Shown here in pieces: positions 1 through 64,000 of a stretch of 64,000 bases of DNA. Within the stretch, counting starts at the first letter, position 1; every line of letters starts with the position of its first letter. Made by a program: the position numbers and the translations under genes. The stretch is from Methanofollis sp. W23 (GTDB lineage Archaea > Halobacteriota > Methanomicrobia > Methanomicrobiales > Methanofollaceae). The stretch covers positions 2,066,140 to 2,130,139 of the forward strand of contig NZ_JAGGMN010000001.1 of assembly GCF_017875325.1 (NCBI RefSeq). The letters are read 5' to 3'. The notes below the pieces were generated by a model, which was not told the DNA's origin, ran no database searches, and worked only from the letters and a program-made list of their open reading frames with translations.

Positions 1-685
1 CCTGTACAGGGGTCGCCACCGGCCCTGGTGCCTCGACCAGCAGGTCGGTGACCTTTCCCCCTGCAAGCCTGACGACCCGATCGGCGACGGCAGCGAAGGG
101 GCCGGGAGTGTTCTCCACGATGAGAACCGCCTTCCCTTTCTCCTTCAGGCCCACGAGGATCTCAGCGACCATGCCGGCATGGCCGGGGTCGAGTTCGGCC
201 GCCGGTTCGTCAAGGATGAAGACTGGCTGGTCACCGGCGATCACGGTGCCAAGGACGGTCCGCTGTTTCTCCCCGCCCGAGAGGGTGTGCGGGGCGCGGT
301 CTCTCAGGTGGCAGAGCCCCATCATCTCAAGGACCTCTTCGGTCCTCTTCTCATCGGCGGTGGCTGTCCTGATCTCCTCCTCGACGGTCGAGAAGATGAG
401 CTGGGCGTCGGCGTCGTCGAAGGCGATCCCGGTGACTCCGGCGATCTCGGTCATGCCCCCGTACTCCTCAATCCCCCGACCGCCAAGTCTCACCGACCCC
501 TCGAGGGTGCCGCCGTACTCATGGGCGAGCACCCCGCCGGCCGCCCTGCAGAGGGTGGTCTTGCCCGCACCGGTCGGGCCGGTGACGAGCACGATCTCGC
601 CTGTCCTCACCGAGAGGTCGATCCCTCTCAGGGCCGGAGTCTCTGCACCTGGATAGGTGTAGGTGAGGCCCGAGATCTGGATCAT
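1..685 (-). CDS. ECF/CbiO-type ABC transporter ATPase (3' end outside window)
   Basis: Energy-coupling ATPase of an ECF-type vitamin or cofactor importer. The minus-strand reading shows Walker A GPTGAGKTT near residue 36, the signature LSGGEKQR and Walker B FILDEPAAELDPG, in the normal order. The C-terminus runs off the left window edge. Its ATG overlaps the stop of the S-component gene by four bases (ATGA), so the two are translationally coupled. A T-component gene is expected beyond the window. The substrate cannot be read from this subunit. Confidence 0.9.
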   Translation of the reverse strand, partial: MIQISGLTYTYPGAETPALRGIDLSVRTGEIVLVTGPTGAGKTTLCRAAGGVLAHEYGGTLEGSVRLGGRGIEEYGGMTEIAGVTGIAFDDADAQLIFSTVEEEIRTATADEKRTEEVLEMMGLCHLRDRAPHTLSGGEKQRTVLGTVIAGDQPVFILDEPAAELDPGHAGMVAEILVGLKEKGKAVLIVENTPGPFAAVADRVVRLAGGKVTDLLVEAPGPVATPVQ

Positions 686-1209
686 CGCTCCCTCCCCCGG
701 TTCAGGGCCCGTGATGCCGGGACAGAGAGGGCCTGGGCGATCACGGCGTTCACGGCCGCGGTGATGACGACGATCGGGACCGTGGTCATGGCGAAGACTC
801 CGATGGAGGCGTACTTGGTGAGGATCACCGGGGCGATGCCGAGGATGGCGATGAGGACGAAGGTCGTCCCTGAGGCGAGGGTCGCGACGAGGGTGGCGGC
901 TCCAGGCGCGATGCCGGTCCGCCCCTTCAGCACCATATAGGCAAGGAGACAGACGGCCGCACCCACCGGTTCTGAGACCAGGTTTGCGGGCGGGAAGACC
1001 GAGTGGCTGATGAGGGCGCAGAGGATCCCGGCGACGACCCCGATGCCCACGGCTTCGCCGAAGGTGGGGACGATGAGGATGACCGCAAGGCAGTAGAAGG
1101 CGATGACCAGGTTCGAGACAATCGGGCCCGGGACCGCCAGGGAGATATAGCGCACGATGGCGCCGGTGGCAAGCAGGATGCCTGCAATGGCAATGTCGCG
1201 TGATTTCAT
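682..1209 (-). CDS. ECF transporter S component (substrate-binding membrane subunit)
   Basis: 175-residue hydrophobic protein with about five to six membrane segments, starting MKSRDIAIAGILLATGAIVRY. Size, hydrophobicity and coupling to a CbiO-like ATPase fit the substrate-specific S component of an ECF importer. There is a resemblance to TrpP/CbrT-like S components, but I cannot assign the ligand. The nearest TATA-like box on this strand lies about 165 bases upstream (around 1375-1383), so the transcript may have a long leader. I recognise no riboswitch in it. Confidence 0.8.
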   Translation of the reverse strand: MKSRDIAIAGILLATGAIVRYISLAVPGPIVSNLVIAFYCLAVILIVPTFGEAVGIGVVAGILCALISHSVFPPANLVSEPVGAAVCLLAYMVLKGRTGIAPGAATLVATLASGTTFVLIAILGIAPVILTKYASIGVFAMTTVPIVVITAAVNAVIAQALSVPASRALNRGRER

Positions 1210-1476
1210 GATATCGGTGTTCTATAGATGGTGGTCTGAAGGCGGTGCTGGCGTGAAAAGAGCAGGGGTCACCAGCACCAGGAGATGATGAGATAAGGGG
1301 TAGATGGCCGCAAGGCGTACGTAGGTGTCGTTCGATGTTCAGGTGTGTTCATCGCAGTACAAACATGATCGTCATCCTATATAACATCTGCGATGGCACA
1401 AGGGGAGGTCTCAAAAAAAGGCGATATCTATTGGTCGGGGGACCGGGCGTGGATCCGGAGATCCCAGGGCATTGAT

Positions 1477-1620
1477 CTATCTTCTCTTTCTCTTTTTTTC
1501 GACGTAATCGTACGGGTCGAACTCGTCGTCAAAGTCTCCGTAGTCGGAACGTCTGTTCCTGGCGTCCAAATCCAGGTTCTTCATCTGTTTCCTGATCGTC
1601 TTATCCCACGACCTGGACAT
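1477..1620 (-). CDS. small charged protein, 47 aa
   Basis: Short ORF of 47 codons, ATG at 1620 and TAG at 1477-1479. It begins MSRSWDKTIRKQMKNLD, has an acidic aromatic middle (DYGDFDDEFDPYDY) and ends in a basic tail KKRKRR. Strong charge segregation and clean codon use suggest a real protein. A TATA-like element ATTTATAAAT is centred 26 bases upstream of the ATG, the spacing expected of a leaderless archaeal transcript. No Shine-Dalgarno site is seen. No known domain; perhaps nucleic-acid or protein binding (inference). Confidence 0.6.
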   Translation of the reverse strand: MSRSWDKTIRKQMKNLDLDARNRRSDYGDFDDEFDPYDYVEKKRKRR

Positions 1621-1641
1621 AATTTCTGATGATATTCCCGG

Positions 1642-1651
1642 ATTTATAAAT
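1642..1651 (-). promoter_or_regulatory. TATA box for the 47-aa gene
   Basis: ATTTATAAAT, centred about 26 bases upstream of the ATG at 1620, would place transcription start at or next to the start codon (leaderless mRNA). Confidence 0.5.
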
Positions 1652-2050
1652 CTAATCCCTGGACCTCATGGCGTTTATATCCTGGTCGAAGGGCAGTGTA
1701 CCCAGTGATTAGATCGCGGATCAGAGAGATGCATGGAGAGGGAGGGATTGGAGTGGTAGGATAGTGGGCTCCAGAGAGGGTGGATCGATGATGCCGCGGC
1801 ATCTTTTTCCATGGGGTTTCACCCTTAAATTATCCACTGTGAGGAGAGGATCCTCTGAAGATCGACAGCCTTTCTCAAGATCCCTCCGATCACATCTCAA
1901 AGACAATGATAATATGAGAATGATTGTGCTTCTATTCTCATGCTTGGGGAAACTGCAGCGATATGGAGAACAATGGTAGTTGTTTCATGCTCACACGAGG
2001 GCTATGAGTGCTACCAAATAATATCTTGAAAAAGTAGAGGTTTTTTTCTG
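1652..2050. other. intergenic, nothing recognised
   Basis: About 400 bases with only short ORFs on both strands. None has a supported start, composition or family. No tRNA-like fold or repeat was seen. Confidence 0.5.
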
Positions 2051-4279
2051 TTATTCTATCACACCGTTGCGCCACAGACCCCTCAGAGGATATGGATCCT
2101 GACTGGTTTCACTTATCACGTATGGTGTGTCTCCAATTCCATCTCTATCACCATCGGTGCCGGTATAATCATCCCAGTAATTTCCAAGAGAGGCACAGTA
2201 GGTATTCCCATTGAATATATATTCCATCGGTTCTGGAGATTTAAGACTGCTCTCGTCCCTCACGGAAGCCTGGAGATCATTGTTTATAATATTGTTGAGG
2301 AAAATATAATTTTCACATGGTGAACTGGAAATTAAAAGACCACGTTTATTTGAATAAATGGTATTTGTGGTGATCGTGGTGTGAGCAGATCCCCCCAACT
2401 GGATTCCATTTATTGAACCAGCAACTATGCTGTCCTTTAAGATTGTCCCGTCTGAGTTCCACAGAGCAATTCCTGCCATCATATTCGAACAAACACCAAT
2501 ATTTGATATTTTTGTATTATTTGCCTCCTGTACTAAAATCCCAACCCGATTATTATTCTCATATCCCTCTTTTCCAATGTTACAGTTGTTTATTATAGAA
2601 TTGTCAGCACCAAACAGTTGGATGCCATAGTTATTTGCTAAGATAGTATTTTCTATGATCTCACAGCATTTCACCTTGCCGAGGTAAATTCCTGCGTTAT
2701 TTTCTGCACCCCCAATCGTAAATCCACGAATAGTTACTCCGTTGCTGGTTACATTCACGACAGGGTTAGAGGGGTCTGAGGAACCAATGAAAACCGTTGA
2801 ACCGCTCTGAGAAGCAATGGTTATGGGTTTATCAACTGTAAGATCTTCCTCGAATACTCCATCATGAACAAAGACTGTATCACCGGCGCCCGAGGCATCG
2901 ATAGCATCCTGAATGGAAATAAAATCTCCCCCGTCATATTGATCAACGTACCATGACTTTTGCTCAATGTAGCCGTCGTGCCATTCACCCATCAAGGGGT
3001 ACGCATCTATGACAGATCCAGAAATTACGTATGGAATGTCGCCGATTCCATCGTCTTCAATATCGGTGCCAGTATAATCATCCCAGTAATTGCCGAGGCA
3101 AGAACTGTACATATTGGGATTTTTAATATATTCCTGTGGTTCAAGGGTGTTTGTATAATCGATTGAAATAACCTGCTCGTCGACGTTGAAGATGTGTTTT
3201 AAATTATTTCTGAAATTGTTTAAATATAAACATTTAATTCCATATTCATAGGTAGGCCCAATCATCAAGCCACAATTATTGGATGAAATCGTGTTGTTTA
3301 CAATAATTGCCTCGCACGATCCCTCAAAATGTATGCCCAATGAATTTGAGGTAATATTATTGTCTTCTATAGTGATTCCTCGCACACCAAACACACAGAT
3401 GCCATTGTTATTATCCGAGACTATGCTATTTCTTATCACACAGTTCTCAACGTCTTCAGCATAAATCCCACACCAACACGCTGGTATTGGTTCCGTGTCG
3501 CTGTTTGTACTACGAACCTGGAGGCCCTGGATCGTCACATCGTCTGCTGTTACCTTAATGCTTGGTCTATAGGTCGGGGACATAGTAGATCCTGAAGATT
3601 TTTCAGTCTCCATCGTAATCACAGTTGGTTCAATAGGATCTACAATTGTTGAATCCGGCCCATTTTCTGAGGTGATTGTTACGCTCTTGTTCACCCTCAC
3701 AGACTCAGAGTAGGTCCCGTCCCTGACGATGATTGTATCACCATCGCGTGCAGCATTCACTGCCGCCTGTATGCTGGTGAAATCAGCTCCCCCCGAATCG
3801 TCGACATAGATATACGGAGTATAATCACCGATACTGATAGTAGCCGGATACCACCCTTGTGACAGTCGATATGCCGAAGTCCTCTGCATATTGATTGTCC
3901 TGTTGTCTATCGAGAGTCTCAGAGATCCAATTGATGAAGGCACTGAAGAAGTGTCCCATGTAATGTTAACTCCTTTTTCATCAGGAACAGCGATCGAGAG
4001 ATCCCATGTTAACTCCTGGCTTTTGACCTTTTTTGAGTACAGATCATCAAGATGCATTATCGTTTTGCCAATGAGTGGAGCTTTGGTGTATGTATCGTTC
4101 ATCCCCGTCCTATTATCGACGCCGCTTTCAGAATATCCAAAATATATTGGTTCCAACTGGTTTTCGGCTGTAATTTCAACAGTCCATGCTGCAGAGGCTG
4201 CTGCGGGCAGCATTGCCATGCAGAGTATCAATGTGAGACATATCTCACGATTAAAGAATTCAAGGTTTTTTCTTTTCAC
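2051..4279 (-). CDS. secreted NosD-like right-handed beta-helix surface protein
   Basis: Extracellular protein of 742 residues with a signal peptide (VKRKNLEFFNREICLTLILC, then AAASA). Two homologous beta-helix units each open with an 'IQ(A/D)A(V/I)(N/D)A...GDT(I/V)(I/F)V.DG.(Y/F)' segment and close with NYWDDYTGTD, DGIGD(I/T)PYVI and YPL(M/R)G, the hallmark of NosD/pectin-lyase-fold repeats in methanogen surface proteins. A GTG start at 4279 has GGAG seven bases upstream and gives a normal signal peptide. The longer ORF from ATG 4327 would put about 36 residues before the hydrophobic core. The gene is AT-rich compared with the core genes, suggesting transfer. It diverges from the toxin gene. 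Likely cell-surface adhesion or glycan contact (inference). Confidence 0.8.
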   Translation of the reverse strand: MKRKNLEFFNREICLTLILCMAMLPAAASAAWTVEITAENQLEPIYFGYSESGVDNRTGMNDTYTKAPLIGKTIMHLDDLYSKKVKSQELTWDLSIAVPDEKGVNITWDTSSVPSSIGSLRLSIDNRTINMQRTSAYRLSQGWYPATISIGDYTPYIYVDDSGGADFTSIQAAVNAARDGDTIIVRDGTYSESVRVNKSVTITSENGPDSTIVDPIEPTVITMETEKSSGSTMSPTYRPSIKVTADDVTIQGLQVRSTNSDTEPIPACWCGIYAEDVENCVIRNSIVSDNNNGICVFGVRGITIEDNNITSNSLGIHFEGSCEAIIVNNTISSNNCGLMIGPTYEYGIKCLYLNNFRNNLKHIFNVDEQVISIDYTNTLEPQEYIKNPNMYSSCLGNYWDDYTGTDIEDDGIGDIPYVISGSVIDAYPLMGEWHDGYIEQKSWYVDQYDGGDFISIQDAIDASGAGDTVFVHDGVFEEDLTVDKPITIASQSGSTVFIGSSDPSNPVVNVTSNGVTIRGFTIGGAENNAGIYLGKVKCCEIIENTILANNYGIQLFGADNSIINNCNIGKEGYENNNRVGILVQEANNTKISNIGVCSNMMAGIALWNSDGTILKDSIVAGSINGIQLGGSAHTTITTNTIYSNKRGLLISSSPCENYIFLNNIINNDLQASVRDESSLKSPEPMEYIFNGNTYCASLGNYWDDYTGTDGDRDGIGDTPYVISETSQDPYPLRGLWRNGVIE

Positions 4280-4485
4280 TTTATCGCTCCATCTGCAGTT
4301 TTGTTTACTTTGGGAGTAATACAGCAATCAAATTAATAAATAATTCGCAAAAAATCAAATGAATACATTTATAGGAACTTAAATCCTTTTGAATTGTTAA
4401 ATGGAAAATATAAACATTTGAAATTTCATTTGATGACGTTTTAGAGAACATTAAATCTACAACGAACAAAAGCGGAGAAATTACT
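4280..4485. promoter_or_regulatory. AT-rich divergent promoter region
   Basis: About 200 bases between two divergently transcribed secreted-protein genes, very AT-rich, with several TATA-like runs (for example around 4400-4415). GGAG at 4474-4477 lies eight bases before the TTG start of the toxin gene. Exact transcription starts cannot be fixed. Confidence 0.4.
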
Positions 4486-7400
4486 TTGATTCGGAAACAA
4501 GCGTTCTTGAGTATCTTTTTCGTGATTGCCATCTTGCTTGCAACGGTGCAGCCGTGCCTTGCGGCAGTATTGACATCCCCGAAGAGTTCTGAGAACAATG
4601 CATTTACCCTTCACCTTGATGCCGGATGGAACCTTGTCTCGGTTCCTCTTATGGTTGAGAATCCCTCTGTTGAGGGCATCTTTGGTGAGATCGAAACGCT
4701 GAACGAACACCCCGTCCTGTTCTGGAACGGCAAAGAGTTCATATCGGTCGACATGATCAAACCGTTGACCGGCTATTTTGTCTACACTGAACAGCCGCGC
4801 TCGATCATGATCCAGGGTTCGAAGATCGTAGGCATAACAAAAGATCTGAAACCCGGTTGGAACATGATCGGGGGATACGGGCCTACCGTTACCTTTGATC
4901 TCTCCGAGATCCCGAATCAGGTCATGGAGTGTCCATCGCTCTCATTTGACGGCGAAAAATATGTTGAAACCCAACTGCTCTCGCCAGGCAAAGGAGGGTG
5001 GATATTTGTCGAGAAAGAAACCATTATTGATGACAAAATCATAAATAAACCAATAATCGAGATCCTTTCGCCAAAGGAAGACATTTATGCAAATGAAAAA
5101 ATTATTCTTGGTGGCCATCTTGAGAATTCAAATGCTGAAGTAGTTCAGATCCGCCATAATGGCAACGATCTCACCGTTCCAGTATCCAGTTCCAATTTCA
5201 GTGCTGAAATTGACCTCGCAGACGTCAACTCCATCACGATCCATGTTACTGAAAATGGTATCGTTTATTCAAAAGAGATCTTGCTTGACGGAGACCATCT
5301 CTGGGATGAAGATGAGAGAAAACTCGGCTTTGATCCCCTGAATCCTGATTCTGATTGTAGCAGAACCGAAGAGAATGAAGCAGGAAACGGGATACTTGAT
5401 GGCTATGAGATCCTTGACGGCAACCTGCCGGTCTTTGCAAAAGTGAAAGTCGGCGCGGATCCGTTTAATGCAGATACCAATGGGGACGGCCTTACCGATG
5501 AGTTTGAACTGACAAAACTGGGCGTCATTCCCGGCGGATCTTCACAGCCTGCGCCGGCATTAATGATGCTGGACGCAGGAGCAGGTTTGTATGAAGTCAG
5601 CAGCGGTACAACCGACGATCCTGATGGCGACGGCCTCACGAACCTTGAGGAACAGACCTACGGGACCGACCCGCTCAAAGCCGATACCGACGACGACGGG
5701 CTCAACGACGCAGAAGAGATCGAGCACGGGACCGACCCACTCAAAGCCGATACCGACGACGACGGGCTCAACGACGCCGCCGAAATAATACTCGGCACTG
5801 ATCCTCTCAACGCCGATTCGAACAACAACGGGATCCCTGACGGCTACGAAGAGTACCTGAGCCAGGATTCATTCATCAACGGCACGCTCGAACTGGCCGT
5901 TCACGGTCAGGGGTATGCGATCGGGAATGTCAGCGTTGCTGAGGTAAACCTCACTCGCCTGATCAGTGACGACGTTCTTGCAAGCAAGGTTTACAACATT
6001 GAATTTGGCCAGAATATCAGTTCCGGCGAATTGAAGATCACTTATGACCCCACGCATGTGGATATCCCCGACAACCTCTCGATCTATCAGTTCGACACTG
6101 GACTCGGCACCTTTGTGCCGGTTCAGTCGGTCGTCGATGTCTCGAACGAGATCGTCTCCTGCAGTGCAACAAATTCCTCGAAATATGCCGTTTTCAATTC
6201 ACTGAAATGGGATGCCCTGTTTGATGATCCTGCGCCCGAAACAAATACCGTCCAGACTGCCTCTCTGGCTGGGCCTGCCACCTCTCTCTCTGAAGAGGAA
6301 TATCTGGATAAAGATAAGTACATCCCGGCTTTCGATGATCAGTATCCACTCATAGCGCCCCCTGAAGTTGAACTCGTCGAAGGTGTGGATTATGGCGTTA
6401 TTCCGTATAATGAATCCATCGATTGCCCGAATGATGAAGAAAATGAGACCCGGGTCGATTTAGGGGTTGAAGATCCCGAATGTCTCGATTTCATTGGTTC
6501 CGATGATCCGATGACAACGTCCTCTGACGAGGTGCGGTATCAGGCCGTTTCAAACGGTGACTTCTTCAAAGGCATGGCTGATTGGGCACCGTCCAACCGT
6601 GTCTATGAGTCCAGGGCAGGGTATGGACACGAGATCGACACCGAAGACTTTGATTGTGCTTCACCACCTCATTGCCTGAGCATATTCTTATGGAACAACG
6701 GCCGTACAAAAGATCATCATAACTATCAGGTGGCACACGCCAATGTCGATCTGACTGGTGTCGATACCCTTACATTCAAGTATAAATGTCCATTCTTCGA
6801 GAAGGGCAAAGGCCTCACGGCTTCCAGGCTTGAGTTCAAGATCGATGGCCGTACAGAGTTCCGCTTCCACAAATACTCCTATCCCTTTGAAACAGATTGG
6901 CAGTCCCAAGCGGTCGATGTCAGCGGGTACACCGGGATGCACACCATTGCATTCAACGGCTACCTGACCTATGGCTTCGGCACATCGAACAGCAACGAAC
7001 TCTCCAGAGTTCAGTTCCTCATCGACGATGTCAGTGCATGGTCGATACAGAAGCCTGCGGCACCTGATACCGCAAATGTACGGTTCTTTGTCCGCGACTC
7101 GCAGACCAACGAGGGCGTCCCCCATGTCTCGGTCTACTGCAACAATGAAGTCAAGCGTACCGACACAAGCGGGTATACTAATGACTTCTTCCTGAAATCC
7201 ACCAGTTTCTATCAGTACCGGGTCGAGGCGTATGGGTACAAGATCCATGAAGGCCTCATAAAGGTCACCCTTGGTGATGCCAAGACCGCCTATTCGATCA
7301 TCAACAAGGAAACCGCGCCGACAGGTGATATCAGGGTGACATCTAACCCAGATCATGCCATAGTCTATGTTGATGGTCTCTTATGTGGAGGAACAAATGG

Positions 7401-9036
7401 CTGGGTCTATGATCTCCTGGCAGGCAGCCATACCGTCGAGGTCAGAAAAGAAGGGTATCATCCCGCTTCCAAGACTGTCCAGGTCTACGACGGGCAGACA
7501 ACCAAAGTCGCCTTCGAACTGACTGCCGAGACGGGGACGCTCGAGGTGACCTCGTCGCCGCCGGGCGCCAGGGTTTACATCGACGGTTACTACAAAGGCA
7601 CGACCTCCGAGACCACGGGCCTCCTCACCATATCCGACGCACCCGCCGGCACCCGGCAGGTCAAGGTCGTCAAGAACGACTATGCACCCTACATCGCCAC
7701 CGTAACGATCGAGGTCGACCAGACGACCGCCCTCACCGCCACCCTGAACAACGACGACCTGGAAGAGGACGGCCTGCTCGACTACGATGAGACAAACGGG
7801 TTCCTCGACGGCTTCGGCAACCGCCACACCACCGATCCGTTCGAGATCGACACCGACGGAGACGGTCTCTCCGACGGTTACGAGGCCGGCCCCTCGATTA
7901 CCATCGACGGCAAGACCTATCACAAGCAGCGCAGCGATCCGAATAAGGCCGACACCGATGGGGATGGGTTGGATGACTGGGATGAAGATTATCTAGAGAC
8001 AGATCCATTTAATAGAGATACAGATTTTGATTTCATTATTGATGGTGTAGATGATGCTCCTTTAACACCGGTCTACATCTCTGTTCCTCTGAATAAGTTA
8101 ATTGAAAAAAGAAACGCAACTTTGGGTTCAGTTTTTGGAGAAACTGGCATCACAGGCGGATCGATGAATTGGATCGTAGGAGATGATGTCGCATCTTCTC
8201 CTGCTTATTTTATCGGCTGGATGGCATCTGGCTATTTTGCAGTAGGTGATCTCCGTGATACTCTTGAGGCGTTGTACCAAGGCGACACCGTAGGAGCGGG
8301 TTTAAACGCGCTCGGTATCGTTCCCCTTGCAGGAGATGGCGAACGATCGGCAAATGCCCTGAGAAAGGTTGTCACCAAATATCCTGGCAAAGCTGCGGAT
8401 CTGGGACGATATCTCCTAAAACAGGATGTTGTTCAGAGGATTCCGAGCGAGTCTCTCCAGTTGTTTGTACTGGATCGCTGCTTTGACGGCGGCGCAACGG
8501 CGCTGCGAGGCCTCAATGTCCCGATGGTGCGGATACTCGAAGTCGGTAAGATCGATGGAATTCATCTGGCGCGGCATGCCGATGCACTGGAGATTGTTCG
8601 GGGATCTTCGCGAATGGTTGATAAAGAAGGGACTGTTGCAGAGATCATTGCTGAGAGGACTATATTGAATACTCTCTATCCAAATTCTGTGTATGCATTC
8701 TACTCTGACGTAAAATTGAGAAATGCAAACAATATGGTACTCGGAGAGATCGATACTGTTATTGTAAGAGAGAACAACGTCGTAGCGATCGTGCAAACAA
8801 AAACGGGTCGAAAGGCAGCAGATCATGCAAGGGATCAACTTAGCCGGGATCTGGATGTTATCGATGACCGATACCGGTTTATTTCCACAGATAAACCTGA
8901 CCTTACACCTGCACAGTTCAGAGTTGTTGAATTAGATACCGTTACTGTGGGTCCGAAAGACGGCAACGGATTCGATCACGTCGTTGAGTACACAAATCGC
9001 GAACTGCATGAACTTTACAGAACAATCACAGGATGA
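4486..9036 (+). CDS. secreted polymorphic toxin: Ca-repeat/PEGA surface protein with pre-toxin and nuclease-like C-terminus
   Basis: 1516 residues, TTG start with GGAG eight bases upstream. Order seen: signal peptide (1-27); repeated 'W(N)(L/M)(V/I)...' beta modules (about 40-185); thrombospondin-3-like Ca-binding repeats of the DxDxDGLxD type (about 268-460); a beta-rich domain (about 690-860); a carboxypeptidase-regulatory-like domain (about 864-930); two PEGA domains (about 945-1087); further Ca repeats (about 1090-1190); a pre-toxin domain (about 1213-1310) with VFGETG, GD(D)VASSP, GWMASG and GDLRD; and a C-terminal domain with E1421-x-D1423 and Q1437-T-K1439, a PD-(D/E)XK-type nuclease signature. 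Codon use turns abruptly AT-rich near 7960, inside the Ca repeats. The next gene is the presumed immunity protein. Known logic: secreted filament with an exchangeable toxic tip. Nuclease activity is inferred from motif spacing. Confidence 0.75.
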   Translation: MIRKQAFLSIFFVIAILLATVQPCLAAVLTSPKSSENNAFTLHLDAGWNLVSVPLMVENPSVEGIFGEIETLNEHPVLFWNGKEFISVDMIKPLTGYFVYTEQPRSIMIQGSKIVGITKDLKPGWNMIGGYGPTVTFDLSEIPNQVMECPSLSFDGEKYVETQLLSPGKGGWIFVEKETIIDDKIINKPIIEILSPKEDIYANEKIILGGHLENSNAEVVQIRHNGNDLTVPVSSSNFSAEIDLADVNSITIHVTENGIVYSKEILLDGDHLWDEDERKLGFDPLNPDSDCSRTEENEAGNGILDGYEILDGNLPVFAKVKVGADPFNADTNGDGLTDEFELTKLGVIPGGSSQPAPALMMLDAGAGLYEVSSGTTDDPDGDGLTNLEEQTYGTDPLKADTDDDGLNDAEEIEHGTDPLKADTDDDGLNDAAEIILGTDPLNADSNNNGIPDGYEEYLSQDSFINGTLELAVHGQGYAIGNVSVAEVNLTRLISDDVLASKVYNIEFGQNISSGELKITYDPTHVDIPDNLSIYQFDTGLGTFVPVQSVVDVSNEIVSCSATNSSKYAVFNSLKWDALFDDPAPETNTVQTASLAGPATSLSEEEYLDKDKYIPAFDDQYPLIAPPEVELVEGVDYGVIPYNESIDCPNDEENETRVDLGVEDPECLDFIGSDDPMTTSSDEVRYQAVSNGDFFKGMADWAPSNRVYESRAGYGHEIDTEDFDCASPPHCLSIFLWNNGRTKDHHNYQVAHANVDLTGVDTLTFKYKCPFFEKGKGLTASRLEFKIDGRTEFRFHKYSYPFETDWQSQAVDVSGYTGMHTIAFNGYLTYGFGTSNSNELSRVQFLIDDVSAWSIQKPAAPDTANVRFFVRDSQTNEGVPHVSVYCNNEVKRTDTSGYTNDFFLKSTSFYQYRVEAYGYKIHEGLIKVTLGDAKTAYSIINKETAPTGDIRVTSNPDHAIVYVDGLLCGGTNGWVYDLLAGSHTVEVRKEGYHPASKTVQVYDGQTTKVAFELTAETGTLEVTSSPPGARVYIDGYYKGTTSETTGLLTISDAPAGTRQVKVVKNDYAPYIATVTIEVDQTTALTATLNNDDLEEDGLLDYDETNGFLDGFGNRHTTDPFEIDTDGDGLSDGYEAGPSITIDGKTYHKQRSDPNKADTDGDGLDDWDEDYLETDPFNRDTDFDFIIDGVDDAPLTPVYISVPLNKLIEKRNATLGSVFGETGITGGSMNWIVGDDVASSPAYFIGWMASGYFAVGDLRDTLEALYQGDTVGAGLNALGIVPLAGDGERSANALRKVVTKYPGKAADLGRYLLKQDVVQRIPSESLQLFVLDRCFDGGATALRGLNVPMVRILEVGKIDGIHLARHADALEIVRGSSRMVDKEGTVAEIIAERTILNTLYPNSVYAFYSDVKLRNANNMVLGEIDTVIVRENNVVAIVQTKTGRKAADHARDQLSRDLDVIDDRYRFISTDKPDLTPAQFRVVELDTVTVGPKDGNGFDHVVEYTNRELHELYRTITG
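5662..5778 (+). repeat. 66-bp tandem repeat encoding Ca-binding units
   Basis: The segment starting GGGACCGACCC at 5662 recurs at 5728 (period 66) with one mismatch over about 51 bases. Each copy encodes GTDPLKADTDDDGLNDA. A very recent unit duplication. Confidence 0.8.
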
Positions 9037-9042
9037 GATATC

Positions 9043-9459
9043 ATGGGAATGGACTTTGAAATCCAGAAGCCGGACGGTACTCGCGAGTACGTTACCATGA
9101 TGAGTTATGGTTCATTTGGTGACATTAGTCGTGTAGGGAAGATTGCGGGACTCGACCTAGATGAATATGATCGGATCACTGAATATTCTGGGTTAGAGGA
9201 AGAATGGGTGATTCAACTGGAGGATGTTCGGAAAATCCTTCTTTTTTATCGAGAGATGCTGAACCTGGTTGAGGAACTGGATCGTAAGGGCATTAGCTTG
9301 CTGACCGAAACGGAAGAGCAACGAAGGAAGCGAGAATTGGCAAGGATGCGCACAACTCCCAGAGATCGCTGGAATGGAGTAATTTCGAGCCTTCATCAAC
9401 TGATTGATCTCTGTGAAAAGGCGATCAAATCCGGAGGTTCGATCGTCATGATTATTTGA
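9043..9459 (+). CDS. putative immunity protein to the nuclease-tipped toxin
   Basis: 138 residues, starting six bases after the toxin stop. Mostly helical by composition, charged, no signal peptide, hence cytoplasmic. I recognise no family. Position directly 3' of a toxin C-terminus is the only, but strong, argument for an immunity role. Codon use matches the AT-richer toxin tip rather than the GC-rich body, so tip and immunity gene probably arrived as one unit. Confidence 0.6.
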   Translation: MGMDFEIQKPDGTREYVTMMSYGSFGDISRVGKIAGLDLDEYDRITEYSGLEEEWVIQLEDVRKILLFYREMLNLVEELDRKGISLLTETEEQRRKRELARMRTTPRDRWNGVISSLHQLIDLCEKAIKSGGSIVMII

Positions 9460-9517
9460 ACACTTTATTTTTCTTCATCAAGTAAGGTGATCGGGAGATA
9501 ATTCCTCCACCAAACGC

Positions 9518-9820
9518 TGGTCGGCCGACTCAGACGACGACGGCCGCTCCGACTACGAAGAGCATTTCGATCCCGACTACGATCCCCTCGTCTACGAGGA
9601 GCGCTACGGCCCGATGGAGATGGGCCGCGAGTTCCTCCTCGGTGCGGTCTTCGGGGAGTGGGGCGCTGACGAGCACGACAACATCTACTACCTGGGCGGC
9701 TGGATCGCAAGTGGCGTTGTTGTCCTCGGTGACGTGCGGGACATCGCGGCGACGATCTCGCGGGGCGACCTCGTCGGCACCGGCCTCAACCTCGCTGCGG
9801 TGATCCCTGGCTACGGAGAC
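9518..9820 (+). repeat. pre-toxin repeat, copy 1
   Basis: 303 bases, nearly identical to 13530-13826 (scattered substitutions and one six-base indel after GGCGT). Homology starts at TGGTCGGCCGACTCAGACGA inside a Ca repeat and stops at the GGCTACGG-GAC codons, exactly before the cassette-specific tip. It is long enough to support homologous recombination. Confidence 0.85.
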
Positions 9821-10384
9821 GCGGCGAAGGTCTCGGCCATCGTCGGGAAGTTCGTGGTGGTGCATCCGGAGCTGTTGAAGCCCGCGATGGTGTTGATGGT
9901 CGGCGTCGCGCCGCATGTGGATGAAGCTGCGGAGACAATCAACGCTCTCCGAAAGGCCCATGGCGACGACGTGATCGATCGGTTGCTGAGGGACGGGATC
10001 ACCGAGAATGAACTGAAGGTGGTCGTGAACAGCAACGGAAACCTGCTGAGAACACTGGCGGTCGTCAAGAGGGGAGATGGGACGGTCGTCTGGCTGGAGG
10101 AAGGAAATAATAAGTGGGGTTGGACTCATATCAAAAAGAAACATATCACCGGCGAAATTCGAGATGGTACCTTGTTCCCGAGTTCGATGACTGAAACAGA
10201 CGTGAAAAATCTCATATTTGAAACTCTTCGAAACCCGTGCGTGTCTGAAATCAGTATGAAGAACAGCAACCTCCTACACTACCATGATATGGTTCCGCCA
10301 AACGGCAAGTACATCAGGGTCGTAACGAACCCCGAGGGGATGATCATATCGGCATATATGGTGAATAAATTGCCATCGGTGTGA
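9614..10384 (+). CDS. silent toxin cassette 1: pre-toxin plus RNase-like C-terminus
   Basis: The open frame extends upstream to 9491 without any start codon, and recognisable homology begins at 9518 inside a Ca-repeat unit (WSADSDDDG). From the internal ATG 9614: pre-toxin domain with GAVFGEWG, GGWIASG, GDVRD and GLNLAAVIPGYGD (1-75), a linker, then a C-terminal domain with W168-G-W170-T-H172 and H177, and VVTNPEGMIISAYM. An H..H core followed by a late 'G.I.SAY' strand resembles the BECR (barnase/EndoU/colicin E5-D/RelE-like) RNase toxins (inference). There is no signal peptide and no promoter, so this looks like a donor cassette rather than an expressed toxin. It is followed by its own immunity gene. 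Confidence 0.65.
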   Translation: MEMGREFLLGAVFGEWGADEHDNIYYLGGWIASGVVVLGDVRDIAATISRGDLVGTGLNLAAVIPGYGDAAKVSAIVGKFVVVHPELLKPAMVLMVGVAPHVDEAAETINALRKAHGDDVIDRLLRDGITENELKVVVNSNGNLLRTLAVVKRGDGTVVWLEEGNNKWGWTHIKKKHITGEIRDGTLFPSSMTETDVKNLIFETLRNPCVSEISMKNSNLLHYHDMVPPNGKYIRVVTNPEGMIISAYMVNKLPSV

Positions 10385-10857
10385 TTGCCATGGAGACAGA
10401 GAAAATTAATTTTTGGATTAAAGACGGATATTTTCACCTTTCATATGGTGGAATATCCCTTACTCAAGCGAAAGACGGATACGATCAGATCATGGATTTC
10501 TGTGACTATTTGATAGTGATGATCCACGAGGAGTGCATTCCAAAACTCCTTCGAGGAGAGACCTGCAAAATCGATCTCCTTGACGATCCTCACACCCTGA
10601 TTTTTGTTTCCAAAGGGGACATGGTCACCATAATCTTTGAGACTGAGGTTACAGAGTGGTTTGAGCCCAGAAAAGAATTTACGGCCCCTCTGGAAGAATG
10701 GTTTCGAGCGGTGCAGGAGGTCACTTTAGACTTTATCCAACAAATGCAGGCAGATAAAGAAGAAACGTATGTTATGATTCCGGTATCAACACTCATCGAA
10801 GACTATCAGACTACCAAAAAACTACTCCAGAATGCAGGATATCTTATAGAAAGTTAG
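10381..10857 (+). CDS. putative immunity protein of cassette 1
   Basis: 158 residues. The GTG start at 10381 overlaps the cassette 1 stop (GTGTGA); ATG 10390 is the alternative. Cytoplasmic, no membrane segment, rich in beta-strand-like stretches (GYFHLSYGGISL, HTLIFVSKGDMVTIIFETEV), then a helical tail. No family recognised; the role is inferred from position and coupling. Confidence 0.55.
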   Translation: MIAMETEKINFWIKDGYFHLSYGGISLTQAKDGYDQIMDFCDYLIVMIHEECIPKLLRGETCKIDLLDDPHTLIFVSKGDMVTIIFETEVTEWFEPRKEFTAPLEEWFRAVQEVTLDFIQQMQADKEETYVMIPVSTLIEDYQTTKKLLQNAGYLIES

Positions 10858-11008
10858 ATCCAGAGAATAACAATTTTCATCCTTTTTTCGCACGTTATTA
10901 CGGTGTTCAGCTGAAAACTAAAATGCCGACGGCGACGGTCTTCTCGACGGGGTCGATCCCAATCCTACGGACCCTGAAGCAAAACCCGCAGATCCCTCCC
11001 TCGTCGAG

Positions 11009-11911
11009 ATGGGACGTGCGATCCTCCTTGGTGCGGTCTTCGGGGAGACCGGGCTTCCGGACGGATCTTTCCACTGTATGGTTGGCGACGAGATCGCCTC
11101 CTCCCCGTACTACATGGTCGGCTGGATCGGGTTCTCCTGTATCCCGGTAGCCGGCGGGATCGCCGATATCCGCGACGCCGTCCAGGCGATCATCAACGGC
11201 GATGCGGTCGGTGCGGCGATGAACGCCGCCGGGGCGCTCCCTGGGCCGGGTGACGGGGTGAAGGTCACCGGGGCGGTTGCGTGTTTCACCGGCAAGTATC
11301 CATGGAAGGCGAAGGAACTCGGCGTCCTCCTCTCGAAGGAGATTATGCCCCATCTCCCGGATTCGATTAAAATCGATGTCTGGAATGTGCTCTATGATGG
11401 GGCTGCAAGTCGGCTTATAAAGAAATATGATCTCAATGCCGATGATGTATCGAAACTGACCACGCGCGGCGTTGATCTCTCTGAAGTTACTGTTGCCGTA
11501 AAGGTGGGAGATGATGTGGTACCGGTTTTAGGTACTAATCTTGAACATGCGATCGGTCGCCATGTTGACGGTACAGAAAATGTTGGACGACCCGGGACTA
11601 CCATTTTCCCGACATCGGAGCCAGTGACATCATATGGTATCCCCTATCCGGGCAGTTCCTCCAAAACACCAGAACAAATTAAAGAAAAACTCATCCCGTG
11701 GATTGAAGATGCTTTGAAAGCTGATCTTACTGAGTGGCCAAAACAGAGGACGACTGTGAAAAGACATTTCAGTCAATCTGAAATAGATGAATATGGAATA
11801 TCGGAAGTTAAAGCAATAGTCTACGGAGATGTGGGTGTAGAAACAGTGTTCGCATCCAAGGGACCACAGGTCTTCAGATGGTATAAAGACTGTTGGAATC
11901 CAGCAGTGTAG
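11009..11911 (+). CDS. silent toxin cassette 2: pre-toxin plus H-x3-RH toxin domain
   Basis: The open frame begins at 10922, directly after a TAA, with the Ca-repeat peptide NADGDGLLDGVDPNP and no start codon; the first ATG is 11009. Pre-toxin features are GAVFGETG, GDEIASSPYYM, GWIGFS and ADIRD. The C-terminal domain carries H180-A-I-G-R184-H185 then GTTIFP, a spacing close to the H172/H177 pair of cassette 1, suggesting two diverged members of one RNase-like superfamily (inference). No secretion signal. It is followed by an immunity gene. Confidence 0.65.
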   Translation: MGRAILLGAVFGETGLPDGSFHCMVGDEIASSPYYMVGWIGFSCIPVAGGIADIRDAVQAIINGDAVGAAMNAAGALPGPGDGVKVTGAVACFTGKYPWKAKELGVLLSKEIMPHLPDSIKIDVWNVLYDGAASRLIKKYDLNADDVSKLTTRGVDLSEVTVAVKVGDDVVPVLGTNLEHAIGRHVDGTENVGRPGTTIFPTSEPVTSYGIPYPGSSSKTPEQIKEKLIPWIEDALKADLTEWPKQRTTVKRHFSQSEIDEYGISEVKAIVYGDVGVETVFASKGPQVFRWYKDCWNPAV

Positions 11912-11920
11912 GTGAGATTG

Positions 11921-12958
11921 ATGTTTAAGATCGTCTGGGATAAAGAAGAGGTAAAACAAGAAATAAGATCAAGAGAGGGAGGAAGAGAAAATTCTCTTGG
12001 TTTTTGGACGCCAGTTCAAGTTTTTGTAAACGGCTTAGATATAACCGGGCTTGAAGAAGTTCCAAAAGGGCATATTTCTCTTTTTGATGATATCTTCCTT
12101 AGTTTTTTTTATGTATTTTATTCTTTAGACCCAGATCACCTGCAAGAAAAAAAATTTCATATGATTTCCAACGTGAAAAACAATATTGATGGAGGAAGTT
12201 TTGATCTCTATGTATTCCTGAATAAAGAATCTGACATCGTATCTTTAAAATATCGTAATTTCGTACACCCTGAGTATCATATTGTGGAGATCCCTTTAAA
12301 GCAATTCGCAGAAGGAATACTTCAATCAGCAAGTGAAATGCTTGAGGAGGTATTACGCATCGCCCCTGAACTTGAGGACGATGAAAATTACGTCGTGTTA
12401 AAAGAAGACATGGACCTCATCCGAAACTGGTATCAAGAGCGGTATGAGAAGACTACAAACACTCTGAATACATCAATAGAGAGAAAACCACTCAGGGTAA
12501 AAGAAGGGCGTATCAGATGGATCGGTGTTGAGGGTGCTGACGACGAGGAGATGATCGAATGTGTGCAGAAGATCCTCGACATTACGTTTCCTGACGATTA
12601 TCTGAGTTATGTAAAAAAATATCCCCATGGTTTCCCCTATCCGTACAATATGATTGTAGACAAAGAGATCAGAGGGGGAAACAGTCAGTTTGTAAATTTT
12701 TTAAGTTTTAACCCGAAAGATTCTGTATCGTATATTTTAAATTCATATTATGCAATTAATCGGTCGTCAACAGGTTTTAATCGGATTGTTCCCTTTGCGC
12801 AGGCGCTTTATTATGATTTACTCTGTTTTGACTACAGAGAGAACTTTCCCCCACAAATTGTGTACCGGGAATATCATAAAAAAGGGGAAGAAAAGCCGCC
12901 TATAACTCTCTGCGAATCGTTCACAGAACTACTTGGCCTTATGAAAAGGTGTGAGTGA
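11921..12958 (+). CDS. two-domain immunity protein with C-terminal SUKH (SMI1/KNR4-like) domain
   Basis: ATG 11921 follows GGTGAG at good spacing; an upstream GTG at 11912 is possible. Residues 1 to about 180 form an unrecognised domain. The rest looks like a SUKH fold: a start IRWIGVEGADDEEMIECVQK, LDITFPDDYLSYVKKYP, a 'FL(S)FNP' strand, 'IVPFAQ...DLLCFDYR' and 'FTELL'. SUKH proteins are a known immunity superfamily of polymorphic toxins. AT-rich. The N-terminal domain may neutralise cassette 2, with the SUKH part a second specificity. Confidence 0.65.
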   Translation: MFKIVWDKEEVKQEIRSREGGRENSLGFWTPVQVFVNGLDITGLEEVPKGHISLFDDIFLSFFYVFYSLDPDHLQEKKFHMISNVKNNIDGGSFDLYVFLNKESDIVSLKYRNFVHPEYHIVEIPLKQFAEGILQSASEMLEEVLRIAPELEDDENYVVLKEDMDLIRNWYQERYEKTTNTLNTSIERKPLRVKEGRIRWIGVEGADDEEMIECVQKILDITFPDDYLSYVKKYPHGFPYPYNMIVDKEIRGGNSQFVNFLSFNPKDSVSYILNSYYAINRSSTGFNRIVPFAQALYYDLLCFDYRENFPPQIVYREYHKKGEEKPPITLCESFTELLGLMKRCE

Positions 12959-12979
12959 TCAGTCAGGAAAAGATGGACA

Positions 12980-13429
12980 ATGCTTGCTATGAAAAAAATA
13001 CACTGGGAAAATACCGAAAAGAAACGGGACGACTTTGACGAGTTGATACCCTGTATCGAGAAAGCATTTCTCCTGACCTTTCCAGAAGATTTTAAAACAT
13101 GTGCAATTGAAAATGGGGGAGGGAGTCCATCCCCGTGCCGTTTTAACGTGGAAAACAAGAAAGAAAAGAAATTTACAAAATTGCTGAGTCTCAACCCAAG
13201 GTCAAAGGACTTCTTCTGGAGACATTACGTAGCTGCAGGATGGCACCCACTAGGCTATAGGGGGGATCCCTATCCAATTGCCCAGGATGCGGAAGGCAAC
13301 TACATATGTCTGGACTATGAGGGATGTTACCCTCCAAAAATCGTGTATGTAACTGCCAAATGGGCGACAACGGGATGGAAAACAATTATTTCAGATTCTT
13401 TTTCAGCGTTTTTAAAGATGCTCTACTGA
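12980..13429 (+). CDS. SUKH-type immunity protein
   Basis: 149 residues with the SUKH pattern: IHWENTEKK start, LTFPEDFK, ENGGGSP, LLSLNPRSK, YPIAQDAEGNYICLDYEG, PPKIVYV and a C-terminal FSAFLKML helix. It parallels the C-terminal half of the preceding gene (ITFPDDYL, FLSFNPKDS, LLCFDYRENFPPQIVY), so the two look like duplicated and diverged modules. It has no toxin of its own directly upstream, as expected for an accumulated orphan immunity gene. Confidence 0.75.
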   Translation: MLAMKKIHWENTEKKRDDFDELIPCIEKAFLLTFPEDFKTCAIENGGGSPSPCRFNVENKKEKKFTKLLSLNPRSKDFFWRHYVAAGWHPLGYRGDPYPIAQDAEGNYICLDYEGCYPPKIVYVTAKWATTGWKTIISDSFSAFLKMLY

Positions 13430-13469
13430 AATCAAAGGGGGAAAAACTTCAACCCCCCCTCTTGCTCTT

Positions 13470-13913
13470 AACACCGACGGCGACGGTCTCTCCGATTCGA
13501 TTGAGTGGAACACCGTCGGCACCGATCTCTGGTCGGCCGACTCAGACGACGACGGCCACTCCGACTACGAAGAGCATTTCGATCCCGACTACGACCCCCT
13601 CGTCTACGAAGAGCGCTACGGCCCGATGGAGATGGGCCGCGAGTTTTTCCTCGGTGCGGTCTTCGGGGAGTGGGGCGCTGACGAGCACGACAATATCTTC
13701 TACCTGGGCGACTGGATCGCAAGTGGCGTCCTCGGCGACGTGCGGGACATCGCGGCGACGATCTCGCGGGGCGACCTCGTCGGCACCGGCCTGAACCTAG
13801 CCGCGCTGATCCCCGGCTACGGTGACATTTCCCCCGCGAAACTTTGCCACCTGAACCCCCAAAAAGAGGTAAGCGCGGGGCGGCATCCTCTCTTGGCAGA
13901 GATTTTGGTATGA
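13470..13913 (+). pseudogene. truncated toxin cassette 3 (pre-toxin only)
   Basis: The open frame has no start codon and begins with the Ca-repeat peptide NTDGDGLSDSIEW. It continues through WSADSDDDG and the pre-toxin domain (GAVFGEWG, GDVRD, GLNLAALIPGYGD), then turns at 13827 into about 28 unrelated residues before TGA at 13911-13913. No toxic tip and no immunity gene follow. It is the 3' end of the array. First in-frame ATG is 13626. Confidence 0.75.
13530..13826 (+). repeat. pre-toxin repeat, copy 2
   Basis: 297 bases, nearly identical to 9518-9820; the homology ends at the same codon (GYGD) in both copies. Confidence 0.85.
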
Positions 13914-13989
13914 TCTCCTCTGGTATTCCCTTTCTTCAGGCCGATCGAGTTGCGATCACCGATAAATCCCTGTGAGGAAAGGAGAGATC

Positions 13990-14250
13990 ATGACCACAGA
14001 CCATACACAGAACCGCATCTCGATGCAGATCACGCTCTCCCAGGAGGCGTATGAATTCGTACAGGAATCTGTCTCAGACGCGTCGCGATTAATCGAGTTC
14101 TTAATTCTCAGTGCGAAAAACGGACACTCCGCTCTTCAATACATAATTTCACAAAAAGAAGACAATGGGCCCGCTGAGATTCGAACTCAGGACCTCCGCC
14201 ATGTCAAGGCGACGTCATACCGGCTAGACCACGAGCCCTTTGATGCCTGA
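13990..14250 (+). CDS. small ORF reading through the antisense of tRNA-Val
   Basis: ATG 13990 follows a good GGAAAGGAGAG site. The first ~58 residues (MTTDHTQNRISMQITLSQEA onward) read like a small ribbon-helix-helix-like or helical protein. The last ~28 residues are the antisense translation of the tRNA-Val gene, so the frame has no stop of its own. Either the natural 3' end was lost by rearrangement next to the tRNA, or the ORF is not functional. Confidence 0.35.
   Translation: MTTDHTQNRISMQITLSQEAYEFVQESVSDASRLIEFLILSAKNGHSALQYIISQKEDNGPAEIRTQDLRHVKATSYRLDHEPFDA
14166..14238 (-). tRNA. tRNA-Val(GAC)
   Basis: 73 nt. Acceptor GGGCTCG pairs with CGGGCCC; D arm GTCTAGCCGGTATGAC; anticodon stem TCGCC/GGCGG around loop TTGACAT gives anticodon GAC; the T arm CTGAG-TTCGAAT-CTCAG is perfect. 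CCA is not encoded. No intron. Confidence 0.95.
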
Positions 14251-14363
14251 ACAATCAGACTCTCTATAGATTGCACCTCGTCTCATATAAACTTTGTTGG
14301 GAGACGGGCATTTGAAAGGAGAGAGTCGGGGGGACGGGATGCCCCCGCGCCATTCCCCCTCAC

Positions 14364-15947
14364 TCAGAGCGTTGCAAACTTCGCCGAGAAGATCCCGACC
14401 TTCGCCCTGATCTCTTCCATGACCGGCGCAGGGACATCGGCATCGACGTTCAGGACCATGATCGCCTCTTCGCCCGGCTTGACCCTGCCGACCTGCATGC
14501 CGGCGATGTTGATCCCGGCCTCGCCAAGGATGGTGGAGGCCCGGCCGATCACGCCCGGCTTGTCGAGGTGGCGTGAGATGATCACCGAGCCCTCAGGGAC
14601 CATGTCCATGGTATAGCCGCCGATGGAGACGATCCTGATCCGGTCCTTCGAGAAGACCGTGCCGCTGACCGTCTCTTCCATCGTGTCGGTCGTGACCTTG
14701 AGGGTGATGAGGTTCTTGAAGCCCGCGTCCGCCTTGGTGACCGTCTCGGCCACCTGGATCCCGCGCTCCTTGGCGACATACTCGGCATTGACAAAGTTCA
14801 CCGGCTCGCGGAGGATCGGGTCGAGCAGACCCTTGAGGATGCTCCTGGTGATGAACCGGTTGGTACGGTTCTCAGAGAGTTCCCCGCCATAGGTGATCTC
14901 GATCTTCTCGACCCTGCCGTCGACGAGCTGCCCGACGAGTTTGCCCATCTTCTCGCCCAGGAAGGCGAAGGGCGGGACCTGTTCCTGCCGGTCGGGCGGG
15001 ACCATCGGGACATTCACCGCGTACTTTGCCGGTTCGCCGTCAAAGACCGCGAGGCACTGCTTTGCCACCGAGGTCGCGACATTCTTCTGCGCCTCGACCG
15101 TGCTCGCCCCCAGGTGCGGGGTGACGATGACATTGTCGAGGGCGAGGAGCGGCGACTCGAAGGGCGGTTCGTTCTCGAAGACGTCCAGGGCGGCGCCGGC
15201 GATCTTGCCAGAGACCAGGCCGTCGTACATCGCCTGCTCGTCGATGATCCCGCCGCGGGCGCAGTTGATCAGCCTGACCCCGTCCTTCATGGTGGCGATC
15301 CGCTCGGCATTGATCAGGTGCGTGGTCTCAGGCGTCAGCGGCGTGTGCACGGTGATGAAGTCGGCGACCTTGACCAGGTCGTCGATCCCCATCAACTCGA
15401 CCCCGATCTGGGCGGCGTGCTCCTTGGTGACGAACGGGTCGAACCCGACGGTCTTCATCTCCATTGCCTGTGCACGCTTTGCGATCTCGCGGCCGATCCG
15501 GCCGAGCCCAACGATCCCGAGCGTCTTCTCGTTCAGTTCAACCCCCATGAACTTTGAACGCTTCCACTCCTTCTTCTTCAAGGACGCCGTCGCCTGCGGG
15601 ATGTTGCGTGAAAGAGAGAACATCATGGCGATGGTGTGCTCGGTCGCCGCAAGGGTGTTGCCTGACGGCGCGTTGGCCACCGGGATCCCCCGGCGGGTCG
15701 CGGCATCGAGATCGATATTGTCGACACCTGCCCCTGCCCTGCCGATGAACTTCAGCTTCTCTCCGGCATCGATCACTTCAGCGGTGACCTGGGTGCCGCT
15801 CCGGACAAGGATGGCGTCGTAGTCTTTGATCGCCTCGACCAGTTGCTCTTCGGTGAGATCAGTGCGGACATCGACGTCGCACGTCTCCCGCAATATCTCT
15901 ATACCTTCTTCAGCCAGCGCATCGCTGACAAGGACCTTGAATTGCAA
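14364..15947 (-). CDS. serA: D-3-phosphoglycerate dehydrogenase
   Basis: First step of phosphorylated serine synthesis: 3-phosphoglycerate + NAD to 3-phosphohydroxypyruvate. 527 residues of the long (ASB plus ACT) class: catalytic/NAD domain with GAGVDNIDLDAA, GLGRIGREIA, NCARGGI (Arg), the following Glu segment and TPHLGAST (His); then the intervening domain and a C-terminal ACT domain for serine feedback. Start chosen at TTG 15947 (reading LQFKVLVSDALAEEG), which matches the family N-terminus; the ORF also runs to ATG 15986, adding 13 unusual residues. Confidence 0.93.
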   Translation of the reverse strand: MQFKVLVSDALAEEGIEILRETCDVDVRTDLTEEQLVEAIKDYDAILVRSGTQVTAEVIDAGEKLKFIGRAGAGVDNIDLDAATRRGIPVANAPSGNTLAATEHTIAMMFSLSRNIPQATASLKKKEWKRSKFMGVELNEKTLGIVGLGRIGREIAKRAQAMEMKTVGFDPFVTKEHAAQIGVELMGIDDLVKVADFITVHTPLTPETTHLINAERIATMKDGVRLINCARGGIIDEQAMYDGLVSGKIAGAALDVFENEPPFESPLLALDNVIVTPHLGASTVEAQKNVATSVAKQCLAVFDGEPAKYAVNVPMVPPDRQEQVPPFAFLGEKMGKLVGQLVDGRVEKIEITYGGELSENRTNRFITRSILKGLLDPILREPVNFVNAEYVAKERGIQVAETVTKADAGFKNLITLKVTTDTMEETVSGTVFSKDRIRIVSIGGYTMDMVPEGSVIISRHLDKPGVIGRASTILGEAGINIAGMQVGRVKPGEEAIMVLNVDADVPAPVMEEIRAKVGIFSAKFATL

Positions 15948-16112
15948 TGTAAACCCCAGAATATATACTCCCCTACAGGTATTCATGCTTTTTTATCGTC
16001 CAGAACCACATGCCGTACTCCGGTGCCATCCCTGATCCCTGTGGGCCCCGACGGCGCCTTCTGCCACATGCCAGAGAGGGAAACTCTTTGATCTCTCTGG
16101 GCCCAGATCATC

Positions 16113-17483
16113 ATGATGAGCAGGGACGGGTGGATGGCGGCGACCGGCAAGGTGGTGAGCGTAGCGGGGGGTGCAGTCGACCTGCCGCGGGTGCGGGAAG
16201 GGACCAACACCTTTGTCATCCGCTCGCCAGACGGCGGGGCCCTCCAGTTCTCGATGCCCCTCCTCATCCCCGCCCCACTCCCCGCAGAGATCGATCGGCA
16301 CGGGGCGGACGGTGCGACCTGGGCCATCATCGAAGCGGTGAAGCGCAGGGTGCCTGACGAACCCCACCTCCGCCCTCTCGGGGGACTGGACACCCCGCGG
16401 CCGCGGCGGTACGCCGCGTGGACCGAACCGGTCACCATTCTTCATTCAGAATCGGCGATGGGCTCTGGGCTCTGGAAGGCAGACCATGAAAATGTCCTGG
16501 CAGAGGACGGGTTCCACTGCACGGTGAAGGGAGCGGTCCCGTACCCTGGAGGTCCTGAACCGCGGACCGTCAGGCACCTCGGCGAGGAGGTGGCCGCCCT
16601 GGCCGACGGGGTCCTGGCAACGGCCAGGCAGGTGCCAGGAAGCACACTCAAAGACGCCGCCCTCTGGTCCCTTGACCAGAAAGCCCTCAGGGCCCGCCTG
16701 CCCGCAATGGGGCTCGTCGCCTTTCTCGGCGACGGCACCATGCCGGCGCGGACTTACACGCCCTTCAGGCAGCACTACCGGATCGCCGGACCAAAAGACG
16801 GGGTGCATATCCCCTTCCAGTGCCCTGAAACCCTGGAGCCGGTGGAGGTCGAACTCCCGGCAAGTGGGCGGGTCGTCACCGGCCTTGGGATACGACGCAG
16901 AGAGGCGCTGGTCATCTCAGGCTCGAATGCCCAGGGGAAGACCACGCTCATCCAGGCGATCAGGGCCGGCGAGGACGATCATGCCCCTGGCGACGGGCGG
17001 GAACTTGCCGTCACCGTGAGGGGAGCAAGGACCGCGGAGGCAGGAGGACTCGACCTCCATGGCGCCGATGTAAGCCTCTTCTTCCACCGCCTCCCCCCCG
17101 GCATGACCGGGACCACGAAGGCCGCCTTCGGGCAGGGGAGCGGGTCGATGACGATGGCCATGCAGTTCGCGGCGGCGATACGGGAGGAGGCCCCGCTCAT
17201 CGTGGTGGACGAGGACAGGGCGGCGGCCAACCTCCTGGTCGCAAGTTGTCTTCAGGAGGAGGACGTCACCCCGCTTGCCAGGATCCTCGCGGGGGACCGG
17301 GAGGTGCTCGGCGATGCCACGCTCGTCATCGCCTCCTCCTCCCTCGACCCCCTCATCGCCCAGGCCGACCGGATCCTCGTGCTGCGGGGGCATCAGGCCG
17401 GGGCCGTCAGCAAGAGTGCGTTCAGGAGGGCGTACCTGGAGCATTTAGAGGGGTTGATGCGGCAGGTGGAAGGAGAGGGATAG
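16113..17483 (+). CDS. predicted ATPase of the ABC class
   Basis: 456 residues. Matches the ABC_ATPase (PF09818-like) family by layout: an N-terminal domain of about 240 residues, then SGSNAQGKTTL (Walker A), VSLFFHRLPPG, a signature-like GQGSGSMTM and APLIVVDEDRAAANLL (Walker B). Stand-alone and cytoplasmic; in vivo role not known. It diverges from serA with about 165 bases between them. Confidence 0.8.
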   Translation: MMSRDGWMAATGKVVSVAGGAVDLPRVREGTNTFVIRSPDGGALQFSMPLLIPAPLPAEIDRHGADGATWAIIEAVKRRVPDEPHLRPLGGLDTPRPRRYAAWTEPVTILHSESAMGSGLWKADHENVLAEDGFHCTVKGAVPYPGGPEPRTVRHLGEEVAALADGVLATARQVPGSTLKDAALWSLDQKALRARLPAMGLVAFLGDGTMPARTYTPFRQHYRIAGPKDGVHIPFQCPETLEPVEVELPASGRVVTGLGIRRREALVISGSNAQGKTTLIQAIRAGEDDHAPGDGRELAVTVRGARTAEAGGLDLHGADVSLFFHRLPPGMTGTTKAAFGQGSGSMTMAMQFAAAIREEAPLIVVDEDRAAANLLVASCLQEEDVTPLARILAGDREVLGDATLVIASSSLDPLIAQADRILVLRGHQAGAVSKSAFRRAYLEHLEGLMRQVEGEG

Positions 17484-17696
17484 CGGCGCGGGGCTGGCAT
17501 AGATGACATCTCACCGCAAAATCTAAATATATGGTTTCCATTGCGCATATCTCCTGATTCCATTTCCCCAGATACATTCTACTCAAGTTAATCGGAGATC
17601 AGGCCCCATTAGACGAAGAAAGTTAACTAAGTTAATTTACTTTACACTGTGAATCAGATAAAAACCTATATCGCCACACTAAAAAAACCTATTTTT

Positions 17697-17714
17697 AAAC
17701 CTAAAATCAGGTTT
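17697..17714. promoter_or_regulatory. inverted repeat, putative metalloregulator operator
   Basis: AAACCT-N6-AGGTTT, 36 bases before the ATG at 17750, in an AT-rich stretch with two further AACCTA half-sites (about 17663 and 17687) and GTTAA repeats (17590-17637). The shape resembles DtxR/IdeR-family operators. The RBS is GGAG at 17739-17742. Confidence 0.45.
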
Positions 17715-17749
17715 CACTCAATTAAATTTATTTAATCAGGAGAATAACA

Positions 17750-20032
17750 ATGGACCGAACACTAACAATCATTATCCTCATCGCTGCCGTCGTTGCTGCG
17801 GTAGTTGCAGGTGCAGCCATATTTGCACCTCCAGATCAGCAGCCAGACCAACCGCAGACTCCCAGTCAGGGGAGCGGAGATCCTCACCAGGGCAATACAA
17901 CCTCCCCTGAGTCGCACCCGACTCTCACCATCGTACCGACTGTCTCTCCGACAAACGAGACGCCGGTCACGACCCCTGTGCCGGTAAACACCACTACACC
18001 AGAAGTGACGGCCAATGTCACCGAAACCACCCCCGCACCGTCATCAGACTGGGGTGATTCCGGGAGTGACAGTTATACGCCACGGTACAGGACAGTCACC
18101 GACATGACCGGCGAAAAGGTCAGGATCCCCTATACCACCCATCGCGTCGTGACCCTCTACACTCCTGCGGCTGCGATGGTCATGGCAATCGATGGGGATG
18201 CCAGGCGCCTCGCAGGCGTCGATCGCTTTGCCTCCATCGACGAAGGCTTCCAGACCATCGACCCCTCCATCTCAGAGATCCCGGTCGTCAGCGGGACCGG
18301 CATCGAGGTGAACAAGGAAGCGATCCTCGCGGTCCACCCTGACGTGATCATCGCCGGTTCCTGGTCCAAGGAAGGACTCGAGGAGATCGGTGTCCCGGTC
18401 GTCTCCCTCACCACGAACGGTTTCGAAGATGTCCCAGGCGCCCTCACCGTCATCGGGGATGTCCTGAACAAGAAAGAACGCGCCGACGAGCTTGCCTCGT
18501 ACCTCGACGACCACCGCTCGGCCCTTGTCGAGATGACCGCCGAGATCCCGGAGGACGACCAGGACAACGCCTACATCACCTGGAGGTCGCCGCTCCACAC
18601 CTTCGCCGGCGGCGATTTCCACTCCCAGTGGGCCCATGACGCGGGCTGCCGCTTCGCCTCAGAAGAACTCACCGGCCATCGCCAGGAAGTGAACTTCGAG
18701 CAGATCGCCACCTGGAACCCGGACGTGATCATCCTCAGCAACAGCGGCGACCCCGAGGCCCTCCTCACCGACCCCACCTGGCAGGAGATCGAGGCCGTAA
18801 AGCACGGCAAGATCTACCGCATCCCGCGCTTTGTCGGCGACTGGGGCAGCCCGGTTCCCGAGTCGATCCTTGGTATGGAATGGCTTGCGAACGGCACCTA
18901 CCCTGAGATCGTCGACCTCGATATGGTCGCCGAGACCCAGCACTTCTACAGCCTCTTCTACGACTACGACCTCTCTGAGGAGGAGGCCCGTGAGATCATG
19001 GGTCCGAATCCTGCACCGCATGTCAGAACCGTCACCGTGACCGACGGTGCAGGGAGAGAAGTCAAACTCGAACTGCCGGTGGAGCGTATCGTAACCAATT
19101 ACCCGCCAGCAGTCAGGATGGTGACCACGCTCGGGGCCGCGGACCGGTTCGTGGGCGTCGACTCAGTCACCCAGTCACAGACCGACCAGTTTGTCTGTCT
19201 TCTTCACCCTGAGATCGCCGACCTCACCTGTGTCGGCAACCCGAGAAACCTGAACGTCGAGGCGGTCCTCGAATTGCAGCCCGACCTCGTGCTGGTCGCG
19301 GGATGGAACCGGGATAAACTTGAAGACCTCGAAGACAAGGGCCTGACCGTCTTTGGTGTCGTCGCTGAGAACCATGATCAGATGAAGAGCACGATGGACC
19401 AGCTCGGCAAGGCCCTTGAGTCTGAGGACGCAGCCGCTGATTTCACCGAGATCTATCAGAACACCCTTGACACCGCGACCTCCAGAGTCGAAGGTCTCCC
19501 AGAGAACCAGAAGCCCAAGGTCTTCCTTGGCGGATGTACAGGGATCTCCTCCACCGCAGGCGGCGAGATGTTCCAGAGCAGCCTCATCGAGGCCGCAGGC
19601 GGCAAAAATGTTGCATCAGAACTTGCAGGCTCCCACTGGGCCGATGTCAATACTGAGCAACTCCTCGCATGGAACCCTGACATCATCTTCCTCGTCCCAT
19701 ACCAGAGCACGTCCACGCCCGAGAATGTGATGGGCGACCCAGACCTCCAGACCATCACCGCAGTCAAGAACGGCCAGGTCTACTGGTTCCCCTCCAGAAT
19801 CTGCGAATGGGACTCCCCCTCCCCACAGACCGCCCTCGGCCTGGAGTGGACCGCAAAAACCCTCCACCCCGACCTCTTCGGTGACATCGACGTGACCGCA
19901 GATGCAGACGCCTTCTACGAAGAGTTCTATGGCACGTCTTTCACTGAACTTGGCGGGACGCTGCCGGCAACCAATTTCCCCGGCAATGCAGAAGCCGCAT
20001 CCGCTCAGACGCCGATGCAGGCCACGGTCTGA
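17750..20032 (+). CDS. double-domain periplasmic-type binding protein (FepB/BtuF-like)
   Basis: 760 residues: N-terminal membrane anchor/signal (about 5-27), a Pro/Thr/Asn-rich stalk (about 28-110), then two consecutive PeriBP_2-type domains. The first begins RYRTVTDMTGEKVRIPYTTH with VVSLTTNGFEDVP; the second begins VRTVTVTDGAGREVKLELPV with a parallel layout and an equivalent LLAWNPDIIF strand. This family delivers iron-siderophore, cobalamin or metal-ligand complexes to FecCD-type permeases, which occur five genes downstream. Two binding domains on one polypeptide is unusual and may raise local capture or bind two ligands. Confidence 0.85.
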   Translation: MDRTLTIIILIAAVVAAVVAGAAIFAPPDQQPDQPQTPSQGSGDPHQGNTTSPESHPTLTIVPTVSPTNETPVTTPVPVNTTTPEVTANVTETTPAPSSDWGDSGSDSYTPRYRTVTDMTGEKVRIPYTTHRVVTLYTPAAAMVMAIDGDARRLAGVDRFASIDEGFQTIDPSISEIPVVSGTGIEVNKEAILAVHPDVIIAGSWSKEGLEEIGVPVVSLTTNGFEDVPGALTVIGDVLNKKERADELASYLDDHRSALVEMTAEIPEDDQDNAYITWRSPLHTFAGGDFHSQWAHDAGCRFASEELTGHRQEVNFEQIATWNPDVIILSNSGDPEALLTDPTWQEIEAVKHGKIYRIPRFVGDWGSPVPESILGMEWLANGTYPEIVDLDMVAETQHFYSLFYDYDLSEEEAREIMGPNPAPHVRTVTVTDGAGREVKLELPVERIVTNYPPAVRMVTTLGAADRFVGVDSVTQSQTDQFVCLLHPEIADLTCVGNPRNLNVEAVLELQPDLVLVAGWNRDKLEDLEDKGLTVFGVVAENHDQMKSTMDQLGKALESEDAAADFTEIYQNTLDTATSRVEGLPENQKPKVFLGGCTGISSTAGGEMFQSSLIEAAGGKNVASELAGSHWADVNTEQLLAWNPDIIFLVPYQSTSTPENVMGDPDLQTITAVKNGQVYWFPSRICEWDSPSPQTALGLEWTAKTLHPDLFGDIDVTADADAFYEEFYGTSFTELGGTLPATNFPGNAEAASAQTPMQATV

Positions 20033-20113
20033 CTTCTCTGAACACGGGGGAGTGATCCCCCGCCCCCTTTTCACGCAGACTGCCGGCCCGAGTGGTCTGC
20101 AGGAGAAAAAAGA

Positions 20114-21118
20114 ATGAAATGTCATTATTGTGAACGGAGATGCGATCTCTCGGACGAGCAGATCGGCTTTTGCAGAATGTATTCCCTGAATGAAGGGACG
20201 ATCACGGAACGCTTTCCCCACCGCTGGTCGTCATATCAGGTGACGCACATCGAGTCCCTGCCATTCTTTCATGCCTATCCTGGTGCACGCACCCTCCAGG
20301 TGGGAACAGCAGGATGCAACCTCGCATGCAGTTACTGCTCCAATGCCTTTGTGGCGAGGACAGACCCGGCAACGGTTGAACTTTTTCATGTCTCTCCCGA
20401 ACGCCTGGTCCAGATCGCAGAAGAGACGGGATGCCATACGATCGTCTTCGGGGTCAACGAACCGACGGTTTCGATCCCCTCGCTCCTCGATCTCGCGGCA
20501 CAGGCACACACGCGGGGAATACCCATAGGTTGCCTCACAAACGGCTACATGACCGAAGAATCCGCCCATACGGTTGCAGAGCACCTTTCATTTGTGAATG
20601 TCAGTCTGAAGTCGCTGTCGTCGGCATTCTATCAGAAATATGCCGGCGTCAAGAGCGTGAACCCTGTGCTCAGGACCATCGGCATCCTTGCAGAACACTG
20701 CCATGTGGAGGTGACCACTCCTATTGTGCAGGGCGAAAACGATCACGAGATCAAAGAGATCGCCCGGTTCATCGCCGGGATCGATCCTTCCATCCCCTGG
20801 CATGTCTTCCGCCTCCTCCCCGAACACCGGATGGCCGGGGAAAAAGCACCTGACATCAGGCATATCGACGCCCTCCTCGAACCCGCACGGGAGATCCTCC
20901 CCTATGTGTACTTCAGCAACTTCGTCGGATCCAACCGCCTGAACACCGTCTGCCCTGCATGCGGCCGTACGGTCGTCGAACGGATCAACCCCGGCGGGTG
21001 CGGGGGAAAGATCGTCCGCTACCTGCTCGAGGACGGCAGATGCCCGTTTTGCGGAGAAACGATCCCCATCCATGGCAAGCGTGTCATGTGGGATTCCTTG
21101 GAGGTCGAAGACCAATGA
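20114..21118 (+). CDS. radical SAM protein, pyruvate-formate-lyase-activating-like
   Basis: 334 residues. N-terminal CHYCERRC and GFC cysteines, then the radical SAM cluster motif C-N-L-A-C-S-Y-C (CxxxCxxC) near residue 72, GVNEPT in the glycine-rich SAM region, and a C-terminal zinc-like set (CPACG near 280, CPFCG near 315). Related to AmmeMemoRadiSam/PflA-type proteins. Its stop overlaps the next ATG, heading a coupled operon with an iron-type ABC transporter. Substrate unknown; modification of a metal ligand or of the transported compound is an inference. Confidence 0.8.
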   Translation: MKCHYCERRCDLSDEQIGFCRMYSLNEGTITERFPHRWSSYQVTHIESLPFFHAYPGARTLQVGTAGCNLACSYCSNAFVARTDPATVELFHVSPERLVQIAEETGCHTIVFGVNEPTVSIPSLLDLAAQAHTRGIPIGCLTNGYMTEESAHTVAEHLSFVNVSLKSLSSAFYQKYAGVKSVNPVLRTIGILAEHCHVEVTTPIVQGENDHEIKEIARFIAGIDPSIPWHVFRLLPEHRMAGEKAPDIRHIDALLEPAREILPYVYFSNFVGSNRLNTVCPACGRTVVERINPGGCGGKIVRYLLEDGRCPFCGETIPIHGKRVMWDSLEVEDQ

Positions 21119-22275
21119 TCGGAGTCATCGACGTCACCGACTGGCAGACGACGGTCGACCTCAGAACCGGCAGGGGCACCGTTGCGGACGGCCCTCTGGT
21201 CAGGATTGCACAGAGGGTGCAGGCCGATCATCACTACCCCGGCGATCGAAAACCGGAGAGCGTCTCATGGGTCACCGATACGGCACTGGACCTCTGCCGC
21301 CGCTCAACGCCCGGCCTGATGGTGCTCAGTTACGCATACCCCTATCTCACCCGCCTCTTTACCGCACCCTCACGGAGCGAATGGCATGAGATCGTCGAAA
21401 AGACGTTGAGTGCGGTCGATCGCTTCACAGAAGCCTCCGGAATGACTCCGGTGATCGTCGGCACCGGCGCCATGGTGCCTGTACAGGGCAGAATCGATCT
21501 GAGCGGGCTAGAATGTCTCACGGCCACCGGCGGGGCGGCGCCGCGCTATGCAGGGCTCTACCACCCTTCGGAACATGACCTTGAGTATCTCGCCGATCAT
21601 CCGGGCGTACGGGGCCTGTTCAAACGTGAGGATGTTTTCAAGGCTGATCATTTCTGTGCCGCTGCACAACGCCGTTTTCCCGACTATCTCGTTGCCGCCA
21701 GATCCGGACATCTCTTCAGAGGGTTTGGGGGTGTCCCGCGGCCGGTGGCCCATTTGCCTGCATGCAACGAGTCGGTCCCGCTGGTCTCCGGCATCGGACA
21801 GGCCGGGGAGATCACCGGCATCAGGGGGATGATCGCAGAACACCTTGCAGAAGGGGAACGGATCGCTCTCATCATCGTCGAGGGCATCGGGTCCGCCGAT
21901 CTGGACCGTCCCGCGTATGCCTGCAGGAACACCTGGCGCTGGCACTCCTACTCCCCGGGTGAAGGGCAATATGCTGCTATCCTGACCGGAAAACATCTGC
22001 CCGAACAGGCGTATCCCCCCGGATTTCGCTATTACCCTGAGGACGGCGAGGAGAGGGAGTACCCATTCGCCGGCCCATATGGCACGATGCCCACAGACAC
22101 CCTCGGCATGGCATATGAAGGGAGGAGTGCGGCGGTCGGGAGCAGGAGCACCATGACCCATGTCTATGCTGGCACCGACATCGCCATAGAGTGTTTTGCC
22201 AGGAATCTCTACAACTATGGGACGATGGCGGCGGTCCGCAGCAGCAAGAATGAACTCTGGGGCAGGATCCAATGA
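21115..22275 (+). CDS. unrecognised protein in radical-SAM/ABC operon
   Basis: 386 residues, ATG overlapping the radical SAM stop (ATGA). No signal peptide or membrane segment. Conserved-looking blocks: QADHHYPGDRKPESVSWVTD, IVGTGAMVPV, GIGQAGEITGIRGMIAEHL, ALIIVEGIG, YACRNTWRWHSYSPGEGQY and HVYAGTDIAIECFARNLYN. A faint likeness to alkaline-phosphatase/phosphomutase-superfamily strands (ALIIVEGIG) is not enough to assign function. Strict coupling to a radical SAM enzyme, a methyltransferase and a FecCD transporter suggests one pathway. Confidence 0.7.
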   Translation: MIGVIDVTDWQTTVDLRTGRGTVADGPLVRIAQRVQADHHYPGDRKPESVSWVTDTALDLCRRSTPGLMVLSYAYPYLTRLFTAPSRSEWHEIVEKTLSAVDRFTEASGMTPVIVGTGAMVPVQGRIDLSGLECLTATGGAAPRYAGLYHPSEHDLEYLADHPGVRGLFKREDVFKADHFCAAAQRRFPDYLVAARSGHLFRGFGGVPRPVAHLPACNESVPLVSGIGQAGEITGIRGMIAEHLAEGERIALIIVEGIGSADLDRPAYACRNTWRWHSYSPGEGQYAAILTGKHLPEQAYPPGFRYYPEDGEEREYPFAGPYGTMPTDTLGMAYEGRSAAVGSRSTMTHVYAGTDIAIECFARNLYNYGTMAAVRSSKNELWGRIQ

Positions 22276-22928
22276 AAAAAGGAGATCAGAAAGGAGTTTT
22301 TACCGACAAAAAATCGGCGGAACAGTTCAACCGCCTTGCCTGCACCGTCTTCGCCCCGGTCAACACCGCCGTCGCCCACCAGATCGTACAGGAGTGTGGA
22401 GTCAATCGTGGCACGGCCGTCGATATTGGGGGCGGACCAGGCCACCTTGCTATCGAACTGGCGCGGATCACCGACCTGACGATCATTTCTCTCGACATCT
22501 CGGCATGCATACGTCAGGTGGCCGCCGAAAATATCAGGGCCGCCGGGCTTTCCGACCGGATCACGGCTGTCACCGGCGACGCCGCACAGATGCCTCTTCC
22601 CGACGCATCAGTTGACCTCGCCGTCAGCAAGGGATCCGTCTTCTTCTGGCCTGAACCGGCGGCCGCATTCAGGGAGATCAGACGGGTGCTCAGGCCCGGC
22701 GGAGTGGCATGGATCGGTGGAGGATTTGGGAGTTCCGTCATCCTCCAGGGGGTTGGAGAGCAGATGGACCGGTTCGATCCGACGTGGATCGACGGGGTGC
22801 GGGAGCGCCTCGGGGACCGGACGGCAGAACGGTTCAGAGAGGAACTGAAAAAAGCTGGCATTGAGGAATATACCCTCCTCCATGACCCCTGGCAACTCTG
22901 GATCCGTTTCCAGGGAGGAAAAGGATGA
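22272..22928 (+). CDS. class I SAM-dependent methyltransferase
   Basis: 218 residues of the UbiE-like Methyltransf_11 type: AVDIGGGPGHLAIELA (motif I), SLDISA, GDAAQMPLPDASVDLAVSKG and REIRRVLRPGGVAWIGGG. Overlaps both neighbours by four bases. The substrate is probably a small molecule handled by the operon (inference). Confidence 0.85.
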   Translation: MKKGDQKGVFTDKKSAEQFNRLACTVFAPVNTAVAHQIVQECGVNRGTAVDIGGGPGHLAIELARITDLTIISLDISACIRQVAAENIRAAGLSDRITAVTGDAAQMPLPDASVDLAVSKGSVFFWPEPAAAFREIRRVLRPGGVAWIGGGFGSSVILQGVGEQMDRFDPTWIDGVRERLGDRTAERFREELKKAGIEEYTLLHDPWQLWIRFQGGKG

Positions 22929-23971
22929 ATGCGATCCGATCGGCCCGGAACTGGACGACCATCGGTTTTCTTGCCGGCCTCCCGCTTGTTTTGTTTCTGG
23001 TCTCATTTTTTCTCGGACGATATGCTATCGATCCCATCACCGCCGTTCAGATCATCGTAGCGGCGATCATCGATGCCATACCTGGCTTCCCGCTCTCGAT
23101 CCCCCACACCTGGCCGGCGGTGATGGACACCGTCGTCCTCAAGATCAGGCTCCCTCGCATCTGCGCTGCAATGCTCGTGGGTGCCGGGCTTGCCATATCG
23201 GGTGCAGCCTTCCAGGGGCTCTTCAGAAATCCGCTGGTCTCCCCTCACATCCTCGGTGTTGCCTCAGGTGCAGGGTTTGGTGCGGCGCTGGGCATCCTGA
23301 TCTCAGGATCCATGTTCGTGGTCCAGAGCCTTGCCTTCACCTTCGGGATCATCGCCGTCGTGGTAACCTATCTGCTGGCGAGGGTCTATCGTACCACCCC
23401 CACTCTCGTCCTCGTCCTCGCCGGGATCATCGTGAGCGCCTTCTTCCAGGCGATGATCTCGCTCACGAAATATGTCGCCGACCCCTATGAAAAACTCCCT
23501 GCCATTGTCTTCTGGATGATGGGAAGTCTCGCAGACGTCAGGGTTGGCGACCTGTATATCATCGCCCCACTGATCATCGTATGTATCGTTATTCTTCTCT
23601 TGATCAGATGGCGGATCAACATTCTCTCGGTAGGAGACGAGGAAGCAAAGGCGCTCGGCATCAATACCACCAGAATGGCCCAGATCATCATCGTCTGCGC
23701 CACCGTCATCACCTCAATGGCCGTCTGCATCAGCGGGATCATCGGATGGGTAGGACTCGTCGTCCCCCATATCGCCCGGATGATCGTCGGCCCTGACTAC
23801 AAGAAGATCCTTCCAGTCTCGGTGGTGATCGGGGCGTGCTATCTTCTCGTCGTCGACGACATTGCCCGCACCCTCACCGCCGCCGAGATCCCGCTCGGCA
23901 TCCTCACTGCCGTGATCGGGGCCCCGGTCTTTGCGTACCTGTTGAAGTTCAGGAAGGTGGGATGGGAATGA
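22925..23971 (+). CDS. FecCD-family ABC transporter permease
   Basis: 348 residues, about nine to ten membrane helices, with LKIRLPRICAAMLVGAGLAI near the N-terminus, GVASGAGFGAALGI, and the ATPase-contact region GWVGLVVPHIARMIVGPDYK. The family imports iron-siderophore, heme or cobalamin complexes. Coupled to the methyltransferase (ATGA overlap) and to the ATPase gene. Confidence 0.92.
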   Translation: MNAIRSARNWTTIGFLAGLPLVLFLVSFFLGRYAIDPITAVQIIVAAIIDAIPGFPLSIPHTWPAVMDTVVLKIRLPRICAAMLVGAGLAISGAAFQGLFRNPLVSPHILGVASGAGFGAALGILISGSMFVVQSLAFTFGIIAVVVTYLLARVYRTTPTLVLVLAGIIVSAFFQAMISLTKYVADPYEKLPAIVFWMMGSLADVRVGDLYIIAPLIIVCIVILLLIRWRINILSVGDEEAKALGINTTRMAQIIIVCATVITSMAVCISGIIGWVGLVVPHIARMIVGPDYKKILPVSVVIGACYLLVVDDIARTLTAAEIPLGILTAVIGAPVFAYLLKFRKVGWE

Positions 23972-24753
23972 TCCTGACAGTCAGAGATGCCTCGTTCTCA
24001 TATGACGGGACAAGGACGATCTTTGAGGGGGTTTCTTTCTCCGTCGACCGGGGGGAATGCCTCTGCATCCTCGGCCCAAACGGCACCGGCAAGTCCACCC
24101 TGATCAAGTGTCTCATCAATGTCTTACCGCTGGATGTCGGCACCATCACACTCAATGACACGGAGATCACCTCGCTTTCCAGAACCGAGGTGGCCCAACA
24201 GATCGCCTATGTGCCGCAGGCCCATCAGATCGTCTTCCCCTTCGATGTCATCGACTTTGTGCTGATGGGACGGGCACCTCACCTCTCCCTCTTTGCCTCT
24301 CCAGGACGTGCAGACCAGCACATTGCAGAGGACGCACTGGTCACCGTGGGGATTGACCACCTTGCCCATCGCCCGGTCTCAGAGATCAGCGGCGGCGAAT
24401 TGCAACTTGCCCTCATTGCACGAGCACTGGCACAGCAGCCTGCGGTGATGGTCCTCGACGAACCAACCTCACATCTCGATTTCGGAAATCAGGTGCGGGT
24501 TCTCCGCCTCATCGAGCGGCTTGCAGAGGAAGGGATCGCCGTGGTAATGACCTCGCACTTCCCTGACCACAGTTTCATCATTCCACAGAATGTGGCGATC
24601 ATGAAGGACGGCGGGTTCATCGCTGTCGGTCCGGCTAAAGAGGTTCTGACTCCAGGACACCTCAGCAAGGCCTATGGCATCGATGTGGCGATCTCCTATG
24701 TCGAAGAAGCCGGACGAATGGCCTGTATCCCCTCAGTCTGCCGGACTCCATGA
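23962..24753 (+). CDS. FecE/BtuD-type ABC transporter ATPase
   Basis: 263 residues. Walker A GPNGTGKSTLIK, Q-loop AYVPQAH, signature ISGGELQLALIARAL, Walker B VMVLDEPTSHLDFG, switch His TSHFPDH. ATG 23962 after GGTGGG overlaps the permease stop by ten bases; ATG 23968 is the alternative. Completes the importer with the upstream permease and, probably, the double binding protein at 17750. Confidence 0.92.
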   Translation: MGMILTVRDASFSYDGTRTIFEGVSFSVDRGECLCILGPNGTGKSTLIKCLINVLPLDVGTITLNDTEITSLSRTEVAQQIAYVPQAHQIVFPFDVIDFVLMGRAPHLSLFASPGRADQHIAEDALVTVGIDHLAHRPVSEISGGELQLALIARALAQQPAVMVLDEPTSHLDFGNQVRVLRLIERLAEEGIAVVMTSHFPDHSFIIPQNVAIMKDGGFIAVGPAKEVLTPGHLSKAYGIDVAISYVEEAGRMACIPSVCRTP

Positions 24754-24761
24754 CAACCAAT

Positions 24762-25037
24762 TTTTGGCTTTGTAGAATTCTGCATGAGGCGAGGGGATGC
24801 CTCAAGTATACAGGATAATAATTCCTGTGGGTCTCAAGGGAGTACACGAATCTTTTCTCTCCCCTGGAGCCTGACAACAGGGGGGGGGACATCCCTTCAT
24901 CGCCGCCCCCTGGCTATCTTCGTTCCGTGGGGGGACGACCGGAGGGAGTTGAGAAGACGAAGTCTTCGAGTCCGGGAGGCTCAGGGGACAGTCAGCCTTC
25001 CGCCAGAGAGAGCTCAAGACGATTTCTACAAAGCCAC
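24762..25037. mobile_element. MITE-like element with terminal inverted repeats
   Basis: Left end TTTTGGCTTTGTAGAAT (24762-24778) and right end GATTTCTACAAAGCCA (25021-25036) are inverted repeats of about 15 bases. The interior is GC-rich and non-coding, with the family's poly-G/poly-C blocks. It lies exactly between the converging ends of the ATPase and molybdenum-storage genes. Confidence 0.7.
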
Positions 25038-25038
25038 A

Positions 25039-25851
25039 TTACCCCCTGATCACCGTCCCGACCCTTTCTCCCTTCACCGCCTTCGTGATATTGCCCGGCA
25101 CATGCCCGTTGACCACCTTGATCTCCTTCACGTGCTTGGTGTGGAGGAGGAGTTCGACTGCCCTGCGCTCCAGCACCAGGTCTTCGAGGTCCATGGCAAG
25201 GAGGGCCTTGGCCGAGATCTCAGGGATCAACTCGGCGCCGGGGTTGATCCTCGGGTCCTCGGAAAACTGGCCATCAACGTTCTTTGCAAGAATACAGTTC
25301 TTCGCCCCCATCACCTCGGCGATGAGCACCGCACCCGTGTCAGTCCGGTTTGGCGGGATCGATCCCACCTCGGCCGGTTGCTCGTAGAGCCCGTACGGTG
25401 GGGTGCCATGGGTCACCGGCAGGAGCCCGAGGGCGATGATCGTCGGAAGCTGGAGGAGGTCGGCGGTGTGGACCCGCACCCCCCCATAGGAAGAGAGGAG
25501 GACAGTCATCATGATCGCGTTCTGTTCGCTGATCTTGCCGGCAAGTTCGGCAAGCACGCCGGTCGGCATCCCGAGGTTGATGCCGATGTCCATGATATGG
25601 CGCACCCGTCCCCCGCCGCCGGTCACTACCAGCACCTTCTCCCCGCCCGTCTTGAGCGCCCCGATCTCCTCCACGATCGGGAAGACCACTTCCCTGCCAT
25701 AATCGATCGTCCCATGTCCGCCAAACTTGATCACATTCAGGTCTGGCATGATCCTGATCTGCGGGACCTCCCCGGTCCGCTGCATCAGTCCCTTTCTCAC
25801 CAGGGTCTCGCCCCGTAGCCCTGACTCCAGTTCATATCGGCCTGATTTCAT
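25039..25851 (-). CDS. molybdenum storage protein subunit (amino-acid-kinase fold), copy 1
   Basis: 270 residues of the MosA/MosB (UMP-kinase-like) family: IKFGGHGTIDYGREVVFPIV, LVVTGGGGRVRHI, GINLGMPTGVLAELAGKISEQNA, GTPPYGLYEQP, PPNRTDTGAVLIAEVMGAKN and a C-terminal VVNGHVPGNITKAV. Known family role: ATP-dependent storage of molybdate as polyoxomolybdate clusters in a cage. ATG 25851 follows AGGTGA at four bases. Pairs with a 270-residue paralogue at 26185, presumably the alpha/beta hetero-oligomer. Confidence 0.88.
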   Translation of the reverse strand: MKSGRYELESGLRGETLVRKGLMQRTGEVPQIRIMPDLNVIKFGGHGTIDYGREVVFPIVEEIGALKTGGEKVLVVTGGGGRVRHIMDIGINLGMPTGVLAELAGKISEQNAIMMTVLLSSYGGVRVHTADLLQLPTIIALGLLPVTHGTPPYGLYEQPAEVGSIPPNRTDTGAVLIAEVMGAKNCILAKNVDGQFSEDPRINPGAELIPEISAKALLAMDLEDLVLERRAVELLLHTKHVKEIKVVNGHVPGNITKAVKGERVGTVIRG

Positions 25852-25934
25852 ACCTTCACCTAGACAACACTATAATATCATGCGATTTATAGAGGTGTCG
25901 CCATGGCCACGTGACGGCCAGGAGGGACGAGAAA

Positions 25935-26171
25935 ATGTTGAAACTCTATGTGAGAGAGAGGCAGAAGGTCGGCAGCGGTGTCAGGCAACCGAAGTATCGC
26001 GTCGTTGCCGCCACCGGCGGAAAGGGGGATGAAGGACACCTCAAGGTCGAGGCGACTCATTTCAGGAAGACCGAACTCGAGCAGATCGCCGCGGACGTGG
26101 GGGCCGAGATCGTCTGGCTCGAAGCGATGCCCGAAGAAAAACGCGGTGAGATGAAGGCCGCCGCCCGATAA
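25935..26171 (+). CDS. small protein linked to molybdenum storage, copy 1
   Basis: 78 residues, ATG 25935 after GGAGGG. Core LYVRERQKVGSGVRQPKYRVVA and 'HFRK.E(L/I)E.IAAD..AEIVWLE.MPE(E/D)K', shared with the 27084 paralogue. Soluble and cytoplasmic. It diverges from one storage subunit and converges on the other. Function unknown; the pairing suggests a regulator or accessory of molybdenum storage (inference). Confidence 0.75.
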   Translation: MLKLYVRERQKVGSGVRQPKYRVVAATGGKGDEGHLKVEATHFRKTELEQIAADVGAEIVWLEAMPEEKRGEMKAAAR

Positions 26172-26184
26172 AATGAAAAGAAGG

Positions 26185-26997
26185 TCAGGCCCTGATCAGG
26201 GTCCCGATCTTCTCACCCTTTACTGCCTTCGTGATATTGCCTGGCACATGCCCGTTGACCACCCTGATCTCTTTCACGTGCTTGGTGTGGAGGAGAAGTT
26301 CGACGGCGTTCTTCTCAAGGACCATGTCCTCCATGTCCTTTGCAAGCAGGTCGTCTGCCGTGATCTCAGAGATGAGGTCTGCCTCAGGGTCGAGGCGCGG
26401 GTCGTCGGTGAAGAGCCCCTCGACATTCTTTGCAAGGATACAGTTCTTCGCCCCCATCACCTCGGCGATGAGCACCGCACCCGTGTCGGTCCGGTTCGGC
26501 GGGATCGACCCCATCTCAGGAGGTTGTTCATAGAGCCCATACGGCGGGGTGCCATGAGTCACCGGCAGAAGCCCCAATGAGGTGAGTGTGGGAAGTTCGA
26601 GGAGGTCGTCTGACGAGACCTGCGTCCCGCCGTACGGGGAGAGGAGGAGGGACATCATCAGGGCATTCTGCTCGCTGATCTTGCCGGCAAGTTCGGCGAG
26701 CACGCCGGTCGGCATCCCGAGATTGATCCCGAGGTCCATGATATGCCGCACACGGACGCCGCCGCCGGTCACCAGGAGCACCTTCTCCCCGGCTTCCTTG
26801 AGGTCCCCGATCTCCTCCACGATCGGGTAGACCACCTCACGCCCGAAGTCGATGGTGCCGTGCCCGCCGATCTTGATCACATTCAGGTCTGGCATGATCC
26901 TGATCTGCGGGATCTCTTCGATCTGCCGCATCAGTCCCTTCCTCACCATCGTCTCTCCACGGAGCCCTGAATTCAGTTCAAACCGTTTTGCCGTAAT
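26185..26997 (-). CDS. molybdenum storage protein subunit, copy 2 (apparent ATT start)
   Basis: Paralogue of the 25039 gene, same blocks (IKIGGHGTIDFGREVVYPIV, MGINLGMPTGVLAELAG-like, GTPPYGLYEQP, NRTDTGAVLIAEVMGAKN, VVNGHVPGNITKAV). An ATG-only start at 26949 would drop 16 residues that the paralogue has. Homology continues upstream (xTAKRFELNSGLRGET versus MKSGRYELESGLRGET) to an ATT at 26997, which sits exactly where the paralogue has ATG and has the same AGGTGA-N4 site. With ATT both proteins are 270 residues. The 3' end lies 13 bases from the converging small gene. Confidence 0.85.
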   Translation of the reverse strand: MTAKRFELNSGLRGETMVRKGLMRQIEEIPQIRIMPDLNVIKIGGHGTIDFGREVVYPIVEEIGDLKEAGEKVLLVTGGGVRVRHIMDLGINLGMPTGVLAELAGKISEQNALMMSLLLSPYGGTQVSSDDLLELPTLTSLGLLPVTHGTPPYGLYEQPPEMGSIPPNRTDTGAVLIAEVMGAKNCILAKNVEGLFTDDPRLDPEADLISEITADDLLAKDMEDMVLEKNAVELLLHTKHVKEIRVVNGHVPGNITKAVKGEKIGTLIRA

Positions 26998-27050
26998 GAT
27001 ATCACCTTGAGAGAATGTTTATACGTAGAGAGATATAACAGAGCGTATAC

Positions 27051-27068
27051 CAGTTGGTATACCAACTG
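27051..27068. promoter_or_regulatory. perfect 18-bp palindrome, putative operator
   Basis: CAGTTGGTATACCAACTG, a perfect palindrome preceded by another GTATAC (27046-27051). It sits just downstream of a TATA-like AGATATAAC (about 27031-27039), between the divergent storage-subunit and small-protein genes. Overlap with the expected start site fits a repressor operator. The wHTH gene at 27330 is a candidate binder. Confidence 0.6.
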
Positions 27069-27083
27069 ATAGAGGTGATAACT

Positions 27084-27311
27084 ATGAAGATCTATGTCCG
27101 TGAACGACAGAAGGTCGGCAGCGGTGTCAAGCAGCCGAAGTTCCGTATCGTCGCCGTCACCGGTGACAGCACCTCCAGGAGACTCTGGGTGGAGTCCAAA
27201 CACTTTAGAAAGAACGAGATCGAGACCATCGCCGCAGATCTCGAGGCCGAGATCGTCTGGCTCGAACCGATGCCAGAGGACAAGCGCCCCCATACGAAGA
27301 AAAACGAATAA
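27084..27311 (+). CDS. small protein linked to molybdenum storage, copy 2
   Basis: 75 residues, ATG 27084 after GAGGTGATA. Paralogue of the 25935 product: IYVRERQKVGSGVKQPKFRI, then KHFRKNEIETIAADLEAEIV and EPMPEDKRP. Probably co-transcribed with the wHTH gene 18 bases downstream. Confidence 0.75.
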   Translation: MKIYVRERQKVGSGVKQPKFRIVAVTGDSTSRRLWVESKHFRKNEIETIAADLEAEIVWLEPMPEDKRPHTKKNE

Positions 27312-27329
27312 CACCAAAACCTGTGCACT

Positions 27330-27680
27330 ATGTCTGCACTGAGCCCGGACGAGGTTCTCAACGCAGTGGCCCGGATCCTCATCTTTGAGGACCGTGCCAT
27401 CACATTTCTCTGTACTCAGGACGAAGTCAGCATCAGGTTCCCAAAGACCAGACGCCTTGCCGCTTATCTCTCGGTCCCGCACTATTATGTCATCCCAGTC
27501 CTCGCCGCCATGGAGGAGGACGGCCTGGTCACCCGCACCGAGCGGGTGGGAGTCTCGACCAATGCAAAAGGGACGGCACTCCTCTTCTCCAGGATCATGG
27601 AGCATTATCCTGCAGAGGTCAAGCAGATCCTCGGCAAAGACCTCCTCTCTGCGATCAGGGGAAGGATCTGTGAGGAGTGA
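27330..27680 (+). CDS. winged-helix-like transcriptional regulator
   Basis: 116 residues. A helix-turn-helix reading is plausible at TRRLAAYLSVPHYYVIPVLA, followed by a wing-like EEDGLVTRTERVGVSTNAKG, as in small archaeal MarR/PadR-like wHTH proteins. It ends the small-protein operon, and its likely target is the palindrome at 27051 (inference). No metal-binding motif seen. Confidence 0.55.
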   Translation: MSALSPDEVLNAVARILIFEDRAITFLCTQDEVSIRFPKTRRLAAYLSVPHYYVIPVLAAMEEDGLVTRTERVGVSTNAKGTALLFSRIMEHYPAEVKQILGKDLLSAIRGRICEE

Positions 27681-27714
27681 GACACAGCATTCACCGGTCT
27701 GACCGCATCACGTA

Positions 27715-27925
27715 TTTTTGGCTCTGTAGAAACCCGCAGGATGATGTTCTCCGGCGGGGGGCCTGGCATGCCCCGAACCCCCTGCCACACGAGAGAGTCG
27801 AGGACGGCAACCCCCTCTTCATCTTCGCCCATGCTGCCATCCTGGCCCGATCTTTTCATGCCCTGGTTCCCGGGATCCCCGCGACATGAAGATGAAGGAA
27901 GGTGGTCCGGTCACGTTCTTCCCAT
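27715..27925. repeat. single-ended copy of the TGTAGAA repeat family
   Basis: Starts TTTTTGGCTCTGTAGAAA at 27715 and continues with the family's GC-rich interior (GGCGGGGGGCCTGGCATGCC, then ACGAGAGAGTCGAGGACGGC). No matching inverted end is found before the converging transporter gene. Confidence 0.55.
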
Positions 27926-29059
27926 CTATTGGTGAGGAGTGCTACCGACCTTTTTCTTCCTTGCCTCCAGCACGTACGCGAGGGCCAGGCCCACCACAAA
28001 CCCGAGGGTGATGTTCACCAGGAGAGCGAGGGCGGCGATGACCCCGGTGACGAGGTATGAATCGGTCTTGAGACTGTGTTTACCGAGTTCGATCGCCGCA
28101 AAGATAAGCAGGCCGCCAAAAACCCCAAGCGGGATGAGGGCAAGGCTCTCTGGCGAGGCGAAGAAGAGGGCGAAGCCGAGGAAGATCACCCCTGCGATCA
28201 CGTTCGCCCCGCCGGTCCGCGCTCCGAACCGGTGCTGGGCGGCAAGCCCGCCGGCACCATGGCACATCGGGAACCCGCCGAAGGGCACCGAGACCAGGTT
28301 CATCACTCCAATGGTCCTGGAAAGGCGGTCCGGCTCGACCTCGGTCTTGAAGAGGTCGTGGGTGAGAAGGGCGGTGGCCAGGATCGCGTTCGTGAGAGTG
28401 AGCGGGAACTGCGGAGGGACAAGATAGACCGCCGCATACGTGAGGTCGGCAAGGTCGGGGAGGACGAGGGCGGGGAGGGCGATCATCGAGACCTGGGGGA
28501 GGCCGGCGGTGAGTACCCCCGCGACGATCCCGATGCCGAGGACGACGAGCGCTGAGATATCCTTGATCGTCCCGCGCAGCGCCGCAAGGAAGAAGAGCAC
28601 CACCACAGCAATGGAAATCCCGGCAAAGAGAGGGTCGGAAACGACGAAACCAAGAGAGGTCTTGATCAGCATCAGGGCAAGTCCAGCCTGCACCCCCCTG
28701 ATGACCGGGACCGGGATCCTATCCCTGAGCCAGGTCATGCTCCCGCAGCACCCAAGAGCAAGGAATATCACCCCGATGATCATCCCGGCCCCGGCGATCT
28801 CACCTGCGGTCAGTCCTTCTGCGATGGCGATCGCCCCGACCGCCTTGAGGGGCTCGATGGGTATAGGAAGACGATAATAGACCCCTGATAGAACGTACCA
28901 GAGGGCAAAGAAGAGAAAGATATGCGCGAGGTTTACATCGCAGACCAGGGCGACGCCAAGGACGATCGGGAGGATGGTCCCGAAGTCCCCCACCGACCCG
29001 GCGGCCTCGCCGATGGTGAACTTAAGCGGCCGTCTCCTGTATGATTCTTCTGCCTGCAC
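27926..29059 (-). CDS. MOT1-family molybdate/sulfate transporter
   Basis: 377 residues, about ten to twelve membrane helices. N-terminal EAAGSVGDFGTILPIVLGVA and IPIEPLKAVGAIAIAEGL, and the mid-protein VPFGGFPMCHGAGGLAAQHRFGARTGGANV, are signatures of the SulP-related MOT1 molybdate permeases. Diverges from modA with a shared 120-base regulatory gap, supporting molybdate as substrate. Confidence 0.85.
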   Translation of the reverse strand: MQAEESYRRRPLKFTIGEAAGSVGDFGTILPIVLGVALVCDVNLAHIFLFFALWYVLSGVYYRLPIPIEPLKAVGAIAIAEGLTAGEIAGAGMIIGVIFLALGCCGSMTWLRDRIPVPVIRGVQAGLALMLIKTSLGFVVSDPLFAGISIAVVVLFFLAALRGTIKDISALVVLGIGIVAGVLTAGLPQVSMIALPALVLPDLADLTYAAVYLVPPQFPLTLTNAILATALLTHDLFKTEVEPDRLSRTIGVMNLVSVPFGGFPMCHGAGGLAAQHRFGARTGGANVIAGVIFLGFALFFASPESLALIPLGVFGGLLIFAAIELGKHSLKTDSYLVTGVIAALALLVNITLGFVVGLALAYVLEARKKKVGSTPHQ

Positions 29060-29148
29060 TCTTCCCGCCGTCCGTATATTTCAGTCTATAGCACTCCTCT
29101 CTGCCTTGCTATGGGAGAAAGGTTTCCCGTACCTGATCAATTCAGGAG

Positions 29149-29172
29149 CATTTATTTACATTGTTAATTAAC
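29149..29172 (+). promoter_or_regulatory. modA promoter with overlapping palindrome
   Basis: TATA-like CATTTATTTAC (29148-29158) lies about 27 bases before the ATG at 29182, so the mRNA would be nearly leaderless. The palindrome GTTAATTAAC (29163-29172) sits between TATA box and start, the classic position for a repressor operator. Confidence 0.5.
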
Positions 29173-29181
29173 GCATGCTAC

Positions 29182-29988
29182 ATGAAATCATTCTCGATCA
29201 TTCTGGCTTTGATGCTTGTGATCGGTGCTTCCTGCGTCGTCTGCGGGTGCACCACAGATCAGAGTCCAACAACACCAGAAATATCAGAAAAAACCGCGTT
29301 GATGACCTATTGCGGCGCCGGTATCCGCGAACCGATGGAAGAGATCGCCAACCTCTATGAGAACAAGACCGGCACCATGATCGAGTTCTCCTTCGGCAAC
29401 TCCGCCGCCCTCCTGAGCCAGATGGAACTGGTGCAACAGGGTGACCTCTATATGCCGGGCGCCACCGCCTATATCGAGAAAGCCGCCGAGAAGGGATATG
29501 TGAACACCACCGAGCAGGTTGTCTACCATATCCCGGTGATCGCCGTCGCCAAGGGCAACCCCAAGAACGTGACCTGCATTGAGGACCTGGCGCACGATGA
29601 CCTGACTGTCGTGGTCGGCGACCCCACCGGCCCGGCGATCGGGAAGAGCACCAAGAAGATGCTGAACAAGAGCGGGCTCTGGGACGCGGTCTCTGAGAAC
29701 GCCGTTGCCACGCGGGCGACCGTCAACGAACTGGTCGTCGACATCTGCATGGGCACCGCCGACGCCTCGGTCATCTGGTACGACCTCTATGTCCCTGACA
29801 AGATGGACCTCGTCGAGATCCCGAAGGACCAGAACGACATCAAGGTGATCCCCATCGGCACGCTCAAGTTCTCTGAGAACCCGGCCGAGGCCCAGGAGTT
29901 TGCCGACTTCGTCGCTTCAGACGAAGGGAAGGCAGTCTTCGTGAAGCACGGCTATATCGTCTACCCTGACCCGGAGTATGAAGACTGA
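29182..29988 (+). CDS. modA: molybdate ABC transporter substrate-binding lipoprotein
   Basis: 268 residues. Signal peptide ending in a lipobox-like VVCGC, short Thr-rich linker, then the ModA fold: YCGAGIREPMEEIANLYENK, SFGNSAALLSQMELVQQGDL, GDPTGPAIGKSTKKML, GTADASVIWYDLY. ATG 29182 chosen because it gives a proper signal peptide and matches the promoter spacing; an upstream TTG at 29161 is less likely. First gene of modA-trmO-modB-modC. Confidence 0.9.
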   Translation: MKSFSIILALMLVIGASCVVCGCTTDQSPTTPEISEKTALMTYCGAGIREPMEEIANLYENKTGTMIEFSFGNSAALLSQMELVQQGDLYMPGATAYIEKAAEKGYVNTTEQVVYHIPVIAVAKGNPKNVTCIEDLAHDDLTVVVGDPTGPAIGKSTKKMLNKSGLWDAVSENAVATRATVNELVVDICMGTADASVIWYDLYVPDKMDLVEIPKDQNDIKVIPIGTLKFSENPAEAQEFADFVASDEGKAVFVKHGYIVYPDPEYED

Positions 29989-30038
29989 GGCCCTTGGGTC
30001 TCATTCCCTTTTTTATAATTTCCGACGAGGACACATCC

Positions 30039-30575
30039 ATGCATTCTGAACCAACAGACCAGACAAGAGATCCGGTCACCTACCGGCCCATCGGCGTCAT
30101 CAGGACGCCCTTTACCGAACAGAAAAACACTCCCATCCAGGGAGTCTTCAACAAGGCGTGCGGCACCGTCGAGTTGTTCCCCGAATATGAGAGCGGATTG
30201 CTGGATATCGAGACGTTCTCGCACCTCTTCCTCATCTACCACTTCCACCAGGCGAACGCCCAGATGCTCCGCCAGAAACCGTTCCTCGACCTTCAGAAGG
30301 AACGCGGCATCTTTGCCATCCGTCACTTCAACCGCCCCAACCCGATCGGGATCTCGATCGTGGAACTGAAGGGCGTGCGCGGCAATGTCCTCGATGTCTG
30401 CGGCGTGGACACCCTCGACGGCACGCCACTGCTCGACATCAAGCCCTATGTCCACCAGTTCGACCACCGCGAGGAGGTCAGGAGCGGATGGGTGGACGAC
30501 CAGCATGTGGACGATGTCAGGGAGTGGAACAGCACCCCTGAGGCACTCAGGCATCGCGACCGGGTGAACCTGTGA
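30039..30575 (+). CDS. TrmO/TsaA-like methyltransferase-family protein
   Basis: 178 residues of the TsaA/YaeB (UPF0066) family: RPIGVIRTPFTEQKNTPIQG, FSHLFLIYHFHQA, RPNPIGISIVEL, DTLDGTPLLDIKPYVHQFD. In E. coli TrmO methylates t6A37 of tRNA; archaeal members next to metal transporters may act otherwise. Its stop overlaps the modB start, so it is an integral part of the mod operon. ATG 30039 follows CGAGGACAC. Confidence 0.85.
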   Translation: MHSEPTDQTRDPVTYRPIGVIRTPFTEQKNTPIQGVFNKACGTVELFPEYESGLLDIETFSHLFLIYHFHQANAQMLRQKPFLDLQKERGIFAIRHFNRPNPIGISIVELKGVRGNVLDVCGVDTLDGTPLLDIKPYVHQFDHREEVRSGWVDDQHVDDVREWNSTPEALRHRDRVNL

Positions 30576-31360
30576 GAAGGCCAAGTCCCCTGAAAGCGGT
30601 GACAGTAGGGGTTGCCGCCTCTCTTACCGCATTTATTATTCTTCTGCTCCTCCTTGTCGTCACCCACCCTTCTCCTACCGCGCTCCTCTCCTCCATCACC
30701 TCACGCGAGATCCAGTTTGCCGTCTATCTCTCGATCGTCACTTCGGTGGCCTCGACGGCGATCTGCATCCTGATCGCCGTGCCCTCGGCCTATGCCCTTG
30801 CACGATATGATTTCTTCGGCAAGAACGCCGTGAACACGGTCGTCGACATGCCACTCGCCCTCCCGCCGCTCGTCGCAGGTGTGGCCCTCCTCCTCTTCTT
30901 TGGGTCCACGCCGATCGGGCAGGCACTTGCCGAGGCAGGACTGGTCTTTATCTTCACGCCCCTCGGGATCGTGGTGGCCCAGGTCTTTGTGAACTTCCCG
31001 TTCATGCTCAGGATCATGCGCTCGACCTTCGAGTCGATCAGTCCGCGTTACGAATATGTGGCAAAGACCCTCGGGTGCACCGATATCCAGGCCCTCTGGC
31101 GGGTCACGCTGCCGATGGCGACGAGCGGACTCATCGCCGGCGGGGTGATCACCTGGGCAAAGGGGATCGGCGAGTTCGGGGCCGCGCTCATGCTTGCCGG
31201 TGCGACGCGGATGAAGACCGAGACCCTGCCGATCTCGCTCTTCCTGAACATGTCCTGCGGGGAACTCGAACTGGCCATCTCAGCGGCGACGATCCTGATC
31301 ATCATCTCGATCGCCTCACTCTATGTCTTTGAACGCTATGGCGGGAGCGTCAGATTGTAG
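30572..31360 (+). CDS. modB: molybdate ABC transporter permease
   Basis: 262 residues, about six membrane helices, N-terminal segment MRRPSPLKAVTVGVAASLTA, and the ATPase-contact motif in FVNFPFMLRIMRSTFESI with TLGCTDIQALWRVTLPMA and KGIGEFGAALMLAG. Four-base overlap with the upstream gene. Confidence 0.92.
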   Translation: MRRPSPLKAVTVGVAASLTAFIILLLLLVVTHPSPTALLSSITSREIQFAVYLSIVTSVASTAICILIAVPSAYALARYDFFGKNAVNTVVDMPLALPPLVAGVALLLFFGSTPIGQALAEAGLVFIFTPLGIVVAQVFVNFPFMLRIMRSTFESISPRYEYVAKTLGCTDIQALWRVTLPMATSGLIAGGVITWAKGIGEFGAALMLAGATRMKTETLPISLFLNMSCGELELAISAATILIIISIASLYVFERYGGSVRL

Positions 31361-31371
31361 GAAATCGACCT

Positions 31372-32418
31372 ATGTTATCGATAGAACATCTTTCCAAAGA
31401 CATGGGAGAGTTCGTCCTCAAAGACGCGACTCTCCAGGTAAATGACGGTGAATACCTGGTGATCATCGGACCGACCGGGGCGGGCAAGACGATCCTCCTT
31501 GAGACCCTTGCCGGGATCTATCCGCCTGATAGCGGCCGGATGGTCCTTGACGGCCGGGACATCACCGACGCCCCCCCGCGTGAACGGCGGATCAGCATGG
31601 TCTACCAGGACTACATGCTCTTTCCCCATCTCACGGTGGCGGAGAACATCGAGTTTGGACTGCGCAACCAGAAGGTTGCGCAACCCGAGATCGAGCAGAA
31701 GGTCATGGACGCCGCAAAGTTTCTCGGCATCGACCACCTCCTCCACCGCCATCCTGAGACCCTCTCAGGGGGCGAGCAGCAGCGTGCGGCCATCGCCAGG
31801 GCGGTCGTGATGGAGCCCGCGCTCCTGCTCCTCGACGAACCCCTGAGCGCGCTGGACGGGCGCACACGGGACAAACTCAGGCGAGAACTGCGCCGCCTCC
31901 ATGACGCCTACGGGATCACGGTGATCCATGTCACCCACAACTTCGAGGAGGTCTTCTCGCTTGCCGACCGCGTGGCCGTGATCAGGGGGGGCGAGATCGT
32001 GCAGATCGGCACCCCTGACGAGGTCTTCAGGAAACCGAACTGCGAGTTTGTGGCAAACTTCGTCGGAGTGGAGAACCTCTTCAGGGGGACCTGTGTCAGA
32101 AAAGACGGACTCTCGGAGGTCACGGTCGAGGGCGTCAGGATGGTCTCGACGGCCCTTGCAGACGGCACGGAGGTCTGTGTCACGGTCCGCCCTGAAGAGA
32201 TCCTGATCTCGCCGCGGCCGATCGGTTCCTGTGCACGGAACCAGTACACCGGGACAGTCCAGGAGATCGCCGATAATGGGGCGACGGTCAGGGTCACGGT
32301 CGACTGCGGCATCCCCCTGGCGGTGCTGATCACCAGGCAGGGCTATCTTGAGATGGGGCTTGCCGAGGGGGACACCGTCTCTGTGGCCTTTAAGGCCTCG
32401 TCTGTCCAGGTCTTCTGA
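31372..32418 (+). CDS. modC: molybdate ABC transporter ATPase with C-terminal molybdate-binding (TOBE/Mop) domain
   Basis: 348 residues. Walker A GPTGAGKTILLE, signature LSGGEQQRAAIARA, Walker B LLLLDEPLSALDG, switch HVTHNFEE. From about residue 245 a TOBE/Mop-like domain (VRPEEILISP, TGTVQEIADNGATVRVTVDC) typical of molybdate importers. Last gene of the operon, followed directly by a MITE-like element. Confidence 0.92.
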   Translation: MLSIEHLSKDMGEFVLKDATLQVNDGEYLVIIGPTGAGKTILLETLAGIYPPDSGRMVLDGRDITDAPPRERRISMVYQDYMLFPHLTVAENIEFGLRNQKVAQPEIEQKVMDAAKFLGIDHLLHRHPETLSGGEQQRAAIARAVVMEPALLLLDEPLSALDGRTRDKLRRELRRLHDAYGITVIHVTHNFEEVFSLADRVAVIRGGEIVQIGTPDEVFRKPNCEFVANFVGVENLFRGTCVRKDGLSEVTVEGVRMVSTALADGTEVCVTVRPEEILISPRPIGSCARNQYTGTVQEIADNGATVRVTVDCGIPLAVLITRQGYLEMGLAEGDTVSVAFKASSVQVF

Positions 32419-32422
32419 AAAA

Positions 32423-32664
32423 TCCAGGTCTGTAGAAACCCTCACCTATTGTAGGGGGATGTGTGTCGCCCGCCTTCCCACCTCTTCGGACGGAGGGGCG
32501 CCGCCCCCGGACCCCCAGAATGAAGATAGGGACGGGAAGGCACACTCAATCGCCATGAAGAGCGTAATGCCGTCCACCACCTCTCGCTCACGCGGGGGGG
32601 ACCGGGGGACGGCACGCACCCCGCCAAAGATAACCCTCCTGAGGATTTCTACAGAGCCAAAAGT
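32423..32664. mobile_element. MITE-like element with terminal inverted repeats
   Basis: Left end CCAGGTCTGTAGAAACCCTCA (32423-32443), right end TGAGGATTTCTACAGAGCCAA (32639-32659), inverted with a few mismatches. The interior contains the family core GCGCCGCCCCCGGACCCCC and GAAGATAGGGACGGGAAGGC. Begins five bases after the modC stop. Confidence 0.7.
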
Positions 32665-33712
32665 CCAGAACAGATGGGCTCGCCGGGCATGGTGCGCCCC
32701 TCACAACAGTGCGGCGGCGGTGGCGGAGACGTCGCCACCCCCGATCTCTCATCATCATAAGGGGGACGACCTGACGTTCTTCCGGCCCGTGCGCCACATC
32801 AGAGGTGTGCTTATCGGCTCTGAGAAATGGTTTTGTAGAATCAGGCATGAACCCCCTGGTTCAGGCATACGGGATGAACATGATCGTGGGTCTCCCGAGA
32901 CGCCCTACGGGAAGATCGTCGAATGGCCGCCCCCACCTATTTCATCGCGGGGAGTCCGGGGGGGCACAGCCCCCCCGGTACGAGCAGGAGAGAAGGCAGG
33001 AGAATCACGCTTGCACCCATACTGGATGAGGGGTTACCATGAGGTCATCCCAAAACTCTTCAGCCTTCCTCATCACCGATAAGCGCGATGGATGATTATG
33101 AAGAGATCCCTGCGTTTTCATCGCGCACCCCTGCATTCAACACCTTCCTATACACCTGCGCTGGGGACGCTGCCCCCTGACCCCTGGGATGGCGAGAGAG
33201 ACGGGAAGACAGAGAAAAAAATCATGAAGACGAGACGCAATCCTCCACCAATCTTCATCCACGAGAGGGCCGGGGGGTGGCCAGTCCCCTGGTGGAGGAG
33301 AGAGTTCAGAATTTCTGGAAAGATGCGTTTCGGTTTGATGAGATGATCACCTCCAGAGAATTTTGGGATATCCTCCATGAAAATGATCCTGACGATGAAC
33401 CAGGGATGTTTGTATGATTACTTCTCCTCACCGGGATCCTCCATACCTGATATACGAAATACAGAAACTCTCTCAGAGTGATCGGCCGCCCTCAGCGCAG
33501 CACCTTCACCGTCATCTCGTGCAGGGGGGTGCACCCCCGGATCCCCGCCGTGGCGGTAGGCGGGGGCGGCAATGAGACGGTGTTCCCCCCGTGATGTCCT
33601 GCTTTGAAGGGCGAGCACAGGTCAAAACACCCTGGAGACCCATGGCCATGTTCGATCGCGTATGCGTGAGCCTCAGGTTCATGCTCGCGTCTACAGAACC
33701 CAAAAAAAGAGG
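32665..33712. repeat. composite repeat-rich intergenic region
   Basis: About 1 kb without a supportable gene. Holds a hairpin-type end (TGTAGAATCAGGCATGAACC, then CTGGTTCAGGCATACGGGAT, around 32834-32873), an opposite-facing end near 33640-33695 (GTATGCGTGAGCC..., CGCGTCTACAGA), and GC-rich blocks of the same family. Longer ORFs here are translations of repeats. One short coding-looking remnant is listed separately. Confidence 0.55.
33304..33417 (+). pseudogene. possible C-terminal gene remnant (38 codons)
   Basis: Reading frame VQNFWKDAFRFDEMITSREF followed by WDILHEND, ending at TGA 33415-33417, has protein-like composition and codon use unlike the GC-rich repeats around it. No start and no recognisable parent gene. 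Could be the tail of a gene destroyed by element insertion, or chance. Confidence 0.3.
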
Positions 33713-33979
33713 TCAGGTGTCGCACCCGGGCGCCGCCATCACCTGAAAGATTGCCCGCCCCTTTGCGGTGAGGGTGGTCGTGGTGAAGAGATAGGGGTCC
33801 TGTGGGGTCCGGAGGTGGACCTCCACGGCCCCCATCTCCTCGAGTTCCCTGACCGCCATGTTGATCTCCTGGGGGGAGAGCGTGGTCATGCCCTTCAGAT
33901 CCTTGCCGGTATACTGGCGCATCTCGCTCCCGACCAGGGCATAGAGTACTTTTTCTGCATTTTTTCCTGGTTTTTTCAT
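33713..33979 (-). CDS. small winged-helix-like protein
   Basis: 88 residues: MKKPGKNAEKVLYALVGSEM, then TGKDLKGMTTLSPQEINMAV and ELEEMGAVEVHL followed by TAKGRAIF. The helix-helix-wing order fits a minimal wHTH regulator or an archaeal small adaptor. It diverges from tupA (33980-34122 between), so it could regulate tungstate uptake (inference). Confidence 0.6.
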   Translation of the reverse strand: MKKPGKNAEKVLYALVGSEMRQYTGKDLKGMTTLSPQEINMAVRELEEMGAVEVHLRTPQDPYLFTTTTLTAKGRAIFQVMAAPGCDT

Positions 33980-34087
33980 CTTTGTCCTCCCTTGAGTGTA
34001 GTCTTCTCTCCGTCTCCATCCCCGCCTCCAGGAATAAAACCCCCGTATGCCGCCTGAGGGAGTATGGCCCCACGCAGGATAGAGGAA

Positions 34088-34097
34088 GAAATATAAT
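34088..34097 (+). promoter_or_regulatory. TATA box of the tup operon
   Basis: GAAATATAAT centred about 30 bases before the ATG at 34123, preceded by a purine-rich AGAGGAA. Predicts a leaderless or very short-leader mRNA. Confidence 0.5.
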
Positions 34098-34122
34098 GGT
34101 TGCGAGATATTGTACCGGTGCC

Positions 34123-35121
34123 ATGAAAAAGATTGCTGTTATCCTGCTTGTCGTGGTCATGGTGGCCGCCGCCTTTATCTGCGGCTGTACCACCCCAGAA
34201 GGTGGAGATGCAACCCCAACCCCGACCGAGACGACTGCGGCACCGGCAGAAACGACTGCGGCGCCGGAAGGGACGGGCACGGCGCCAGAAGGAACACAGA
34301 CCCTTTTAATCGCAACGACGACCAGTCTCCAGGACACCGGGCTCCTGGATTATCTCAGACCGATCTTTGAGGAGCAGTATGATGCAGACGTGAAGATCAC
34401 CGCAAAAGGGACAGGACAGTCCCTTGAACTTGGGAGAGCAGGGGACGTGGACGTGATGATGGTCCATGACCGCGCCCGCGAGGACGAATTCATCGACGAG
34501 GGCTATGGGGCCAACCGCCGGGTCTTTGCCTACAACTACTTCACCATCGTCGGCCCTGAATCCGACCCGGCCGGGATCGCAAACATGACCCCTGAAGAGG
34601 CTTTCACCACAATCCATGACAAGGGACTTGCCGAACCAGGGAACGTCGTCTTTGTCTCCAGGGGTGACGATTCAGGGACGCACGGAAAAGAGAAGGCCAT
34701 CTGGGAAGCCGCCGGCCTCAATTACACCGCCGACATCCAGGGTTCTGGTGAGTGGTATGTCGAGGCAGGCACCGGGATGGGGTCCACCCTGGTGATGACC
34801 GGCGAGAAGGAGGCCTACACCCTCAGCGACATCGGAACCTATCTCGCCTACAAGACCGAGACAGGTCTGGTCCCACTGGTCGAGGAGGGAGAGATCCTCC
34901 TGAACATCTACAGCGTGATGGAGATCGACCCCAAGAAGTATCCTGACGTCAACAGCACCCTTGCCAAAGAGTGGATCAACTTCCTCATCTCGCCCGAGAT
35001 CCAGGAGGAGATCGGGAACTTCGGTGTCGAGGAGTACGGCCAACCGCTCTTCTACCCTGCACAGGGGAACTGGGAGATGCTCGGGGTGGAGCGTGCGGAG
35101 ACCGAAGAACCGGTCACCTGA
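34123..35121 (+). CDS. tupA: tungstate ABC transporter substrate-binding lipoprotein
   Basis: 332 residues. Signal peptide with lipobox ICGC, Thr/Pro/Glu linker, then the TupA pattern: LLIATTTSLQDTGLLDYLRP, TGQSLELGRAGDVDVMMVHD, VSRGDDSGTHGKEKAIW, GAGLxx-like AGTGMGSTLVMTGEKEAYTL and LAKEWINFL. The T-T-S and D-S-G-T-H-x-K-E motifs separate TupA from ModA. Heads tupABC. Confidence 0.92.
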   Translation: MKKIAVILLVVVMVAAAFICGCTTPEGGDATPTPTETTAAPAETTAAPEGTGTAPEGTQTLLIATTTSLQDTGLLDYLRPIFEEQYDADVKITAKGTGQSLELGRAGDVDVMMVHDRAREDEFIDEGYGANRRVFAYNYFTIVGPESDPAGIANMTPEEAFTTIHDKGLAEPGNVVFVSRGDDSGTHGKEKAIWEAAGLNYTADIQGSGEWYVEAGTGMGSTLVMTGEKEAYTLSDIGTYLAYKTETGLVPLVEEGEILLNIYSVMEIDPKKYPDVNSTLAKEWINFLISPEIQEEIGNFGVEEYGQPLFYPAQGNWEMLGVERAETEEPVT

Positions 35122-35218
35122 GGTGAGGGGTTCTGGGGCGTGCGGTCACTCCGACCTCTCACTCCCATTTTTCTCTTCCCCGCGACCGGTTCGGTCACGA
35201 AGACCGGGAGCGTGAGAT

Positions 35219-35941
35219 ATGACCGGGCTGTTCGAGGGACTCGACCCGATCGGGGAGGGGCTCTTCCAGGCGATCGAGTTGATCCTCACCCTTGACCCGG
35301 CGGTAATGGAGATCACCGTCCGTAGCCTGATCATCACCTTCTCGGCCGTCCTCCTTGGTTCGCTCATCTCCCTCCCGATCGGAGCGGCCATCGCCTTCAA
35401 GGAATTTCCCGGGAGAAAGTCGGTGATCAACCTGGTCCAGACCCTGTATGCCGTCCCGACCGTCGTCGTCGGGCTGGTGGTCTTTCTCTTCATCCGTCGG
35501 ACCGGGCCCTTCGGGACTCTCGGGCTCCTCTTCACACCCGGCGGAATGGTCATCGGGCAGACGATCCTGGTCCTCCCCATCATCATCGGCCTCACTATCT
35601 CGGCGCTGATCGCGGTGGACACCACCATCAGGGACACCATCATCTCTCTTGGGGCGACGAAGGTCCAGTTTTTCTTTTCAGTCCTCAAGGAAGCACGGTT
35701 TGCGATCGTCGCCGCCGTGGCCATGGCCTTTGGTCGGGCGATCTCCGAGGTCGGGGCGGCGATCATCATCGGCGGGAACATCCAGGCCAGTTCGTTCTGG
35801 AGTTCAACCAGGATCCTGACGACCGCCATCACCCTTGAGACCGGGCGGGGAGATATCTCCCTCTCCATCGCCCTCGGGATCATTCTCCTCTCCATCGCCC
35901 TGGTCGTGAACATCATCATGAACTTTGTACAGCAACGGTGA
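35219..35941 (+). CDS. tupB: tungstate ABC transporter permease
   Basis: 240 residues, about six helices, with SLIITFSAVLLGSLISLPIG, LYAVPTVVVGLVVFLF and the ATPase-contact loop ISLGATKVQFFFSVLKEARF. Sits 97 bases after tupA and seven bases before tupC. Confidence 0.92.
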   Translation: MTGLFEGLDPIGEGLFQAIELILTLDPAVMEITVRSLIITFSAVLLGSLISLPIGAAIAFKEFPGRKSVINLVQTLYAVPTVVVGLVVFLFIRRTGPFGTLGLLFTPGGMVIGQTILVLPIIIGLTISALIAVDTTIRDTIISLGATKVQFFFSVLKEARFAIVAAVAMAFGRAISEVGAAIIIGGNIQASSFWSSTRILTTAITLETGRGDISLSIALGIILLSIALVVNIIMNFVQQR

Positions 35942-35947
35942 CCTCCC

Positions 35948-37030
35948 ATGATCGAGCTCCAGCATATCGCAAAATCATTCGACGCCACCCAGGTCCTCAG
36001 TGACGTGAACGCCGTCATCCAGGACGGGGAGATCTTTGCGGTGATCGGGCCGTCGGGCTCTGGCAAGTCCACCCTCCTGCGGATGATCAACCTCCTCGAC
36101 AGTCCCACCAGTGGCCGTATCCTCCTTGACGGCACCGACATCCATGGCGAACGTTCGCAGATGCTCGAGTTCAGGAGGAGAATGGCGATGGTCTTCCAGC
36201 GCCCGGCGGTCTTCAATATGAGCGTCTATGAGAACATCGCCTATGGCCTCAGGCTCAGGCACCTCCCTGAAGAGGAGACCAGGGAGAAGGTGGGATGGGC
36301 GCTGGAGGTGATCGGGCTTGCAGGATATGAGACGCGCCAGGCCCGCACCCTCTCGGGCGGGGAGATGCAGCGGGTCGCCCTGGCCCGTGCGGTGGTCACC
36401 GCCCCGGCGGTCCTCCTGATGGACGAACCGACCGCCAACCTCGACCCGGTCTCGACAGCGGCGATCGAGGAACTGGTGGTGCGGATCAATCGCGAGCAGG
36501 GCCAGACGGTGATCATCTCCACGCACGACATGCACCAGGGCCAGCGTCTCGCCCACCGGATCGGGGTCCTGATGGACGGGGTCTTCTCCCAGGTGGGAAC
36601 CCCTCGGGAAGTCTTTGCAACACCGAAGAACAAGCATGTCGCGAGGTTTGTCGGGATCGAGAACATCCTCTCTGGCGAGATCGCCGACACCTCAGAGGGG
36701 GTCGTCACCATCGATGTCGGGGGAGGGGTGCAGGTCCAGGCCGTCGCCCCGTTCCAGGTCGGCACCAGGGTCTGCGCCTGCATCAAGCCAGAAGACATCA
36801 CCCTATACCTCGTGGACGGCAGTCTGATCAGCGCCCGTAATGTCCTTGCCGGCACGGTCACGGAGATGAAGGCCTATGGCCCGCTCAACCACCTCACCAT
36901 CGACTGCGGGATCCCCCTCACCGTCCTGATCACCTGGAAGTCGGCAGAGGACCTGGAGATCAGGGTCGGGAAGAGGGTGCGCCTCTCTTTCAAGGCAAGC
37001 GCGGTCCATGTGGTGGAAGACGAAGGATGA
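35948..37030 (+). CDS. tupC: tungstate ABC transporter ATPase with TOBE/Mop domain
   Basis: 360 residues. Walker A GPSGSGKSTLLRM, signature LSGGEMQRVALARA, Walker B VLLMDEPTANLDP, switch STHDMHQ. From about residue 240 a TOBE-like oxyanion-binding domain (GTVTEMKAYGPLNHLTIDCG) like that of modC. Last gene before a repeat region. Confidence 0.92.
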   Translation: MIELQHIAKSFDATQVLSDVNAVIQDGEIFAVIGPSGSGKSTLLRMINLLDSPTSGRILLDGTDIHGERSQMLEFRRRMAMVFQRPAVFNMSVYENIAYGLRLRHLPEEETREKVGWALEVIGLAGYETRQARTLSGGEMQRVALARAVVTAPAVLLMDEPTANLDPVSTAAIEELVVRINREQGQTVIISTHDMHQGQRLAHRIGVLMDGVFSQVGTPREVFATPKNKHVARFVGIENILSGEIADTSEGVVTIDVGGGVQVQAVAPFQVGTRVCACIKPEDITLYLVDGSLISARNVLAGTVTEMKAYGPLNHLTIDCGIPLTVLITWKSAEDLEIRVGKRVRLSFKASAVHVVEDEG

Positions 37031-38173
37031 AACTCTCTGGTGGGAGGCGTGCCGTTTGAAGACCTGCGGGCCTTCTCAAGTTCGCTCCGCTCACATGCCG
37101 CGGCCCCCTACCACACGATAGGGTCGAGGAAGGCAACCCTTTCGTCATAGTCGTCGACTGTGCATTCCCGACCCTATCTTCGTCACAGGGGTCCGGGGGC
37201 AACGCCCCGGCGCGGCGGTGTGAGAAGGCATGCCGCTGATGGGCCACCCTCAATTACAGAATCTCTGACCCTGTAGAGATTCATCTTGAGGGCTCTCTTC
37301 GACGGGGGGCGTGCTGCCCCCCGAACCCCCCGCGCGGAAGATAGGCGGCGGACGGCAGTACCCTCTTCATGGCGATTGAGTGTGCCTTCCCGGCCCAATC
37401 TTCGTCTCGTGGGTCCGTGGGCGCTGCCCCAGGATCCCGGGATGGCGATAGGAGGGGGATGGTATCTTTTATAATCCCAAAGGCGGGATTACTGTCCTCC
37501 TCCCCATCTTCTGCGCGGGGAACAGGGGGCGGTCATCCGGAAATTCCCGCGTGGTGTCCGCTCCTGAAGGAGAAACACAGACCAGTGCACGATCCAAAGA
37601 CTCACAATCATTTTCATCGCGTATGCCTGAGCCAGGGTTCATGCCGAATTCTACAGATCCGATTTTTTCAAGTTCCTTCGAGTGCACTCTGGTACATGAT
37701 AGGGTCATCGACGCAGCATCCCCTTCATAGTCAGCAAATCTGCCTCCCCAGCCTTATCTTCTCACCCAGAGGAAGGCATGGTGACCAAAGGTCATCCCCC
37801 TATCACAACGAGAAAGATCAAAAAAGATCCTTCCGCGTCACTATGAGATGTTCATCAGGTATGCGTGAGGCATGCTCTCGACTCATATCTGAGCCTACAG
37901 ATCCCATACAACAATATTCGACATCGGGGCCTGTAGAAACCCTCACCCCTCCCAAGGGCGGGCGTGACTGGATCACCTTCCTCCATTTTCACACCGATGA
38001 CTCTGTCCCTGGAACTCCCGAAAAAGATAAGTCCGGGATGGCTGGACGAACATGACGAGAAAGTGACCGTCCCCGACCAATCTACGGCGGGGGATCCTGG
38101 GGGTGGCCACCACCCACAGAGGCTGATCCAGATGGGTTCTACAACGCCTGACAACACTGTGGGGCCGCGGACC
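37031..38173. repeat. composite repeat-rich intergenic region
   Basis: About 1.1 kb, no supportable gene. Ends recognised: CTGACCCTGTAGAGATTCAT (37265-), a reverse end AATTCTACAGATCCGATTTT (37651-), CGGGGCCTGTAGAAACCCTC (37925-) and GGTTCTACAACGCC (38134-). The last two could delimit one element of about 225 bases. The core GGAAGATAGGCGG plus CCTTCCCGGCCCAATCTTCG appears near 37330-37410. Confidence 0.55.
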
Positions 38174-39019
38174 CTACTCGTCTTCACGGACACAGTAGAG
38201 GTACTCCTGCGCCCACCCGGCGTACTTCCCGAAGTGCCGGCGGGCGAAGGAGGCGATCTCCTCGTACTCCCGTGAACCCATCCCGCCGTGCTCGCGCAGG
38301 TGAGGGAGATAGGTGCGGCGCATGATCCGCCTGATCCAGACGTCCACCGGGAAGGCCCTGTATTGCTGGAAGGCGAAGAGGAGGATACAGTCGGCGGCCT
38401 TGGGACCGACGCCAGGGAAGCGGAGGAGTTCGGTTTTTGCTTCCTGATAGGGAAGGTCGGCGACCCGTGCCGCCCATTCAGGATCGTCCGCGCACATCTG
38501 TGCGGTCGCGCAGACATAGGGCGCCCGGTAACCAAGGACGCATGCCCTGAGGGCGTCCTCGCTGCAGGGCGCGAGGGCCGCCGCGTCCGGGAAGGCATGG
38601 GCCCCACCTGGAAGGGGTGTGCCGTAGCGCTCAGAAAGGAGGCGGACCCGTTTTTTGACCGCCGGGATGTTGGTGTTGGTGGCGCAGATATAGGAGATGA
38701 GAGTCTCGAAGGGCTCCTGCCTGAGGATGCGCAGGCCCCTGCAGGCGGCGACCGCGCGGTGGATCGCGGGGTCGGTGTCAATGGAGGAGAGAACCTCGTC
38801 AAGGTCGAGGTCGAGGGCGAAGTAGTCGGTGATGAATGCCTCATCCGCTCCAGTGAAGGAAAGGGTCTTGCCGTCCTGCCTGATCTGGATTGCCCGTCCC
38901 CTCGCTGTCCCCGACCAGGTGCCGTCCGCACCCTTCTCCCACCTGAATGCCTGCCCGCACCCGAGCGTGGCGTCGAGGTCAAGTGGAGTGTCGGTCCTGA
39001 GAGTGATGGAATTCTTCAT
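38174..39019 (-). CDS. ogg: 8-oxoguanine DNA glycosylase/AP lyase (Ogg1 type)
   Basis: Base-excision repair of 8-oxoguanine. 281 residues: N-terminal OGG_N-like domain (LGCGQAFRWEKGADGTWSG), then helix-hairpin-helix FPGVGPKAADCILLFAF with the catalytic Lys, and FPVDVWIRRIM with the catalytic Asp, matching human OGG1 K249/D268 spacing. ATG 39019 chosen; an upstream extension overlaps nifB's 3' end and is not family-like. Confidence 0.9.
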   Translation of the reverse strand: MKNSITLRTDTPLDLDATLGCGQAFRWEKGADGTWSGTARGRAIQIRQDGKTLSFTGADEAFITDYFALDLDLDEVLSSIDTDPAIHRAVAACRGLRILRQEPFETLISYICATNTNIPAVKKRVRLLSERYGTPLPGGAHAFPDAAALAPCSEDALRACVLGYRAPYVCATAQMCADDPEWAARVADLPYQEAKTELLRFPGVGPKAADCILLFAFQQYRAFPVDVWIRRIMRRTYLPHLREHGGMGSREYEEIASFARRHFGKYAGWAQEYLYCVREDE

Positions 39020-39033
39020 CACAAAAAAAGGGG

Positions 39034-39954
39034 TTATTCTTCTCTCTCGTCGTGGCAGCTGCCCTCGCAGTAGATCCTGGACTGGACGTCGTGCCCGAGT
39101 CTCCCGATGGCGTCGGAACGGCACCGTGCGCAGTGGCGCATCTGCTTGATGTAGGGGGCGCACCGGTCCTGCATCGCCCGCTTCTCCGCCGGGGTCGGCG
39201 GGGTGATGTGGGCCAGTTTGTACTGCGGGATGAGAGGGATGAGGTTGAAAGAGAAGGCACCTATCTCTCCGACCTTCTTGGCGATCGCCGGGATGTGCTC
39301 GTCATTGATCCCGGGGATGTAGACGCAGTTGACCTTCACGAACATCTTGCGCTCGACCGCCATCCTGATCCCCTCGATCTGGTGCTCAAGGAGAACCTCT
39401 GCCGCTTCCCGCCCGGTATAGTGGGTGCCCTCGTAATTGACATATGAATAGATCTGCTCGCCGATCGCGGGGTCGATGGCATTGAGCGTCACCGTCACAT
39501 TGCCGACATCGTACTTCACGAGCTCGTCGATCGAGTCGGGGAGGAGGAGGCCGTTTGTCGAGAGGCACATGATCAGGTGCGGGAAGGCCTCATGGACCAC
39601 CCGCAGGGTTTCGAAGGTCTCGGGGTTGGCAAGGGGTTCGCCAGGCCCTGCGATCCCGATCACTTTCACGTACGGGAATTGCGCTATGACCTTTTTTACC
39701 AGTTCAAGACTTTCTTCAGGCTTGATAACTTTAGAAGTCACTCCCGGTCTGCTCTCGTTCACGCAGTCAAAGTCCCGCACACAGTAATTGCACTGGATAT
39801 TGCACTTGGGCGCGACCGGCAGGTGACAGCGCCCGCAGGTGTGGTGAGCTTTTTCACTGTAACAGGGATGGTCTTTGACCTTCCGCAGTTGTTCCGGGTC
39901 GTAGGGTACCTCGTGTCCCTCGACATTTGCGTTCCTGTATCCTTCATCGGCCAT
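39034..39954 (-). CDS. nifB: NifB-type radical SAM protein (NifB-co synthesis)
   Basis: 306 residues. CNIQCNYC cluster motif inside KCNIQCNYCVRDFDCVNESR, the NifB hallmark, plus HPCYSEKAHHTCGRCHLPVA upstream and GIAGPGEPLANPETF. The C-terminus has CARCRSDAIGRLG and a Cys near the end. Makes the carbide-containing [8Fe-9S-C] NifB-co for nitrogenase cofactor. Stand-alone short form without the NifX domain, as in methanogens. No nifHDK in this window, but Mo uptake and storage genes are close by. ATG 39954 preferred over TTG 39963. Confidence 0.93.
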   Translation of the reverse strand: MADEGYRNANVEGHEVPYDPEQLRKVKDHPCYSEKAHHTCGRCHLPVAPKCNIQCNYCVRDFDCVNESRPGVTSKVIKPEESLELVKKVIAQFPYVKVIGIAGPGEPLANPETFETLRVVHEAFPHLIMCLSTNGLLLPDSIDELVKYDVGNVTVTLNAIDPAIGEQIYSYVNYEGTHYTGREAAEVLLEHQIEGIRMAVERKMFVKVNCVYIPGINDEHIPAIAKKVGEIGAFSFNLIPLIPQYKLAHITPPTPAEKRAMQDRCAPYIKQMRHCARCRSDAIGRLGHDVQSRIYCEGSCHDEREE

Positions 39955-40054
39955 GTCAAACAAATCACATATCTCCCCGTCTCTATATTACTGTTCGGTT
40001 CCCGGCCACAGGCAATGGAAACCCTTATCTCGACATGGATATATCCTGAATTGT

Positions 40055-40567
40055 ATGAACCCCCATATTTCCCTCCTCATGCTCCTCTGTCTTGGTGCAT
40101 CGGCATTATTTGCCGGATGCACCGCACCTCACGATCCACAACCCACCCCGACCACGACCATCACTACAGTCCCCACGACCCAGATCCCCGCCGTCGAGAG
40201 CCCGGTCCTGACCATCGACCCCAGGCTTGACGAGATGAAGATCACCTTCGACGCCGTCGAGCGCGAGGACGGGCAGGGCGTCATCCTGAAACTCCATGTC
40301 GATCCGAAGGGGGCGGCGATCGCTCGCGACGGTGCCGATATCCTCACGACGTTCTTCGCCTACAACACGGCAGCCAGATCTGGAGACCCTGTACCTGTTT
40401 CGGCAGACGAGGTGAGGGCAGCGGGGGTTCCGTACAGGAGCGTCTTTATCACGGTCTATGACGCTCCCGTAGAGATCACTGCCGACCTGCCGCGAGAATC
40501 GGCGATCAAGAGGCTCGACATTTCCAGGGACTATGTCTATGGGGCGGTCATCTGGATCAGGGACTGA
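40055..40567 (+). CDS. lipoprotein of unknown function
   Basis: 170 residues. Signal peptide MNPHISLLMLLCLGASALFA with lipobox AGC, a Thr/Pro linker, then a beta-rich domain of about 120 residues (MKITFDAVEREDGQGVILKL, VFITVYDAPVEITADL). No family recognised. Exported and membrane-anchored by inference. It diverges from nifB. Confidence 0.65.
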   Translation: MNPHISLLMLLCLGASALFAGCTAPHDPQPTPTTTITTVPTTQIPAVESPVLTIDPRLDEMKITFDAVEREDGQGVILKLHVDPKGAAIARDGADILTTFFAYNTAARSGDPVPVSADEVRAAGVPYRSVFITVYDAPVEITADLPRESAIKRLDISRDYVYGAVIWIRD

Positions 40568-41690
40568 AACGAGCGGACACCCGGGGCGGCTCCTGAACCC
40601 ATGATATTGCGATTGGACAGGGAAGGCGCAAAGGATGACCATAAAGAGAGGACTGCCGTCCACCGCATATCGTGTCGCGCGAGGGAGGGGGGAAGGTGGA
40701 GATTCATCTTCACGCAAGGGCAGGGTCCACCCCTAAATACGGTCAGAATACCCCCGGTTTCGGGGACAACCCCCTCAACCTGGGCTCGCTCCGGGCTTTA
40801 TTTCAAATAAAGCCGTAAAATCGTTTTTTCATCCAACATGGAAAGGAAACCACCTCTCTCCTGCCCTCCTGGTGCCCGATATGATTGGGAGGAATATCAT
40901 TCATCCTCCTGATCTCGTACGGCCCTGAAAAGGCCCTATAAAGAGGCAGGATTAAGGAGGGATTCTTGAGAAGGAGAGGTGTTGAATCAGTTCGGGAAAG
41001 CGTATTTTGAAGATTTTACAGAGATCCTCTCCAGAACCGCCATCTTTCATCTCCACACCGGGGGGTTTCCACCCGCCTTCCCCCCTCTCCTTGCCGTGGG
41101 CGCTATCGAAGATAGAAGATGTGACTCTGTAAGGTGGTGTAGAAAGCCTCTGGAGAGTTATCTCTACGGGGGGCATGCCGCCCCCCGGGCCCCCGCGTCA
41201 GGATAAGGATTGAGATATGAGATAGGGGTCCTGTAGAATTGGGCATGAACCCGGGGTTTAAGGATACGCGGTTGAAAATTAATCTCCGCGTGCTCTCTCT
41301 TTTCAAGACAGGAGAATCGGTGGGGATCGAGTTCCATCGCCGCCCCTACCTATCTTTGTCGTGGGGGGTCTGGAGGGTGCAACCCCCAGCGCGAGATTGG
41401 GATGAAAATTCTGCGATTGAGAGCGGCACGCCTGATCATCACACCTCTCTCCTTCCTTCATCCTCGCGCCGGGGGCGCTGCCCCCGGACCCCCGGGACGA
41501 AGATAGGGCAGGGAAGGCAGGAATAGATGACCATAAAGAGGGGGCTGCTATCGTGTGGCGAGAGGCGTGGGGGGCGGAAAGCCCCCCGCCAGAGAGATTC
41601 AGAAGATTTCAACAGAGCCGGAATAGGTGAACCTTCAATTCACGCGTGGGATCAGGGAATCCATTTTTCCATTGTGATGAACAGAAACCC
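40568..41690. repeat. composite repeat-rich intergenic region
   Basis: About 1.1 kb without a supportable gene. Contains GGTGGTGTAGAAAGCCTCTG (41131-), TCCTGTAGAATTGGGCATGA (41229-), the core GCTGCCCCCGGACCCCCGGG with ACGAAGATAGGGCAGGGAAG (41480-41517) and a closing end AGATTTCAACAGAGCCGG (41595-). At least two partial elements, probably nested. Confidence 0.55.
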
Positions 41691-42566
41691 CTACCCCTCG
41701 ATGACCACAATCTCAGGCGGGCAGTTGAACCTCAACTCCATCCCGAGGAAGGGCGTGGTCCCAAGCCCACGGCTGACATAGAGGGTCCGGTCACCTTCCT
41801 CCAGCCGCCCGGCAAAGGGCCAGTGGCCGAACCATGCCGCGGGCTTCCCGATGAGAGGGAGGTCGACCTGCCCGCCGTGCGTGTGGCCGCAGAGGAGGAG
41901 GTCAGCGTCCCATGCCGCCCGGTACTCGGGTTCATGGAGGAGGACGAGGGTATAGTCGGCGCCAGGCAGGTCGTCGGGATATGCCGTCCGCCCGGCAAGG
42001 GCGTCGTCGAGGCCGACAATGAGGAGACGCCGGCCGTCGATCATTTCCACCGCGTAGTCGTTCCTGAGCACCTCCACCCCGGCCGCCTCAAGCCGTGCAG
42101 TGACGGCGTCGGCAAGGGCCGCATCGGCACTTCCGTCGTCAAGCGGGGAGAGGTCGTAGCCCTCGACGGTGAGGTTGGCCTCTTCCAGGGTTTCGCGGTC
42201 GACGTCTCGCGTGGAGCGTCGATATTCATGGTTGCCCAGGACCGCATAGGTCGGCGCCTCGATCCCGGCGAAGAGGCCGAGGTACGGGAGGTCGTCCTCC
42301 CCTGACGAGACAAAATCTCCCCCCATCAGCACCAGTGCCGGGGAGAGGGCATTCACCTCCTCGACCGCCCGCTCGATGAGCGGAGCGGTCTCTTCCCTGA
42401 GATGGAGGTCGGCGATGAAGACGACCGTGCCAGGCACGCCCTCGACCTGCAGGTGTGTGATGGTGAGGGTCTCCGCCTCCGCAGAGGCCGAGAGGTACAA
42501 TGCCGCGGGGATGACAACGAGGACGATGAGCATAAAGATACACACAAGAAGCCCTGGCTTCACCAT
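41691..42566 (-). CDS. membrane-anchored metallophosphoesterase, paralogue 1
   Basis: 291 residues. N-terminal membrane anchor (MVKPGLLVCIFMLIVLVVIP), then calcineurin-like motifs: FIADLHL (D-x-H), GGDFV, LGNHEY (GNHE), and GHTHGGQ (GHxH). Acts outside or at the membrane on an unknown phosphoester. Same architecture as the 51158 gene (VEG(V/A)PG..FIAD, ADL(L/I)L(C/A)GHTHGGQ, PPEIVVI), so these are duplicates. Confidence 0.88.
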   Translation of the reverse strand: MVKPGLLVCIFMLIVLVVIPAALYLSASAEAETLTITHLQVEGVPGTVVFIADLHLREETAPLIERAVEEVNALSPALVLMGGDFVSSGEDDLPYLGLFAGIEAPTYAVLGNHEYRRSTRDVDRETLEEANLTVEGYDLSPLDDGSADAALADAVTARLEAAGVEVLRNDYAVEMIDGRRLLIVGLDDALAGRTAYPDDLPGADYTLVLLHEPEYRAAWDADLLLCGHTHGGQVDLPLIGKPAAWFGHWPFAGRLEEGDRTLYVSRGLGTTPFLGMELRFNCPPEIVVIEG

Positions 42567-42639
42567 AGTGCCTACCTGGTTGGAGGAGAGGGGAAAAAGA
42601 GATTATGGCTTTGGAGGGATTCCAGGTCTGTAGAATCAG

Positions 42640-42660
42640 GCATGAACCTCTGGTTCATGC
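42640..42660. repeat. perfect hairpin repeat GCATGAACC/GGTTCATGC
   Basis: GCATGAACC-TCT-GGTTCATGC, a nine-base stem with a three-base loop, just after GGTCTGTAGAATCAG. Imperfect relatives at 32846, 37625, 41247, 53896, 55160 and 60410 always sit next to a TGTAGAAT end, sometimes on the opposite strand. Confidence 0.65.
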
Positions 42661-42859
42661 ATACATGATATTAAAAAATCGTGAGTCCCCTGATCGTGCA
42701 CTGATCTGTATGCCTCCTTCTGGAGCACGACACCACGCGGGAATCATCAGATGGCCGCCCCCGCCTCGCCTCGTCGTAGGGGGTGTGAGCGTCAGCGAAC
42801 TTGAGAAGATCTTTGATCTTCGAATCCGGGGGTGCACCCCTCCGGCACGAGAGGGTGAC

Positions 42860-43105
42860 AAAATTTTGGCCTTGTAGAAACCCTCACGTATCGCAGGGAG
42901 AATGTGTGTCACCCGCCTTCCTACCCCTTTGGCCGGGGGCGCGGCCCCCAGACCCCCGGGACGAAGATAGGGACAGGAAGGCATATCCAAACTCCCTGAA
43001 GAGGGTATTGTCGTCCTCGACTATCGTGTAGCGGCGGGTTCGGGGGGCGGCACGCCCCCCCGCCAGAGAGATTCATCAAGAGGATTTCTACAGAGCCAAA
43101 ATTTT
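42860..43105. mobile_element. best-preserved MITE-like element
   Basis: Left end AAAATTTTGGCCTTGTAGAA and right end TTCTACAGAGCCAAAATTTT are inverted repeats of about 20-26 bases with two mismatches. Length about 245. Interior: CCACCCGCCTTCC-type start, GGCCGGGGGCGCGGCCCC, CGGGACGAAGATAGGGACAG, then GGGGGGCGGCACGCCCCCC. No coding capacity. Confidence 0.75.
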
Positions 43106-43376
43106 TTCTATTTTTTGTGGGACGGATCAGATCGACATCTCTTCCCACACCATACCCACCAGGGGCGCTGCTCACAGACCCCAGGGAGGAAGATGGGGAC
43201 GAGATCATGAAGAGAATGGAACCATCCACTACGCTTTCTTCACGCAAGGAGAGAGAGAGATCTCGTTCAATCGCACTGTAGTGACGACTTTTCGTTCTTG
43301 ACCGGACACCAGGGGACGGCAGGAGCTACACATTCTCCCACGATAGGTGACCGGTTCTCCAGAGCCCAAAAAAAGA
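43106..43376. other. intergenic, degenerate repeat sequence
   Basis: Degenerate pieces of the same GC-rich family (AGGGGCGCTGCTCACAGACC near 43161); no gene, RNA or clear promoter seen. Confidence 0.4.
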
Positions 43377-44603
43377 TTATGTTCCGATATCCCAGGCCGA
43401 GAGATAATTCTTCTGCTCCTCGGTCAGGGCATCGATCGCGATCCCGAGGGCGGCGAGTTTGCGGGTCGCCACCTCTTCGTCGATGGTGTTCGGGACATCA
43501 TAGACCCCTGGCGCAAGGTCCTTCCCGTGCTCGACCATATAGCGTGCCGAGAGTGCCTGGAGCGCAAAGGAGAGGTCCATCACCTCGATCGGGTGGCCCA
43601 TCCCCTTGGGCGTGGCAAGGTTGACCAGGCGGCCCTGGGCCAGGACATGGACCTTCTTCCCGCCCAGGCGATAGGTGTCGATCCCGTCCCGCCGGTCGAC
43701 CTCGTCGGCGTGCTCCTCAAGCCATGCCACATCGATCTCCACATTGAAGTGACCGGCATTGGAGAGGAGCGCCCCGTCGCGGAGGAGCGGGAAGTGGTGT
43801 GCGGTGAGGATCGAGGTGTTCCCGGTGGTGGTGATGAAGATCTCGCCGACCTTCGCCGCCTCGTCCATCGGCATCACGTCAAAGCCCTCCATATGGGCTT
43901 CGAGCGCCCGTCTTGGGTCCACCTCGGTGACGACGACCTTCGCGCCCATGCCGCGGGCCTTCCTTGCGACACCGCGCCCGCAGTAGCCGTACCCTGCCAC
44001 CACCAGCACCTTGCCGGCGATAAGACAGTTGGTCGTGGTCATGATCGCCGTCAGCGAACTCTCGCCGGTCCCATGGACATTGTCGAAGTGCCGCTTCATG
44101 GGGGTGTCGTTCACCGCGACCACCGGGAACTTCAGGGCCCCCTCGGCCGCCATCGAGCGCAGACGGTGGATCCCGGTCGTCGTCTCCTCGCACCCGCCGA
44201 CGACGCCCTTGAGGACGTCCTGCCGGCGGGTGTGGAGCTCATGGATGAGGTCCATCCCGTCGTCGATGGTGACCGACGGGCGGGCGTCGAGGACGCGGTT
44301 GATCGCCGCGTAGTATTCGTCATTCGAGCATGCCCGCTTCGCATAACAGTGCACCCCTGGCACCTTGCCGAGGGCAGAGGCCACATCGTCCTGGGTGGAG
44401 AGCGGGTTGCACCCGGTGATATGCACCTCGGCCCCGCCTGCCGCCAGGGTCTCGACGAGCACCGCGGTCTTGGCCTCCACATGGAGGGCCATGCCGATGG
44501 TCACGCCGGCGAGGGGCTTTGTCTCCTCAAATTCCTTTCTGATGCTCCCGAGCACCGGCATATACTGCCTGGCCCAGTCCATCTTCTGTTGACCGGTCTT
44601 CAT
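43377..44603 (-). CDS. ahcY: adenosylhomocysteinase (S-inosyl-L-homocysteine hydrolase in methanogens)
   Basis: 408 residues. Removes the product of SAM-dependent methylation; in methanogens the family acts on S-inosylhomocysteine after deamination. Motifs: [48 protein letters not shown] loop [28 protein letters not shown]. Standard length for the archaeal/bacterial short form. Single gene, unusual only for flanking repeats. Confidence 0.95.
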
Positions 44604-44721
44604 ATTTTCACCTGAGCCTCGTGTCCATCTCTATTACGCGGCCCAGCCCATAAAAAGTATGAAGTCGTCCAGTGGCCCCGCGTCCACAATGCTCATGCCC
44701 GGAGCGGTCAGACATGTGGAC

Positions 44722-45528
<807 letters not shown>

Positions 45529-47128
45529 GGTCGAGTTCGAGCGCCGCCACCGGGTGCTCAAGGGAGAAGGCGGTGAGGACGTCGGGGTGGACCTCGCCAA
45601 AGACCCCCACTCTTTTTCCGTCCACCAGGACATCGCCGCGCCGGCCGTCGATGAAGCCCGGATCTTTTGACTCGGCGAACTCCGCGGCCACCCCGCACTC
45701 GCGGCAGAGGGTTTCCATCATGGCGTAGGCCTCGGAGAAGTCAGCGCCCGGATGGAGCGAGACCGAGGCCACGGTCTGTGTGGTGTGGGTCCCGCGGATC
45801 ACGTCGCCGGTCGCAAAGACCCGCTGCGGGAGTTCGCGGTGGCAGTTGATCTCCAGGATCTCCATGAGGAGCGGGAGGATCTCGGTCCGCACCACGGTCT
45901 GTTCTTCTGAGATCGGTTTGGCGACCCTGAGCACCTCAGGCGAGGGCTCGCGTCGCATCTGGTCGTAGAGCACCCGCTCGCTCGTGAGGGTGAAGGGCAT
46001 CACCTCGAGATAGCCCATCCCGGTGAAGACCGACCTGACCTCCCGCTGGAGGACGGCGATCGGGTGCTCCTTGCCGGTGGTGAAGGTCGGCGGGAGTGCC
46101 GCCTCGAAGTTGTCGAACCCGTAGGCGACGGCCACGTCCTCGAAGATGTCCCAGTCGTGCATGATGTCGGCACGGTACGGGGGCACGAGCACCCGGACCT
46201 TCCCGTCGGGCAGGGCCTCCGCACCGAAACGCATCTTTTGCAGGAGCGCCGCCATCTCCTCGGCCGTGAGGTCGATCCCAAGGATGCGAGCGCACTCGGC
46301 CGCGCTCACGACCCGCTCTGCAGGGCTGAGGTCGGGGTACGGCGTGCCCTCGATCTCCACGCTCTCGATCGTCGCCCCGGTCTCGGCGAGGGCGGCGCAG
46401 ATGATGTTCGCCGCCATCCGCACTGCCCGCTCGTCGGTGCCGGTGCAGTCGAGAAGGATGTTCCTGGTGCCGGTGGTGACCCTGGTCAGTTCGCCGTTGA
46501 TGATCGGCGGGAAGGAGAGGACCTGATCGTTCGCATCGACGATGAGCGGGAAGCGCTCAAACTCCTCGACCAGCCGGGCATAGTCCCGGCCCTTCGGGTG
46601 CTCGGCAAGGATCTCCTCCATCGAACGTTCCTCCTCGAAGTCGAGGGGGACGAACCTCCGGTCCCGCGGCGAGGCGAGGTAGCGGAAAGGCGGGGTGACG
46701 GTGTCCAGGTCATGGACCCCGATCGCCACCTTCCGCCTGCCCCGGCCCAGGGCCCAGTGCAAGGACTCCTGGAGAGCCATCAGGCTCTCGATCCCGGCCT
46801 CGTCCAGATGGACGTTCCTGATCACAGCCGAACCAAGGTGCGGCCTGATCGAGGCAAGGCCCGGGTCGACCGAGAAGGCGATCCCTGAAGGGGTGACCTC
46901 GTACTCGGGCAACCCCTCCTCGATCCCCAGGTATCCCCGCATCGCCCTGGCCACGCCCTCGGTGGAGTAGAGATCGACGCGGTCTGGGAAGAACTCCACA
47001 TCGATATGGTCGTCGAAGGTCCGCTCGATGTCTGACCCGATGAGGGGCAGGCGCTCGAGGATGGTCTCTCTATCAGTGCCGACAAGCCGTTCCAGATATT
47101 CGTAATTGAGGGTGATGACTGCCATGAC

Positions 47129-48562
47129 TCACTCCTGCCTCCTGATCGCCGGGCTCTCCCTGAGCCACTCGATGTCGCTGCGGTAGAGTTGCCTGAGGTC
47201 TTTGAGGCCGAGGCGGAGCATCGCGATCCTGCTGATCCCGAGCCCCCAGGCGAGGACCGGGGTGTCGATCCCCCACGGGGCGGTGACCTCCTGCCTGAAG
47301 ATCCCGGCGCCGCCGAGTTCGACCCAGCCCAGGCCGTCGACCCAGACCTCGGGCTCGACCGAGGGTTCGGTATACGGGAAGTAGCCAGGCCTGAACCGCA
47401 CCTCTTCAAAGCCCATCCTGTTGTAGAATTCCTTGAGGAACCCGAGGAGGTGCCTGAACGAGACTCCGTCGTCCATGACGATCCCTTCCAGCTGCTCGAA
47501 CTCGGGCAGGTGGGTGGGGTCGATCGCTTCCCGCCGGTAGACCCGGCCGAGGGCAAAGGCCTTGACCGGGGGTTTGGGGTGGGAGATGAGATATTTGACT
47601 GAGAGCGGAGTGGTGTGGGTGCGGAGCACGCATTTTTGCGCGACCTCAGGATCCCAGACGCCGCCCCACCCTGTCGAGGTGGTCTCGCCGCCTGAGAGGT
47701 GCATGTCGCGCACCTTCTCCCAGCCCTCAGGCATGGGCTCGGTCTGGTCCAGGTAGAAGGTGTCCTGCATCTCGCGGGCAGGGTGGTCCTGGGGCTGGAA
47801 GAGGGCGTCAAAGTCCCAGAAGGCGGAGAGGACGATCTCGCCCTGCATCTCCACAAACCCCATGTCCAGGAGCACCCTCTTCACCTCGTCGATGATCCGC
47901 TGATAAGGGTGGACCTTGCCGGGGTACTCCCGCTTTGGCGGGGTCGCAAGGCTGTACCGCCTGAGGTGTGCCTCGCGCCACGACCCGGTGATGATCTGCT
48001 CCCTGGTGAGCGTCCCGGTCTCCTCGACCAGGTCGAGCCCGGCCTCGACAAGGGCCCGGCCCTCCCGGGTGATCGCGATATGGTACGAGACCGCCTCGTG
48101 CTCCTCGACGAGGTTGCGTTTGAGCAGGTCGGGGATGCCCGGCATCCCGACCTTCAGGTCGGCGAGGGCGGTCTCGTCCTCGCCTGCCGGGGCCTCGCCG
48201 GTCTTTTCGGCGACACCTTTCTTGATCGCGACCCAGCCTTTCTTCCTGAGCCACCCGATCCCGATGCGCGAGAGCGGGTGGGCCTGGAGGTCTTTCATCG
48301 GGATCGCGTCCCCGAAACTCTCGTAGATCTGTCTCTCAGGGAGGCCGTGCTCCCTGTAGTCCTCGCCCTCAGGGGTGAGGGTGTAGGTCGTCGTGCTCAC
48401 CCGCTCGACCGCGGCAAGCCCGTGCTCGGCGCAGAGATTCGCATACTGGACGGCCGCCTCCTCGGTTGTCTGCAAGGCCGCCGCCAGATCCCCGGCCCTG
48501 GCCTCGCCGAGCGGGGCAAGAGCGACGAGGAGTTTCTTCTCATTCAAGGTGAGGTCAGCCAT
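47129..48562 (-). CDS. pheS: phenylalanyl-tRNA synthetase alpha subunit
   Basis: 477 residues. N-terminal winged-helix tRNA-binding part (MADLTLNEKKLLVALAPLG), then the class II core: HPYQRIIDEVKRVLLDMGF, FDALFQPQDHPAREMQDTFY, RTHTTPLSVKYL (motif 2 area), FALGRVYRREAIDPTHLPEF, GGAGIFRQEVTAPWG and LAWGLGISRIAMLRLG (motif 3). Middle gene of trpS-pheS-pheT. Confidence 0.96.
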   Translation of the reverse strand: MADLTLNEKKLLVALAPLGEARAGDLAAALQTTEEAAVQYANLCAEHGLAAVERVSTTTYTLTPEGEDYREHGLPERQIYESFGDAIPMKDLQAHPLSRIGIGWLRKKGWVAIKKGVAEKTGEAPAGEDETALADLKVGMPGIPDLLKRNLVEEHEAVSYHIAITREGRALVEAGLDLVEETGTLTREQIITGSWREAHLRRYSLATPPKREYPGKVHPYQRIIDEVKRVLLDMGFVEMQGEIVLSAFWDFDALFQPQDHPAREMQDTFYLDQTEPMPEGWEKVRDMHLSGGETTSTGWGGVWDPEVAQKCVLRTHTTPLSVKYLISHPKPPVKAFALGRVYRREAIDPTHLPEFEQLEGIVMDDGVSFRHLLGFLKEFYNRMGFEEVRFRPGYFPYTEPSVEPEVWVDGLGWVELGGAGIFRQEVTAPWGIDTPVLAWGLGISRIAMLRLGLKDLRQLYRSDIEWLRESPAIRRQE

Positions 48563-48563
48563 T

Positions 48564-49817
48564 CTATCCTTCCACCAGATGTGCTGTTTCGTCCATCTTT
48601 TCCCTGAAGTCTTTCAGGAACTCTTTTGTCCGCGCAAGCGTCTCCTTCTTGCAGGTGCCGCACATCAGTTCGCCCTCCCGGCACTTGCGGCAGATCTCGA
48701 CGAGTTCCTCGTCGTCAGGGGTCATATGATACAGGTTGAGGAGATAGACCGGACACTTCTCAGGCTCGCCCCCGCGTTTCTTCTGCTCCTCAAGGGTCAT
48801 CCGCCCGCCGGTGAGCGCCCCCATCACCTTCTTCTTGAGATCCTTGTCGCTCTCCCAGAAGGAGATGAAACTCTCAGGGACGCTCGAAGACATCTTGCCC
48901 CCCTGGAGACCTGGCATGAAGGTGTGATAGGTCGCAGACGGCAGGAAGAACCCGAACCCGCCATGCGCCCTCTCGATCCCGCGCACCCTCTCCTCGACCT
49001 CGGTGAGGGCGGCGCCCGGGATGTCCACATGGGCCTCGTAGCGCTTCGAGCCAGGATAGGCGGCTTTAACGGCGTCGATCGCAGCCTCGGGCGCGTTCTT
49101 CCCGCGGACGCTGACATAGCCCTCCCGCTGCTCGACGGTAAAGAGGCGGAGTTTGTGGGCGACGTCGCGCGTCAGTCTTATGTGCGGGTCCTGATCGATC
49201 CCGACCGGCACCACCGTCGGGGCCGGGCCGCCGTCGAGTTGCGGATACAGGATGTCGCCGACCTGGGTGGCGACGCTCATCGCATGGGCAAGGGCCGTGT
49301 CCTGGGTGAAGCCATAGATCGCCGAGAGTTCGGAGAAGTTGATCCTGGTCGCCGCCTCGAAGGCGAGGTCCTTGAGAGGGGTGTTCTCGCTCTGATAGTA
49401 GGTGTGCCCCTCATACCCGAGCGCATACAGGCATGAGAGATATTCACGCCCGTACTCCTTGCACTGCCGCCATGAGAGCCCCCGCACCGCGTGAGCCTCG
49501 CGGTCGGCGACGCCGATGTAGCCGGTCCCCCCCTGGGCGACGTGCCAGGCCACCTCTTTCATCACCATCAGGTGGCCCAGGTGCGGGTGGCCTGAGGGCA
49601 TGAACCCGGTCATCACATTGAAATGCTTCTTCTCCCTGATCGCCTCTGCGATCAGCCCATAGTCCCGGTGACCCACGACGACCCCCCTGCGTATGAAGGA
49701 GGGGACGGTCACAAGACCGCCGGTCACATTCTCAATCGGTTCGATGCCGAACTCTGCAAAGAGTTTTCCGACATCGATCGACTGGTCGCTTGCCCATGGA
49801 TTGATCCCCTGTGTCAT
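48564..49817 (-). CDS. trpS: tryptophanyl-tRNA synthetase
   Basis: 417 residues of the archaeal/eukaryotic type. HIGH-like PSGHPHLGHL and class I KMSKS-like GGKMSSSVPES; C-terminal CRKCREGELMCGTCKKETLA with four Cys that could bind zinc. ATG 49817 preferred; GTG 49829 in frame is possible. One-base gap to pheS, eight bases after the endA stop. Confidence 0.95.
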   Translation of the reverse strand: MTQGINPWASDQSIDVGKLFAEFGIEPIENVTGGLVTVPSFIRRGVVVGHRDYGLIAEAIREKKHFNVMTGFMPSGHPHLGHLMVMKEVAWHVAQGGTGYIGVADREAHAVRGLSWRQCKEYGREYLSCLYALGYEGHTYYQSENTPLKDLAFEAATRINFSELSAIYGFTQDTALAHAMSVATQVGDILYPQLDGGPAPTVVPVGIDQDPHIRLTRDVAHKLRLFTVEQREGYVSVRGKNAPEAAIDAVKAAYPGSKRYEAHVDIPGAALTEVEERVRGIERAHGGFGFFLPSATYHTFMPGLQGGKMSSSVPESFISFWESDKDLKKKVMGALTGGRMTLEEQKKRGGEPEKCPVYLLNLYHMTPDDEELVEICRKCREGELMCGTCKKETLARTKEFLKDFREKMDETAHLVEG

Positions 49818-49825
49818 GTCGATTC

Positions 49826-50839
49826 TCACATTTTTATTCGTGCAAACTCGATATACCTGATATCGTTGTTATGTACACAACCAAACAACATCTTCTTTTT
49901 GACACTGTGCGCCAGGCGGACTGACCGGGAGATCGCCGCCATGGTGAGTGTTGTCCCGGCCGGGAGGGCGTGGGCGAGCATGAGGGAGTGCTTGACCCCC
50001 CCGCCATAGACCCTGAAATGGTGCCCGAACTTGTACCCCGTCTTTGGGGCATAGCCGCGCCGGCGGAGGTCGGTGTAGAGCGCGGTCTTCTCGGTGATCT
50101 CGCTGTCCACCTCGGCGGCGACTGCCTGGTAGGCCTCGCGACCGAGGGGGGTGCCCTTCTCGGTGAGCGCAAGTCTCCCCTCGTCCATGAGATAGAGCAC
50201 CTCGGCCGGGGAGAGCATCACCCGCTCGTGGTCGAGAGGTTTGCCATAGCCCTCCATGTCGATCCAGGGGGCGGTGTCGGTCCTGACCAGGGCGACGGGA
50301 CCGAAGGCCTCGCCGCGGGTCGTCTCTTTCCCGGCCGGGGTCTCGTCCTCAGGTCCGGCAATATGGTCGACCTTCACCTCATAGTAGGTGAGTTCGCCCT
50401 CGTCGTCGACGGCGGCGATGAGATAGGTCTTGCGCATATTCCCGGCAGTCTCCACCTCGGCGGTGACACGGACAAAGTCGACGAGGTCGCGCTCGGCAAG
50501 CACCCGCACCAGATAATAGGACTGTCCCTTGCCAGGACGCTCACCACGCCGAAAGACCCTGAAGTCATGCGGCCCGGTCTGGAGGGCGTAGCCCCGTTCC
50601 CGCAGATCGCGGTAGACAAGGTATCGCCTGAAGAAGACCGGGTCCTCTGAGAGTTCCTGCAGGAGCCTCTCGAAGTCGTAGCCGGGCAGTTCGATCCGCC
50701 TGCGCACCAGGAGGTAGAGCCCCTCCTCCGGAGCAAGGCGGAGTTTCCCCTTGCCAGGCCGGCCGTAGCCCCCGCTCTCATAGAGAGAGAGCCCGTCCTG
50801 CCCGAGCCAGAGCCAGGTACCGTCAAATCTCGCCTTCAC
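49826..50839 (-). CDS. endA: tRNA-splicing endonuclease (fused two-repeat type)
   Basis: Cuts bulge-helix-bulge introns from pre-tRNA. 337 residues, the fused homodimeric type: a degenerate N-terminal repeat (FFRRYLVYRDLRERGYALQT, DFRVF), then a C-terminal repeat with catalytic Tyr/His/Lys context (KTALYTDLRRRGYAPKTGYK, FRVYGGGVKHSLMLAHAL, SVRLAHSVKKKMLFGCV). Probably first gene of the trpS-pheST run. Confidence 0.92.
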   Translation of the reverse strand: MKARFDGTWLWLGQDGLSLYESGGYGRPGKGKLRLAPEEGLYLLVRRRIELPGYDFERLLQELSEDPVFFRRYLVYRDLRERGYALQTGPHDFRVFRRGERPGKGQSYYLVRVLAERDLVDFVRVTAEVETAGNMRKTYLIAAVDDEGELTYYEVKVDHIAGPEDETPAGKETTRGEAFGPVALVRTDTAPWIDMEGYGKPLDHERVMLSPAEVLYLMDEGRLALTEKGTPLGREAYQAVAAEVDSEITEKTALYTDLRRRGYAPKTGYKFGHHFRVYGGGVKHSLMLAHALPAGTTLTMAAISRSVRLAHSVKKKMLFGCVHNNDIRYIEFARIKM

Positions 50840-51157
50840 GTAAGGAGAGTACTGGGGGGGCAGGGGTTAAATAGGATAGGGAATTGCCAGACTGCGGGCG
50901 GGCGTCTCTTTTCTCCGAGCGGCAGGTGGATATACCGGTGGGCGCGGCCGCAACAGGCAGGCCGGCGAAAAATCCTCCTGCCCTCTCCTCTTGCATGCCA
51001 CACAATTCTTGTGATATATTAATCTGATCATATCGTTAAAATTTCCATATTCACAGATTCTGCGATAAATCCTCGGCCTTGCCAGGCCGACTGCCATGCC
51101 GCCACCCCATCACCTTTATACCCCACAGGTCAACCGCGATCCAAGGGACGATCATCC
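50840..51157. other. divergent promoter gap
   Basis: 318 bases, GC-rich near endA and AT-rich in the middle (51005-51070). A likely TATA box CCTTTATACCCC (51111-51122) serves the phosphoesterase gene. No RNA or repeat recognised. Confidence 0.45.
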
Positions 51158-52075
51158 ATGAACCTGAGACTACCTGACCTCAAAGCCAGATATTTCGTGG
51201 CCATCGGCCTCGTCATCTGTTCGCCAGTGCTCTTCACCTATATGGCCTGGGAGGGACAGACCACCTCCACCACCACCCTCGCCGTCGAAGGGGCGCCCGG
51301 GGGCGTGATCTTCATCGCCGACCCGCACCTGAAGGAGAGCAACCTCGACCATGTGAGAGGGATGATCCAGGAGATCAATGCCATGCACCCCTCGGTCGTG
51401 CTCATCGGTGGGGACTTCGTCTATGGAGAAGACCCCGACCTCTCACTCCAGCAGGTCTGGCGTGAGGTCGACGCCCCGGTCTACGCCGTACTCGGCAACC
51501 ATGATTATAAGTCAGGAGTGAGCGCGGTCAGCGGGATGCAGAAGGTGCTGGCAATCTCAGGGACCGACCGGAGCGTGGACGGCTACGACATGAGCATGCT
51601 CAGGGACGAGACCACCGACACCGAACTTGCCGACGACCTGACCGCAGAACTTGAGAGCGCCGGGGTCCATGTGCTGCGAAACGAGTACGTGGACCTCGAC
51701 GTCGACGGCACCCCGCTGCGGATCGTCGGCGTCGACGACGGATGGGCGGGGATGGCAGACCCCCCTGACCTCCCCGAGAGCGACGCCTTCACCATCTACC
51801 TGATCCACGAGCCAGAGTGCCGGGCAGACTGGGAGGCCGACCTCATCCTCGCAGGCCACACCCATGGCGGTCAGATCATGCTCCCTGGCGTGAAGGAGTT
51901 GAATGATGCCGGGTATCTGGAACTTTCAGGACTCTTCCAGAAGGACGAGACCCCCCTCTATGTCAGCCGCGGGATCGGGACCTCGAACCTGCAGACCGAC
52001 CTGCGCCTGAACGATCCCCCCGAGATCGTGGTGATCGCCCCGGCCCCTGAAGGGATGGAAGTGCGGGCAGGATAG
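51158..52075 (+). CDS. membrane-anchored metallophosphoesterase, paralogue 2
   Basis: 305 residues. N-terminal anchor (YFVAIGLVICSPVLFTYMAW), FIADPHL (D-x-H), GGDFVYG, LGNHDY, IHEPE and GHTHGGQ. Same plan as the 41691 product, including the VEGAPGGVIFIAD entry and the closing PPEIVVIAP. Extracytoplasmic phosphoesterase, substrate unknown. Confidence 0.88.
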   Translation: MNLRLPDLKARYFVAIGLVICSPVLFTYMAWEGQTTSTTTLAVEGAPGGVIFIADPHLKESNLDHVRGMIQEINAMHPSVVLIGGDFVYGEDPDLSLQQVWREVDAPVYAVLGNHDYKSGVSAVSGMQKVLAISGTDRSVDGYDMSMLRDETTDTELADDLTAELESAGVHVLRNEYVDLDVDGTPLRIVGVDDGWAGMADPPDLPESDAFTIYLIHEPECRADWEADLILAGHTHGGQIMLPGVKELNDAGYLELSGLFQKDETPLYVSRGIGTSNLQTDLRLNDPPEIVVIAPAPEGMEVRAG

Positions 52076-52116
52076 GGCCATTGAACAGGAGAAGGGCGGC
52101 ACCACCCTCACCAGGA

Positions 52117-52425
52117 TCTTTTTTGGCTCTTTAGAAATTTTTCATCCGAACACGTGCATCATGGGGTTGATCCTCTCGCCCCGCGCACACATGATAGGCA
52201 GAGGACAGAATCCCCGAGACCATCCCAAAACTCTCTGGGCCTCCTCCTTCCAGAAGATAACAGCAGATATCATGAGGTGTTCTTCCGCTTTTCGGTGTGC
52301 CCCCATGCGTTCATACCTTCCCACACCTTCACGCCGGGGGCGTTGCCCCCGGCGAGATTCATGAGGGAAGGCGGGAAGATCACGCGTGCACCCATAAAGG
52401 GTGAGGGTTTCTACAGAGCCAGAAT
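52117..52425. mobile_element. MITE-like element with terminal inverted repeats
   Basis: Left end TTTTTTGGCTCTTTAGAAAT (52117-), right end GGGTTTCTACAGAGCCAGAA (52405-52424), inverted with a few mismatches. Interior non-coding with CGCCGGGGGCGTTGCCCCCG. The rest of the gap up to 52700 is AT-richer, with a TATA-like CTCTATACC near 52659 for the next gene. Confidence 0.65.
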
Positions 52426-52700
52426 TTCAGGAAAGAAAGGCTTCAGTTCAAGGCGATGGTCAGGCCTCAGGGAGTCTTGAGATATGCTCAATAAATACAG
52501 ACTGTTCTATCACGTTCACAGAAGCCGTCCCCTCTTCCCGTCATCTCTCTCCATCTCCGGGACCAGTATAACGCAACCCAGGAGATCATGAGAATCGTTC
52601 GAGGCGATCTCTTGTAAAATACAAAGAAAAAACTACCAGAACCCGGACCTGGGGCATCTCTATACCTGATGGCTGCAGACTTAGACGACACAGGAACACT

Positions 52701-53825
52701 ATGGATACTCAGAGATTTCACCCCTATCTGGTGCTACTCGCCCTGGTGGCCGGAGCGATCGCCGTGGTCGTCGGGTTCTCCGGCAACCCACAGAACGACC
52801 TGGGGCTCTTCTTCTCCGCAGGTGCCGAAGCGGCCCCGATCTTTCTGATCGCCACCCTGGCATTCCTTGCCCTCGACCGCCCGCGCCTGCGGCCGGTGGT
52901 CATGGTGCTCACCGCCCTCTTTGTCCTGGGGCTTGCACTCGTCAGCTGGATCTTCTCCATCGCCCCCTGGTTCAGCGTCATGGACGCCTCGGAGTTCCCG
53001 ATAGAGGCTGCAGTGCCCCTCCTGGCCGGGTTCTTCCTCGCGTCCGGTGCGGCCGTGCTCTGTCTCCTCCTCTATTCGATGCGGCTCAGGCGAGCCCTTG
53101 CCAGGTGGGTCCCGATCGACCCTGAGAACTTTGTCCATACCACGGCCTTTGTCGTGGTCGCAGCCCTTGCCCTCATGCCCCTCATCCCCCTCCTGGTCAT
53201 CGGGCACCCGCCGCTCGTCGACCTCATCGGCGATCCTTCCATGTCATTTAATCTCAGTCCGTCTGAGGCGGCGAAGACCAATCTCTATGGATTGGTCTGG
53301 ACCCTCGGCGGGGCGTTCCTTGCAGTAGGGCTCTTTGTAAAGCGTTCCCTCCCCGAGACCCTCGACCGTCTCGGCCTGGTCAGGCCCACCCTCCGTTCCT
53401 TCCTCTTTGCCGTGGCGGTGGGGCTTGGCCTGGTCCTGGTCTTCGGAGTAGTGGACCATGTCATCGTCGCAGTCTGGGAATATTTCGGGTGGTATGTCAC
53501 CGACGAGGCCTACACCGAGGCGCTCTTTAGTGCATATCTCACCCCGGTCACGGCGGTCGTGGCGGCGATCGTCGCCGGGGTCGGGGAAGAGGTGGCGGTC
53601 CGCGGGGTGCTCCAGCCGCGCTTTGGGATCCTCATCTCGGCCCTGGTCTTTGCCTCCCTTCACGCCTACCAGTACGCCTGGGACGGTGTCCTCTCGGTCT
53701 TCCTGGCCGGTCTGGTCTTCGCCCTCCTGCGGGCCAGGACGTCCACCACGGTCAGCGCCGTCACCCATGCCACCTATGACCTGGTCCTCTTCTCCATCAT
53801 GATCATGGGGATCGGCGGGATCTGA
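52701..53825 (+). CDS. CPBP-family intramembrane metalloprotease
   Basis: 374 residues, about nine membrane helices. The CPBP/CAAX-protease motif E-E-x3-R is in GVGEEVAVRGVLQPRFG, followed by FASLHAYQY (F-x3-H) and the third-motif region VSAVTHATYDL. Membrane protease or related function; substrate unknown. ATG 52701. Confidence 0.88.
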   Translation: MDTQRFHPYLVLLALVAGAIAVVVGFSGNPQNDLGLFFSAGAEAAPIFLIATLAFLALDRPRLRPVVMVLTALFVLGLALVSWIFSIAPWFSVMDASEFPIEAAVPLLAGFFLASGAAVLCLLLYSMRLRRALARWVPIDPENFVHTTAFVVVAALALMPLIPLLVIGHPPLVDLIGDPSMSFNLSPSEAAKTNLYGLVWTLGGAFLAVGLFVKRSLPETLDRLGLVRPTLRSFLFAVAVGLGLVLVFGVVDHVIVAVWEYFGWYVTDEAYTEALFSAYLTPVTAVVAAIVAGVGEEVAVRGVLQPRFGILISALVFASLHAYQYAWDGVLSVFLAGLVFALLRARTSTTVSAVTHATYDLVLFSIMIMGIGGI

Positions 53826-54055
53826 TCTCCTTCTCAGGGGGATTCCTGGCCATGGGATCAGAGAATCTTTTTTCTTTTTTGACATTGTAGAATCTGGCAT
53901 AAACCGCGGGCTCACGCGTACGCGATGAAGGTACCCGGTGGACCCATGCTCCCCCTTCTGAGCAGGGACACCACAGGAAAACACTGTTTCATTACCGCCC
54001 CGCCCATCCTATCCTCATCATGGGGGTCCAAGAAGATGGAGGAAGGCATGATGAA
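53826..54055. repeat. partial repeat element upstream of a gene remnant
   Basis: TTTTGACATTGTAGAATCTG at 53877 followed by GCATAAACCGCGGGCTCACG and CGTACGCGATGAAGG: the hairpin-type end of the family. No opposite end was found before the pseudogene. Confidence 0.5.
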
Positions 54056-54310
54056 CAGGCATGCCTCGCGGTCGCCGGGTTCCTCTCGTACCTCCGCGAC
54101 CTGCGGCCAAGGACGCCTGACCCAGAAGAAGATCGGGTTCGCCTTTGGTTCGCACGGCGGCCACGGCGGGGCGGGGGACCAGATCACCGGCGACCTGAAG
54201 ACCACCGGGATCGAGGTGGTCGAAGGCGGCATGGAGGTCTATTTCAAACCTGATACCGACGAGCGGGAGGCATGCTACCAGGCGGGCCTCGCGCTTGCCA
54301 AGCAGGTCAC
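54056..54310 (+). pseudogene. fragment of flavodiiron protein (F420H2 oxidase FprA-like), frameshifted
   Basis: One frame reads VAGFLSYLRDLRP (from about 54071); a shift near 54110-54125 continues as KKIGFAFGSHGGHGGAGDQI, then GIEVVEGGMEVYFKPDTDER and GLALAKQV. That is the end of the flavodoxin-like domain of FprA-type flavodiiron enzymes (FL.YL..L.P, K.IA.FGS.GW.G). The N-terminal two thirds are missing. Confidence 0.7.
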
Positions 54311-54390
54311 ACAGATCTACATCTCCATAGGAGGGACCTGCACACCCCTCACTTCTGGGGGCACCTCCCGCCCCCCATATCCGGGTATCA

Positions 54391-54397
54391 TTATATT
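54391..54397 (+). promoter_or_regulatory. TATA box of the DUF2238-like gene
   Basis: TTATATT centred about 31 bases before the ATG at 54425; predicted start site only a few bases upstream of the codon. Confidence 0.45.
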
Positions 54398-54424
54398 GCC
54401 GCCGTCCCCATGGGGTAATATCTC

Positions 54425-55042
54425 ATGGTGTACCTTCCAAAAATTTCCGGGATCTATCTTGCGTACGCCGTCCAGGCCCTCATCCTCTTCCAGGTAGGCT
54501 ACAGCATCTCTATCGGCGACTACTTCCTGGCGATTGTCGGATTTTTCGGGTTCTTCCTCACCACAGTCCCGCACATCGTCAGCAGACGCACCGATATCTG
54601 CATGCCCTGGGAGGTCAACCTCCTCATCGCACTCTCCCTGTACCTCCACGTGGCCGGGCACATCTCTGCATATTATGATCTTTTCGCCCCGTACTACGAC
54701 AAGATCGCCCATTTCGTCTCCTCGATCACCGTCTCGGTCCTCGGGTTCGCGATGGTCCTCATCGTCGACCGCTACAGCGGTCTGCGACTGACGCGGCCGA
54801 TGATCGTCTTCTTCATCGTGATCTTCACGATGGCACTTGGGGCGTTCTGGGAGATCTACGAGTTCACCTTTGACAACCTCTTTGGGACACAACTCCAGCA
54901 CGGACTTGAAGACACGATGTACGACCTCATCTTCGACCTGGTGGGGGCGGCGATCATCGCCGTGGTCGGGAACTTCTATCTCAGGCGGGTGGAAAAGGAG
55001 GAGATGGCCAGGATGTTCCTCCATCCCGGACAGGGAGAATAA
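54425..55042 (+). CDS. DUF2238-like integral membrane protein
   Basis: 205 residues, six or so helices. C-terminal signature ALGAFWEIYEFTFDNLFGTQ followed by LEDTMYDLIFDLVGA is that of the YjdF/DUF2238 family (FWE..E...D...G......L.DT..D...D..GA). Function not known. Short-leader promoter directly upstream. Confidence 0.8.
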   Translation: MVYLPKISGIYLAYAVQALILFQVGYSISIGDYFLAIVGFFGFFLTTVPHIVSRRTDICMPWEVNLLIALSLYLHVAGHISAYYDLFAPYYDKIAHFVSSITVSVLGFAMVLIVDRYSGLRLTRPMIVFFIVIFTMALGAFWEIYEFTFDNLFGTQLQHGLEDTMYDLIFDLVGAAIIAVVGNFYLRRVEKEEMARMFLHPGQGE

Positions 55043-55565
55043 GGAATCCTGGTGTCCCCCTCAAGTCTCCATCGCTTCTCGCCGGGAAATGCAACGCCCC
55101 CGGACTCCAGGCATGAACCGTTTGGCACGACCGCCCCCAGAGCCCCCACAATCATATTCATCCCATATGCTTGAGTCAGGGATTCACGTCGAATTCTACA
55201 GAGTCTTTTGCATCACCAGATGTGTCACCAGAAAGCATCATCTCGTACAGAACAAGAGAGAATTTTCTCCAGGATGTGTGGACCTGTGCTCCCCCTTTCG
55301 CGCAGGACACTCCGCGAGATCACCGTCTCATTGCCGCCCCACCCCTATCTTCCTCGTAGGGGGTTCCGGGGGGTCTCCCCCCGGCGAAAGAAATCAGGAG
55401 CGCATTCTTTAATCTATATGTGGGGCGGCACGTCGATCGGTCTGCCTTCCTCGAACAATCTCGCCGCGGAAGATCCGCGCTCTGAATTTCTGGAATGAAA
55501 GATTTTGATCCAGACGAAGATTCATGTCAGGGATACTTTGGGGATATGCTCATGGACTACGAGGT
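55043..55565. repeat. repeat-rich intergenic region
   Basis: Contains CCATATGCTTGAGTCAGGGA with CGAATTCTACAGAGTC (55156-55204), a reverse hairpin-type end, and GC-rich blocks (GGGGGTTCCGGGGGGTCTCC near 55358). No supportable gene. Confidence 0.5.
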
Positions 55566-56408
55566 TCACTCCCGGGCGAGTTCCCGCACCACCCTGATAT
55601 TCCCGGCATCGTCGCGGCGCTCGTCCACCGGTGTCTCACAGATAAGAGGGAGGCGCCTCACCGCCGGGACCGAGAAGAAAGTGCGGAACCCCTCCTCACC
55701 GATCGCTCCCATCCCAATATGCTCGTGGCGGTCGAGGTGCGAGCCGAGGGGGCCCTTCGAGTCGTTGCAGTGAACGACCCGGAGGCGGTCAAGTCCGACG
55801 GCATCGTCAAAGGTGTCGAGGGTCTCGCCGACGGCGGCGGCAGTGCGGAGATCATACCCGGCCGCAAAGGCATGACAGGTATCGAAACAGACCGCGGTCC
55901 GCGCCTCAGGCAGGGCGTCCAGCACCGCCCTGATCTCCTCGAAGGTTCCGCCAAGACTGTTCTTCGTCCCCGCGGTGTTCTCGAGGAGGAGGAGAGTCTC
56001 CCCTTCTGCCTCCTCAAAGGCCCGGAGAACCCCAGCGACCAGGCGCCGGCGCCCGCCCTCGATCCCGGTCCCGAGATGGCTGCCAAGGTGCATCACGAGG
56101 TACGGGATCCCGAGCGCCTCGCACCGCCCGAGTTCGGAGGCGAGAGTCGTCACCGACTTTTGATAGACCTCCTCCTTGGGCGAGGCGAGGTTCGGGAGGT
56201 AGGGCATGTGGTCGACGACCGGGGCGATCCCCGACCCCTCAAGAGCGTCCCTGAAGGCCGAGATGCCTTCGTCGGTCAGCGGTTTGAACCGCCAGCCGCG
56301 TGGGTTTCGCGAAAAGATCTGAAAGGTCGTGCACTCTCGTTCCACGGCGCGACCCACCGCCGCCGCCAGGGATTTGGCGATCGAGACATGACACCCGACA
56401 CGTAGCAT
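55566..56408 (-). CDS. nfo: endonuclease IV (AP endonuclease)
   Basis: Cleaves abasic sites in base-excision repair. 280 residues from ATG 56408 (MLRVGCHVSI). Zinc-site segments all present: VDHMPYLPNLASP, VMHLGSHLGTG, LLENTAGTKNSLGGTFEE, VCFDTCHAFAAGYD, VHCNDSKGPLGSHLDRHEHI and ICETPVDER. The upstream 30 codons of the ORF are low-complexity and not family-like. Confidence 0.94.
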   Translation of the reverse strand: MLRVGCHVSIAKSLAAAVGRAVERECTTFQIFSRNPRGWRFKPLTDEGISAFRDALEGSGIAPVVDHMPYLPNLASPKEEVYQKSVTTLASELGRCEALGIPYLVMHLGSHLGTGIEGGRRRLVAGVLRAFEEAEGETLLLLENTAGTKNSLGGTFEEIRAVLDALPEARTAVCFDTCHAFAAGYDLRTAAAVGETLDTFDDAVGLDRLRVVHCNDSKGPLGSHLDRHEHIGMGAIGEEGFRTFFSVPAVRRLPLICETPVDERRDDAGNIRVVRELARE

Positions 56409-56540
56409 GAGAGAAGGGTGGGAAGGGGGAGGAGATGAGGGTGACGATCTGAGTGATGGAAGAGAGGAGGTGAGGGGGAGATCGATGTTATCTGCCATTC
56501 GATAGGAGCGTGACTTTGACGCCCGTTTTGGTTTGAAAAA

Positions 56541-58184
56541 TTATTGACAATTCTTACAGATCCTTGTCTTCCGAAATAACCCTGATGTAGCAATACACTG
56601 CGAGCAAGCCGCTGTTCCACACTTGTCGCAGATCTGGGTATGATCGGACCCATAGGTTCTGTGACAGATCGGGCACTCAACCTCACAGTCGGAGCAGATC
56701 GGCATATTGCATACTGAACAGATCGTGCTGGCATGCTCTTTACAGAATGTCTTGCCGCAGGAACTGCAGGTCAAAGCATGTTCTTCACAGACCCATTTCC
56801 CGCAGACAGGGCATTGTGAAATGTGCTCACTACAACAGGCTTTTCCGCACACTTCACAAACAGCAACAGTCTCTTTCTTAATATTAATCGCACCAAGTTT
56901 GAAATGCTGCGGGCAATAGCGGATGGTATTTTCAAGGACTGTTCCAGAGTGGGCAAACACTTCTTTCGTATATATCGTGCCTAATGCGTTGAAATGAACA
57001 TTCCATTTTGGAACGGAAACCATTTCACTATTAAATAGTTTTATATCGCCCCTTCTTGGGATAAACTTCCTTCTCTTGCTATCCAGAATGGTATCCCCCT
57101 TTGAAGGGGTGTACGTTATATCACTCGTATTCTTAGCGGTGATATATTCTATGGCAACTCTCTGGACCGTCCGCTTGGTGATTTCAGGTTTCAGTTCGGT
57201 GATCTGATAATCCGAACCGATGGTAATAGAGTATTCGGGTGAGGGAGAATAATTCAGTACTTCGTTGAAGGTCTGGAGTGTTCGAGTGTTGCTGGTGCTC
57301 TGTTTTGAGGCACTCAGCGAATTAAAAAACGAGCTCCCCTTCTCTGCCTGCCTGTTGAGTACCCTGCCATCTAAGAGATCGATCACAACGATTCCGTCAT
57401 CCGAAAACTTATGCAGTTCTTTGGTCGGATCATAGACCTGAGCTTTGAAACTGTAGGGTATCTTTATATATGGATGGAAGGTGAGCCTGGCATCGCTCAC
57501 CTCAACCAGATCTTTGTTCTGGAGTGGTAGCGTCGTCACTGCGAGGTAATCTGATTCTATTGGCAGAGCAAATTTTAAATTCAGTTTTTCTCCTTTCCAA
57601 CTGGTCCTTCCGACAGAGACAGCGAGCCACTTTTCCTTGATCTCTTCGTGACCGACGATCTCGATGTTCTTACTCTCCGCAAAATTCTGAGCATCAATGG
57701 TAAAGTCGTTGAAGGCGACAAAAACACCTCGCCAACCTCCACCGAGATCATCAAGTCTCTTAGAAAAGTCCCGAACCTCTTTTATGCCGACTGCGTCTTT
57801 AAAATTCTTACATTCGATAGCAATCTGCTTTTTCCCTCTCTTGGCAACGACATCGATTTCGTTTGTATAACCCCCCTGACCAGGCATTCTGACCCTTCTT
57901 TCGGTCTTGTAACCTTCTGCCTGGTAAATCGAGTCTACCATCTCTTCCAGTTTCGTTCCGAGTTCGTAGACGTTCGCAGAAGACGGTCCGCTCTCTTCGG
58001 TGTAATCTTCATCCGACCAATCGATAGGATCCGACCAATCATCATCAGAAGGAGGGTCACTTTGGGTTTTGGTTGGAACAATTTGCGATGATGTCTCCTG
58101 TGTTAACTCGGTACCACATTCGGGACAGAATTTTGCGTTGGTGTACTGTAATGGCGTTCCACATTCAGGACAAAATTTCGGCAT
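56541..58184 (-). CDS. zinc-ribbon / restriction-endonuclease-like / multi-zinc-finger protein
   Basis: 547 residues. N-terminal double zinc ribbon (FCPECGTPL, FCPECGTEL), an acidic linker, then an Mrr-like PD-(D/E)XK domain (about 85-190: TKLEEMVDSIYQAEGYKTER, E-I-D-V-V-A then I-A-I-E-C-K), a beta-rich middle, and a C-terminal array of Cys/His fingers (CEVCGKACCSEHISQCPVCG onward, seven or more pairs). AT-rich and so probably acquired. No methylase partner nearby. ATG 58184 preferred over 58196. Possibly a defence or DNA-processing nuclease (inference). Confidence 0.75.
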   Translation of the reverse strand: MPKFCPECGTPLQYTNAKFCPECGTELTQETSSQIVPTKTQSDPPSDDDWSDPIDWSDEDYTEESGPSSANVYELGTKLEEMVDSIYQAEGYKTERRVRMPGQGGYTNEIDVVAKRGKKQIAIECKNFKDAVGIKEVRDFSKRLDDLGGGWRGVFVAFNDFTIDAQNFAESKNIEIVGHEEIKEKWLAVSVGRTSWKGEKLNLKFALPIESDYLAVTTLPLQNKDLVEVSDARLTFHPYIKIPYSFKAQVYDPTKELHKFSDDGIVVIDLLDGRVLNRQAEKGSSFFNSLSASKQSTSNTRTLQTFNEVLNYSPSPEYSITIGSDYQITELKPEITKRTVQRVAIEYITAKNTSDITYTPSKGDTILDSKRRKFIPRRGDIKLFNSEMVSVPKWNVHFNALGTIYTKEVFAHSGTVLENTIRYCPQHFKLGAINIKKETVAVCEVCGKACCSEHISQCPVCGKWVCEEHALTCSSCGKTFCKEHASTICSVCNMPICSDCEVECPICHRTYGSDHTQICDKCGTAACSQCIATSGLFRKTRICKNCQ

Positions 58185-58319
58185 GGTTATTCGCATAATC
58201 TGGCTTTACGCATACATCCTTTAAGGTAACGAAATTATTTTTTGAGTCATATTACCCACACGACGAACCCGCAGCCCCATGTCCTGGTAAAAGCAATGAA
58301 ATCTCACACCGCCCGAAGA

Positions 58320-58663
58320 TTACCCTCCGCCTTCCTCCCCAACGATCCGCTGGATCTCCCGCCGGAGTTCAGGCACGTGGTTGACGGCCGTCCTCCAGAC
58401 GAGCATCGTGTCGACGCCACAATAGGTATGGATCAGTTTGTCCCGCAACCCCGCCATTTCCTTCCATGGAACGGCAGGGTGCCTCTCCCTGACGGACAGG
58501 GGGATCTTTTTGCCGCCTCCCCGATGACCTCGAACTTCCTGATGACGGCGCTTTGTGTCTTATCGTCATAGAGAAACCCGTCGTAGGTCATGCCCGCGGT
58601 GAACTCCTCGATCTTTTCCAGGGCACCGGCGAGGTCGGAGAAGTAGAGGAGAGAGGATCTCAT
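58320..58663 (-). pseudogene. HepT-like HEPN toxin with frameshift
   Basis: Starts MRSSLLYFSDLAGALEKIEE, then KTQSAVIRKFEVIGEAAK, typical of HepT (DUF86). At the A5 run 58507-58511 one base appears missing: the original frame continues as GC-rich nonsense, while a +1 frame gives IPLSVRERHPAVPWKEMAGL then RDKLIHTY (the R-x4-H RNase motif) and runs to TAA 58320-58322. ATGA overlap with mntA. Confidence 0.75.
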
Positions 58664-58929
58664 GCAAAGAGGAGGTCTCGCGTCACCTGGCTGCGGATCT
58701 CCGGGCGGAGTGCGGTTTCCGGTACGACATCAACGCTACCGCCGAGTTTTTCTTCGAGAAACTGCGACGGCCCGACAAAATCAAAGAGGTCGGCACCGGC
58801 GCCGAACGCGACGAGGAGATCGATCTCGCTGCCCTCCCCCTGTCCCTCGCGGGCATATGAGCCGAAGAGGGCGATGCTCTCGACACGGAATCGCTCTCTG
58901 AGTATTGAGAGAGTCGGTCCCAACCCCAT
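58660..58929 (-). CDS. MntA-like minimal nucleotidyltransferase (antitoxin)
   Basis: 89 residues. GSYAREGQGEGSEIDLLV is the G-S-x10-D-x-D nucleotidyltransferase motif, with the second metal ligand in GSVDVV. MntA antitoxins AMPylate the active site of HepT. AGGA lies four bases before ATG 58929. Apparently intact although its hepT is frameshifted. Confidence 0.85.
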   Translation of the reverse strand: MGLGPTLSILRERFRVESIALFGSYAREGQGEGSEIDLLVAFGAGADLFDFVGPSQFLEEKLGGSVDVVPETALRPEIRSQVTRDLLFA

Positions 58930-59075
58930 ATTCCTGAATTAAGATCCGCGAAATTCCAGAGCCTCAGGGATTCCCGCAGGCGACGGCAGAACCCATCCGC
59001 ACCATCCAGGAATGTTTCCGTCCTCTGCCGGTCCATCTCGGAGGGGTAAGGGTGTGAGCAACCCCTCATGTTCAC

Positions 59076-59909
59076 TCAATCATAGTCCTCTCTAAGAGCG
59101 ATAGAATCGGCATGTCCCAGAACGTAGGGATAGGATTTTTCCATACACGTACGATCCGTCCAACTCGAATCGTTGCTTTCTAAGCGATACCCCCACGTAC
59201 CCGCGGGAGCACTGTACGGATACCACCCATATTCACCGGTATCATATTCGTCCCATTTGAAGATCACATCCGTTTTATACGCATCATTTTGAGGATCATA
59301 ATCCAGAATGACCTCTGCAACGTCTGAATCCTGCTCATAAGAGATCACATCCCCTATCGCGTACGCAGGTTCCGGCAAAAGTGCGGAAGGAACGGCGGGT
59401 GTCGTTGTATCCGGCGTATTACCCAGTTGAACTCCTAGAGACGAAGATGGTTCTGGTTCGGAGTACACGACTTCGGCGTTATCCGCAAAAGCAACCCTCA
59501 AAACGTCCCACCCATCAGAGAGAGCATCGGGATTCACAGAAAGATGGATCTTAATGGTTTCTCCAGGCCCTAACGCATCGAAAAAATCCCGATCCAGCAT
59601 TAAATCCTCATTATGAGAGTCATTCAATGTCACAGTCCTTAAAATCTCAGTACTCTCCAGCGCAGAAGAGATATCGGATTCAGGCAGAGTTATCACAGCA
59701 ACGACAACATTATGTGCCGTGGTAGATCCGGTGTTCTTGACGGACATGTACGTGTCAATGGAAGAAGTGCTTTGATTTTCAGCACCACCATCGAGTATTT
59801 GCAGGTGCGTGTCACCTTCGCTGAGAGATGAATCGGTACATCCTCCCGTTAAAACAACCGCAATGACAGAAACAAATAGCAGAACCGACGGAGTTATTTT
59901 TATAACCAT
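59076..59909 (-). CDS. secreted lipoprotein with CARDB-like domain
   Basis: 277 residues. Signal peptide with lipobox LTGGC; residues about 45-150 look like an archaeal CARDB/Ig-like domain (YMSVKNTGSTTAHNVVVAVI, LGPGETIKIHLSV); a Pro/Ser linker; and a C-terminal domain (EPAYAIGDVISYEQDSDVAE, YDPQNDAYKTDVIFKWDEYD). Anchored outside the cell. AT-rich. Function unknown. Confidence 0.7.
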   Translation of the reverse strand: MVIKITPSVLLFVSVIAVVLTGGCTDSSLSEGDTHLQILDGGAENQSTSSIDTYMSVKNTGSTTAHNVVVAVITLPESDISSALESTEILRTVTLNDSHNEDLMLDRDFFDALGPGETIKIHLSVNPDALSDGWDVLRVAFADNAEVVYSEPEPSSSLGVQLGNTPDTTTPAVPSALLPEPAYAIGDVISYEQDSDVAEVILDYDPQNDAYKTDVIFKWDEYDTGEYGWYPYSAPAGTWGYRLESNDSSWTDRTCMEKSYPYVLGHADSIALREDYD

Positions 59910-60563
59910 TATAAAAGGCCTCGTTATCTAAAAGGACATAAAACCGTGCAACACCCCGAGGGATATGTATTTCGATATGGAATTCGTGAAATATAGACAT
60001 TGAAGACCCCCACAGAATATTATGTAAGATAAAAGACTTCTTTTTGGCTTTGTAGAAATGCTCTGGATCGCTATTTCTTTGGGGGGCTGGCCGCCCCCAG
60101 AACCCCCCGCCCGAAGAGAGGTGGCGGATTGCAACCCCCTCTTCAGGGTCATCTTTCCGCCTTCCCGACCCAATCTTCATCCCGGGGGTCCGGGGGCAGC
60201 GCCCCTGGCGCAAGGTTGGAGGAAGGCACGTCGATCCGATGTGCCGCCCCCCCCCATCGTCGAAGAATCTTCACCGCCATCTCGCGCCGGGGGTTGCACC
60301 CCCCGGACCCCCCACGGACCGAAGATAGGTGGGGGCGGCGATGGAACACGATCCCCCCCGATTCTCCTGTCTTGAAATAGAGCGATCAGGCGACGAGAAA
60401 TGTTCATCCCGTATGCTTGAACCCGGAGTTCATGTCCGATTCTAAAGGGCCAGAAATTCATATCCAGTATGCTTGAGGCATGATCTCGCCTCATGTTGAA
60501 TTCTAAAAATCCAAAAAAAGTATAAAGCAATTCAAAAGGGCTTCTTACCCTCGAATATCCCCT
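59910..60563. repeat. composite repeat-rich intergenic region
   Basis: Element end TTTTTGGCTTTGTAGAAATG at 60041, GC-rich core with CCTTCCCGACCCAATCTTCA (reverse orientation of the family core), then hairpin-type ends CCCGTATGCTTGAACCCGGA with CCGATTCTAAAGGGCC (60408-60452) and GTATGCTTGAGGCATGATCT with TTGAATTCTAAAAATCC (60467-60512). No gene. Confidence 0.6.
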
Positions 60564-61514
60564 TCACCCAAGGTGCCCGAGCACCGCCTCGCCGAACGCC
60601 GCGGTCGTCGCCGACCCGCCAAGGTCGGGCGTCTTCATCCCGGTATCCAGCGTGGCCGTCACCGCCGCCTCGACGGCGGCCGCCCCTGCGGCATCTCCAG
60701 CATGGTCCAGGAGCATCGCCGCACTTCTGAGAGCCGCCACAGGGTTTGCAATGCCTTTCCCCTCGATGTCGGGTGCCGACCCATGGACCGGCTCAAAGAG
60801 AGCATGGTCGTCCCCGATATTTGCCGACGGCAGGAGACCAAGGCCCCCGACCAGGGCCCCGGCGGCGTCGGAGAGGATGTCCCCGAAGATGTTTGTGGTC
60901 ACCACGACCCCGTAGTGCGCCGGGTGCATCAGGACGCCCAGGCAGAGGGCATCGATGTACTTCTCCTCCCACTCGAGCCCGGCGGCCTCGGCCTCCTCGA
61001 TGGCGCACCGCCTGAAGAGAGCGTCCGACTTGAGGACGTTGGCCTTCGTCCCGATGGTGAACCGACGCCCCTTTGCACGTGCTGCGGCAAACCGTGCGAT
61101 CCGCCGACTCCCCGCCTCGGTGACCACCCGCAGAGTGCAGGCCGACCCTGGCAATTCCCACTCGATCCCTGAGTACAGCCCCTCGGTGTTCTCGCGCACG
61201 ATGGTGATGTCCACCCCGGCCCCCTGGACCGGCCTGACATTGGCATAGAGTTCGAGTTCTTTGCGCAACCTGACGATCACGCTCTGGTAATTCGGGTCGG
61301 GCGGCGTGGTCACCGCCCCGAAGAGCACACTGTCGGCTTCACGGAGGGCCTGCAACTCCTCGGCGCCGAGGGCCTCGCCGCAACGCTTCCAGCGCCCATA
61401 CCCGATCTCGACCTCGACGTAGTCCCACTCCGGATGGAGGCGCCTGAGCACCGCCTCAGCGACCGGGACCACCTCCTTCCCGATCCCGTCACCTGGAACG
61501 ACTGCGACCTTCAT
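60564..61514 (-). CDS. leuB: isopropylmalate/isohomocitrate dehydrogenase family
   Basis: 316 residues, NAD-dependent beta-decarboxylating dehydrogenase: VAVVPGDGIGKEVVP, RLRKELELYANVRPV, IVRENTEGLYSGIE, TIGTKANVLKSDALF (catalytic Lys), YIDALCLGVLMHPAHYGVVV, NIFGDILSDAAGALVGGLGL, FEPVHGSAPDIEGKGIANP. Ends the operon; its start overlaps the preceding gene. With leuC/leuD this fits leucine synthesis, but the AksF role in coenzyme B synthesis cannot be excluded. Confidence 0.88.
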   Translation of the reverse strand: MKVAVVPGDGIGKEVVPVAEAVLRRLHPEWDYVEVEIGYGRWKRCGEALGAEELQALREADSVLFGAVTTPPDPNYQSVIVRLRKELELYANVRPVQGAGVDITIVRENTEGLYSGIEWELPGSACTLRVVTEAGSRRIARFAAARAKGRRFTIGTKANVLKSDALFRRCAIEEAEAAGLEWEEKYIDALCLGVLMHPAHYGVVVTTNIFGDILSDAAGALVGGLGLLPSANIGDDHALFEPVHGSAPDIEGKGIANPVAALRSAAMLLDHAGDAAGAAAVEAAVTATLDTGMKTPDLGGSATTAAFGEAVLGHLG

Positions 61515-62307
61515 CCTTTCTCCACTCCTGCACCATCTCTCTCAGCACTCTATCAACTGTATGCGGTGACGCCCCCCAATGGACCACGCCGCCGAACTTC
61601 TCATTCCAGACGCCGACACCCTCGCGCTCGCCCCGGCAACACCTGGCCATAAACGGTTCCTCTGCCACCTGGGTGAGCGGACAGATCTCGGCGACCTCGA
61701 TCCCGTCACCATAATTCTCGGCACAGAACTGCCTGGCCGTAAGACACCCGGCCACCCGCTCGTTCCCCTCCAGGGGGTCGGCGTCCAGGGTGCGGTCAAA
61801 CCCCCCGGCCCGGCAGGGGTAGACCTCGGCACCGATCTCGCTGATATCCCTGATATGATATTCAAACCTGACATGGAGATCGCCGAAGAGCCCGACCCCT
61901 TCGAGATCCTCCAGTACCCCGACGAGATGGGCCCGCGGCGGCACGACGTCATAGACATGGACCGTGAGGAGATCCTTGGGATCAGGGTCGAGGACAAAGG
62001 TCCGCGACTCGTCAGGACTCTTAAAGATCGTACACCTCTTCCCGCTCTCGCGGGCAAGGCTGAGCAGACGAGCACGGTCATTGATATTTACCTTTTCAGG
62101 CCAGACCGTCGTCTCCTCAGGGGAGGCAAGCACCCAGGTGGCCGTCACGTCACGCATCAACGTCTCCCCGTCGCTGAGACGGACCGCCAGCACCTCCGGC
62201 CCTTCGGCTGTCTCTCTGATCAGCCACCTGGAGAGGAAGTAGACCCTCTCACCCAGTGGCTGCGAGGTAGCGATTCCTACATATTTGCATTCTTCTGGAA
62301 ATATCAT
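61489..62307 (-). CDS. conserved protein of unknown function within the leu operon
   Basis: 272 residues from ATG 62307. Begins MIFPEECKYVGIATSQPLGE; blocks SRWLIRETAEGPEVLAVRLS, LDPDPKDLLTVHVYDVVPPR, DLHVRFEYHIRDISEIGAEV, CLTARQFCAENYGDGIEVAE and MARCCRGEREGVG. Soluble, about ten Cys. It overlaps leuD by four bases and leuB by 26. I recognise no function; strict coupling suggests a role in the same pathway or its control. Confidence 0.75.
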   Translation of the reverse strand: MIFPEECKYVGIATSQPLGERVYFLSRWLIRETAEGPEVLAVRLSDGETLMRDVTATWVLASPEETTVWPEKVNINDRARLLSLARESGKRCTIFKSPDESRTFVLDPDPKDLLTVHVYDVVPPRAHLVGVLEDLEGVGLFGDLHVRFEYHIRDISEIGAEVYPCRAGGFDRTLDADPLEGNERVAGCLTARQFCAENYGDGIEVAEICPLTQVAEEPFMARCCRGEREGVGVWNEKFGGVVHWGASPHTVDRVLREMVQEWRKDEGRSRSR

Positions 62308-62777
62308 CTCTGGCCTCCGCTGAGATAGGAGACAAGACCTCCAGCCTGGAGGATCGCCCGCATCCGCGGGGAGAGAGGACGGAGAGGGCGGCGGGCACCC
62401 GACGCCTCGATCCATCCCTCTTCAAGGTCAAAGCACACTTCCCCACCATCCTGGCATGGGATCTCGCACTCAAGCACTGGAAGACCAATATTGACGGCGT
62501 TCCTGAAGAATATTCTGGCAAACATCGGAGCGGCCACCGCCACGACCCCTGCCTCTTTCAGGGCGACCGGGGCCTGCTCCCTGGACGAACCGCACCCGAA
62601 ATTCGGGCCTGCGACGATCACCGCTCCCTTCAGTCTCCTGGCAAGGCCGGGGTCGAGGTCCTCAAAGACATGGGTGGCCCAGACCGAACGATCCTTGGTC
62701 CGCAAGTACCTCCCCGCGATGATCAGGTCGGTATCGATGTCACGGCCCAGGCAGACCGCACGTCCCTCTGCCTTCAT
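62304..62777 (-). CDS. leuD: 3-isopropylmalate dehydratase small subunit (or homoaconitase small subunit)
   Basis: 157 residues. GRDIDTDLIIAGRYL, then AVIVAGPNFGCGSSREQAPV (the aconitase swivel-domain loop) and FARIFFRNAVNIGLPVL. ATG 62777 overlaps the leuC stop (ATGA). The usual substrate-loop residues near YLRT (RDIDTDLIIAGRYLRT) are compatible with the broad archaeal LeuD/AksE group, so substrate is not settled. Confidence 0.92.
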   Translation of the reverse strand: MKAEGRAVCLGRDIDTDLIIAGRYLRTKDRSVWATHVFEDLDPGLARRLKGAVIVAGPNFGCGSSREQAPVALKEAGVVAVAAPMFARIFFRNAVNIGLPVLECEIPCQDGGEVCFDLEEGWIEASGARRPLRPLSPRMRAILQAGGLVSYLSGGQR

Positions 62778-63988
62778 AGATATCCCTCCGGTGAGGCGAC
62801 CTCGCCGGCAAGGGCAGTCGCCGCCGCAGTCGAAGGGGACGCAAGATAGATCTCGCCGCCGACACCCATCCTGTTCCTGAAGTTCCGGTTCGCCGTCGAG
62901 AGGCAGACCTCGCCCTCCCCGATCACGCCCATATGCGCACCCAGGCACGGGCCGCACCCTGGCGTCCCGACCGCACACCCGGCCTTGATAAGCGTCTCAA
63001 GGACGCCGGTCGCAAGTGCACGGAGAAGCACGCTCCGCGACGCAGGGACGACAACGGTCCTGACCGCCACCTTCTTGCCCCTGACAATTCTCGCAAAGCG
63101 TTCCAGGTCCTCATAGCGCCCGCAGGTGCAGGTGCCCAGGAAGACCTGGTCGATCGGCACCCCCTCCTGCTCGGCGACCGGACAGACCGTGTCCACCCTG
63201 GGCGGGAGGGCGATGAGGGGTTCAAGGTTCTCAAGGTCGAGGGTCACCTCGTCAGGATAGCTGTCGATCCCCCGCGGCTGGACCTCGACCTCGTGCCCGA
63301 ACCCGGCGAAGTACTGCCGGGTCGTTTCGTCGGCATAGAAGAGCCCGGCCTTCGCACCGGTCTCCACCGCCATGTTCGACAGGGTGAGGCGGTCGGCCAT
63401 CGAGAGCCCGGCGGCCGCCTCGCCCACGAACTCAAGGGCGCGGTACGTCCCGCCGTCCATCCCGAGGGCGGCGACATAGGCAAGCGCGAGGTCCTTTGCC
63501 TCGACTGCCCCGGAAAGGTGCCCCTCAAGGAAGAGCCCGGTCGTCTCAGGCACCCTGAACCAGGTCTCACCGGTCGCAAAGACCCCTGCAAGGTCGGTCG
63601 CACCCACCCCGGTCGCAAAGGCGCCGAGGGCCCCGAGGGTGCAGGTATGGGAGTCGGCGCCAAGGACCACCTCGCCAGGCAGGGCGGCCCCCTCGGCCAT
63701 CACCTGGTGGCAGACCCCACCGCCGACATCTGAGAAGTGGACCTGCTGCTCCTCTGCAAAGGCACGCAGTTCCTTCTGGAGGTCGGCGGTCAGCGAGGTG
63801 TTGGCCGGGGCGATGTGATCGAAGATCAGGTGCCGGTGGTCAGGATCGGTGAAGACCCCGGTCCCGATCGCCCGCCATGCTTCAAGGGCCAGAACCCCGG
63901 TCCCGTCGTGGGCATAGGCCCGGTCCACCCGCCGGTCGACATACTCGCCGGCGGGTGCGCCGAGGATCGTCTCTGAGAGCGTGCTCAT
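62774..63988 (-). CDS. leuC: 3-isopropylmalate dehydratase large subunit (or homoaconitase large subunit)
   Basis: 404 residues. HLIFDHIAPANTSLTADLQK, HFSDVGGGVCHQVM, VLGADSHTCTLGALGAFATG, [4Fe-4S] ligands in SHTCT, FLGTCTCGRYEDL and GCGPCLGAHMG, and STANRNFRNRMG. Isomerises 2- to 3-isopropylmalate with LeuD. The methanogen homologue HacA (AksD) has the same motifs. First gene of leuC-leuD-unknown-leuB. Confidence 0.93.
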   Translation of the reverse strand: MSTLSETILGAPAGEYVDRRVDRAYAHDGTGVLALEAWRAIGTGVFTDPDHRHLIFDHIAPANTSLTADLQKELRAFAEEQQVHFSDVGGGVCHQVMAEGAALPGEVVLGADSHTCTLGALGAFATGVGATDLAGVFATGETWFRVPETTGLFLEGHLSGAVEAKDLALAYVAALGMDGGTYRALEFVGEAAAGLSMADRLTLSNMAVETGAKAGLFYADETTRQYFAGFGHEVEVQPRGIDSYPDEVTLDLENLEPLIALPPRVDTVCPVAEQEGVPIDQVFLGTCTCGRYEDLERFARIVRGKKVAVRTVVVPASRSVLLRALATGVLETLIKAGCAVGTPGCGPCLGAHMGVIGEGEVCLSTANRNFRNRMGVGGEIYLASPSTAAATALAGEVASPEGYL

Positions 63989-64000
63989 CCATGCACCCCC

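Follow-up and report, generated by a model that had tools for sequence, protein, structure and literature searches.

A radical SAM enzyme and an orphan protein encoded with a FecBCD-like importer in Methanofollis, and their possible role in the use of imported molybdenum or tungsten

What does a type II importer bring into the cell when its genes form an operon with those of a radical SAM enzyme and a protein of no named family? The question is raised by a locus within the window, the 64,000-nucleotide stretch of Methanofollis sp. W23 DNA that was analysed here. Enzymes that depend on molybdenum or tungsten, such as the formylmethanofuran and formate dehydrogenases, are essential to anaerobic archaea and bacteria, and to our knowledge little is known of the chemical form in which anaerobes obtain these metals where conditions are sulfidic and metal is scarce. 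The features of the locus are as follows.

17622..17639, + strand, candidate operator GTTAACTAAGTTAATTTA (GTTAA-N4-GTTAA), also conserved ahead of the operon in three further genomes of the genus
17750..20032, + strand, substrate-binding protein with two FecB-type domains (Pfam PF01497, Peripla_BP_2, E 1.6e-63, two stretches)
20114..21118, + strand, radical SAM enzyme, AmmeMemoRadiSam-like (PF04055, E 3.4e-22)
21115..22275, + strand, orphan protein of 386 residues, with a predicted partial alkaline-phosphatase-superfamily fold and a C-terminal part of unknown fold
22272..22928, + strand, class I SAM methyltransferase (PF08241, E 1.3e-20)
22925..23971, + strand, FecCD-type permease (PF01032, E 2.5e-87)
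23968..24753, + strand, ABC ATPase of the importer (PF00005, E 1.1e-30; alternative ATG start at 23962)

The gene content proposed in an initial annotation of this DNA (a double-domain binding protein, a radical SAM enzyme, an orphan, a methyltransferase, a FecCD permease and an ATPase) is borne out by the Pfam matches and the 386-residue orphan. The four joints from the radical SAM gene to the ATPase gene are 4-base ATGA overlaps in which ATG runs into TGA in frame, so the overlaps of 4 to 10 bases described there hold, the figure of 10 applying only to the permease/ATPase joint with the earlier ATPase start. A gap of 81 bases separates the binding-protein and radical SAM genes. The FecBCD importer is complete, with binding protein, permease and ATPase all above the Pfam cut-off. 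The binding protein begins with a membrane segment, followed by a Thr/Pro-rich linker and the two Peripla_BP_2 domains, and its halves are 30% identical to each other. The methyltransferase appears to be an accessory, as it is missing from two related loci (G085 and G208).

Upstream of the operon lies an AT-rich palindrome, TTAACTAAGTTAA, at 17623-17635, which is conserved as GTTAA-N4-GTTAA. The exact motif occurs once in the window, and outside the genus a single chance match was found among the 104 loci compared. In one of the three related genomes the binding-protein gene has been lost, and the motif now stands upstream of the radical SAM gene. A second element, AAACCT-N6-AGGTTT at 17697-17714, already carries mismatches in the nearest relative. 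Of the two elements, only GTTAA-N4-GTTAA is conserved in relatives. A DtxR-like operator had been proposed for this region; we rejected it, and DtxR regulation is not supported.

Is the arrangement of genes fortuitous? A pattern search with the single orphan sequence returned no matches, and an alignment-based search reached the bacterium Lutispora. Relatives of the orphan were found in 5 of the 232 genomes of the source class and 14 of the 398 genomes of the phylum of Lutispora, and the orphan gene nearly always lies directly after a radical SAM gene and beside FecBCD genes. Wherever the contig is long enough, FecCD genes are found near the pair, the one exception being a locus designated L054. 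The set thus recurs across an archaeal order and the Bacillota, and since it is conserved in other genomes the arrangement is not a product of chance; as judged from sequence, the pair and its importer are conserved across two domains of life. In one genome (G087) the transporter is retained while the orphan is truncated and the radical SAM enzyme lacks one conserved Cys. The transporter therefore survives with a damaged pair, indicating that the pair is dispensable for transport itself. Literature searches returned nothing on the radical SAM/orphan pair and, in the library searched, no paper that treats radical SAM, molybdenum, metallophore and methanogen together.

Pfam gave no match for the orphan and NCBIfam none that was credible, and a PDB profile search with its alignment gave chance matches only. 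It falls into none of the known, unrelated enzyme families and, on these searches, is a previously unnamed protein family. An AlphaFold2 model built from a 20-sequence alignment was confident (pLDDT 92.5, pTM 0.93), the confidence depending on alignment depth (pLDDT 40 with four sequences). Foldseek matched the model to 1ei6 with an E value of 1.4e-5, and VIA placed orphan residues 1-245 on residues 136-407 of 1ei6 (Z 10.4, 3.7 A over 220 residues), its top matches being exclusively members of the alkaline-phosphatase superfamily. Residues 1-245 are thus predicted to adopt the fold of this superfamily, closest to its phosphonoacetate hydrolase/nucleotide pyrophosphatase branch, and a profile similarity to iPGM (E 1e-5, probability 82%) was also found. 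The orphan profile also gave weak haloarchaeal matches; those that were checked turned out to be phosphoglycerate mutase, so they are not orthologues but do support the superfamily assignment.

Unlike members of that branch, however, the orphan has no N-terminal nucleophile segment, its metal ligands are not conserved and its C-terminal part is different. Approximately the first 135 residues of 1ei6 have no counterpart in the orphan, and the alignment begins past the segment that carries the nucleophilic Thr/Ser. The Asp/His ligands of the two-metal site are not conserved among 20 relatives, in which orphan positions 77 and 81 (Asp and His in iPGM) are variable or occupied by non-ligand residues, as are the ADHG-equivalent positions 117 and 118, placed on iPGM by eye because the hhalign alignment ends at residue 105. 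A role as a phosphatase or phosphodiesterase was therefore rejected. The C-terminal third (residues 246-386) gave no fold match, a weak negative in that it was searched only within the whole protein.

The radical SAM enzyme resembles the AmmeMemoRadiSam radical SAM protein over its full length, with Cys-rich regions on either side of the core, but scores 172 bits against the curated cut-off of 220 for that family (TIGR04337) and is paired with the orphan. Neither Memo nor AMMECR1 was found among the cluster proteins in Pfam and NCBIfam scans. In addition to CX3CX2C, the enzyme has N-terminal and C-terminal Cys clusters, and 12 Cys are invariant across 16 relatives. It also scores with glycyl-radical activases in NCBIfam, which, together with the tight pairing and the conserved G369 and C360 at the orphan C-terminus, might suggest that the enzyme activates or modifies the orphan itself, as substrate or scaffold, in sensing or another role loosely tied to transport. 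We consider this very improbable, as no glycyl-radical motif was identified and as a sister system (described below) has a radical SAM enzyme that works without an orphan and carries a fused ligand-binding lobe in its place.

Which metal might the system serve? Downstream of the operon, the window encodes the following.

25039..25851, - strand, molybdenum storage protein beta-like subunit (2ogx_B, E 1.3e-58)
26185..26949, - strand, second molybdenum-storage-like subunit (PF00696), paralogous to that at 25039-25851
27926..29059, - strand, MOT1-type molybdate transporter (PF16983, E 1.1e-54)
29161..32418, + strand, ModABC/WtpABC-type oxyanion importer (PF13531, E 2.6e-55; permease and ATPase ORFs), with a TrmO_N gene (PF01980, E 6e-38) inside the cluster

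In the source genus the storage-protein pair, MOT1 and ModABC-type importers lie near the operon, and this same-genus synteny was counted as one lineage. Elsewhere, in unrelated lineages, the L054 pair lacks FecBCD genes and is flanked by MOT1 and a ModA-like protein, and in L063 ModABC genes are immediately upstream of, contiguous with and on the same strand as a FecCD-ATPase-binding protein-radical SAM-orphan set. Neighbours include a Moco oxidoreductase, XdhC and DUF364 in L064, XdhC and DUF364/4213 in L059, and MobB and PF00174 proteins in Lutispora. DUF364, PF00174 and MOT1 proteins occur near the orphan about 10 times more often than under uniform placement (Poisson 0.0025, 0.0006 and 0.005, respectively, in 18 orphan-bearing genomes), the families having been picked partly after the loci were seen and the PF00174 matches being weak and limited to two or three lineages. 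At E<1e-15, molybdenum/tungsten genes accompany 8 of 12 orphan lineages and 11 of 40 control FecCD loci (p 0.018), the latter drawn from mostly the same genomes; at a looser cut-off the controls rise to 17 of 40, and the difference is not significant (p 0.13). The enrichment over other FecCD loci is thus modest. Four full-length lineages (G208, L056, L058 and L061/L062) had no leave-one-out molybdenum match, despite which Pfam identified a PF00174 protein in L062.

With molybdenum storage proteins, MOT1, ModABC, XdhC, MobB and DUF364 among the neighbours, molybdenum or tungsten is a more likely cargo than iron, and we hold this part of our reading with fair confidence; the label 'iron-type' given to the importer is probably wrong as to the metal. 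One alternative is that the importer takes up ordinary iron complexes, heme or a corrinoid, that the pair releases the metal or remodels the corrinoid, and that the neighbours are coincidental. The NCBIfam scores of the permease and ATPase are highest for the B12 BtuC and corrinoid-ATPase models, every one of them below cut-off, and some molybdenum/tungsten company is general to FecCD loci. Against it stand L054, where the pair sits between two molybdate-type transport genes without FecBCD, and the contiguous set of L063, and we judge this alternative unlikely.

If the metal arrives as a complex, is its ligand made by the operon or processed by it? FecBCD importers usually transport chelates, and the radical SAM enzyme and methyltransferase could be tailoring enzymes of a chelator for molybdenum or tungsten (or iron) that is built, released and re-imported, as had been proposed. 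Among the six operon proteins, however, Pfam and NCBIfam searches identified neither an exporter nor a backbone enzyme, whether NRPS, NIS, opine-type or of another kind, and on inspection the related loci have none either, save for a MATE-like ORF in L054. The methyltransferase is dispensable in G085 and G208, and the universal enzyme-like genes number two only. A metallophore pathway is therefore improbable, although a backbone might be made elsewhere in the genome, and what survives of the proposal is the handling of an imported ligand. We infer that the ligand is processed once it has been imported and is not synthesised for export, because a conserved importer is accompanied by two cytosolic enzyme-like proteins and because the sister radical SAM enzyme is fused to a binding lobe.

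The sister system consists of a related radical SAM enzyme, a methyltransferase of the same family, DUF364 and FecBCD, and lacks the orphan. Its methyltransferases in two loci (L089 and L102) are 38-41% identical to that of the window, and in Methanospirillum stamsii (L102) it adjoins formylmethanofuran dehydrogenase genes. In M. stamsii and a bacterium, its radical SAM enzyme and the C-lobe of a FecB-type binding domain form one fused protein (E 8e-20 and 7.5e-25), an unusual arrangement that links the enzyme with the ligand being imported.

It is also conceivable that the cargo is an organic cofactor, molybdopterin or tungstopterin (Moco) or a related pterin, which the pair dismantles or remodels. 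MobB, XdhC and PF00174 neighbours relate to the cofactor and not to free metal, the orphan most resembles phosphonoacetate hydrolase and nucleotide pyrophosphatases in its fold, and flavin or pterin derivatives have been suggested as the compounds on which DUF364 acts (PMC2954201). Splitting a pyrophosphate, however, requires a nucleophile segment and metal ligands that are missing from the orphan, the PF00174 matches are few and weak, and the literature search turned up no bacterial Moco importer, making such salvage rather unlikely.

We favor a model in which the FecBCD-like importer takes up a molybdenum- or tungsten-containing species, probably complexed, rather than the bare oxyanion. The cytosolic radical SAM/orphan pair would act on the ligand or cofactor that enters with the metal, freeing it for the storage protein and for cofactor assembly, with the methyltransferase as an optional third enzyme. 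That the pair acts on such a ligand seems to us slightly better than an even proposition, and the explanation as a whole falls a little short of one. More tentatively, strict anaerobes may possess an undescribed uptake route in which FecBCD imports a molybdenum or tungsten complex and a radical SAM enzyme then opens or strips it in the cytosol together with the orphan, which would represent a new enzyme family whose alkaline-phosphatase fold has lost its catalytic residues. A parallel version would have DUF364 in place of the orphan and a radical SAM enzyme that bears its own ligand-binding lobe. The set recurs in distant bacteria, usually with molybdenum or tungsten genes nearby, which suggests that anaerobes take up and process these rare metals by an unstudied route. 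If that is the case, the coupling of a conserved importer to dedicated radical SAM chemistry would imply the use of a complexed or organic form of molybdenum or tungsten, and the set supplies concrete genes for the study of their acquisition.

Two known systems invite comparison. MolBC-A of Haemophilus influenzae (HI1470-1472) shares with the window system a type II FecCD permease and molybdate or tungstate as the likely metal, and we know of no radical SAM or orphan partner described for it. HI1471/MolB (2nq2) is the best solved relative of the permease (256 bits), and HI_1472/MolA (3psa) ranks third among the nearest solved relatives of the binding protein (E 1.4e-25), in one of its domains. 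Such similarity is common to FecCD paralogues: MolB is also the best match for two of three unrelated paralogues of the same genome, and the match was therefore dropped as a sign of molybdenum or tungsten. MolBC-A is a low-affinity molybdate transporter (PMC4031551). DUF364 has been linked through genome context to molybdenum, tungsten and vanadium transport, and the DUF364/DUF4213 'heavy-metal chelation' loci resemble the window system in their FecBCD importer and molybdenum/tungsten context (PMC2954201) and, in L089 and L102, in the related radical SAM enzyme and methyltransferase. Neither the genome of the window nor G085 has a PF04016 (DUF364) match. In contrast to the DUF364 loci, the conserved partner in the window system is the orphan, and its radical SAM enzyme carries no fused binding lobe.

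The operon occupies positions 17750 to 24753 of the window, with six genes on the plus strand, and its last five genes, from radical SAM to ATPase, meet at ATGA overlaps at every joint. The set recurs in other genomes, and the cluster pointed out in the initial annotation is real and unusual.

16113-17483: PF09818 P-loop protein, upstream of the binding-protein gene and outside the conserved set
17622-17639: GTTAACTAAGTTAATTTA, the window copy of a GTTAA-N4-GTTAA element
First of six genes, plus strand: binding protein of 760 aa with two FecB-type domains
Second gene, 20114-21118, plus strand: radical SAM protein
Third gene, 21115-22275, plus strand: 386-aa orphan protein
Fourth to sixth genes, plus strand: methyltransferase, FecCD permease and ABC ATPase

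The orphan is found in 5 of 232 genomes of the class, namely the window genome, three more of the genus (90% identical, 42% identical and a broken copy) and one genome of another family in the same order, a match to Methanospirillum stamsii. It also occurs in 14 of 398 genomes of the phylum of the bacterium Lutispora, where an alignment-based scan placed the orphan of a Lutispora MAG at 28% identity. In almost all loci of both groups the orphan directly follows the radical SAM gene and FecBCD importer genes adjoin. The exceptions are a divergent orphan (L059), a second orphan copy that lacks its own radical SAM gene (L056) and a radical SAM/orphan pair without FecBCD (L054). The second copy, at L056:354-1517, is about 40% identical to the window orphan. 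Two genomes (G085 and G208) keep the radical SAM, orphan, FecCD and ATPase genes without the methyltransferase.

When the sequences preceding the operon in four genomes of the genus were aligned, a single element, GTTAA-N4-GTTAA, proved to be conserved; it had one chance match elsewhere among the 104 loci compared. In G087, where the binding-protein gene has been lost at this place, the element precedes the radical SAM gene. The element looks like a candidate regulator site of the operon; it is unlike a DtxR site, and the DtxR-like operator proposed earlier is probably wrong. The G087 operon copy (L017:8282-14604) is decaying: the orphan has an internal deletion and the radical SAM protein has lost one conserved Cys, while FecCD and ATPase remain intact, the transporter genes being 86% identical. 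A different double-domain binding protein downstream replaces the original. Since the transporter persists despite these lesions, transport itself can be separated from the pair.

What kind of protein is the orphan? Among 20 members, none fits a Pfam family, and the orphan is truly without a family, as had been proposed. An AlphaFold2 model built from the 20 sequences is confident (pLDDT 92.5, pTM 0.93), and its residues 1-245 superpose on residues 136-407 of phosphonoacetate hydrolase 1ei6 (Foldseek E 1.4e-5; VIA-align Z 10.4, 3.7 A over 220 residues). The next structural matches are nucleotide pyrophosphatases, and independently the orphan profile matches phosphoglycerate mutases of the same superfamily. 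The stretch of 1ei6 before residue 136, which bears the nucleophile in this family, has no counterpart in the structural alignment, and the Asp/His ligand positions are variable among orphan relatives; thus, the fold is reused without its chemistry. Many of the most conserved polar residues (D44, D155, E256, N272, Y286, R344, S345, T348, H349, E359 and C360) fall in the C-terminal third, for which a search within the full-length model gave no fold match, and this region may hold a new active site. The radical SAM protein of the operon most resembles the AmmeMemoRadiSam radical SAM family, but its score of 172 bits falls short of the 220-bit cut-off; it has 12 Cys invariant over 16 relatives: four N-terminal, a CX3CX2C motif and five C-terminal.

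The importer had been called iron-type, which is probably wrong. Two molybdenum-storage-like proteins are encoded directly 3' of the operon (2ogx_B, E 1.3e-58), followed by a molybdate transporter of the MOT1 family and by importers of ModABC type. Other orphan loci have MOT1 and a ModA-like protein flanking the pair (L054), ModABC immediately 5' on the same strand (L063), a Moco oxidoreductase, XdhC, TrmO_N and DUF364 (L064), XdhC and DUF364/DUF4213 (L059), DUF364 (L057), a PF00174-like surface protein (L055), or MobB and several PF00174 proteins (Lutispora). With leave-one-genome-out tblastn queries (E<1e-15), a molybdenum/tungsten (Mo/W)-type gene, from families chosen partly after the loci had been seen, was nearby in 8 of the 12 orphan lineages with long flanks versus 11 of 40 other FecCD loci, most of them from these genomes (p 0.018, Fisher test). 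With every control match at E<1e-6 included, the control figure became 17/40 (p 0.13). DUF364, PF00174 and MOT1 are about ten times more frequent near the orphan than if they were spread uniformly over the genomes. The association with Mo/W is stronger than background, though FecCD loci in general show some of it in these anaerobes. The genome has six full-length FecCD permeases. Of solved structures, H. influenzae MolB is the best match to the one in the operon (256 bits), but we dropped this as evidence because two of three other paralogues from the genome also match MolB best (239 and 232 bits).

Several further loci were observed. One run in G925 (L069:1811-17500) carries XdhC, FmdE, DUF364, two FecBCD sets, ModABC, a methyltransferase of the window's family, and NifH with two nitrogenase-component-1-like genes, so that a nitrogenase-like enzyme sits among genes for Mo uptake. 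Another ABC importer in the window (33982-37030), whose binding protein is of the PBP_like_2 family, is probably tungstate-type, and a radical SAM protein at 39034-39963 (Pfam match Radical_SAM) looks NifB-like by motif. In the Lutispora order, proteins of about 1500 aa neighbour the cluster in two genomes (L019:9475-13995 and L022:2015-6541), the former carrying S-layer homology domains and matching PF00174 (molybdopterin-binding-like) weakly. Judged by eye, window 4486-12958 is possibly an archaeal polymorphic-toxin locus: a surface-type protein of 1516 aa has a C-terminus that looks nuclease-like, two shorter genes after it share its pre-toxin-like region, and a further gene is similar to SMI1/KNR4 immunity proteins.

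Among the control loci emerged a sister system, in a bacterium (L089) and M. stamsii (L102). It lacks the orphan but combines FecBCD and DUF364 with several binding proteins, and its methyltransferase and radical SAM protein share 38-41% and 33-35% identity, respectively, with those of the operon. The M. stamsii set adjoins formylmethanofuran dehydrogenase genes, as read from ORFs, and Pfam confirmed a molybdopterin oxidoreductase and an amidohydrolase subunit. Both radical SAM proteins run on into a region that aligns with the C-lobe part of a binding-protein profile (E 7.5e-25 and 8e-20; no match among 300 shuffled controls).

Fusions of radical SAM with a FecB-type binding-protein C-lobe: L105:8090-9868 (M. 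stamsii) and L089:2888-4666, both within DUF364/FecBCD/methyltransferase loci

That a radical SAM domain is joined to half of a ligand-binding protein is the strongest evidence that these enzymes act on the imported ligand or are steered by it. In the most likely course of events, the radical SAM/orphan pair would receive a Mo/W complex after its import and would cleave or modify the ligand, so that the metal becomes available for storage and for building cofactors; all steps following import are what we infer. The genes required for making a metallophore, as the initial annotation had suggested, are missing from the cluster. Its other suggestion, cofactor or ligand salvage, may hold and is close to the reading that we prefer, in which the pair acts on an imported Mo/W ligand.

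Follow-up and report, generated by a model that had tools for sequence, protein, structure and literature searches.

Gene content of the locus

The window, by which we mean the whole 64,000-nucleotide stretch of Methanofollis sp. W23 DNA that was analysed, carries two adjacent paralogous genes on its minus strand, here called copy A and copy B. Copy A has the AA_kinase fold (PF00696, 3.8e-28), and in phmmer comparisons with the molybdenum storage protein (MoSto) of Azotobacter it matched the beta subunit at 6.6e-58 and the alpha subunit at 2.5e-43. The best match to a UMP kinase reached only 3.8e-13, and among proteins of solved structure the two MoSto subunits rank first. The similarity to MoSto is full-length and stands above that to other AA kinases, which supports the molybdenum-storage label of the original prediction. 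A gene for a MOT1 molybdate transporter lies upstream, near the MoSto pair. The features of the locus are as follows.

25039 to 25851, minus strand: copy B, the adjacent paralogue, 80% identical to copy A, 270 codons, ATG start in 7/7 genomes
25935 to 26171, plus strand: partner gene of copy B, small and divergently oriented, a paralogue of 27084-27311 and without hits in Pfam or NCBIfam
26185 to 26997, minus strand: copy A, MoSto-like (AA_kinase) coding sequence of 270 codons from ATT; conserved in 9 genomes of the genus
26947 to 26949, minus strand: ATG, codon 17 of copy A, the first canonical codon in frame; not conserved (TTG in G002, CTT in G006)
26995 to 26997, minus strand: proposed start codon ATT of copy A (ATC or ATA in sister species), from alignment and pattern search
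27001 to 27007, minus strand: Shine-Dalgarno sequence AGGTGAT; GGTGATA is invariant in 9/9 and pairs with the 16S 3' end GGATCACCTCCT
27018 to 27023, minus strand: TATAAA, proximal TATA-like box (-26 to -21), from sequence and alignment; putative promoter element
27033 to 27038, minus strand: TTATAT, distal TATA-like box (-41 to -36), from sequence and alignment; putative promoter element
27045 to 27065, no strand assigned: operator-like palindrome TTGGTATACCAACTGGTATAC between copy A and the divergent small gene, from sequence and alignment
27084 to 27311, plus strand: partner gene of copy A, small and divergently oriented, without hits in Pfam or NCBIfam

The small divergent proteins, one per MoSto copy, are about 75-80 residues long and share the motif [KL]xYVRERQKVGSGV; the family apparently also occurs next to the Methanospirillum homologue (L005). 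At 27330-27680 on the plus strand lies a gene for a 116-residue protein that resembles a winged-helix regulator by eye, has no Pfam match and is conserved beside the cluster in the genus.

On the minus strand the start region of copy A reads CAAGGTGATATC-ATT-ACG-GCA-AAA-CGG and that of copy B CTAGGTGAAGGT-ATG-AAA-TCA. The ATT at 26997-26995 shares its frame with the ATG at 26949, which comes 16 codons later. As originally predicted, the homology between the paralogues extends over these 16 codons up to the ATT, which aligns with the ATG of copy B, and the coordinates proved correct; both genes have 270 codons, and AGGTGA-N4 precedes the ATT of the one and the ATG of the other, so that AGG-N7-ATH in copy A of the window genome corresponds to AGG-N7-ATG in copy B. 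Followed back to its stop, the frame of copy A runs TAA ACA TTC TCT CAA GGT GAT ATC without any NTG, and a search for in-frame ATG, GTG or TTG from this upstream stop down to codon 17 of the window gene found none. The N-terminus encoded from the ATT is predicted to be (M)TAKRFELNSGLR.

Codon 1 of copy A across the genus

Copy A was found in nine of the 12 Methanofollis genomes examined, the proteins being 82-95% identical to that of the window gene. The window genome alone has ATT as codon 1 (1/9); six genomes (G001, G002, G004, G005, G006 and G010) have ATC and the remaining two (G008 and G009) ATA, while GGTGATAYY always precedes it and the pattern GGTGATAYYATH, which joins the ribosome site to an AUH codon, is matched in 9/9. 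The orthologue alignment makes ATT, as had been proposed, the best reading of the start in the window gene. A base-calling error that turned ATG into ATT, one of the two outcomes the original prediction had named as counting against it, has become untenable since ATT, ATC and ATA recur at the same codon in nine genomes. When NTG codons were sought from six codons upstream to five codons downstream of codon 1, they were absent in eight of the nine species; G010 alone has a canonical codon there, an ATG at codon 2.

The related genes start in the usual manner. The start of copy B, readable in seven genomes, is ATG in every one of them. Outgroup homologues, 34 in number, were taken from other genomes of the order (33) and from a Methanospirillum contig (1); 32 of them have an ATG and 2 a GTG no more than a few codons away from the aligned point. 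Together these starts occupy codons 1-2 or lie at most three codons upstream. An NTG near codon 1 is therefore present in 41/41 comparators (copy B and outgroups) versus 1/9 of copy A, a difference of descriptive value only, as the sequences are not phylogenetically independent and the Fisher comparison of start codons treats them as if they were.

Ribosome site and upstream DNA

The 16S rRNA 3' end of the window genome (L081) reads ...GCGGCTGGATCACCTCCT and is also given as GGCTGGATCACCTCCT. The GGTGAT of copy A forms 6-7 bp with this tail in 9/9 genomes, and the calculated Shine-Dalgarno duplexes of copy A all fall between -8.8 and -11.1 kcal/mol; those of copy B range from -6.8 to -11.5 kcal/mol, and its sites are less conserved than those of copy A.

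This pairing bears on an unlikely alternative, in which initiation is leaderless or otherwise atypical: the transcript would begin at or close to the ATH codon, as set by the TATAAA at -26, and GGTGATA would owe its conservation to a role as an operator or as one arm of a short GTGAT/ATCAC hairpin. A TATA-like box near -26 does occur in all species; however, the boxes at about -40 and about -26 both fit, and while TATAAA could imply a 5' end at or past the ATT, without the Shine-Dalgarno sequence, the distal TTATAT would yield a short leader that carries it. Pairing with the 16S tail in all nine genomes also speaks against this alternative. An inverted repeat resembling GTGAT-N3-ATCAC spans the Shine-Dalgarno sequence and the start (26992-27004, minus strand); it is perfect in three species only and broken in several. 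Conserved RNA structure around the start of copy A was rejected, the RNAalifold covariation term being unfavourable (+0.58).

Farther upstream, the core of the TTGGTATACCAACTGGTATAC palindrome is largely conserved ahead of copy A in nine genomes, and the palindrome is single-copy in the window genome. It is possibly a Mo/W-responsive site.

Extent of the translated frame

The 15 codons that follow codon 1 of copy A are conserved and vary at the third position. Over the nine copies, pN/pS is 0.144 for codons 2-16, 0.111 for codons 2-22 and 0.148 for codons 23-269, and the variable columns of codons 2-22 number 8/21, 2/21 and 19/21 at codon positions 1, 2 and 3, respectively (chi-square p 6e-7). 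Judged by these substitution patterns, purifying selection on codons 2-16 is of the ordinary kind seen in the rest of the gene. Upstream of codon 1 the third-position pattern was looked for in the nine copies and was absent, and indels of 1 or 2 bases put the species in different frames. Because the constraint holds from codon 2 and the frame is broken above, initiation must fall within GGT GAT AYY ATH or immediately downstream. Comparison among the genomes shows that translation of this frame has begun by codon 2.

An upstream canonical start was rejected, as no in-frame NTG lies nearby and the indels break the frame. Initiation at the GTG inside the Shine-Dalgarno sequence, followed by a frameshift, was also rejected: that frame closes at different places among the species (in G008 and G009 a TAA follows directly), and the alignments show no conserved slippery site.

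A canonical start farther down, at ATG17/GTG18 or ATG23, would shorten the protein by 16-22 residues. ATG17 is present in 7/9 copy A genomes and ATG23 is conserved in all copies of the genus, but the protein-level constraint on codons 2-22 (pN/pS 0.11), the conserved Shine-Dalgarno sequence right before the ATH codon, the MoSto alpha alignment that begins at query residue 11, upstream of M17, and the positions at which copy B and the outgroups begin all make such a start quite improbable. The second outcome named against the prediction, an N-terminus at the ATG at 26949, is weakened in particular by codon 17 being TTG in G002 and CTT in G006. Initiation at codon 2 is more improbable still, for although this codon is ACG in the window genome, G005, G008 and G009, and ATG in G010 and many outgroups, it is ACA in G001 and G004 and AAA in G002 and G006, which are implausible as starts, and codon 1 is the sole position that is near-cognate in all nine.

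From the alignments we estimate a probability of roughly 0.8 that the start codon of copy A in the genus is a real AUH codon, AUU in the window genome. Automatic annotation that admits only NTG starts would then truncate copy A or misplace its start.

Evolution of the paralogous pair

The copy A sequences form one clade (support 100/99). As copy A is a single clade, the AUH start would most simply date to its stem, with the canonical start lost once and the loss persisting through the genus. In the tree the archaeal pair arose through a duplication of its own within the lineage, so copies A and B do not correspond one-to-one with the alpha and beta subunits.

In G010, copy B (L036 1-470 and L035 480-1361) is interrupted after about six codons by a TnpB-type element whose TnpB/Cas12f-like domain matches Pfam PF07282 (2e-23); the remainder of the gene lies on another contig and contains frameshifts. 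The small divergent partner gene of copy B stays intact in this genome. The ATG at codon 2 of copy A in G010 looks derived, since its nearest relatives, G008 and G009, carry ACG there. G010 is thus the only copy A genome with a canonical codon at the start, and it is also the one in which copy B is broken; being one event in a fragmented genome, this coincidence is a hint and not a proof.

Subunit dosage as a possible role of the start codon

In the mechanism that we propose, the AUH codon of copy A would be picked by a strong Shine-Dalgarno helix at a fixed distance, and the initiator Met-tRNA would presumably read it with a third-position mismatch. It has been reported that aIF1 disfavours non-AUG initiation complexes in archaea (PMC6237735). 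Archaeal fidelity factors, aIF1 among them, would discriminate against the mismatch and cut the efficiency of the copy A start, so that copy A would be produced sparingly compared with copy B, and perhaps in a condition-dependent manner. Part of the weakness of AUH would be offset by the strong Shine-Dalgarno sequence, a compensation that PMC5622118 describes as general among non-AUG starts. Copy A would then be in limited or tunable supply, and this would set the subunit dosage in an assembly for storing molybdate/tungstate.

The regulatory meaning that we infer for the ATT start, namely that it holds subunit A low or regulated relative to its partner, is put forward tentatively, at somewhat less than even odds. 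It is equally possible, though short of probable, that the lineage keeps AUH by selection as a dosage or regulatory device in one of two paralogous subunits, and that this was relaxed to AUG upon loss of the partner; the single loss event, in the fragmented G010 genome, may be a coincidence.

A serious rival, on the question of why the codon is kept and not on the start codon itself, is that the AUH start is real but carries no regulatory meaning, the start having been lost through a slightly deleterious change that was fixed once and compensated by the Shine-Dalgarno sequence. This rival to the dosage step would account for the normal constraint on copy A despite a weak start, and for the invariant Shine-Dalgarno sequence, which is strong, as reported of non-AUG starts generally (PMC5622118). 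Yet a single substitution would create ATG, in G008 and G009 a transition of their ATA, and 0/9 genomes have it at codon 1; the sole nearby gain of ATG coincides with the loss of copy B. We regard it as a credible explanation, albeit one that we lean against.

Whichever holds, a conserved archaeal AUH start offers a natural substrate for asking how aIF1, aIF1A and aIF2 police start codons in vivo, and copy A opens the question whether archaea set subunit ratios through the choice of start codon.

Comparison with known systems

MoSto is an alpha3beta3 cage that stores polyoxomolybdate or polyoxotungstate. The genes described here resemble it (2OGX and others) in encoding AA_kinase-fold subunits of about 270 residues in two paralogous copies, with the closest match to beta; they differ in that copies A and B stem from their own archaeal duplication, and metal storage by them is putative.

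To our knowledge AUH starts are extremely rare, and the well-studied non-canonical starts (AUU/AUC in infC, GTC in sigR) are bacterial. The infC gene, which encodes IF3, starts with AUU or AUC in bacteria and is autoregulated by its own product. Copy A is like infC in retaining an AUH start codon across species, but it is archaeal and encodes a storage protein. Autoregulation of the infC/IF3 type was rejected for copy A because the gene encodes an AA_kinase/MoSto protein and no initiation factor, and archaea, as far as we know, lack IF3.

According to PMC5622118, which covered 36 groups of genomes, one out of 61,358 starts that were ancestrally AUG had switched to AUU. In a rough, non-exhaustive survey of 119 conserved genes over 400 kb compared with G005, in which many rows were shadow frames and candidates were inspected for three features upstream of the first NTG (a Shine-Dalgarno sequence, an ATH codon and conservation with a third-position bias), no second AUH start besides copy A was seen.

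The closest functional parallel appears to be sigR of Streptomyces, in which the start is conserved as GTC in 32/34 cases and GTT in 2, with a long conserved Shine-Dalgarno sequence that contains an out-of-frame GTG; this start has a role in holding one member of a pair below its counterpart, is repressed by IF3, and was tested experimentally through the N-terminus and mutants (PMC5472188). Both genes combine a conserved non-canonical start with a conserved Shine-Dalgarno sequence. The deficit of one partner is described for the bacterial, IF3-repressed sigR with its GTC/GTT start; for copy A it is proposed.

Among archaea, an ATC start was inferred by orthologue alignment for L12ae of Staphylothermus marinus (PMC2678158), likewise an AUH codon, though in a ribosomal protein of a single genome and with conservation of AUH not part of the case. 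An ATT start was inferred for Asgard AtubA from alignment, a model and the spacing of the ribosome binding site (PMC13394414); it too belongs to one of two subunit genes that lie side by side, but it concerns a tubulin and was predicted for one operon. No earlier clade-wide conserved archaeal AUH start was found in the literature searched, which left most subscription journals outside. Isolated ATC and ATT starts had thus been proposed for archaea before, and what copy A appears to add is the conservation of such a start at the level of an archaeal genus.
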